DNA of 29,200 nt from positions 1 to 29,200 of IMG/VR virus record IMGVR_UViG_3300032156_000653. The stretch is one strand, 5' to 3'. The stretch is from a virus. Below, one piece after another: positions 1 through 29,200 of the stretch; the stretch's first letter is position 1; every line of letters starts with the position of its first letter. A program made the position numbers and the translations under genes. The notes beneath the pieces were generated by a model. It saw only the letters and a list, made by a program, of their open reading frames with translations, did no database searches and was not told the origin of the DNA.

Positions 1-561
1 CTTCTCATCTATCGGATATGTGTTCTCCAACGTATCTGATTCAAACCATATTATCTGAGTAAACCCTGCCGGATAAAAGATATTTCCTATTGAACATGAA
101 TTGGAAAAGTTTAATATGAGATATTTCGTGGAATATGTTGCTGTTGGGGGATTACCTGTATCTGAACCAAAGACACAAGTCACATGGAACCAGTCAGAAA
201 CATATTCTTTGGCATTATCCATTGTTATCAATAAATAGTAAATACCTTCTGTCATATTTGCCAGAAGTGTATCACCACCATAAGCGAAATAAAAGTCTGT
301 TGCCGTTGCTGTCATCGGAATCATCGTTGGCAGTGTGAATAATGCCGTTATCGGTATCGAAGCGCCAGATAATGTTATCAATTCAACTGTATCAACAGAT
401 GCCGCTCCATCACCATTGTCTAACCACTGAAAGGAAGGAAGTCTGTGCAACGGACAGGTTATTGGTGTCGGTACAGGACTCGTAATTCCATTCTTGCCAC
501 GTTCGTAGCATTGTTTTTCTACCTTGTCATAAATCGGTAATGAAGTATAAATAGTTTTCAT
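1..561 (-). CDS. Tail-associated protein, incomplete at the window edge
   Basis: An open frame of 187 codons starts with MKTIYTSLPIYDKV and runs off the left edge without a stop, so the C-terminus is missing. The ATG overlaps the TGA of the preceding gene by four bases (ATGA, 558-561), which fixes the start and implies translational coupling. The visible part contains CYERGKNG, a CPLHRLPSFQW stretch and Thr/Ala-rich beta-like segments with repeated aromatic residues. It has no signal peptide or membrane segment. I do not recognise the family. Its place just after the tail-tip/FISUMP gene suggests a further tail, baseplate or fibre component, but that is inferred from position only. Confidence 0.75.
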   Translation of the reverse strand, partial: MKTIYTSLPIYDKVEKQCYERGKNGITSPVPTPITCPLHRLPSFQWLDNGDGAASVDTVELITLSGASIPITALFTLPTMIPMTATATDFYFAYGGDTLLANMTEGIYYLLITMDNAKEYVSDWFHVTCVFGSDTGNPPTATYSTKYLILNFSNSCSIGNIFYPAGFTQIIWFESDTLENTYPIDEK

Positions 562-3464
562 ATTACAGCATATATATAAGCATTTGTTACAATAGGAGAG
601 CCAAACATAAAATCAGGTGCGGGATCTTCACCCCGGAATATGTCTATCTCTGCACCCGTATATTCAAATTCCAGTTTGATCTCCCAACCCGGTAATATCT
701 GATGCGTGAATATAAAAGTATAATTATGCCCTGTTGTTCCCACAAGAAACGTCAGTGCCTCCCAACCACTATCCACATGAAAAGCATGAACATCATCATA
801 GATTAATTCCTTTACTCGTATATTGAAATTTCCCGGACATGGCAGGTTGAATATAAATTCAATATCCACCGTATCATCAGGTAATGTAGTTGATGATAAT
901 GATGGCATTGCCCACACTCCAAATATATCATCAGGTACTCCCGGATTGACCCCCGGTAGTGGTCCGTATATAAGTTCAAACTTAGTCTCTCCCGTAGGTG
1001 ATAGTGCCGCTGTTTTCACTTCTGCTTTTGCTCCTCCGAAATATGTCTCTCCCAACTCAGTAGTTATCACTCCTTCAGGATCAAGTTCTTCACATAGTAC
1101 TGCTGAACACTCCTGCTGTTTAACTTTTCTGGCAGAATAGAACGGCTGTAATGTGCCATTCATATAACCTTCAATCAGAACCCGCTCGAATTTAAAATAT
1201 GAATGTTGCAGGTTAGCTATCGACAAATCCATGTTAAGTTGATAATACGAATTATCAAACCGACCAAAGTCACCTCGGACAAAATAATTGCCTCCATCTT
1301 CATAGTTACAGAGAATAACAAACCCTTCATCTGCAATATCTCCTCCGTTAAGTATATATTCTATGTCTGTTGTTACTTCGATAGTCTTTGTAAGTGTATT
1401 TGATCGAACATCCTGATTCACGGCTGCCGAGTCATACCATATCGGTGTACCCACAAAGTTCACACCATCGGACTCCATGAATGAGAACTTCTCATATTTT
1501 GGCATCCGATCTTTCATGTAGGAATATTTATTTGTTGCTATACAAGATAACTGCGTTCCAAGATCAATACCTGCGGGATGAGGAAACCACGACACGTGTT
1601 CAACACGGAATGTATTTAAAGCAAGATCATAAGTCCACCTGACATTGAACATAGTATAAAATATATCCATCAACTCATTCCAACTCAGTAGTGCCGTCCG
1701 TGCCGGATCAGTAGACGTGTATCTTGTGATGTCTGATTTTTGTGCAATAGTAAGATATAACAGATGCGAGTCTTCAATAGTTATCGGATTAGGGTCATCA
1801 GTAAAGAAATCGCTCTCCACTATCACTCCCGCACCACATAGTTCTTCGGCAATCATCTCCAGAACATTATCCGATCCCAGACGACATAGCCACCTCATGC
1901 GGGTATAGTCATAATTCGTACCTTTATATACTGCTGTTACCATCCCCATTGCCGGAATGCCATCAGTATCATTGAGAAAGTTAAACTGATCATCTCCCTT
2001 GTCAATAATATCCGTATAGTCATCCAATACTGTTGGTGTTACCTCGAAAGTACATATATCAATATCCCATTTACCATCGGCAGTAGAAAAATAACCCTCC
2101 CAATATGTCTCTATTATGCCACCAAAATCTTTTGTTATTGTGAGATAGTTCCTTATATCGGGATCAAATTGTTCTATTGACCAGAACAGGTTCCAGTCAT
2201 CCCTGCGGTTACGTGTTATGCCACCATCATCAATAGCCGTACTATTCGTCCCAAAGAGAAGTGTACCATTGAATTTCCTGCGATAGAATATATTCTCCCC
2301 TTCTTTCTCTGATACTATTGTTGTACTCAGGAATTTAAGCGGGAATACTTCATAGACTAATGATGAACCTCCGGGATCAATATAAAATCTGTAAACAGGA
2401 AGATTACCATAACTCAGAGGTACGACATCGGGATAGTAGGGTGGTATAGGTGGTTGAGGAGGATCAGGAGGAACAGCGGTATAGTCCCTGACAAGACGGA
2501 CTGATTTTCCTTCTGCCTTCTCCATTGTACTAACACCAAAAAAAGCAGAAGCCCAACTTGTATTCGCAAAATATGATACCAATACATCAAATTCATCACT
2601 TGTCCATATATCATTTAATTCACGGAACGCATAAAAACTACCATTAACAGATATTCTTGCGCCTGCACCTATTGATGTAAAACCTGAACTATTATCAGCA
2701 TCCGTATTTGGAAAATCCCAATGGAATAATCCTGATTCTTTTAATTTACCGCCAGAAACAACATCACCACCGAGATATGTTGATAATGTTGCCCACTCTG
2801 TACTTGAGGGAATATGCCATCCTATTTCTTCAACACCATCCCTTTCCAGATATGCTAATTCATGCCAGTTATCTACTGCATACCAGTTATATAATGCACC
2901 GTATGGCGTTTTGCGTGTTATATTATTATCGTACCAACAATAAGCCCCATGAATATCATTTATCCATTCAGAATTATTTTCTGAAAACATCTCACACGTA
3001 ACACTAAATTTCGATGTTGACGTTGTGGTAATAAACCCGATTGCGTAATCACCATCCGATGTTATTGAAAAATTAAGATTATTTACACCTGCCGTTATTA
3101 ATTGTGAACCAGATAATATATCATCTTTATATAATGCTGCCTTCGGAAGATCACCACTAATTAATGTAAGATCAAAGTTAAAATATACAGTATCTCCATT
3201 AACCAATAAAATGTTATTTCCTTTTGCATTTGCAATAGGTCCTACAAATTCCTCTGCATTTGTTATATCTGGACCTGCTGATGTAAATATATCAAAATTA
3301 ATATTTGTCCATCCTGTAAGTAGATTATCTGTTGTATCTAATTGTTTATTCGCAATAGGTGTGCCATCAGCATAATGGGTAGTCTTGAGGTTCTCAATAA
3401 TCCATTCCTGAGTACCGATTACAACGGTAGTATAAACATTGCCATCACGGTCTTTTAATGCCAT
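558..3464 (-). CDS. Large tail-tip protein with N-terminal FISUMP domain
   Basis: A 968-residue protein. The N-terminus (about residues 4-40, DRDGNVYTTVVIGTQEW...ENLKTTHYADGTPI) and a second block (about 172-332, GAYCWYDNN, YGALYNWYAV, GWHIPSSTEWATL, GGKLKESG.HW, VRLVRD) match the Fibrobacter succinogenes major paralogous (FISUMP) domain, common in Bacteroidota surface proteins. About 120 extra residues lie between these blocks. A proline-rich linker (about 335-350, PPDPPQPPIPP) joins a roughly 600-residue C-terminal part that resembles no family I can name but sits where the distal-tail or tail-tip protein is encoded, directly after the tape measure. The ATG shares one base with the tape measure stop (TAATG). 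Likely role: virion tip, with FISUMP as a possible surface-binding module. Role inferred. Confidence 0.85.
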   Translation of the reverse strand: MALKDRDGNVYTTVVIGTQEWIIENLKTTHYADGTPIANKQLDTTDNLLTGWTNINFDIFTSAGPDITNAEEFVGPIANAKGNNILLVNGDTVYFNFDLTLISGDLPKAALYKDDILSGSQLITAGVNNLNFSITSDGDYAIGFITTTSTSKFSVTCEMFSENNSEWINDIHGAYCWYDNNITRKTPYGALYNWYAVDNWHELAYLERDGVEEIGWHIPSSTEWATLSTYLGGDVVSGGKLKESGLFHWDFPNTDADNSSGFTSIGAGARISVNGSFYAFRELNDIWTSDEFDVLVSYFANTSWASAFFGVSTMEKAEGKSVRLVRDYTAVPPDPPQPPIPPYYPDVVPLSYGNLPVYRFYIDPGGSSLVYEVFPLKFLSTTIVSEKEGENIFYRRKFNGTLLFGTNSTAIDDGGITRNRRDDWNLFWSIEQFDPDIRNYLTITKDFGGIIETYWEGYFSTADGKWDIDICTFEVTPTVLDDYTDIIDKGDDQFNFLNDTDGIPAMGMVTAVYKGTNYDYTRMRWLCRLGSDNVLEMIAEELCGAGVIVESDFFTDDPNPITIEDSHLLYLTIAQKSDITRYTSTDPARTALLSWNELMDIFYTMFNVRWTYDLALNTFRVEHVSWFPHPAGIDLGTQLSCIATNKYSYMKDRMPKYEKFSFMESDGVNFVGTPIWYDSAAVNQDVRSNTLTKTIEVTTDIEYILNGGDIADEGFVILCNYEDGGNYFVRGDFGRFDNSYYQLNMDLSIANLQHSYFKFERVLIEGYMNGTLQPFYSARKVKQQECSAVLCEELDPEGVITTELGETYFGGAKAEVKTAALSPTGETKFELIYGPLPGVNPGVPDDIFGVWAMPSLSSTTLPDDTVDIEFIFNLPCPGNFNIRVKELIYDDVHAFHVDSGWEALTFLVGTTGHNYTFIFTHQILPGWEIKLEFEYTGAEIDIFRGEDPAPDFMFGSPIVTNAYIYAVI

Positions 3465-5851
3465 TACCTATGTATTACTCTCATATTATGTCCTTTGCGA
3501 ATCACTCTCATATTACCAAAATCCTGAACCGACTCACCTGATAATTTCTCATTTAACTTCCTCTGTTCCATGACTACCTGGTCGAGTCTTGAGTTAGGGC
3601 CGGAATTTTCCACCAGGACACTATTACTTATCTTATTCACCGGAGTTATAACAGGTAGTTCTCCTCTGTTGAATGATGATACCATATGATGAAATACCTT
3701 ACCATATTTCTCAGTGGCCGGTGCAGATAATACTCCCCATGCTTCGCCACGTTCCACCTCGACATGATTAAGAAATTTCTCCCCCCCCTGCGAGTGTTTA
3801 CGTCCAGTCACAATCCCTTTATCTGTTCCCGATCCTCCTTTAGCCAATCCAACTGTATCATCAACCTGTGACTTGACTGTTATAAATGCAGCAAGCAATA
3901 AGGCCACTAATGGAATAGCCAGGTATATGGGATAATCCTCAAATATCTTTGCTGCGGCAGTAATCAACGAACTGGCTTGAATTATTGTATCAATATCCTG
4001 TTTCTGTTTTGCTGCCTGACGTTCCTGTTCTATTGCTTTATCCCGTAGTTCCTTAAGTCGTGCTACTTCTTTTTGTTTATTAGCCACGTTAGCGGCATAA
4101 CCGGCCTTATACAGATCAACTTCAGTATCCAGTTCCCGTTGTGCTTCGGCTATCCTGTCATCAAGTAATTCCCTGTTACGTTGTGCATCTTCATATTTCT
4201 TTGTATATATCTCATCTAATGTATTAATGATGAAGTCTTTTGCTTCTATCAATGCTTCTTTCTGTTGCTGACCCTCCTCTGTGTTAGTATCAATACCAAA
4301 TAAGTCCCAGATAGAAAACTCCTCTTCCGATTTGGTCTTACCCAATTTCTTCTCAGCTTCTGATAATGTTGATTTCTGTAAACCTTCTAATTCGGGTAGT
4401 CCTTTTAATAATGCTTCGGATATTTTTTTCTTATCTGCATCACTTATAGTTATATTATTTGCTTCTTTTACTAATGACTTGTAATAGGCTTCCCATAAAT
4501 TCTTAGCCATAGTATCAAGCATCTGTTCTTCTTCCCATCCTAATCTGTTAAGTTCCTTGAGTTGTTCACGTATTAACCTTAATTTCTCTATACCATAATC
4601 CCTCAGTGCTTGTAATTTTTCAACTCCGGTTAATGATTCTAATTCTGATTTATCAAATTCTTCCCTGAGTTTCTGTGCTGACTCATCCCCTTTCTTTCGT
4701 TCTTCTGCTAACTTCCTTGCCGCATCTGCTTTCTCCTTTGCGATAACAGCATCAGTTCTTGAACTTACACGTAAATTAATAGCATTTTGTTTCGCTACCT
4801 CAATCTCTTTAAAATCAGTTACTATTTTGTCTTTTTGTATATCAAGTATATTATTGAGCCCTTTAGCAAGTTCTCCATAAGCAACGGCCTCACTACCTAA
4901 AGCATCTATTTTCAACATGATAGTTTTCATTTCAGGATCATCCGCAGGGTTTAAATAACCACCGCCTGTCTCTTGCAGTATATAATCTCTTTGTTTTAAT
5001 AATTCATTATATTTCTTGCCTATCTCAATCTGTCTTATCAACATTGGTTCCTGTTGTATATATCGCTCAATAGTTGTTCGATCCTGTTTAGACTTAAACT
5101 CTGCATTCCGCATATCATTATTTAATCTTATCTCTGCTAATTTCAATTCATCTGCCGCAGATCGCTTAACAATTTCTTCTGCTTCTTTTCCATATTCAAT
5201 TCTCTGTGCAGTAGTTTTATTCGCATCATTTTGCAATTCACGTAATTTTTTAAGTTCAGTAGCACTCCTCGATAAACTCAGTTGTAATGCTCGTTCGGAA
5301 TCCTCAATATTTTGATTGGTTTCTGCATATCGTTGTCCTTCTTTGACTGCATCTTGAATATTTTTAAAAAAATCCTTAAAGTCATTATTGGCTATTGCTC
5401 TGGCCATAGAAGCAAATCCCTCTTTCCATCCATTAAGAGTTGCTGCAAATTTATCACTCAACGAATCAGTAGATGCTATGACATCCCTAAATAATTTTAC
5501 AGCCGCTGTGACAGTCATAAATCCTAATGCCCAGTTTTTTGCAGCAGCCATCATTTTATTACCTTTTCCTGTCATCTGTTCTTCTGCTTTACCTGCATTC
5601 TCATAAGCCTCTAATCTTTTTTTCGATGCCTCAATATCTTTATTATACCAAGCAAGATTCTCTGCACTGGTTTTTCGTTTCCATTCTTGAAGTTTTTTCA
5701 ACACAGCTTCCTCTTTTTCAATGATACCAATAGCCTTACTTGATCCTGCCTTTACTTCATCATACATCTTCTGTGTCTGCGCTTGATTCTCCTTCATTGC
5801 TTGTATAAACTTCCTATTGTCTGCTACAATAGTTAATGTCACTTCAGCCAT
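3464..5851 (-). CDS. Tape measure protein
   Basis: A 795-residue protein whose length, position after the frameshifted tail chaperone pair and composition all fit a tail tape measure protein, which sets tail length and is threaded through the tail tube. Long Lys/Glu/Ala-rich coiled-coil stretches cover about residues 10-110, 180-250, 350-420 and 560-640. A strongly hydrophobic segment follows near residues 650-670 (YPIYLAIPLVALLLAAFITV), typical of tape measure proteins that contact the host membrane. The C-terminus has a glycine-rich patch (GLAKGGSGTDKGIVTGRKHSQGG), also common in this class. The start overlaps the stop of the chaperone extension by eight bases. At 795 residues it would predict a tail of roughly 120 nm by the usual length rule (estimate only). 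Confidence 0.9.
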   Translation of the reverse strand: MAEVTLTIVADNRKFIQAMKENQAQTQKMYDEVKAGSSKAIGIIEKEEAVLKKLQEWKRKTSAENLAWYNKDIEASKKRLEAYENAGKAEEQMTGKGNKMMAAAKNWALGFMTVTAAVKLFRDVIASTDSLSDKFAATLNGWKEGFASMARAIANNDFKDFFKNIQDAVKEGQRYAETNQNIEDSERALQLSLSRSATELKKLRELQNDANKTTAQRIEYGKEAEEIVKRSAADELKLAEIRLNNDMRNAEFKSKQDRTTIERYIQQEPMLIRQIEIGKKYNELLKQRDYILQETGGGYLNPADDPEMKTIMLKIDALGSEAVAYGELAKGLNNILDIQKDKIVTDFKEIEVAKQNAINLRVSSRTDAVIAKEKADAARKLAEERKKGDESAQKLREEFDKSELESLTGVEKLQALRDYGIEKLRLIREQLKELNRLGWEEEQMLDTMAKNLWEAYYKSLVKEANNITISDADKKKISEALLKGLPELEGLQKSTLSEAEKKLGKTKSEEEFSIWDLFGIDTNTEEGQQQKEALIEAKDFIINTLDEIYTKKYEDAQRNRELLDDRIAEAQRELDTEVDLYKAGYAANVANKQKEVARLKELRDKAIEQERQAAKQKQDIDTIIQASSLITAAAKIFEDYPIYLAIPLVALLLAAFITVKSQVDDTVGLAKGGSGTDKGIVTGRKHSQGGEKFLNHVEVERGEAWGVLSAPATEKYGKVFHHMVSSFNRGELPVITPVNKISNSVLVENSGPNSRLDQVVMEQRKLNEKLSGESVQDFGNMRVIRKGHNMRVIHR

Positions 5852-6481
5852 TTTTCTTACTTTTATTATTCACGTAATCAAAAAAATCAAATATATCAAA
5901 CCGCTTCAACTCATTCATCTCACTAGCCTTACCATCACAAATGGCATAAATCAATTCATTCCAGTATTTATCCAAATCCTCCAGTTCCTTCTTTATCATC
6001 ACTGTTCGTCTTTTCCCGGTTCCTTTGAAGTATTTTGGGAAACCATTTTGTAAGCGGGAATCCAGCCTGGTACTAAATTCACCGCCAACTGAAAAAAAGG
6101 GGTCACCGACAATTCCTTTCCCCAACACTCAATCTTCTCTCTCATCTTCCCCTCATCATAAACTGTCGGATCTTCCCCCTCTTCATCAATAAACAATGCA
6201 CATAACCGTAATGCCGGATCGTCTTTGTCGTCCAGACTGACTATCCCATACATTATGTTATGTAATATTACCGCTGCCTCACCTAACTTGGTAGCATTTA
6301 GCATATCCCATGCCTCACGTATGCGCTTGAATGTATCATGGAACGTAGCAGAATAACCAAACTCTAAGTTCAACTTTTGCAATTCCCTGTATCTGGCAAA
6401 TGAAAGCGAGTCCTTGACATAAAACTTACGTCCGCCACATTCGAAATGCTTCTTTTCAAAATTTATTGATCGTAATTCCAT
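5844..6481 (-). CDS. Frameshifted tail assembly chaperone fusion (gpG-T type)
   Basis: The 160-residue upstream frame and an overlapping -1 frame that continues to 5844 form the arrangement of lambda gpG/gpGT. Near the end of the first frame, the codons CCG GGA AAA carry the heptamer G GGA AAA (plus-strand 6011-6017), nearly the same as the lambda slip site G GGA AAG. A -1 slip there continues as RRTVMIKKELEDL and gives a fusion of about 212 residues (157 + 55). The extension is charged and probably helical. It ends eight bases inside the tape measure gene. In this family the short form and rare fusion chaperone the tape measure during tail assembly. The slip site is seen; its use is inferred. 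Confidence 0.75.
5999..6481 (-). CDS. Tail assembly chaperone, gpG-like short form
   Basis: A 160-residue protein starting MELRSINFEKKHFE. It precedes the tape measure gene and shares its 3' end with a -1 frame extension, which is the hallmark of tail assembly chaperones. It is soluble, with mixed helical segments (for example SFARYRELQKLNLEFGYSATFHDTF and ATKLGEAAVILHNIMYGIV) and an acidic centre (SLDDKDDPALRL, FIDEEGEDPT). The reading frame ends KEPGKDEQ just after the slip site. The start overlaps the stop of the membrane protein gene upstream by 19 bases. The sequence itself is not a clear match to a named family, so the call rests on position and the frameshift architecture. Confidence 0.75.
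   Translation of the reverse strand: MELRSINFEKKHFECGGRKFYVKDSLSFARYRELQKLNLEFGYSATFHDTFKRIREAWDMLNATKLGEAAVILHNIMYGIVSLDDKDDPALRLCALFIDEEGEDPTVYDEGKMREKIECWGKELSVTPFFQLAVNLVPGWIPAYKMVSQNTSKEPGKDEQ
6011..6017 (-). promoter_or_regulatory. Programmed -1 ribosomal slip site G GGA AAA
   Basis: Plus-strand TTTTCCC reads GGGAAAA on the coding strand, in the X XXY YYZ phase relative to the chaperone frame (CCG GGA AAA). A -1 slip enters the open frame to 5844. A second heptamer in the same phase, T TTT TTT (codons CCT TTT TTT, around 6102-6109), lies about 95 bases upstream and would enter the same frame. The G GGA AAA site is preferred because it is close to the zero-frame stop and to the lambda precedent. 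Confidence 0.7.
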
Positions 6482-6738
6482 ATTCTTTCGTAAATTGAAA
6501 CTAAGAAAACTGAGAGAGAGACGAAAAATAAAAGATCAATTATGTTGAATGGTTTTGTAATTACAAAGTACCACAGTGATACCTGACCTGTAAAACAATA
6601 TGAACATGATCCCAGAGGTTTGGCAATCCACTCCGGTAATTTATTAATCACTTTCTGGTATGGTGCGAATATCATCCCCGGTTCACCAAGAGCCGTGAAC
6701 ATAAATGCAATAAGTGATATTTTGAATATCTCAAACAT
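6463..6738 (-). CDS. Small membrane protein in tail operon
   Basis: A 91-residue protein from MFEIFKISLIAFMF. An upstream in-frame ATG at 6771 exists, but it would overlap the previous gene by 41 bases; the ATG at 6738 overlaps by only eight and begins at the hydrophobic segment. Two hydrophobic segments, at the N-terminus (IFKISLIAFMFTAL) and near the C-terminus (IIDLLFFVSLSVFLVSIY), flank a region with LPEWIAKPLGSCSYCFTGQVSLWYF. That region holds a C-x-x-C pair next to aromatic residues. I do not know the family name. It may be a membrane-inserted phage protein of unknown role. Its place between tail genes is unusual for a host-membrane protein. Confidence 0.7.
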   Translation of the reverse strand: MFEIFKISLIAFMFTALGEPGMIFAPYQKVINKLPEWIAKPLGSCSYCFTGQVSLWYFVITKPFNIIDLLFFVSLSVFLVSIYERIWNYDQ

Positions 6739-6976
6739 CGAATGGTATATTAAAACTAAGTCCTGTCTCAACTATCGCTGTCAGACGGTGACGACCATCG
6801 AGTAATATCCCCTGTTTATAAATTATTGGCATCCCTTTCCCATCTTTCCATTTTCCTGATAACATCATGTCTTTATATCTTTCAATTTTTCTTCTTACCG
6901 TAATATTCCCTGGTCTGCCATGCGTAAGTAATTCTTCCGCTATCTCAGGAGTAAATAATTTAAGTACAGGCTTCAT
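6731..6976 (-). CDS. Small ParB/DGRHR-like protein
   Basis: An 81-residue protein taken from MKPVLKLFTPEIAEELL; the longest frame starts at 7039 but would overlap the preceding gene by 80 bases, whereas the ATG at 6976 overlaps by 17. The order of features (TPEIAEELL, R.KIERYKDMMLSGKW, IIYKQGILLDGRHRLTAIVETG) matches small phage proteins that resemble the N-terminal ParB/Srx-like nuclease fold, with the LDGRHRL motif near residue 60. Known relatives are often annotated only as hypothetical. The role here is unknown, and its placement inside the tail operon gives no strong clue. Confidence 0.7.
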   Translation of the reverse strand: MKPVLKLFTPEIAEELLTHGRPGNITVRRKIERYKDMMLSGKWKDGKGMPIIYKQGILLDGRHRLTAIVETGLSFNIPFDV

Positions 6977-7574
6977 AAACATCAGTACTACGTAAACATA
7001 TAGCGAATGTCGTCTGTATATCCAAAGCGAAATAATCATACGGAGCCATCAGGTATTGTGAGTGTTTCTCATCATATGTATATGCTGAGAAGATCGAGTT
7101 GCTTCGTACTGCTTGACTAATCACCTCGGAATAAACATGATCGAACGGAAAATGATTCTCCGGGAATTCCGGCATGGCACGTATCAATTCAGCTACTATG
7201 TGAGCTGCATATGTGCATGGTGATTCTGACTTGCAATAACCCGACTCTGTCAGCTTCTCAATATTGATCCAGCAGACCAGACGAAGATTTGAAGTGTAAT
7301 ATTTCCAATGACTCTCCGAACGGACAAAAGACACACCATTATCTTCGAAGTAAATAACAGTCTTATACTCAGAGTTAGGCATAAGGTCATTATACGCTCC
7401 CTCTTTGCAGTCATCAGCCGTTACACAACACGCAATAGGAAATGACTTCTGCACCAGGTTGCCGTCTGACCCTTTGATGTCAAAATATGTCACTGCGGTC
7501 AGTCCTGCAATCTTATCTACAAAGTCCAATCCATCAATATGTTCTTTTATTATGTTCGCTATTGCCTGATTCAT
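6960..7574 (-). CDS. Probable tail terminator or minor tail protein
   Basis: A 204-residue soluble protein beginning MNQAIANIIKEHIDGLDFV. It has no signal peptide, membrane segment or catalytic motif that I recognise. Six or more cysteines are present (ACCVTADDCKEG, SGYCKSESPCTYAAH). It follows a gene that resembles tail-completion proteins and precedes the chaperone/tape measure block, the slot where the tail terminator and major tail tube proteins usually lie. The start overlaps the previous stop by four bases (ATGA). Function is assigned by position only, and it could equally be another neck or tail protein. Confidence 0.65.
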   Translation of the reverse strand: MNQAIANIIKEHIDGLDFVDKIAGLTAVTYFDIKGSDGNLVQKSFPIACCVTADDCKEGAYNDLMPNSEYKTVIYFEDNGVSFVRSESHWKYYTSNLRLVCWINIEKLTESGYCKSESPCTYAAHIVAELIRAMPEFPENHFPFDHVYSEVISQAVRSNSIFSAYTYDEKHSQYLMAPYDYFALDIQTTFAICLRSTDVYEACT

Positions 7575-8185
7575 AATCCGTTTTCTTTAAATATCTGAAG
7601 TACCTGAAGATTATATCTCCGCATCAGGTCATCCTGTTCTGTCTTGGATAAGTCAAGTATATCACCTCGGCGTTTTGTATTGCCTTCAAGTTTCTTCTTT
7701 TCAATATCCTGTTTTGCCCCTATAATCGCAATGCCTCTTATATGGTCTGCTTTTGTACTTAATAGATCAGATGCTTTAGGCTTTTCGCTCATAATATTAT
7801 TCCACATACTATTTGTCACCGAAAAGTTAACAAGATCACCCTTCCCTTTCCCAAGTTGTAACTCTCTCCATTTTTTGTAACCACCCTCTAATACTGCAAG
7901 ATGGTGTCCGTTTATTGTTTTCCATTTATACCCTGATCTCTTTTCTTTGGTATTCAATAATGCTTTACAAACTTCTTGTTTAAATGACTTACAACCAATA
8001 TACATAGGTTTAGTCGAATATGGAGCATATTTCTGACCATGAGCATCTATTCCTGTTTCCTGGATTCTTCCTCTTAATAAAGTAAATGCTTCGATGGCAA
8101 GTTGTTCCATGATAACCCCATTTTGATTACCTGCTATCCCTAAAATAACTTTATCATATTTTTTATCCAATTCCGGGAAAGTCAT
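7571..8185 (-). CDS. Putative tail completion / virion morphogenesis protein
   Basis: A 204-residue protein starting MTFPELDKKYDKVI. The longest frame begins at 8236, but the ATG at 8185 forms an exact ATGA overlap with the stop of the gene before it and is preferred. Sequence order IAGNQNGVIMEQLAIEAFTLLRGRIQETG, then a basic middle and RGDILDLS.TE.DDLMRRY near the C-terminus, is reminiscent of phage virion morphogenesis / tail completion proteins (Mu gpG or HK97 gp10 type), which join head and tail. The resemblance is weak. Position between capsid and tail genes supports a neck role. Confidence 0.65.
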   Translation of the reverse strand: MTFPELDKKYDKVILGIAGNQNGVIMEQLAIEAFTLLRGRIQETGIDAHGQKYAPYSTKPMYIGCKSFKQEVCKALLNTKEKRSGYKWKTINGHHLAVLEGGYKKWRELQLGKGKGDLVNFSVTNSMWNNIMSEKPKASDLLSTKADHIRGIAIIGAKQDIEKKKLEGNTKRRGDILDLSKTEQDDLMRRYNLQVLQIFKENGL

Positions 8186-9255
8186 AACATCTGTGATTGA
8201 CGGTGATAACCAAAGGGAGAACGACACTTGAGACATTCATTCCTGTTAAGTTCAATATTCTCAGCAATAAACTCAATCATCACCTTATATCTCTCCTCAT
8301 AATAGATCATATTAGCCGTCAGACCATCCACACCGAGAAGGGTATAACGACTGACCTCTTCGGAATCCATGATATATGCCGAGAGAAACGATCCGGCTTT
8401 ATAGACCAATGCCCATGCAATAGCAGAGTCAACAGGATCACTTGACCAATCCGAGTGATCGTCACAAAGCATACCAAGAACATCACAACCGAAGTCACCA
8501 TGCAGGATCAGTCCCCGTGCATCACGTGTAGTACCCCAATCGTCACGTTCAGACAGAGTATCTCCTGAGATGCCTCCTATCATTGCCCATTCAGTCCACT
8601 TGTCCCTGGAAGCCTTAAAACAAGGATTATCAATATTGAAACACCAGCGGAAACCCCCGCAGTTACAAGTCAGTTTATTATTATAAGGCAGTCCGATAGT
8701 CTGGTAAAGAAAATACAGATTTCCTTTGAGACTGTATTGTGTGGCTGTAACAGCATTGAACTTTGGTCTCCCGGCAAGTGATGTGAGATGAAAATGATCT
8801 ATGGCACTGGCTCCGTCCTCATCATCGTCACCCGTGTAAACTTCCAGATCAATGCCATTACCATCATCAATGATGACTGTCACGCCTCTCAAGGTAAATG
8901 ACCCACCGATAATATCGGAATACATACGCAACCCGTGATAATCGGCATCAGAGAGTTTGGAAGTAAATGTCTTACCACCTATATCGCCGTTAAATTTTGA
9001 ACGTGCAGGCTCTTTAGTCTTTAGTATCTCTCTCAGAACATCAACTTTAAAGGCATTGATAGCATTTTCACGTGCAGCATACATCTTTTCCAGTAATGTA
9101 GTATTGCCACCCGTGGAATTCAGTATTCGCAGTGCCATGCCTTGCAACTCATCAACAAAAAGACCGGACTTTGATACATAAGCATCCGTGCCGGTGCATA
9201 AATCTGCCTTACGGGAAATCCCTACTACATCATCTAAACAACTGAATATACTCAT
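8182..9255 (-). CDS. Virion structural protein, function unknown
   Basis: A 357-residue protein starting MSIFSCLDDVVGISRKADLC, first gene after the terminator behind the capsid gene. It contains an acidic middle (VYTGDDDEDGASAIDHFHL), a tryptophan/cysteine-rich part (LTCNCGGFRWCFN, DKWTEWAMIGG) and a C-terminal pair of cysteines (NRNECLKCRSPFGY). The Cys pairs could bind a metal, which I infer from spacing only. No signal peptide or membrane segment is present. The location between capsid and neck genes fits a head-tail connector or head decoration protein, but I do not recognise a family. Confidence 0.75.
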   Translation of the reverse strand: MSIFSCLDDVVGISRKADLCTGTDAYVSKSGLFVDELQGMALRILNSTGGNTTLLEKMYAARENAINAFKVDVLREILKTKEPARSKFNGDIGGKTFTSKLSDADYHGLRMYSDIIGGSFTLRGVTVIIDDGNGIDLEVYTGDDDEDGASAIDHFHLTSLAGRPKFNAVTATQYSLKGNLYFLYQTIGLPYNNKLTCNCGGFRWCFNIDNPCFKASRDKWTEWAMIGGISGDTLSERDDWGTTRDARGLILHGDFGCDVLGMLCDDHSDWSSDPVDSAIAWALVYKAGSFLSAYIMDSEEVSRYTLLGVDGLTANMIYYEERYKVMIEFIAENIELNRNECLKCRSPFGYHRQSQML

Positions 9256-9263
9256 CTCTTTAA

Positions 9264-9299
9264 GTAAAAAAGGTGTGAAGTAAAATTACAACACACCTT
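9264..9299 (-). terminator. Rho-independent terminator after the capsid gene
   Basis: Inverted repeat AAGGTGTG (9270-9277) and CACACCTT (9292-9299) with a 14-base loop. On the minus strand the stem is followed by a run of T. It lies between the capsid gene stop and the next gene, so it would cut or reduce readthrough into the connector and tail genes, consistent with much higher need for capsid protein. Confidence 0.7.
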
Positions 9300-9325
9300 C
9301 ATATTTTAATTAAATGTTAAATTAA

Positions 9326-10339
9326 TTAATTTGCCGGTTCCGTTCCACATTCGAAGATTAATACTCCGGTGTTGTCCTCATCACATGGGAAAGGATTAAC
9401 AGCAAACAGTCCCCATGCCTTGATCTTCCATGCCTGATAGAAGTCATTACCTTCGCAGGTCTCTTTTACTATGAAGTCGTAAAATACTCCCGGTAGGTTC
9501 TTACTCTCTTCTGACCATTCCCAATATTGCCCGGCTTTCTTTTCAGCATTGATCGGATTGATCTTATTCCATGCCTTATTGAGCAGTGCCACAGCCGTCT
9601 TATGTACCAGGAAACTTTGCCCGGCAGCATTAACCTCAATATTTTCAGGATCTTGATATACCCGCAGGGTATTCATCTTACGGAAATTACCTGAACCATT
9701 GGCATTAGCAGCCTCCAGAGGACGGTTGAAAAGCAACTGATAAAGGTTGTTTCCTGTCAGGAAATAAGGATTACGGAATTTATTCAACCTCTGTACCTGG
9801 TTGAAATATCCCCATATAGCATCGTCCCAATACTGTGGAGCGATATACGTGATACCTGGATGAACGTCACCGATGCCTCCGGTAAACAGGTTAGTACCAG
9901 CTGCCAACGTCAGACCTCCTACACAAGCCTGTGCCACGGTCTCATCGAGAGCGGTCATGTGAACTAACTTCTGAAATGCTATTGACTCCTGCATCTCGAT
10001 AGTGCGATCCCGATAATGCCGTAGAGGGACTTTGAACGTTGTCTCACCCATACACTCTATCTCATAGTCCTTGCAGTGCGGTTCAGCATCTTCCCCGGTT
10101 ATTTCACAATCACTGGAACATGAAGTTACTGCCGGTTCACATTTCGTGAGCCATTCGACTCTCAGTTCCATGTTCTTTGCTTTCTCAATCTCTTCGAACT
10201 TAACAGATTGATTCTCAAGAATAGCCTTTGCAGTAATAACATCAGCGATCAGATCGTTGTTTTTCATCGGATCAGTCCATATATCATCTGCCATCCTTTG
10301 TATGGTGTGGAGATAATTACAACTAATTTCTAAACTCAT
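9326..10339 (-). CDS. Probable major capsid protein
   Basis: A 337-residue protein starting MSLEISCNYLHTIQRMADDIW. The assignment rests on its place directly after a coiled-coil scaffold-like gene, its typical size, absence of enzyme motifs, and its own terminator. Visible features are a cysteine-rich acidic patch near residues 67-95 (CEPAVTSCSSDCEITGED, HCKDYEIECMG) and an aromatic, Asn-rich core (YIAPQYWDDAIWGYFNQVQRLNKFRNPYFL). The cysteines might form metal sites or disulfides. It is not an obvious HK97 sequence match, but capsid proteins of this fold are rarely recognisable by eye. Four bases separate it from the scaffold gene. Confidence 0.75.
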   Translation of the reverse strand: MSLEISCNYLHTIQRMADDIWTDPMKNNDLIADVITAKAILENQSVKFEEIEKAKNMELRVEWLTKCEPAVTSCSSDCEITGEDAEPHCKDYEIECMGETTFKVPLRHYRDRTIEMQESIAFQKLVHMTALDETVAQACVGGLTLAAGTNLFTGGIGDVHPGITYIAPQYWDDAIWGYFNQVQRLNKFRNPYFLTGNNLYQLLFNRPLEAANANGSGNFRKMNTLRVYQDPENIEVNAAGQSFLVHKTAVALLNKAWNKINPINAEKKAGQYWEWSEESKNLPGVFYDFIVKETCEGNDFYQAWKIKAWGLFAVNPFPCDEDNTGVLIFECGTEPAN

Positions 10340-10343
10340 TTTT

Positions 10344-11210
10344 TTAATCTTTTAATGTTTCGTACAACTCTGTGAATTTCTTTCGGTCTTCAGGAGTTAT
10401 CTTCGGCTCTTTGAGTTTAGCAAGTGCATCGGCTTTTGTCTTTACCTCTCCGGTTCCACCCTGTTGCGTGGTGGATTGATTACCGGCAGAACTACGTTGT
10501 TGCGCTGTGGGATATTCAAAACACTTATCAGCAATGGATTTTTCAAACTCATCAAAACTGACAGCATAACCGTGAGAGTCTTCCATTCTTTTACCCTCTT
10601 TGTTGAGAACAACTAAACCACCGTCCTCAACCTCCTGAAAGTTATACGACCTCAGTTCATTAAGATATGTCTCTCTCCAAAACTGTGCCTTCTTCGGATC
10701 AGCCGGTAATATTGGTTTCCTTGCTTCCAGGTTCGCCAGTGCCTTATCTTTTACTTTCTCAAAGAGTTTTGCACTATTGAATTCCTGTTCACGTTTTTCC
10801 AATTTATCCTGCCATTCCTTATCTCTATCCTTCAGCTTTTTATCAATCTCCCCCTGGAGTTTAATATATTCCGGGTGCTTAGAGATGTCTTTTGACCCCG
10901 CCTTTGTAGCCTCTTCAACTTGCTTTAACACAACTTGATCTACCAATTCAACTCCTATAACTTCAGATTCAACACCATACTTTTCCTTGATCTCCTTCTC
11001 AATTTTGCTGGCACCTTCTTTTATGCCTCTGTTATATTGTCCGGTTTTCTCGGTAGTGAATCGAGCAATACGCTTTTCGTCTGCATCAATTACAACTGTT
11101 AAGTCTGTCAAATCTCCGGCCTCATTATAGAGCGTGGCCAATTTCTCCGTATCCAGTTTAAAGACTTTGGATAGTGTCTCATTTAATTTCGTTTGCTCGT
11201 CAGCCGTCAT
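10344..11210 (-). CDS. Probable capsid scaffolding protein
   Basis: A 288-residue, very charged protein. Residues about 70-190 are Lys/Glu-rich with heptad-like spacing (EGASKIEKEIKEKYG, IKLQGEIDKKLKDRDKEWQDKLEKREQEF), predicting a long coiled coil. The tail (about 235-260) is a low-complexity Gln/Ser/Thr/Gly stretch, then a charged helix (LAKLKEPKITPEDRKKFTELYETLKD). This composition immediately upstream of the capsid gene is typical of scaffolding proteins, which guide procapsid assembly and leave the mature head. There is no protease motif, so a separate protease is not evident. The start overlaps the previous stop by 11 bases. Confidence 0.75.
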   Translation of the reverse strand: MTADEQTKLNETLSKVFKLDTEKLATLYNEAGDLTDLTVVIDADEKRIARFTTEKTGQYNRGIKEGASKIEKEIKEKYGVESEVIGVELVDQVVLKQVEEATKAGSKDISKHPEYIKLQGEIDKKLKDRDKEWQDKLEKREQEFNSAKLFEKVKDKALANLEARKPILPADPKKAQFWRETYLNELRSYNFQEVEDGGLVVLNKEGKRMEDSHGYAVSFDEFEKSIADKCFEYPTAQQRSSAGNQSTTQQGGTGEVKTKADALAKLKEPKITPEDRKKFTELYETLKD

Positions 11211-11403
11211 CTTTTTTTGGTTTTATTTTTTTTACTTCCAATGGAACTTCATGTTTCAGTGATGGAATTATGGGACGCATACGAAGATCCGTGACCGTAA
11301 AACGCCTCATGTCTACGGTTCCTTTATTTACCATCATAGCATAATCCTCATCAGAGATTATGGATATACGCCCTGTCTTTTTAGACTTTAGTTCTTTAGT
11401 CAT
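11200..11403 (-). CDS. Small hypothetical protein in capsid operon
   Basis: A 67-residue basic protein (MTKELKSKKTGRISIISDEDYAMMV...). The middle segment MVNKGTVDMRRFTVTDLRMRPIIPSL looks folded, while both ends are rich in Lys. I do not recognise it. It is coupled to both neighbours, with a four-base overlap on the upstream side and an 11-base overlap with the scaffold gene. It may be a small head or DNA-binding protein, but that is a guess from charge and location. Confidence 0.65.
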   Translation of the reverse strand: MTKELKSKKTGRISIISDEDYAMMVNKGTVDMRRFTVTDLRMRPIIPSLKHEVPLEVKKIKPKKDDG

Positions 11404-11630
11404 TTCTTTGCTTTTGACCTTACTGGTGCCTTGCGTGGTGCTTTTGCTTCCGTCTCCATGTTTGGTAATGGATCGACTTTTTTTAGATCAGGAACTTTGA
11501 GTAATTCCTTCGGGACATCTTTTAATATCCGCTTCTCCCGTGTAGCACCATGTTGTATCATGTAAGCAACCATATGCTCCATACAACGTATCTTGCGGTT
11601 ACCAACCATTAATTCTACTTTCTTTTGCAT
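11400..11630 (-). CDS. Small basic hypothetical protein, first gene of capsid operon
   Basis: A 76-residue protein starting MQKKVELMVGNRKIRCMEHMVAYMIQHGATREKR with a strongly basic Ala/Lys/Pro tail ending VRSKAKK. It is the first gene after the TIGR-like locus, its terminator and a new promoter. The basic disordered tail suggests nucleic acid or capsid contact. I do not recognise the family. The ATG at 11630 is preceded by an A/T-rich leader with the AACTAATTAGTT palindrome five bases upstream and has no Shine-Dalgarno sequence. Confidence 0.65.
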   Translation of the reverse strand: MQKKVELMVGNRKIRCMEHMVAYMIQHGATREKRILKDVPKELLKVPDLKKVDPLPNMETEAKAPRKAPVRSKAKK

Positions 11631-11634
11631 AACT

Positions 11635-11646
11635 AACTAATTAGTT
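11635..11646. repeat. Palindrome AACTAATTAGTT at start of capsid operon
   Basis: A perfect 12-bp palindrome between the putative -7 box (11650-11657) and the ATG at 11630, so it would lie at or just after the transcription start. The same AACTAA/TTAGTT arms occur at 19983-19998 and 22029-22044. Possible operator or 5'-leader hairpin; function unknown. Confidence 0.5.
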
Positions 11647-11649
11647 TTA

Positions 11650-11657
11650 CAAATTTA
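11650..11657 (-). promoter_or_regulatory. Candidate Bacteroidota-type promoter for capsid operon
   Basis: On the minus strand this reads TAAATTTG, a match to the TAnnTTTG -7 element. A TTTA sits 18 bases upstream near the -33 position (consensus TTTG). It lies just downstream of the terminator that ends the array transcript, which is where a restart would be needed. No measured start supports it. Confidence 0.45.
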
Positions 11658-11697
11658 TAGTATTAATGTCTATTGTAAATTAATTTAATGTTAAATT

Positions 11698-11725
11698 AAA
11701 AAAGCCCCTCCGGTATGGAGAGGCT
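11698..11725 (-). terminator. Rho-independent terminator ending the guide array
   Basis: On the minus strand the stem AGCCTCTCC / GGAGGGGCT (one G-U pair, five-base loop) is followed by six T. The outer end of the stem overlaps the last degenerate repeat copy (11722-11730), so transcription of the array would end exactly at its boundary. This also supports minus-strand transcription of the array. Confidence 0.8.
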
Positions 11726-11928
11726 CACTTTTGGTCTGTGATTATATTTACGATAATGATTCACTTATTCTTTTTGGGTAACTTCAACAAAGTGATTCAC
11801 TTTTAAATTTTGGGTAACTTTTGTACAATGATTCACTTATAGTTAGTGGGTAACTTATATTAAATGATTCACTTATAAAACCTGGGTAACTTCCATGCTT
11901 TGATTCACTTTCAACCTTTGAGTATATA
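11722..11928 (-). repeat. TIGR-like guide RNA array 1 (36-bp period), 3' of tasH-like gene
   Basis: On the coding strand, blocks AAGTGAATC (A) and AAGTTACCC (B) alternate, each followed by a 9-nt variable segment, giving an exact 36-bp period. Block A is perfect at 11758, 11794, 11830, 11866 and 11902, with a diverged copy at 11722. Block B is perfect at 11776, 11812, 11848 and 11884, with diverged copies at 11740 and 11920. Variable segments in transcription order: AAAGGTTGA, AAAGCATGG, AGGTTTTAT, ATTTAATAT, ACTAACTAT, ATTGTACAA, AAAATTTAA, ACTTTGTTG, AAAAAGAAT, ATTATCGTA, ACAGACCAA. All begin with A. The 36-nt unit with two 9-nt spacers is the published layout of TIGR arrays, which are processed to 36-nt tigRNAs. 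The array begins 12 bases after the gene stop and ends on a terminator. Confidence 0.92.
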
Positions 11929-11939
11929 ATTCATTGTGA

Positions 11940-12881
11940 TTAATAAACCCATCCACGTTCTTTCGGCTTTACTATTCCGGTATGTCCCAATTTTGCCTCA
12001 ACATACAAATCCGGCGTTGGTAGTCCTTCTAATGTCCGTGCAACATACCAGTAATCAGCCAAAAAATGCTTTATCATCTTTCGCATTGCTGCTCCATGCC
12101 TGTGACATGGTTTTGTCTCACTCCACATACATTCAATCAATTTACCCTGAGTATTTCGTGACTTAGTAATCTTCATACTACTTTCCAATTTATTCTTTTC
12201 AGCATCATAGACATCCCGGTAAACTGCTCGTGTCTTAATCATTGAATCAGCCATAGTATAAAGAACAGTTCTTAACGTCTTATTCCCGCCACCGGATTCT
12301 CCTTTGGTATATCTCTCGTGACTTGGTTTATCAAATCCGACATATTTCCATAGTGACGAGGCATATTCAGCTTTTGTGATGTCAATATATACCAACATAT
12401 ATGCTATTGTCATTGCACCTAATCCTTTAATATTAAGTGCCACTTTTACAATAGGCATTTTTAATCCTTTGATATACTTATGAATTCTCCTGTCTTGTTT
12501 TCCAAGTTGTTTACTTGTCTCTTTGACTTGGGATTTTAACCATATCTCAGTAATTGAGTCCATCTGATCTGTACCTCTTTTTGCAGCAAGTAATCGGTTA
12601 TTAACGGAATTCATTAATTTCCTGATCTGTTCCCGACCATCAATTAGTACTTTCAATTCTGTGAGTTCAGGAGTTCTTTCCCGATAAACGGAGTGTCGTT
12701 TCATATGCATCACCGGATCAAGAACACGAGTATTTTCATCCGTGTATATGCCTCCTTTTGCTTTCGGTTCAATACGGTCTGTATCGAATAACCTGGTTTC
12801 CTCGGCTAAATGTCTTGCCGAAACAGAACATAAACCATTCTGCTCTTTTCTTAATCTTGTTTTTAATGCTGTTTTTGTCAT
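11940..12881 (-). CDS. tasH: TasH-like TIGR-associated protein (HNH + Nop/Transposase_20-like)
   Basis: A 313-residue protein. Residues about 8-66 form an HNH-like domain (LRKEQNGLCSVSARHL, FDTDRIEPKAKGGIYTDENTRVL, MHMKRH). Residues about 70-145 are a charged helical linker. Residues about 146-300 contain an IKGLGAMTIAYMLVYI helix-hairpin-helix-like stretch, LWKYVGFD, a GGGNKTLRTVLYTMADS segment and a basic C-terminal helix (GAAMRKMIKHFLADYW), resembling the IS110 Transposase_20 and Nop domains. TIGR-Tas proteins carry a Nop domain, sometimes fused to HNH (TasH) or RuvC (TasR), and bind 36-nt tigRNAs to recognise DNA. The adjacent 36-bp arrays make this assignment strong. Odd point: the usual Asp-His of HNH is Asp35-Arg36 here. 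IS110 catalytic DEDD RuvC domain is absent, so it is unlikely to be a simple transposase. Confidence 0.92.
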   Translation of the reverse strand: MTKTALKTRLRKEQNGLCSVSARHLAEETRLFDTDRIEPKAKGGIYTDENTRVLDPVMHMKRHSVYRERTPELTELKVLIDGREQIRKLMNSVNNRLLAAKRGTDQMDSITEIWLKSQVKETSKQLGKQDRRIHKYIKGLKMPIVKVALNIKGLGAMTIAYMLVYIDITKAEYASSLWKYVGFDKPSHERYTKGESGGGNKTLRTVLYTMADSMIKTRAVYRDVYDAEKNKLESSMKITKSRNTQGKLIECMWSETKPCHRHGAAMRKMIKHFLADYWYVARTLEGLPTPDLYVEAKLGHTGIVKPKERGWVY

Positions 12882-12915
12882 CTTGGGGTTTTATTAAATT
12901 AATCACTTCAAATTT

Positions 12916-13014
12916 GATTCACTTATTTATAATGGGTAACTTTTATACAATGATTCACTTACAATTAATGGGTGACTTCTGGAGAATAATTCACTTCGAT
13001 CCATTGAGTTATTG
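12916..13014 (-). repeat. TIGR-like guide RNA array 2 (short), 5' of tasH-like gene
   Basis: The same 36-bp architecture as array 1. Block A is perfect at 12916 and 12952 and has one change at 12988 (AAGTGAATT). Block B is perfect at 12934, has one change at 12970 (AAGTCACCC), and is diverged at 13006 (CAATAACTC). Variable segments in transcription order: AATGGATCG, ATTCTCCAG, ATTAATTGT, ATTGTATAA, ATTATAAAT. The first block B copy of both arrays ends ACTC, so the two arrays share their 5' boundary type. Another partial block (AAGTGATTA, 12900-12908) lies off register just before the gene. The array is in the leader of the tasH-like gene and is probably co-transcribed with it. Confidence 0.88.
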
Positions 13015-13067
13015 TCTAGTAATAATTTTGCCTTTTCGGGTGTGATTAAAATAATTTCTGTTTTCAT
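12927..13067 (-). CDS. Short ORF running into array 2, possible gene remnant
   Basis: A 46-codon frame starts MKTEIILITPEKAKLLLDNN and then reads through the array blocks in frame (SES...SYP) to a TAA. The first 20 residues resemble the N-terminus of the small ParB/DGRHR-like protein at 6731-6976 (MKPVLKLFTPEIAEELL). This looks like the 5' end of such a gene truncated by, or co-opted as leader of, the array. Whether it is translated is unknown. It is too short and its second half too dependent on array sequence to be confident of a functional protein. Confidence 0.4.
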   Translation of the reverse strand: MKTEIILITPEKAKLLLDNNSMDRSELFSRSHPLIVSESLYKSYPL

Positions 13068-13086
13068 CTTAATTAATATTAATTTA

Positions 13087-13160
13087 AAAGCCTCCCAGTT
13101 CTGCGAGAAACAAGGAGGCTTTATGGTTATAACCGTCTATTTTTTTGTGTCCTCGCAGAA
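13087..13160 (-). promoter_or_regulatory. Structured leader or terminator upstream of the TIGR-like locus
   Basis: Stem 1 pairs 13087-13095 (AAAGCCTCC) with 13114-13122 (GGAGGCTTT) around an 18-base loop and is followed on the minus strand by TTTT, so it can act as a terminator for the head gene. The loop contains TTCTGCGAG (13099-13107), an exact inverted match to CTCGCAGAA at 13152-13160. The two pairings overlap, which could give alternative folds or a pseudoknot, as in attenuators. A 10-bp palindrome GGTTATAACC lies between (13125-13134). Confidence 0.6.
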
Positions 13161-13169
13161 ACATCAATA

Positions 13170-13177
13170 CAAATATA
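13170..13177 (-). promoter_or_regulatory. Candidate promoter for the TIGR-like locus
   Basis: The minus strand reads TATATTTG, a full match to the TAnnTTTG -7 element of Bacteroidota, in an A/T-rich 3' flank of the head gene. The -33 region is only weakly matching. A transcript from here would contain the structured leader, array 2, the tasH-like gene and array 1 up to the terminator at 11698. Confidence 0.4.
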
Positions 13178-13202
13178 AAAACAATAATTGAAATAAAAAA
13201 AT

Positions 13203-14153
13203 TTATTTTTCTTTTAATTCCGGTCTCATCTCAAAAGCCAAAATATCTCCAATCCATCCCAGTGCGTGACGACAGTTATAACCACCCCTGTCAATGCCGG
13301 GATCATAACCAGGATAACCTAAATAACTGGGAACTGAGTAAATGTCTTTTGCCTTAACATTATATCCAGGAGGGTATTCGCCTTGTGCGGGCGTCCATGT
13401 GTCCCAAGTCTTCATCTCCTCAATACTCCAAACCTTATTGTTATGTGCCGCACAGAAATCCCTCGAATCATCAATCAGACCTCCCTGGTAGATGAAATAC
13501 GTGAACCCAAACTCATTACCGAGTGTCTGGTTATATGCCGCATCGTATTGCTGATACAAGTCATAAGCATATCTCTGAAATTGTCTCTCTAGACCACCCT
13601 TATATTCTTCTGATCCGGTGATCATATTACCCAGGTCAGTAACATAATCTCTCATGTTCATCTGCGATGTAACTGCTTTTGATGTCATATTCTTTAAATC
13701 CAATCCAATGGTATTCGAGTTAAAGAATGACTCCAGATAACCACCCCTGACCAGTTTACCACCATTCAGACCGATCCTGAGGTTCATCATCTTATTCGTT
13801 GTGGCAATGATCTTTTCAAACTTCTCAGGCAGTCCGCCAACAGCAATGAAATAATCCGCAGTCAGTTCCGCTATCTTCGATGTCCCTGCCACCATTTGAC
13901 CCAAAACTATCTCACCTGCCTCTGACTGAAATCCCTTATATACTTTATCTAATGAAGAAATTAAACGGTAATTATTCGGCGTGTCCTGTATGATTCCACC
14001 TTTAATATCCAGTTCCGGGGTGATCTCTTTGATGACATCGCTCAGTAACTTACTCTGAAGTTTCACAACGGTATTTTCCAATTTTGTACGTTGCGAATCA
14101 ATATAGTTCTGTTTTGCCTCAAGTATGGCTGAGAGTCTTCTGGGTAACTTCAT
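13203..14153 (-). CDS. MuF-like head morphogenesis (minor capsid) protein
   Basis: A 316-residue protein. The C-terminal third has the features of the phage Mu gpF-like head morphogenesis domain: FIYQGGLIDDSRDFCAAHNN near residues 219-238, then PPGYNV and DRGGYNCRHALGW near 285-300, a Cys/His arrangement typical of that domain. The N-terminal part is helical (AKQNYIDSQRTKLENTVVKLQSKL). In many tailed phages this protein is encoded next to the portal and is a minor head component. Here it is separated from the portal by a fibre-like gene and glycosyltransferases. The start overlaps the previous gene by 35 bases. Confidence 0.85.
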   Translation of the reverse strand: MKLPRRLSAILEAKQNYIDSQRTKLENTVVKLQSKLLSDVIKEITPELDIKGGIIQDTPNNYRLISSLDKVYKGFQSEAGEIVLGQMVAGTSKIAELTADYFIAVGGLPEKFEKIIATTNKMMNLRIGLNGGKLVRGGYLESFFNSNTIGLDLKNMTSKAVTSQMNMRDYVTDLGNMITGSEEYKGGLERQFQRYAYDLYQQYDAAYNQTLGNEFGFTYFIYQGGLIDDSRDFCAAHNNKVWSIEEMKTWDTWTPAQGEYPPGYNVKAKDIYSVPSYLGYPGYDPGIDRGGYNCRHALGWIGDILAFEMRPELKEK

Positions 14154-14385
14154 CGTATTTCAAATCAATATATTCACTTCTCATCTTGGAGAATGTCACA
14201 ACAGCCGATTCAAGATTGTAATTCTCTATACCTACGAACCGGAAATAACTGCAAAGGGATTGCTCTACGGTACACGTGGGGACAATCTTCAACTGCCCTT
14301 CGATATAGAAAAACATCCCTATGTCTTCATATTTCCGCTTGTATATTCTCGGAATAATCTTTGTATGTTCCTTCTCTTTTGGCAT
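14119..14385 (-). CDS. Small hypothetical protein
   Basis: An 88-residue soluble protein (MPKEKEHTKIIPRIYKRKYEDIGMFFYIEG...). The frame overlaps the upstream glycosyltransferase by 59 bases; a later ATG at 14316 would avoid that but would remove a stretch, IIPRIYKRKYEDIGMFFY, that looks like part of the fold. The start is therefore uncertain. C-terminal FSKMRSEYIDLKYDE is probably helical. I do not recognise the family. It is linked to the head morphogenesis gene that follows. Confidence 0.65.
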   Translation of the reverse strand: MPKEKEHTKIIPRIYKRKYEDIGMFFYIEGQLKIVPTCTVEQSLCSYFRFVGIENYNLESAVVTFSKMRSEYIDLKYDEVTQKTLSHT

Positions 14386-15040
14386 AATACTGTTTTCTTT
14401 GGTTAAATGTACTCAACTCACTGCGCTTATATTGTCTCTGTATCTGTGCGTTCTGAACAGATAATGTACTACTGGTTATATGGTCAACTTGTATATTGCA
14501 GAATAATCCATGTCTTATACCTGCCGACTGCAACTGACAGGCATAAAGATCATCGGAATACCAGAAGGCAACCGAATCATCTAACTTACCGATCTCCTGA
14601 ATACAGAAAGCATCAACAAATATGCACCAGCCGGTAAGATGATAACCAATTCGATAACCTTCATATACAAAATCACCTCTTTGGAAGTCTTTTTGTCTGG
14701 CATCCTGGCTCAGAACCGAAGCACTATGATAACCGTTTGACTTCATCAAATCCCCTATCTGTGACCACCCTGGATGAAAGATAATATCATTATTTGCAAG
14801 TATATGAATATCTCCTTTGGCATATTTTAAACCAAGATTCAAGGCACGGTTATAATTGAACGCACCATTATACTCAATGATCTTATCAACATCATACTTG
14901 TATGGCTGTCCTGTCTCAACAATAATGATATTCAGTTCTGCCCCGTCCCTTCGTGCCGAGTCAATACAGTTCTGAGTAACCTGGATAAGACTACCTTTGC
15001 TTTGTGATACTATGATAAGGTCATAAGACATAATTCTCAC
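14327..15040 (-). CDS. Family 2-like glycosyltransferase
   Basis: A 237-residue protein with a GT-A fold outline: YDLIIVSQSKGSLIQVTQNCIDSARRDG at the N-terminus, IIVETGQPY near residue 40, FNYNRALNLGLKYAKGDIHILANNDIIFHPGW near 61-93, where NND stands in for the DXD metal site. C-terminal IGYHLTGWCIFVDAFCIQEIGKLDDSVAFWYSDDLYAC fits the acceptor-side motif of GT2 enzymes. The ATG at 15031 is an alternative start. It lies in a run of three glycosyltransferases within the structural cluster. Donor and acceptor are unknown. Confidence 0.85.
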   Translation of the reverse strand: MRIMSYDLIIVSQSKGSLIQVTQNCIDSARRDGAELNIIIVETGQPYKYDVDKIIEYNGAFNYNRALNLGLKYAKGDIHILANNDIIFHPGWSQIGDLMKSNGYHSASVLSQDARQKDFQRGDFVYEGYRIGYHLTGWCIFVDAFCIQEIGKLDDSVAFWYSDDLYACQLQSAGIRHGLFCNIQVDHITSSTLSVQNAQIQRQYKRSELSTFNQRKQYYAKREGTYKDYSENIQAEI

Positions 15041-15632
15041 ATGATTGATTTAATCCAATATGGCGTATCTCCAGATCAGTCAGATAGACAGGCTTATAAC
15101 TCAACCTCCGGTAATATTTCCCGATCATATAGTCGCCATACTTCAGATGCCGGTAGTCATCGACCATCCTGCGGCAAATATAATACGGGATCAACTGAAA
15201 TGCCCCACCCGTGTGCGTGACGTAATTAACGTTGAACCCATTAAGATTCTTCTTACCTAGTGATGCCGGAGCAAATGCCGGGTCTAGAGCCAGGTCGACA
15301 GGCGAACAGACATAACCATGACCATTCAACTGATAAAACTCCAACATCCTGTTTATTATATCCGGCGTTACTGTCTCAATATCGTTATCCAGTTTGAGGA
15401 TAAAGTCATACTCTTGTAATTTAATAACTGCCTCCCTGAAAGCATAAGCAATACCGTAGTTCTTTTCAAGTAAGATATGATTATGTACTTTCAGGAATCC
15501 TTTTGTGCCGTCAGTACTGCCATTGTCAATAAATAAATGATAGTCCACTGATGTCTTACTCTGAAAACTTTCAACTGTCCTTTTTGTTAATTCCAATCTG
15601 TTGTACGTTATTGTTACTGCAGCTACTGTCAT
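15021..15632 (-). CDS. Family 2 glycosyltransferase
   Basis: A 203-residue GT-A protein: VAAVTITYNRLELTKRTVESF at the start, YHLFIDNGSTDGTKGFL (residues 31-47) as the nucleotide-binding strand, and DFILKLDNDIETVTPDII with DND (82-84) as the DXD metal site. This is a clear GT2 signature. The C-terminal region (NGFNVNYVTHTGGAFQLIPYYICRRM) is consistent with acceptor binding. No membrane segment, so a cytoplasmic enzyme that probably modifies a soluble acceptor such as a virion protein, or a host glycan precursor. Its stop overlaps the start of the next transferase. Confidence 0.9.
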   Translation of the reverse strand: MTVAAVTITYNRLELTKRTVESFQSKTSVDYHLFIDNGSTDGTKGFLKVHNHILLEKNYGIAYAFREAVIKLQEYDFILKLDNDIETVTPDIINRMLEFYQLNGHGYVCSPVDLALDPAFAPASLGKKNLNGFNVNYVTHTGGAFQLIPYYICRRMVDDYRHLKYGDYMIGKYYRRLSYKPVYLTDLEIRHIGLNQSCENYVL

Positions 15633-15653
15633 GTTTTTATTTTGGTAAAACTA

Positions 15654-15854
15654 TTATTCCAAACTTACGTTTAACCATTCGTCTGATTGCTCTTTTACTT
15701 TTGCAATTAACTGTTCTCTGAATTCTCTGCCATCAAATGAGTTATGAACAATAAGTATTTCACCTTCTTCAACTTGAATAACTGGTTTGCAATGACAATC
15801 AGGTGTCTCTGAATGTAATTCTAAATCATTCACTGGAATTATATGGTAACTCAT
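15654..15854 (-). CDS. Small hypothetical protein between glycosyltransferases
   Basis: A 66-residue acidic protein (MSYHIIPVNDLELHSETPDCHCKPVIQVEEGEILIVHNSFDGREF...). The C-H-C trio in DCHCKP and the HN.FDGRE motif are the only distinctive marks; the first could bind a metal. The ATG overlaps the previous glycosyltransferase stop by four bases. I do not recognise the family. Confidence 0.65.
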   Translation of the reverse strand: MSYHIIPVNDLELHSETPDCHCKPVIQVEEGEILIVHNSFDGREFREQLIAKVKEQSDEWLNVSLE

Positions 15855-16468
15855 AAGTCATATCCCTTTCCTATTGTTGATCTCGGTATGTGACAGACAT
15901 AATACTCACCTCCGGGTATCTTTGCAAAGTTCTTATAATATTTCAGGTTACTAATAAAGTAATAGTCATGCGCATAACCATTGTATGTCCACCTTACAGA
16001 CAAGTTCTTATGACATATATTCGATGTGCCATGCTGACCTACTTTGTTAATATCACAAGGGTTCTGATACCATTCGTCTGTTGTCTCAGAATATCTTATG
16101 TCATCGAACCATACCCAGTCATATCCATTTAGACCCTCATTGATCGTTTTTAAGTGATTTTGACCATAGACATCATCTATATCCAGGTAAGTAATATACT
16201 CGCCTCTGGACGCTTCCAATCCCGTATTACGTGGTGTTCCTGACCACATCTTTGACTTATCAATGAGAATACATTTCAGTCGTGCATCATCAATGGTCTC
16301 AACTATATCCACTGTCTTCTGGCAACCATCAGCAATGACAATTAGTTCCCAGTTATGGAATGACTGACAACGTACAGAGTCAATGGCACGTAATATTTTA
16401 CGGTCACGTTCTTTTGCGGCCGTGCGATAATCACCAAGATATGATGCCATAATAACTGAGAATCTCAT
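15851..16468 (-). CDS. Family 2 glycosyltransferase
   Basis: A 205-residue GT2 protein: RFSVIMASYLGDY at the N-terminus, ILRAIDSVRCQSFHNWELIVIADGCQ (residues 25-50) and NTGLEASRGEYITYLDIDDVYGQNHL, with LDIDD (95-99) containing the DXD metal site. This is a textbook GT-A arrangement. The C-terminal half has several Trp/Tyr residues that could contact an acceptor. Four-base ATGA overlaps link it to the genes on both sides. Substrates are unknown. Confidence 0.9.
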   Translation of the reverse strand: MRFSVIMASYLGDYRTAAKERDRKILRAIDSVRCQSFHNWELIVIADGCQKTVDIVETIDDARLKCILIDKSKMWSGTPRNTGLEASRGEYITYLDIDDVYGQNHLKTINEGLNGYDWVWFDDIRYSETTDEWYQNPCDINKVGQHGTSNICHKNLSVRWTYNGYAHDYYFISNLKYYKNFAKIPGGEYYVCHIPRSTIGKGYDL

Positions 16469-17019
16469 CTTTTCTTCTTATATATCTTGTGATGATTGAT
16501 AGTATTCAGGTATTTACTTCTGCCCCTGCCCATTAGTCCTCCGGCGACAACATACTCAAATTGAGAGAAGTCATAACCCTTAAAACTGCCTTGTAATGGT
16601 TCACATGATGCCATCTTGCGATACTCAAGTCCTTCCATTATCTTTGCCCTGTACCACTGTGCGGGACTCTCAATAGTAACTCCCAAGATACAGTTACCAG
16701 GAAAGTTAAAATCATAATACTTGGCAGGATTCTTTGTCATAAATAAGAAATCATGAAGAGGTAAATCATAACATACCTTAATCACTTTCTCAATCCATTC
16801 TCTTGGAACCCATGACCCCATAATATCAGCATAATGATTGACAAATATTTGACATGGCTCAACATCATAAGGTTCTCTCAGTCGCTCCTCACAAAAGATC
16901 GGTTCAAAACTCCTGCCCTGCCGTTCTATCTGTTTACGTGCATAACAGTATTTGCATCCATGAAGACAACCCTCGATGGGATCCCATGCGTAATCATAAA
17001 ATGTATGTGCTTTAAGCAT
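16465..17019 (-). CDS. Radical-SAM-like phage protein (DUF5131 / Gp37-Gp68 type)
   Basis: A 184-residue protein beginning MLKAHTFYDYAWDPIEGCLHGCKYCYARKQ. Cys18, Cys22 and Cys25 form CX3CX2C, the iron-sulfur motif of radical SAM enzymes, followed by YA. Further marks, FEPIFCEERLREPY, FMTKNPAKY, GVTIESPAQWYR and YVVAGGLMGRGRSK, match phage proteins annotated as Gp37/Gp68 or DUF5131. The full proteins are usually longer, so this may be a short form. The reaction is not established for the family. It is embedded between the fibre-like gene and glycosyltransferases, so a modification of virion protein or glycan is possible but unproven. Confidence 0.8.
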   Translation of the reverse strand: MLKAHTFYDYAWDPIEGCLHGCKYCYARKQIERQGRSFEPIFCEERLREPYDVEPCQIFVNHYADIMGSWVPREWIEKVIKVCYDLPLHDFLFMTKNPAKYYDFNFPGNCILGVTIESPAQWYRAKIMEGLEYRKMASCEPLQGSFKGYDFSQFEYVVAGGLMGRGRSKYLNTINHHKIYKKKR

Positions 17020-18178
17020 TTCTTATTTGTAAATTAGCCGACACATGAACATGAGATGAGGTTGCCATTGTTGCCGATGTCACTACCGCCAAAACATAAA
17101 ACCCATTTGCAGGTAGAGCAAAGTCTGTCCCAACTAAGTTATTCTGTGAGTCTGCCGCAAGATTTGTACCTACAACAGTGGAACCTGTCACTGCTGTCCC
17201 GATTGTATATATACATACACCTGCCCCCCCCGATGTTGCAGGTCTGGTAACTGGATGCAGACCAACTGTGAATGTCCCTGTAAATGGAGCAACATCATTA
17301 CACTCAATAACACATCTCACTCTTAACTTAGTCGTTTTTCCATCTATTGTCGGATAGTCTGCCGAATCAATATATATCACATTCAAGGAATAAAGTGTTC
17401 CTACTCCGGTAACGGCTAATGGGTTGCCTTGTGGAATTCCGTATATCCCAGCTACTTTTGTTGCAATATGACTACCTGTCGAATCAAGAATAGTTCTATA
17501 AACTGAGTTAAATGCTGGATATGTTATTGTATGTGAATGTGTTGCTATTGAACCTGTTAGTTTTGCTTCAATCTCTTCCTTAGTTATATCAGCATTTGCC
17601 TGTGCCGTAATTGGTGCATGAGCAGCAGTGACATGGGTCTGTATATTTGCATTACCTGGTTCCTTGCCGTTCCATGTTGATTTTTCGACATCACTTACAA
17701 ATCTATTTGATACATCCTGAGTGATTATTGAAGGAGAATGACTTGCCGGATGAGAATAGTTATTTGCATTAGTAGCTATACCTGCCAACTTTATACTATC
17801 GGCATCAGGATATAAACCTTTCCCTGTCTCTTTTGGCTGTAAACCCGATAAGTCTTGGTTATCGGAACCGGGACTATGTATCTTACTTATCTCTGTATTG
17901 GCAACTAACGAATAATTAATTATCTTGTCAACTTTCCCTGATATATCCTGATTCTCACTCCCTGAAGCATGAATCTTTGCTATCTCAGTATTTAAAACAA
18001 GTGAATAGTTTGTTATCTTATCTACCTTGCCAGAAATGTCAACAGGAGGTATGAGAGATACAATCGTATTTATCTGTTCTAGTGTCAGATTTGCCGATGC
18101 TGGTGGTATGTGACTGACTATCTCATTGATCTGTTCCTGAGTCAGTGGTTTAGTCTCATAACTTGCGTATCTACCCAT
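17012..18178 (-). CDS. Fibre-like virion protein with repeated segments
   Basis: A 388-residue protein. Residues about 13-48 repeat LTQEQINEIVSHIPPAS / LTLEQINTIVSLIPPVD. Two copies of SGKVDKI.NYSLV.NTEI.KIH follow (about 50-105), then NANNYSHPASHSPSIITQDVSNRFVSDVEKSTWNGKE, a segment typical of phage tail fibre proteins. The C-terminal part (about 245-388) is a beta-rich Thr/Ala/Gly head. This points to a trimeric fibre or appendage. Placement directly after the portal, sharing one base with its stop (TAATG), raises the option of a head or collar fibre rather than a tail fibre. Confidence 0.8.
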   Translation of the reverse strand: MGRYASYETKPLTQEQINEIVSHIPPASANLTLEQINTIVSLIPPVDISGKVDKITNYSLVLNTEIAKIHASGSENQDISGKVDKIINYSLVANTEISKIHSPGSDNQDLSGLQPKETGKGLYPDADSIKLAGIATNANNYSHPASHSPSIITQDVSNRFVSDVEKSTWNGKEPGNANIQTHVTAAHAPITAQANADITKEEIEAKLTGSIATHSHTITYPAFNSVYRTILDSTGSHIATKVAGIYGIPQGNPLAVTGVGTLYSLNVIYIDSADYPTIDGKTTKLRVRCVIECNDVAPFTGTFTVGLHPVTRPATSGGAGVCIYTIGTAVTGSTVVGTNLAADSQNNLVGTDFALPANGFYVLAVVTSATMATSSHVHVSANLQIRNA

Positions 18179-19950
18179 TATTGAAAAGGTGTTAACGGTG
18201 GTTCTTCAGGCGTCTCATCCTTGATAACCTTCATATATTCCAATGTCTTTGCCTTGACCATTTCATTGATCTTGACAAATGCCATATCGAATAACTCAGG
18301 ATTTTCAACCTCAACATCCTGGAAGATAACTTCAAAATTTTCCCACAACGTGCGGGAATATAATGGTATATTGCCTTGGGATATGATAAATCGTATATCC
18401 GCCTCGGAATATCCCCGGAATGGATTGATCTCATTCTTAACCTTTATTTCCTTCAGTTCATCAGGACGATCCGAATAGAGTATCTCGTTAATGTCGTCCT
18501 CAATAGCAGATATTGTTGATGTTGAGGCAGCGGCATCCTTTGCCATCTTTAGTTCTGTCATCAACTCCCCAAGTCCCTTCATTTTAAAGTCATTAGGGAA
18601 CTTATGTTGTACAGTAACCCCTGCATTGTCCGTAAATGTGGCAATATCCTTTACTGTAAACTCCCAAATAGACGAGTAATGCCGTGCAAAAGGATAAAGA
18701 GTATCATTCATATTATCTGTCTCAAGTATCTTCTCCGTAGCTGTCACTGAGACCACATCACGGGTAAATAGATCAGCATTGAACATCATTGCATGAACGG
18801 ACTTTTTAAGATATTCAATATATTCCTGTTGAAAGGTCAGTAACTCAATCGGAGGAGACTTATAAACCAATAACTTCTCAAGATCAACTAACTCACTGTT
18901 CGTGGTATCTGATATTTTCTGAGGCAGTGCCAATGTGATAATATCCTGTGTGCCTCTGTGGAATGGCTGTTTGCCTGTCCCATTACAGTCAGGACATACG
19001 CCCGATCCATCAAGCAGATTACCCTGGTTACATTTGGGGTTCTGGCACGGACTGACATATGCAAACCTTTGAGGAAAAGCGACCATAGCAGTCGAGAGAT
19101 CGAGTTCTGAATCAATCTTCAGAGTCTTTTCCAGATATGCCATGACACTATGGAAGACAGAAACAAATGTCCGTCCTTTTGTCTCAGTATCTCTCACAAA
19201 TCCGAATCTTATTGCCGGAACCTTTTCATTTAATGGTTCAAAATAGATTAAAGAATAGAACTTCTTCTCAATCTCAATAACCGTTAATTCGGGATTGTTC
19301 CTTTCTTCATGTGACACTTGTGTTAACTCAATAGTGTCCATACCAAGATACATGGTATATTTGAATCCATCCTGCGGAAATCCTTTCTCAAGGTATTTGA
19401 TTGGTAACTTGACGACCAGGTATTCGAGTATCTCATTCTTATACTCAAACATAACGGCTTCTGTCGATGTAGCCACAAATGGATATGGCTGTGCGTGTTC
19501 AATGATAGGATCAAACGCATCAAACTCAGTAATCAGAAAAGCATTGGGGTCAGTATAGTTATAATCCACAAACGCATATTCCAGGTACTTCTCTAATGAC
19601 TTATCCCCCCAATATGTCTGAATATACTGCTCCAGTTCGTCCTCTTTAGTCTCTGATTCCCCTGCAAACTCGATCTTTCTGACAATAGGTTGTTTACGTG
19701 TCGCCTTCTGAAAGGGTAACTTCGTTGAGTTAAGTATAGCCGGGACAACCGACTTAGTTATCTCCATGCGTTGTTTAAACTCCTCATCCGACTCCCTGGT
19801 TATGATCTTATGAAGTAGTTTATCTATCCCATTGCCAGTCACTAACTTGAAATATTTATCTGCCAAATCAGTGACTCGTTTATAATCCTGATGCGTCTTG
19901 TTTTCCTTTACCACATCAACCAACACCATAAACCCCTGCTCTTTCTCCAT
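18178..19950 (-). CDS. Phage portal protein
   Basis: A 590-residue protein directly after terL and of typical portal size. It forms the ring at the head vertex through which DNA is packaged. Supporting features are the ordered helical/beta layout with KYFKLVTGNGIDKLLHK, TKLPFQKATRKQP and the long C-terminal helical part (KDAAASTSTISAIEDDINEI, LYSRTLWENFEVIF). An unexpected Cys-rich insert near residues 300-325 (CQNPKCNQGN...CPDCNGTGKQ) has the spacing of a DnaJ-like zinc ribbon. There is no signal peptide. The gene is preceded by 47 bases that hold the third AACTAA-type inverted repeat. Confidence 0.85.
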   Translation of the reverse strand: MEKEQGFMVLVDVVKENKTHQDYKRVTDLADKYFKLVTGNGIDKLLHKIITRESDEEFKQRMEITKSVVPAILNSTKLPFQKATRKQPIVRKIEFAGESETKEDELEQYIQTYWGDKSLEKYLEYAFVDYNYTDPNAFLITEFDAFDPIIEHAQPYPFVATSTEAVMFEYKNEILEYLVVKLPIKYLEKGFPQDGFKYTMYLGMDTIELTQVSHEERNNPELTVIEIEKKFYSLIYFEPLNEKVPAIRFGFVRDTETKGRTFVSVFHSVMAYLEKTLKIDSELDLSTAMVAFPQRFAYVSPCQNPKCNQGNLLDGSGVCPDCNGTGKQPFHRGTQDIITLALPQKISDTTNSELVDLEKLLVYKSPPIELLTFQQEYIEYLKKSVHAMMFNADLFTRDVVSVTATEKILETDNMNDTLYPFARHYSSIWEFTVKDIATFTDNAGVTVQHKFPNDFKMKGLGELMTELKMAKDAAASTSTISAIEDDINEILYSDRPDELKEIKVKNEINPFRGYSEADIRFIISQGNIPLYSRTLWENFEVIFQDVEVENPELFDMAFVKINEMVKAKTLEYMKVIKDETPEEPPLTPFQ

Positions 19951-19982
19951 CTTATTTTTGTTTTACCGAGAATTCTGTTATT

Positions 19983-19998
19983 AACTAAACATTTAGTT
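19983..19998. repeat. Inverted repeat AACTAAA/TTTAGTT after terL
   Basis: Arms 19983-19989 and 19992-19998 around a two-base centre, touching the terL stop and lying in the 47-base gap before the portal start. Its arms match the palindromes near 11635 and 22029. No clear promoter box accompanies this copy. Role unknown. Confidence 0.45.
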
Positions 19999-21470
19999 CA
20001 TCCATTATAATACTTTTTAAACAACTCCGTCAGGATATAATCCATACCATCTGACAAGTGACCATACTTCTGATATTTCTCCCCACTCTCCCTATCAGTG
20101 ACAATATGCTTATCTTTTGTGCCATCTAATGCTTGTTTCAAATACATCAGGTCACCAATAAGATACTTACACGACTCATTAATCGTTATCTGGATCGGTA
20201 ACTTGCCCTCAAAGATAAGATTAACAAAATCCCTGCGCTTGACTACCGATGGATTTTTATTCATTGTCCTGTCAGAATTATTTAACAAGTATTTCCGCAG
20301 TTTGAATTCCACAATCTCATAGTGATGCTTGAAATCCCTGTTCATAGTGCTTCGTGCCTTGCCGGAAGCATCACCATAGTAGTAAAGCCCTGACCGATGG
20401 TTGGTATAACGCATCATGAACTCTTCACAAACCTCTTCCGTGGAGTTGCGAGGGTTCGCCAGGGCTATCTCATCAACACAATCAATGTACCATACATCAT
20501 TCAGACCTCTTATCTGCCATATAGAGGCAGAATTATACGGAACGGTATTCTGATCAAAGGAAATATGAAGGGGAAGAGAAGGATCGTAAACGACATTTGA
20601 GACGTGTTTCAACCTATTGAATGAACTGTAAAATTCCCCGCCGGTAATAGCAAAGGGATTAGCAAAAATAAGAGCTTTTCCACGTTCTTCAGTGTTGTTT
20701 GCCAGAACATTATTGATATAGTTCTCACCTACATTATGAACATTATGGTAAGTTGAAGAGATAACAACCTTCTTATCACTAAACTCTTTTTCAAAAAATG
20801 TCTTATCGGAATATATCTTTGCAGAAATCTCATCAATATATTTTTCAAGTGTGAACCACGTGTTTATCCAGTCAACTTTTGCCGGGGAAGTAAGTATATA
20901 AAGTGGATTCCATTGTTCTTTCAACTGACCTGTATCTCTTATCTGCCCATTAACCAGATATAACCCTGGTTGTCGCAGACGTGAGATAATAACCTCTTTT
21001 ATATCTTCTTCTTTCGAGTCTTTTGTCTCATCCAATATTGACCAGCCAAATTCTTTACCTGAATGTGCTATTGCATTATCTAATGAACCTGTAAATATCA
21101 AAGCACCATTGCAGAATGATATTATATTTGTAAACCTGTCAAAGTTGCGTTTGCATTTAGTCCATTGAAGCGGTGGCTCCCTGCCTGAGACATATGTACC
21201 AGTCTGATTCTCCTTGCTCCATTCCGTTACTCCTGTTGATTCCCAATATTCCCTTATCCTAAATAATGTCGATGTGTTTAACTGATCGAAGGTGTTTGCC
21301 GCAATAAACCCACGTACTGAAGGATGAGCAGATACTAAATGCCTTGATAGTATTCCCCCAAGATGAGTTTTGCCGGAACCAACACCAGCCAAGAACAGAT
21401 TAATCCTTGATACACTCCTCAAAATACTCATCTGAGGCTGTGAGATTATCTGTTCAATCACTTCCGGCAT
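19998..21470 (-). CDS. terL: Terminase large subunit
   Basis: A 490-residue packaging motor. Walker A AGVGSGKTH lies at residues 28-36, and the Walker B acidic pair is WSILDE (142-147). The C-terminal nuclease half shows RNase H-fold acidic positions: HISFDQNT near 310, YYYGDASGKARSTMNRD near 366 and GHLSDGMDY near 474. The length is right for a full protein. TerL cleaves concatemeric DNA and drives it through the portal with ATP. The start overlaps the small subunit stop by 17 bases. The window gives no strong hint to the packaging type. Confidence 0.93.
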   Translation of the reverse strand: MPEVIEQIISQPQMSILRSVSRINLFLAGVGSGKTHLGGILSRHLVSAHPSVRGFIAANTFDQLNTSTLFRIREYWESTGVTEWSKENQTGTYVSGREPPLQWTKCKRNFDRFTNIISFCNGALIFTGSLDNAIAHSGKEFGWSILDETKDSKEEDIKEVIISRLRQPGLYLVNGQIRDTGQLKEQWNPLYILTSPAKVDWINTWFTLEKYIDEISAKIYSDKTFFEKEFSDKKVVISSTYHNVHNVGENYINNVLANNTEERGKALIFANPFAITGGEFYSSFNRLKHVSNVVYDPSLPLHISFDQNTVPYNSASIWQIRGLNDVWYIDCVDEIALANPRNSTEEVCEEFMMRYTNHRSGLYYYGDASGKARSTMNRDFKHHYEIVEFKLRKYLLNNSDRTMNKNPSVVKRRDFVNLIFEGKLPIQITINESCKYLIGDLMYLKQALDGTKDKHIVTDRESGEKYQKYGHLSDGMDYILTELFKKYYNG

Positions 21471-21756
21471 TCTTTGTCCTTATTTGGATAGTTGGTAGTT
21501 GTGCAAGTATCTTTTCGTCACCGCTTGTCACATCCGTCTTCTTCGGCAAAACATAAGTGAATAACTTCGCACAAGCATCAAGATAACGGGATTGGTCTTT
21601 TTCATACAAAGTATTCAAAGCATCATTCATATTCTCAAGCTGACCAAACATAATCAACTCAAGAAACTCTTTGGCTTCTTTGGTAGTCCTGTTAACTGCC
21701 CCTTTTGGCTTAACCCCTTTGTGTCCTTTTACAAACGATCCCGACGTTTTAGGCAT
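21454..21756 (-). CDS. terS: Probable terminase small subunit
   Basis: A 100-residue protein immediately before terL. The N-terminus is basic and glycine-rich (MPKTSGSFVKGHKGVKPKGAVNRTTKEAKEFLELI), followed by helices (ENMNDALNTLYEKDQSRYLDACAKLFTYVLPKK) and an acidic tail. This fits short small-terminase proteins that bind the packaging site, although it is not a clear family match by eye. The coupling to terL supports the call. Confidence 0.7.
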   Translation of the reverse strand: MPKTSGSFVKGHKGVKPKGAVNRTTKEAKEFLELIMFGQLENMNDALNTLYEKDQSRYLDACAKLFTYVLPKKTDVTSGDEKILAQLPTIQIRTKNAGSD

Positions 21757-21818
21757 AATCGTACATACTTTATGTCAAAATTATCTCTTCGGTGGTTTTC
21801 GTGGTCTGCACTTACACA

Positions 21819-21947
21819 TCACTTATGTCTTTTAAAATATTCAATCTCTCGTAACCTCTTGACCGCCTTCCTCTTACTTGTCGGCTTCGATAGCTTCTTA
21901 CCCTTCTTGCTGACAACAACAAACTTACCCTTTACCTTGCGTATCAT
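21819..21947 (-). CDS. Tiny basic protein, 42 residues
   Basis: The frame starts MIRKVKGKFVVVSKKGKKLS and ends FKRHK; it is basic with a beta-like first half and a helical end (SKRKAVKRLREIEYF). Short phage proteins of this pattern are common in packaging regions. Its ATG overlaps the stop of the preceding 27-codon ORF by four bases (ATGA), supporting both. Possible nucleic-acid-binding role; inferred from charge only. Confidence 0.65.
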   Translation of the reverse strand: MIRKVKGKFVVVSKKGKKLSKPTSKRKAVKRLREIEYFKRHK

Positions 21948-22027
21948 TTCAGATCATCTTTTGTGAAAATTAATACTATTATCAGAATCAATACCAGACT
22001 CCCAAGTATTATATAGACTATATTCAT
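21944..22027 (-). CDS. Tiny single-pass membrane peptide, 27 residues
   Basis: The frame MNIVYIILGSLVLILIIVLI continues FTKDDLK: one uninterrupted hydrophobic helix with a short charged tail. It sits directly after a putative promoter and is coupled by ATGA to the next ORF. The clean membrane-anchor composition suggests a real gene, possibly with a role in the host membrane, but no family can be named. Confidence 0.55.
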   Translation of the reverse strand: MNIVYIILGSLVLILIIVLIFTKDDLK

Positions 22028-22028
22028 C

Positions 22029-22044
22029 AACTAATAGATTAGTT
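22029..22044. repeat. Inverted repeat AACTAAT/ATTAGTT at packaging operon start
   Basis: Arms 22029-22035 and 22038-22044 around a two-base centre, between the -7 box at 22056-22063 and the ATG at 22027. The element TAATAGATTA also occurs twice here (22032-22041 and 22045-22054). It may be an operator or leader hairpin and matches the copies near 11635 and 19983. Confidence 0.5.
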
Positions 22045-22055
22045 AATAGATTATG

Positions 22056-22063
22056 CAAAATTA
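22056..22063 (-). promoter_or_regulatory. Candidate promoter for the packaging/head operon
   Basis: The minus strand reads TAATTTTG, matching TAnnTTTG, with a TTG 18 bases upstream at the -33 position. It lies in the only intergenic gap of that size between the sugar operon and the terminase genes. Best-formed promoter candidate in the window; no experimental support. Confidence 0.5.
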
Positions 22064-22100
22064 AACAATATATTCCAATTACAACTATTTATTTTAATTA

Positions 22101-22310
22101 TTATTTTATGGTATCACCAATGTCAAAGTATTTGATGTTATCATAAAACATAAACACTTTGCCAGTTGAATCTATAAACCTGTATTCTGCCATATCTTTC
22201 TCTGTGTAGATGTATATCTTCTCTGTGATGATAAATGGTCTTCTGGCTGATTTATTAACAGCACAACCAAATAAAAATAACATTGCGAATATCAGTATTA
22301 TTGTTTTCAT
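22101..22310 (-). CDS. Small lipoprotein
   Basis: A 69-residue protein with a lipoprotein signal: Met-Lys-Thr, hydrophobic IILIFAMLFLFG and a lipobox ending LFGC (Cys16). The mature part (AVNKSARRPFIITEKIYIYTEKDMAEYRFID...) is a short beta-like domain. It follows the last glycosyltransferase after one base. A phage lipoprotein may act in superinfection exclusion or lysis; nothing in the sequence decides between these. Confidence 0.75.
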   Translation of the reverse strand: MKTIILIFAMLFLFGCAVNKSARRPFIITEKIYIYTEKDMAEYRFIDSTGKVFMFYDNIKYFDIGDTIK

Positions 22311-22311
22311 T

Positions 22312-22908
22312 TCAATTATGGATGAATAAACACTTATTTATTTTTATGGCTTTTAACCTTCTTTGCAGACAATTACGCAGACATTCCTCTGCATAAGTGC
22401 CATCAGCGGAGAAATGATCATGGTTGAATCCCGTCTTTTTTGCTATGTCAGCCTTGACAATAAACGCTCCCATATCAATAGCATTCTCCCGCAACTCGGA
22501 ATAATTAATATCATAATTAGCATGGGAATGAATAGTATTACAGTATATTATCCCTGCCCTGCCGTTAATCTCTTTCATCATAAACTCAATGAACCGGGGG
22601 ACATAATAGTTGTCATCATTGGTCATGAGTATGAAGTCATCTGTCCGGCACTCAATCACCTGGAGCATCATCTTGCGATTTGGATGACCATACTTCTGGT
22701 ATCTCTCCACTGACTGATAAAAATGCACCCTGTCGTCTTTCCGTTTTCCACTGATAAATGGCTCAATAATATCAAGAATATCCTCCGGTGCTTTACCATC
22801 ATAGACAATATGAAGGATCCAGCGACCATCAGTCTGAAGAATAAAACAATTTATCAGGCTTTGCAGTTGTACCGAACGTTCATATGCCACTGCGATTATA
22901 TGTATCAT
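22312..22908 (-). CDS. Family 2-like glycosyltransferase
   Basis: A 198-residue protein: IHIIAVAYERSVQLQSLINCFILQTDGRWILHIVYDGKAPED at the N-terminus, HPNRKMMLQVIECRTDDFILMTNDDNYYVPRFIEFM with NDD (residues 97-99) as the metal site, and FSADGTYAEECLRNCLQ towards the C-terminus, matching the GT2 catalytic-side region. It is coupled by ATGA to the preceding transferase. Substrates are unknown, though the operon context favours an activated heptose as donor. Confidence 0.85.
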   Translation of the reverse strand: MIHIIAVAYERSVQLQSLINCFILQTDGRWILHIVYDGKAPEDILDIIEPFISGKRKDDRVHFYQSVERYQKYGHPNRKMMLQVIECRTDDFILMTNDDNYYVPRFIEFMMKEINGRAGIIYCNTIHSHANYDINYSELRENAIDMGAFIVKADIAKKTGFNHDHFSADGTYAEECLRNCLQRRLKAIKINKCLFIHN

Positions 22909-23606
22909 ACCACTTTTATTAGTGCAGTCATCTCATTATCAATATACTCTATCACTTTCTCCGGCGGGAAGTCAACATGATAACCCCAACCCATTTGTTT
23001 ATTCAGTTCACTCCTGCGCTTGGAAGCACGGGCATTGCGTTCAATGACATATTCCTTTGACAGATGCCTCATATGAAGGGTCATAATCTCAGATGTAGTA
23101 TTTATCTTGACGTTTCCCTTTGGTTTGGCACTATGACAACCAATGGCATAATTGATCTCCTGTATCTCTGACGGACGGAATATATTCATCTTGCCACCGC
23201 CCTCACGCCCCCCTGTTACTTCTTCATAAATCTGCCCTTCTGTTGTCGGAAAGACATCTGCAAACATATTCCAGAGCCGAGGGAAAAATACCGTTGCATC
23301 AGTCTCTTCGAGTATCCTGACAATATTCGGATGGTAAATAAACTCATCAGCATCGACCACCATCACCCAGTCAGCCGTGGATTCTTTCCAACAGGAATTT
23401 TTAATGTCCATAAACCACTGATCGTTTATTTCATCCGGCACATCATACGTCCATACCTCCGCCCCTAATGCGCTTGCAATCTCAACTGTACGATCTGTTG
23501 AATTGCTCTCCAATAATATCACATCGGAGAACTGAGAATAATGGCGCATGAAATATGTTATCAGACGCTCCTCATTATTACATAAACAGAATGTTTCTAT
23601 TTTCAT
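22905..23606 (-). CDS. Glycosyltransferase (GT2_4 type)
   Basis: A 233-residue protein starting MKIETFCLCNNEERLITYFMRHYSQFSDVILLESNSTDRT, the pattern of Glyco_tranf_2_4 proteins. ADWVMVVDADEFIY carries DAD at residues 85-87 as the metal site. C-terminal IMTLHMRHLSKEYVIERNARAS is a typical His-rich helical end in this group. It lies two bases after the GT32-like gene. Acceptor and donor are unknown. Confidence 0.85.
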   Translation of the reverse strand: MKIETFCLCNNEERLITYFMRHYSQFSDVILLESNSTDRTVEIASALGAEVWTYDVPDEINDQWFMDIKNSCWKESTADWVMVVDADEFIYHPNIVRILEETDATVFFPRLWNMFADVFPTTEGQIYEEVTGGREGGGKMNIFRPSEIQEINYAIGCHSAKPKGNVKINTTSEIMTLHMRHLSKEYVIERNARASKRRSELNKQMGWGYHVDFPPEKVIEYIDNEMTALIKVV

Positions 23607-23608
23607 AA

Positions 23609-24211
23609 TTATCTATTTGCCCATGTTCCTGCATTATGATGGTTTGTATAAGATTCAGGGTGATGCTCACGGTAAAAATAATTAGAATTGAAGATCGTTA
23701 TGCCGTTCAATCTCTGTGTCTCATCCTTCCTCTCCCATCCGTATCTCTCTGCGATTGTTGTGTACATCTCCGGCCCTGTCATTATCTCTATACCACACGG
23801 ACCATTATTGTTGAAGTCATAGTTATCCAGGAAATCCATACAATCTTTAAAAAATGGATTACCTTTCTCTGACCCGCTGACGGCACCGTTGATCCTGTTC
23901 CAGTTCTCTGCTCCCATAAAGGCTTTCTCATTCAACAGATCATCAAAACTCTTTTCCGCCTCTACATCAATATCAAAATATATCCCGCCTTCCGAATATA
24001 ACTTTTCACAGAAACTATAATGAACTGTCAGAACATATTTTTTCAATTCCAGTGCCTTATTCACGAAGGGACTCCTGCCAATGTTTTCCAGAGATATTTG
24101 TCTTATCTCGTAATCGGGCATTAACCTCTTCCACCCCTCCCTGTATATATCAAACCGCTCAGGTTTTGGTTCAGGACTTATCCATGAATAATGTATTATC
24201 TTTGGTATCAT
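23609..24211 (-). CDS. GT32-like glycosyltransferase (DXD sugar-binding type)
   Basis: A 200-residue protein starting MIPKIIHYSWISPEPKPERF, the classic start of DXD sugar-binding region transferases (OCH1/capsular type). YVLTVHYSFCEKLYSEGGIYFDIDVEAEKSF includes DID at residues 80-82. NRINGAVSGSEKGNPFFKDCM and HHPESYTNHHNAGTW complete the family outline. The ATG overlaps the methyltransferase stop by four bases. Likely to transfer a sugar from a nucleotide donor to a growing glycan; specific sugar not predictable. Confidence 0.88.
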   Translation of the reverse strand: MIPKIIHYSWISPEPKPERFDIYREGWKRLMPDYEIRQISLENIGRSPFVNKALELKKYVLTVHYSFCEKLYSEGGIYFDIDVEAEKSFDDLLNEKAFMGAENWNRINGAVSGSEKGNPFFKDCMDFLDNYDFNNNGPCGIEIMTGPEMYTTIAERYGWERKDETQRLNGITIFNSNYFYREHHPESYTNHHNAGTWANR

Positions 24212-24720
24212 TTTGTTGCTTTTATATAAATATGTGTATCTTCCGGCCTGTTGAACCTGGTTCTCTCCACCCTGGCTCTCATGTCCGATAACCCATTCTC
24301 ATAATACCTGAATTCGGATAACTCGCCATATATCGTCTCTTCTGTCCACGCTGACTTATGTTCATCGCCTGGCCAGCGTTGCCATCCGTAAAAGGTTGCC
24401 AGTATGTGATCTTTGCTGAATGGTGTCGGCAATCCCCGAAGTGTGTCGTATAAATATTTGCTCCATACCGTAAGGTCGGGAACATCGAAAAGAAATATCC
24501 CTCCATATCCTAATAGTTTATGAACGTGTTTTATTGTCTTTCGTACATCTTCAAATCTCAGATGTTCAATGACACCAATAGTCAGAACCTCGGATAATGA
24601 CTCTATCGGCAGATCAATCTCCCACGGATTACATAAAAAATCAAGTTTCGACATCCTTATAATATCCTGATGCAGATAACCTTCTGTCGGTCTTTCGCCA
24701 CAACCAAGTTCCAGCTTCAT
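24208..24720 (-). CDS. SAM-dependent methyltransferase
   Basis: A 170-residue protein of the class I (Methyltransf_11-like) fold. MKLELGCGERPTEGYLHQDI is motif I, with the Gly loop at residues 5-8 and Asp19 for the SAM ribose. VLTIGVIEHLRFEDVRKTIKHVHKLLGYGGIFLFDVPD provides the post-I/II region. It is short, as is usual for sugar or small-molecule methyltransferases in glycan loci. Four-base overlaps link it to both neighbours. A role in methylating the sugar or glycan end is an inference from context. Confidence 0.85.
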   Translation of the reverse strand: MKLELGCGERPTEGYLHQDIIRMSKLDFLCNPWEIDLPIESLSEVLTIGVIEHLRFEDVRKTIKHVHKLLGYGGIFLFDVPDLTVWSKYLYDTLRGLPTPFSKDHILATFYGWQRWPGDEHKSAWTEETIYGELSEFRYYENGLSDMRARVERTRFNRPEDTHIYIKATK

Positions 24721-25121
24721 AGTTCCCTGTAATTAGTTGTCGATCGTGCTGGTAGTCCCGGCTCCTGTGTCCTCTTCAAAACAATATATTTGATACCCAG
24801 GTCTTCACAGAGATTTTCTTTCTCCTCAGAATGTTGATCTTCATTCACTATCAGAATATCCGGTGCAGTATGTTCAATATCTTCCATGTAATCCAAATAA
24901 CCCTCCCCGGAATTGATCCATGCCTCACTGACATAACGGATCGACTTTACCATGAATAACCTCTCCTCTTCCCCACAGATAGGAATACGGTCTTTGTATT
25001 TTATTACTGAATAATCAGACCCTATACCAACAAATAACTCTCCGTATTCCGATGCACGTTTCAGAAAAGTTATATGCCCGCTATGAAGCATATCGAATGT
25101 CCCTGATACAAATACTCTCAT
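24717..25121 (-). CDS. HxGH nucleotidyltransferase (HldE-C / TagD-like)
   Basis: A 134-residue protein of the cytidylyltransferase-like superfamily: MRVFVSGTFDMLHSGHITFLKRA contains HSGH (residues 13-16), the nucleotide-binding HxGH motif, and ARSTTNY near the C-terminus resembles the STT motif. Members couple NTP with a phosphorylated substrate, for example ADP-heptose synthesis by HldE or CDP-glycerol by TagD. With a heptose kinase and isomerase in the same operon, heptose-1-phosphate is the most likely substrate. The nucleotide used cannot be told by eye. Confidence 0.85.
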   Translation of the reverse strand: MRVFVSGTFDMLHSGHITFLKRASEYGELFVGIGSDYSVIKYKDRIPICGEEERLFMVKSIRYVSEAWINSGEGYLDYMEDIEHTAPDILIVNEDQHSEEKENLCEDLGIKYIVLKRTQEPGLPARSTTNYREL

Positions 25122-25795
25122 AATTTTAAACCACTTTCTTTTGCATCATTGTAAAACATACGAACCGTATCAAGAGAATATTCCGTTAAATCCTTCCCTT
25201 GCAGTGACATTTTCTTTATCAAATCAGGTGTGCAGGTTATAACATGACATCCTATCTCCTGTGCCTGATAAACATTAAATACTTCCCTGGGGGATGCCCA
25301 TATGAGTTCAATCTTAGTGCCATTAATCAGTTTTAAGGCACTTTTCATTATTGGCAGAGGGTTTATACCCGTATCTGCTATGCGCCCCGCAAAGATGCTT
25401 ATAAATCCTTTTTTCAGCGACGGCAGTATCCTCCGCACCTGCTTAATAGTAGTTATTGCCGTCACATTCAGATTCACATGATCCAGTCGCCGGATGACAT
25501 CCTCGGTTGATTTGCCCTCAGTATTCGTTATTGGAATCTTAACATAGACATTCTCTCCCCAAGAGGCAATCTCCAATGCCTGACGGTACATCTCATAATT
25601 ATCATCGGCAATGACCTCAAAAGATATTGGTTTATCCCTGATCACCGAGAGTATATCTAAAGCAAACTCTTTGTAATCCGTCACACCTGCTTTGCGAAGT
25701 AAGGATGGATTAGTTGTAAATCCTTCAACAAACGGATTCTTATTCAGTTCCAGGATTGAAGCCCTATCGGCTCCGTCAGCAAATATTTTTACCAT
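25118..25795 (-). CDS. Transaldolase-like (TalC/FSA type) enzyme
   Basis: A 225-residue TIM-barrel protein of the small transaldolase / fructose-6-phosphate aldolase group: MVKIFADGADRASILELNKNP...GFTTNPSLLRKAG, then YVKIPITNTEGK with the Schiff-base Lys86, and NVTAITTIKQ and ISIFAGRIADTG for phosphate binding. Such enzymes interconvert sugar phosphates. In this operon the simplest role is to supply sedoheptulose 7-phosphate, the substrate of the isomerase encoded just upstream. Bacterial heptose loci do not usually contain this gene, which makes it notable. It overlaps the isomerase gene by seven bases. Confidence 0.88.
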   Translation of the reverse strand: MVKIFADGADRASILELNKNPFVEGFTTNPSLLRKAGVTDYKEFALDILSVIRDKPISFEVIADDNYEMYRQALEIASWGENVYVKIPITNTEGKSTEDVIRRLDHVNLNVTAITTIKQVRRILPSLKKGFISIFAGRIADTGINPLPIMKSALKLINGTKIELIWASPREVFNVYQAQEIGCHVITCTPDLIKKMSLQGKDLTEYSLDTVRMFYNDAKESGLKL

Positions 25796-26352
25796 ATCGT
25801 TTTATTTATTTGTAACTTCGGATGAGAAACAATCAAATGCCAGATAACACTCTGTAACCCTTCAGTGATCGGGGTGATATAATTATCAGTTTTTATATGA
25901 ATAGTCACATCAGCTTCATGTTTGACCACCCCGCCATCTTTACCAACTATTCCCATGACTATTGCTTTCTTTTCTTTAGCAAACCTGAGAGCCTTCACAA
26001 GATTCTGGCTTACCGTCTCTGTACCTCCACCGACTGAGATAACCAATACTCCGTCTTTAGAATTAATCCCTGAAGTCTCTAACCATTTTAATGTTGTGGT
26101 GTCCCAACCTTCATCATTTGTACGGGCAGTCAATTCTGACAGGTTCTCAAAACACAGGGCATCAAAATTGCACAGTTTGCGGAAATCACATACAGCATGG
26201 GAAGCATGACCGGCTCCGCCACCGGAACCAATAATAAACAGCCTGCCCTTTCCCCGTATATCCAATAACAACGAAACAGTTAATTCAATATCCATAACAT
26301 CAATCTGCGATATTGATTCAGTTACTTTGTCTAAAAAGTCTTTTGTGAACAT
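25789..26352 (-). CDS. gmhA: Sedoheptulose 7-phosphate isomerase (GmhA-like)
   Basis: A 187-residue SIS-domain protein. RLFIIGSGGGAGHASHAVCDFRK (about 38-59) is the sugar-phosphate loop, ENLSELTARTNDEGW resembles the GmhA loop, and VLVISVGGGTETVSQNLV is the second SIS loop. PITEGLQSVIWHLI supplies a Glu/Gln/His set typical of GmhA. The enzyme converts sedoheptulose 7-phosphate to D-glycero-D-manno-heptose 7-phosphate, the first committed step of nucleotide-heptose synthesis. It shares one base with the kinase stop (TAATG). Confidence 0.87.
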   Translation of the reverse strand: MFTKDFLDKVTESISQIDVMDIELTVSLLLDIRGKGRLFIIGSGGGAGHASHAVCDFRKLCNFDALCFENLSELTARTNDEGWDTTTLKWLETSGINSKDGVLVISVGGGTETVSQNLVKALRFAKEKKAIVMGIVGKDGGVVKHEADVTIHIKTDNYITPITEGLQSVIWHLIVSHPKLQINKTIW

Positions 26353-27311
26353 TAATAATTTGCTATTACTTTAACGCCTTCAAACTCGAACCGGAAATCC
26401 ATATATCTTAATCCTTGATCCTCCATTGCTGATTTTAGTGCCTTTCTCCTTCCCTCTTTGGCACATAATAGTAAAAACCCACCACCACCAGCTCCCATTA
26501 TCTTGCCCCCTAATGCACCGTTCAGTAGTGCTGTCTCATACCATTCATTAATGTTACCATTTGTCATCTTTGATATTGAACGCTTGACCGTCCAGTGATC
26601 ATGTAGTAAATTACCAAACCTTGTAATATTACCTTCATGCAATTTCAATTCAATATTCACCCCAATATTTTTTATCTTGTGCATATCTTCCGTTGGCATA
26701 GGATCAGAGAGTACCTCTGTGGCGTTCCTGGTGATACCTGTATAGAACATCAAAAGCCTGTTTTCCAATTCAAATATTGTCTCTTGTTTAAGTCTCATAG
26801 GATTGACAAATACCTGTCCCGTGGGTAAAATATTTAACTGATTCACGCCTCCTAACGCCACGGCATACTGATCCTGCTTCCCGATAGGTTTACCTACCAT
26901 ATCAATCTCTACTTTGCAGGCTTCTTCCGCCAACTCAATAGGAGATATAAACTTCCGTTCAATAGTATTTAATCCTGCCAATAATCCTACTGTAAAGGCA
27001 GAACTGGATCCCATGCCTGTCCCGGCTTCAATATCTGCCATACTGCCTATCTCAATAGGACGATTGATATTATGTAATTTAAGTGATTCCCGGATAATAT
27101 TGTGTTCAATCTCCGAGGCATCACCAACAATTTCAGAATATCTGTAATACAGCTTTATCTTATCACTCGTTGCTGGCTCATTGATTGATATATACATAAA
27201 TTTGTTTATTGAAGCAGTTATTAATCTTCCCCCAAACTCCTTGCAATATGCCGGGAGATCAGTACCGCCACCTCCAAGTGGTAATCGGAATGGGACTCTG
27301 ACGATTATCAT
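26352..27311 (-). CDS. hddA: D-glycero-D-manno-heptose 7-phosphate kinase-like (HddA-like) GHMP kinase
   Basis: A 319-residue GHMP kinase. MIIVRVPFRLPLGGGGTDLPAY at the N-terminus is the signature of HddA-type enzymes. EAGTGMGSSSAFTVGL (about 95-110) is the ATP-binding motif, and GGKIMGAGGGGFLLL (about 264-278) is the C-terminal glycine-rich motif. HddA phosphorylates the C1 position of heptose 7-phosphate in the GDP-heptose pathway. Related fucose or other sugar kinases are possible, but the adjacent GmhA-like gene favours heptose. Four-base overlap with the preceding gene. Confidence 0.87.
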   Translation of the reverse strand: MIIVRVPFRLPLGGGGTDLPAYCKEFGGRLITASINKFMYISINEPATSDKIKLYYRYSEIVGDASEIEHNIIRESLKLHNINRPIEIGSMADIEAGTGMGSSSAFTVGLLAGLNTIERKFISPIELAEEACKVEIDMVGKPIGKQDQYAVALGGVNQLNILPTGQVFVNPMRLKQETIFELENRLLMFYTGITRNATEVLSDPMPTEDMHKIKNIGVNIELKLHEGNITRFGNLLHDHWTVKRSISKMTNGNINEWYETALLNGALGGKIMGAGGGGFLLLCAKEGRRKALKSAMEDQGLRYMDFRFEFEGVKVIANY

Positions 27312-27598
27312 AACTCTTCAATTCTTAATGCCCGGTCATCAATAATAAAATCAAAGATCGGTTTATTGCCTATCAATAACTCATCATATCTACAACCCCA
27401 TCGTTTTAGTTGGTTCTCAGTTAATTCCCTCCAGTCCTTTCCGCTGGTCGTCCCCCTGGCTGTCCAATAGATTATCCTATGCCCTTTATCAAATAACTCA
27501 TTGATCTTTGTTATACCCTCAGGATAAGGCTTGGCTAATACATAATCATTGTCCGGAGTAATGGCTATTGTACCATCTATATCAACGTAGTAAATCAT
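27308..27598 (-). CDS. Small HAD-family phosphatase
   Basis: A 96-residue protein starting MIYYVDIDGTIAITPDND, with the DxDGT nucleophile motif at residues 6-10, YWTARGTTSGKDW for motif II, and FIIDDRALRIEEL for the metal-binding acidic pair near the end. A longer frame to 27658 exists, but the ATG at 27598 makes an exact ATGA overlap with the epimerase stop and begins at the HAD motif. It lacks the cap domain and is shorter than GmhB (about 180 residues). In this operon it could remove the C7 phosphate of heptose 1,7-bisphosphate, an inference that fills the missing step. Confidence 0.82.
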   Translation of the reverse strand: MIYYVDIDGTIAITPDNDYVLAKPYPEGITKINELFDKGHRIIYWTARGTTSGKDWRELTENQLKRWGCRYDELLIGNKPIFDFIIDDRALRIEEL

Positions 27599-28515
27599 TT
27601 CAATATCTTTTTTATTGACATTCTTACTGCTTTGTTTGATCCTATCTTTGGTGTCCAACCCAGTAACTCAAGTCTTGATATGTCACATTTATATTGAGGC
27701 ACATCACCCACCCAACCTCTGTTACCTCCGCCATATATTATCTTTGTGTCTAACCCCATTTCTTCAATAACCATCTCGGCAATCTCTTTTACGGAAGTCT
27801 CACCTAACCCGGAAATATTATATAAATTAACTCTCTCACTAATATTTTCCCAAACGTGAAGCATAGCAGAGATACAATCTTTTACATACATATATGGTTT
27901 AGTCTGACTGCCATCACCAAGTACTGTCAAAGTATTCGGATTAACTTTTAATTTGCTTATAAAATCCTTTATAACTCCATGCGTAGGTCGTTCACCTATC
28001 ACATTTGGCAGACGGAAGATCCATGATTTCATATCATACATTGAACAATATGCCGAGATAAATGCTTCGGATGAAATCTTTGATGCTGCATAAAAGGAGA
28101 TAGGGAAACCACAATATGATTCATCAACCCGTGAATCCGCTTCACCATATACTGATCCAGAAGAAGTAAAAAGAAATTGTTTTATGCCTCGCACTTTACA
28201 TTTTTCCAGAACAACTAATGTTGTACATAATGTATTTTTAAAATCAAGTTGTGCATCACCGGAAGATATATCCGAGTTAGCTGCCAGATGAAATATGGCA
28301 TCAAATGAATGAATGCGAAATATATTCTCAAAATCCCTCTGATTCAATATCTCACACTCATGGAACGTAAAGTCTTTATTGCTTCGTAGATGATATATAT
28401 TTTCTTTTTTACCAGGAGAGAGATTATCTATACCAACAACCTTATGATTTTCAAGTAATTTCTCAGCAAGATGACTGCCTATAAATCCTGCACATCCGGT
28501 GATTAGTATTTTCAT
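27595..28515 (-). CDS. NAD-dependent nucleotide-sugar epimerase/dehydratase
   Basis: A 306-residue extended SDR protein: ITGCAGFIGSHLAEKL (GxxGxxG at residues 7-13), VVGIDNLSPGK, AIFHLAANSD, FLFTSSGSVYGEA with catalytic Ser, and SFYAASK with Tyr142 and Lys146 (YxxxK). WIFRLPNVIGERPTHGVIKDF and the GDGSQTKPYMYVKDC segment fit the UDP-glucose 4-epimerase-like group. It would alter the activated sugar made by the downstream genes. Substrate not determined. It is the first gene of the carbohydrate operon. Confidence 0.88.
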   Translation of the reverse strand: MKILITGCAGFIGSHLAEKLLENHKVVGIDNLSPGKKENIYHLRSNKDFTFHECEILNQRDFENIFRIHSFDAIFHLAANSDISSGDAQLDFKNTLCTTLVVLEKCKVRGIKQFLFTSSGSVYGEADSRVDESYCGFPISFYAASKISSEAFISAYCSMYDMKSWIFRLPNVIGERPTHGVIKDFISKLKVNPNTLTVLGDGSQTKPYMYVKDCISAMLHVWENISERVNLYNISGLGETSVKEIAEMVIEEMGLDTKIIYGGGNRGWVGDVPQYKCDISRLELLGWTPKIGSNKAVRMSIKKILK

Positions 28516-28542
28516 TTTATAAAATTAAATAATTAAATTGAA

Positions 28543-28734
28543 TTAATCAGCTTTTTTGAATGAGAATTTATCTTTTTTTATTAAATATGGAAAATCATCA
28601 TTATCAATAAACAAAACATACTTGCCGTCAATATCTCTTACTGTGCCAAATGCCTTAACCCCTCCTTCAAATCCTTTCTTGGTGAACTTAAAAGATGCCT
28701 CACCGAAATCGCCAACCTCATAATTATCTCCCAT
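28543..28734 (-). CDS. Small hypothetical protein
   Basis: A 63-residue soluble protein (MGDNYEVGDFGEASFKFTKKGFEGG..., then VLFIDNDDFPYLIKKDKFSFKKAD). The alternating charged and hydrophobic residues suggest a small beta-barrel. It overlaps the lipoprotein gene by 11 bases. I do not recognise the family. A 27-base A/T-rich spacer separates it from the epimerase gene. Confidence 0.65.
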   Translation of the reverse strand: MGDNYEVGDFGEASFKFTKKGFEGGVKAFGTVRDIDGKYVLFIDNDDFPYLIKKDKFSFKKAD

Positions 28735-28933
28735 GATATTTTCTATTTATCTTTTTTAACCTATGATGATAACTCACTGAATTAAAATGCTTATTCCTGC
28801 CAAGTTGAGTGTTTTCCAAAAGCATCAACCCCCGCTTCTCACTGTAACTCCTTCGTTTTTCCCGATGATGGTGGTGGAAGTTTTTGCTTGGGGAGCAGGA
28901 GAACAATAGGAATATGATAAAGATGTATTTCAT
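28724..28933 (-). CDS. Small lipoprotein, His/Arg-rich
   Basis: A 69-residue protein with a short lipoprotein signal (MKYIFIIFLLFSCS, Cys13). The mature part is basic and histidine-rich (NFHHHHREKRRSYSEKRG). The start follows the repeat protein stop by nine bases. The role is unknown. The His stretch could bind metal. Confidence 0.7.
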   Translation of the reverse strand: MKYIFIIFLLFSCSPSKNFHHHHREKRRSYSEKRGLMLLENTQLGRNKHFNSVSYHHRLKKINRKYHGR

Positions 28934-28942
28934 TGTTATTAT

Positions 28943-29185
28943 TTAATAGCCGTTGCCGTAGCCGTAGCCGTAGCCGTAGCCGTAGCCGTAGCCGTAGCCG
29001 TAGCCATAGCCGTTGCCGTCGCCATTGCCGTCGCCATTGCCGTAGCCGTTGCCGTAGCCGTAGCCGTAGCCGTAGCCGTAGCCGTTGCCGTCGCCGTAGC
29101 CATTGCCGTAGCCATTGCCGTAGCCATTGCCATAAGTATTTTGAGAATCCTCGAAATTACCTGCTATCCTTAAATCAATGGCCAT
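28943..29185 (-). CDS. Gly-Tyr repeat protein encoded by a 6-bp repeat
   Basis: An 80-residue frame starts MAIDLRIAGNFEDSQNTYGN and then consists of Gly-Tyr, Gly-Asn and Gly-Asp dipeptides to its TAA. I favour this frame over the Ala-Thr frame on the same strand and the Arg-Ser frame on the opposite strand because it has a plausible unique N-terminus and its repeat changes give only polar Asn/Asp. The low-complexity chain would be disordered or adhesive. The start is close to the window edge, so upstream signals are not visible. Confidence 0.6.
   Translation of the reverse strand: MAIDLRIAGNFEDSQNTYGNGYGNGYGNGYGDGNGYGYGYGYGYGNGYGNGDGNGDGNGYGYGYGYGYGYGYGYGYGNGY
28946..29131 (-). repeat. 6-bp tandem repeat (GGCTAC and variants)
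   Basis: On the minus strand this reads GGC alternating with TAC, AAC or GAC for about 185 bases. Pure GGCTAC runs of several copies are mixed with variant copies. Such a G/C-rich hexamer in an otherwise A/T-rich region stands out and could change length by slippage without shifting frame. Confidence 0.9.
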
Positions 29186-29200
29186 GATTTTGAATTTACA

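What the first reader, a model, noticed from the sequence alone, without database searches (positions are those of the whole stretch)
11698..13177. TIGR-Tas (TasH-type) RNA-guided system embedded in a phage head gene cluster
A gene for an HNH-like plus Nop/Transposase_20-like protein is flanked by arrays with an exact 36-bp period. Each period contains two distinct 9-bp constant blocks (AAGTGAATC and AAGTTACCC on the coding strand) and two 9-nt variable segments. This matches the reported TIGR-Tas layout: 36-nt tigRNAs with two spacers, Tas proteins with a Nop domain that may carry HNH or RuvC, found in phages. The protein would otherwise be taken for an IS110 transposase or an HNH endonuclease.
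Basis: partly seen in the sequence, partly recalled or inferred. Interest (0 to 1): 0.95.

Follow-up and report, generated by a model that had tools for sequence, protein, structure and literature searches.

The report
Phage TIGR-TasH RNA-guided nuclease cassette
This phage carries a compact RNA-guided DNA-cutting system (TIGR-TasH, a kind first described in 2025); its guides have no known target yet, but in two related phages the guides match the very spot where sister phages lack the cassette, a first hint that these systems may spread by cutting their cassette-free relatives.

Summary
On the minus strand, 12881-11940 encodes a 313-aa TasH. It passes NCBI's TIGR-Tas model (119 bits, cut-off 100) and matches solved TasH of Salicola phage CGphi29 (52% identity; structural Z 30.4). 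Two TIGR arrays flank it (12996-12915 and 11910-11721), and a terminator abuts the second. The unit is 10-nt edge, 8-nt spacer A, 10-nt loop, 8-nt spacer B, not 9+9. It is a new member of a known kind.

What is new came from relatives. Of 29 TasH loci, 28 have the 36-nt array. An unbiased search found two guides of phage L007 matching, 16/16 in the published geometry, sites in relative G001; one lies exactly where L007's cassette joins the shared sequence, and is also exact in cassette-free relative G030. A prospective test then found a guide of G001 matching (15/16) G030 at G001's own cassette site. No random guide pair of 20,000 reached 15/16 there. Own genomes are not targeted. A third pair (G034/L117) is negative, and the window's guides could not be tested well because its relatives are only about 70% identical. 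RNA-guided homing, or rivalry with sibling phages, is a supported but unproven role.

The parts
11940..12881 (-). TasH gene, 313 aa: N-terminal HNH (about 1-65), coiled coil (71-139), Nop / Transposase_20 domain (about 143-310)
12915..12996 (-). Upstream TIGR array: 2 units plus terminal edge repeat. Guides (A/B): ttctccag/ttaattgt, ttgtataa/ttataaat
   Evidence: identical in L002
11721..11910 (-). Downstream TIGR array: 5 units plus truncated terminal edge. Guides (A/B): aagcatgg/ggttttat, tttaatat/ctaactat, ttgtacaa/aaatttaa, ctttgttg/aaaagaat, ttatcgta/cagaccaa (last loop degenerate)
11702..11726 (-). Intrinsic terminator, 10-pair stem plus T run, fused to the truncated last edge repeat
   Evidence: this fusion is how the discovery paper describes TIGR array ends
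13087..13122 (-). Hairpin followed by a short T run between the Mu-F-like head gene and the upstream array; likely separates the cassette from the upstream operon
   Evidence: (I14)
13203..14153 (-). Left-hand neighbour: Mu-F-like head morphogenesis gene, 316 aa (no family match; named by motif reading and gene order)
   Evidence: no hit; syntenic in relatives
11400..11630 (-). Right-hand neighbour: small gene of unknown function in the same head cluster, adjoining the cassette-free site in relatives

Best explanation
A TIGR-TasH cassette. The two arrays are transcribed leftwards (minus strand) and cut within the edge repeats into 36-nt tigRNAs, each with two 8-nt spacers between box-C/box-D-like repeats. 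A TasH dimer binds one tigRNA through its Nop domains; spacer A pairs with one strand of a target and spacer B with the other (target strand 5'-A·rc(B)-3'), and the two HNH domains nick the two strands, giving a staggered double-strand break. Shown here: protein family and fold, array anatomy, terminator, conservation of the HNH residues, presence/absence between related phages at one site. Inferred from published work on CGphi29 TasH: processing, pairing and cleavage. Role, inferred from relatives and not shown for this phage (I give it about 45%; the confidence below is for identity and cutting mechanism only): the guides cut related phages that lack the cassette, at or near the insertion site, so that repair copies the cassette in, that is, RNA-guided homing.
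For: Identity: NF052498 119 bits vs cut-off 100; phmmer to TasH structures 7e-104, family profile 7.6e-152; model pLDDT 91.5 with Z 30.4, rmsd 2.9 over 308 residues to 9w04 TasH-tigRNA-dsDNA. HNH-region residues D33, R36, N50 invariant and H59, H63 at 90% or more across 21 TasH proteins. 28 of 29 TasH loci show a 36-nt repeat period with the same 10/8/10/8 layout, including CGphi29, whose 16-nt total spacer length is published. Array end fused to a terminator. Role: two L007 guides exact in G001, gap 0, expected geometry, one of them at the junction of L007's cassette; that one exact in cassette-free G030 as well, and a G001 guide 15/16 in G030 at G001's cassette site; random guide pairs 0 of 20,000 at 15/16 or better in each region; no excess of own-genome targets.
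Against: No expression or cleavage data. No target found for any of the window's seven guides: matches at relatives' empty sites are not above shuffles. G034's 21 guides do not match cassette-free L117 although L117 is 82-92% identical. The downstream end of L007's cassette is not seen because its contig ends inside tasH. No cassette transfer has been observed.
Confidence: 0.95

Rival explanations
1. Plain inter-phage warfare or superinfection exclusion: the guides cut competing phages anywhere in their genomes and the cassette does not move by that cut.
For: L007 guides match a relative, and the second exact site lies about 190 bp from the first, which suits destroying a rival as well as homing. 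A window guide (aagcatgg/ggttttat) matches 15/16, with a 1-nt gap, the capsid-gene region of relative L109 and 14/16 in three others.
Against: In both pairs with clear matches the target lies at the cassette's own insertion site, which warfare does not predict. The capsid match is within chance for the amount of DNA searched (my estimate about 0.1 expected). The published test found no phage protection by TasR in E. coli.
Confidence: 0.35
2. Control or maintenance role within the phage's own genome or against the host (gene regulation, host genome targeting).
For: Both L007 targets cover the ribosome-binding site and start codon of small phage genes, and the G001 target looks like a promoter.
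Against: Own contigs hold no more targets than mispaired guides do. TasH is a nuclease with its HNH residues kept, so self-targeting would break the genome. Host genomes were not tested.
Confidence: 0.1
3. An IS110-family transposase or lone HNH endonuclease with unrelated tandem repeats.
For: PF02371 and PHROG 'transposase' hits.
Against: No DEDD/RuvC transposase domain; the N-terminal part folds as HNH; the NF033542 IS110 model is far below its cut-off (30 vs 140) while the TIGR-Tas model passes; arrays accompany 28 of 29 relatives.
Confidence: 0.01

Closest known systems
SpTIGR-TasH of Salicola phage CGphi29 (Faure et al. 2025, PMC12045711; structures 9w04, 21kl and others)
   Same: HNH-Nop architecture, 52% identity over 96% of the protein, 36-nt unit with 16 nt of spacer, array ending in a terminator, located near phage packaging and head genes
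   Different: Different repeat sequences (AAGTGAATCA/AAGTTACCCA here; AAGCGAGCCA/AAGACAACCA there); arrays on both sides of the gene here, downstream only in CGphi29; fewer units (7); likely Bacteroidota host
TIGR-TasR (structure 9mty)
   Same: Nop domain and dual-spacer array; model Z 19.7
   Different: RuvC instead of HNH, 9-nt spacers, different box motifs
IS110/IS621 bridge-RNA recombinases
   Same: Nop-type C-terminal domain (Z 15.6)
   Different: DEDD catalytic domain, one bridge RNA per element, recombination rather than cutting
Free-standing phage HNH homing endonucleases (T4 type)
   Same: Proposed behaviour only: cut the allele without the cassette near the insertion site
   Different: Site recognition would be by RNA, so the element could be re-aimed by changing spacers; homing itself has not been shown

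Membership tests
TIGR-Tas / TasH | Tas protein with Nop domain related to IS110 C-terminal domain and box C/D Nop proteins | tested here: met
   NF052498 above cut-off; Z 30.4 to TasH, 19.7 to TasR, 15.6 to IS621
TIGR-Tas / TasH | N-terminal HNH nuclease with conserved catalytic-type residues | tested here: met
   HNH folds of Endo VII and Cas9 match residues 1-65; D33, R36, N50 invariant, H59 and H63 at 90% or more
TIGR-Tas / TasH | Array of two alternating 8-12-nt repeats with short spacers, 36-nt unit | tested here: met
   shuffles never reach the observed periodicity
TIGR-Tas / TasH | Array ends in truncated edge repeat followed by rho-independent terminator | tested here: met
   AAGTGA at 11730-11725 runs into stem 11726-11702
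TIGR-Tas / TasH | Transcript processed to 36-nt tigRNAs bound by the protein | not testable with these tools
   Needs small-RNA sequencing of a pull-down
TIGR-Tas / TasH | tigRNA-guided cutting with spacers A and B on opposite strands | not testable with these tools
   Published for CGphi29 TasH; sequence matches in relatives fit that geometry
Homing element | Related genomes exist with and without the element at the same site | tested here: met
   Window vs L103-L111 and G031-G033: interval of about 410-810 bp without cassette; TasH absent from 13 of 14 relatives searched
Homing element | The nuclease's target lies in the element-free allele at the insertion site and is lost in the element-bearing allele | tested here: inconclusive
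   Met for L007 vs G001/G030 and G001 vs G030; not met for G034 vs L117; window itself not above shuffles with diverged relatives
Homing element | Transfer of the element to element-free genomes after cutting | not testable with these tools
   Needs a two-genome or two-plasmid assay
IS110 transposase | Catalytic DEDD/RuvC domain and NF033542 model | tested here: not met
   NF033542 30 bits vs cut-off 140; N-terminal part is HNH

The most novel reading that the evidence does not exclude
TIGR-TasH cassettes are RNA-guided homing elements of phages: at least some of their tigRNAs are aimed at the cassette-free allele of their own insertion locus in sibling phages, so the cassette spreads by cut-and-copy and can move to a new locus by changing 8-nt spacers. 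This would answer the question, left open in the discovery paper, of what natural tigRNAs target and what the systems are for.
Probability: 0.45. Interest if true: 0.87.

Novelty: new member of a known kind. Interest (0 to 1): 0.62.

Why it matters
The system is a member of a described family, so its existence here is not surprising. What matters is that the TasH relatives found through it give candidate natural targets for tigRNAs. The discovery paper says targets are hard to identify and lists the origin of spacers and the biological role as open questions. Targets at the insertion site of cassette-free siblings point to a specific, testable function. They also supply three defined phage alleles (L007, G001, G030) for testing it.

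Tried and rejected
(1) 9+9 reading of the unit: rejected by column information over 277 units. (2) IS110 transposase: rejected. (3) Self-targeting: no excess over mispaired guides in 28 contigs. (4) Window guide aagcatgg/ggttttat against the capsid gene of L109: kept only as a lead, because it needs a 1-nt gap, has one mismatch, and is chance level for the DNA searched. (5) Window guides against empty sites of relatives about 70% identical: not above shuffles. (6) G034 guides against L117: no match. (7) The unit shared by L007 and G001 (tagcctac/gtagtcgg) scanned exactly through IMG/VR: six hits, none in related phages. (8) TasH in bacterial genomes: the pattern scan found none, but such a scan can miss diverged copies. 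(9) DNA-level relatives among cultured phages: none for the window, L016, L021, L022 or L032. (11) Mycobacterium phage 'transposases' at about 27% identity: no 36-nt array found by the tandem-repeat search in the one inspected; not followed.

Full report
OBSERVATION. The window is a whole IMG/VR virus record of 29,200 bases. On its minus strand lies a 313-aa ORF (12881-11940) with repeat arrays on either side. Periodicity at 36 nt is far beyond shuffles in both arrays. From 277 units taken from 28 TasH loci, the repeat unit resolves into a 10-nt edge repeat, 8-nt spacer A, 10-nt loop repeat and 8-nt spacer B. The published CGphi29 TasH array likewise has 16 nt of spacer per unit. The window has 2 units upstream and 5 downstream. 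The downstream array ends in a truncated edge repeat that runs straight into a terminator hairpin, as described for TIGR arrays. No Rfam family and no tRNA occur in the window.

IDENTITY. The protein passes NCBI's TIGR_Tas_endo equivalog model, 119 bits against a cut-off of 100, and fails the IS110 model. It matches the solved TasH of Salicola phage CGphi29 at E=7e-104 (52.5% identity over 96%). A predicted model (mean pLDDT 91.5) superposes on TasH-tigRNA-dsDNA with Z 30.4 over 308 residues, on TasR with 19.7 and on IS621 with 15.6, and its first 65 residues on HNH domains of Endo VII and Cas9. D33, R36 and N50 of the HNH region are invariant and H59, H63 nearly so in 21 TasH proteins. Membership in TIGR-Tas, type TasH, is thus tested and met on every feature that sequence can test.

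RELATIVES. One pattern scan of IMG/VR gave 30 loci. Of 29 distinct loci examined (CGphi29 included), 28 have 36 as the best repeat period in at least one flank; the exception, L034, is a partial and most distant copy. The bacterial-genome scan found none. The cassette occurs in different genome modules: in the head cluster in the window, G001 and G034; beside an early-gene segment in L007; near helicase or DNA polymerase genes in other phages (annotations by my reading). At the window's site, relatives carry only 410-810 bp between the Mu-F-like gene and the following conserved gene, so the cassette comes and goes there. L002, the same phage from another sample, is 99.95% identical and differs by one base in a spacer. 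A Bacteroidetes metagenome bin carries a relative of the capsid-like gene, so a Bacteroidota host is likely but not shown.

TARGETS. The published geometry (8-nt 3' overhangs, cut 5' to the base pairing with guide base 5) implies a target strand 5'-A·rc(B)-3'. That deduction is mine. I searched all 277 guides against 1.14 Mb of TasH phage contigs in this and three control geometries. Totals at 15/16 are about the same in all geometries, i.e. background. Two of the three exact hits in the expected geometry, however, are two guides of one small contig (L007), both with no gap, 190 bp apart, in one phage: G001, a relative. Aligning L007 with G001 shows that the homology flanking L007's cassette ends at one of these targets: G001 reads TAATCACTAAAGCAGAAGAGAGATGAGTAGG, L007 reads TAATCACTAAAACAGAAGAG-GATTAGTAAAT and then cassette-specific sequence. 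L007's own copy is therefore altered in both half-sites. G030, a relative without TasH, has the same 16-mer exactly, although G001 and G030 differ on both sides of it.

PROSPECTIVE TEST. If guides are aimed at the cassette-free allele, G001's guides should match G030 at G001's cassette site. One does, 15/16 with no gap (TTATAAATTTGACAAA, mismatch near a spacer edge), about 30 bp from where G001-G030 homology resumes. G030 has four predicted tRNA genes where G001 has the cassette, and G001 has no tRNA gene. In the three local regions no random guide pair out of 20,000 reached 15/16. The 'mispaired' L007 hits in that table are not independent, because the two guides share spacer A. Against this, the 21 guides of G034 do not match L117, which is 82-92% identical and cassette-free. 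The seven window guides show nothing above shuffles in relatives about 70% identical, where a 16-bp target is not expected to survive. No phage targets itself above background.

READING. The most likely mechanism is RNA-guided double-strand cutting by a TasH dimer; it is published for the CGphi29 protein and inferred here. The most likely role is homing or rivalry against cassette-free sibling phages. The position of targets at insertion sites favours homing in the two positive pairs; the negative pair and the lack of any transfer evidence keep this near even odds. For the window itself the role is by analogy only.

LIMITS. Regions for the null were chosen after the first hit for L007, and as a stated prediction for G001. 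Papers under other licences and preprints were not searchable, so later work on TIGR targets may exist.

Noticed in passing
window 22312-28515: Run of sugar and surface-carbohydrate genes in a phage: GHMP kinase, SIS isomerase-like, transaldolase, epimerase, nucleotidyltransferase-like, glycosyltransferases and a methyltransferase-like gene (for the first four).
   Followed up: partly
window 14327-16468: Three glycosyltransferase-like genes inside the head gene cluster, between the portal gene and the TasH cassette; glycosyltransferase-like genes also precede the cassette in relative G001.
   Followed up: partly
window 16465-17019: DUF5131 protein with a CxxxCxxC motif (PF07505, E=3e-21), in the structural region of a phage.
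   Followed up: no
window 28947-29125: About 30 copies of a 6-nt repeat (TAGCCG) at the end of the record, readable as AT or GYGN type repeats in overlapping frames.
   Followed up: no
window 12926-13064 (minus strand): A 46-codon ORF starts upstream of the upstream array and reads through it in frame (36 nt = 12 codons); L007 has a similar 67-aa ORF running into its array (3672-3875).
   Followed up: no
L007 3773-4052 and L009 7611-7944: The two related arrays share one unit (tagcctac/gtagtcgg) among otherwise different units, so arrays turn over unit by unit; no target found for it.
   Followed up: partly
L027 8890-9475, L028 9042-9267, L020 3730-3937: Duplicated units or spacers within one array, in L020 with one base changed in the copy, suggesting that arrays grow by copying units.
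   Followed up: no
L124 1066-1396 (G030): Four predicted tRNA genes sit where sister phage G001 has its TasH cassette.
   Followed up: partly
L147 4800-4935: Microcystis phage Mvi-JY20 has a distant Nop-type protein followed by a 36/72-nt repeat array, annotated only as hypothetical.
   Followed up: no
L146 2839-3546: Mycobacterium phage BPBiebs31 gp74, annotated transposase, is one of 71 mycobacteriophage hits to TasH residues 118-308 at about 27% identity; no tandem array detected beside it.
   Followed up: partly
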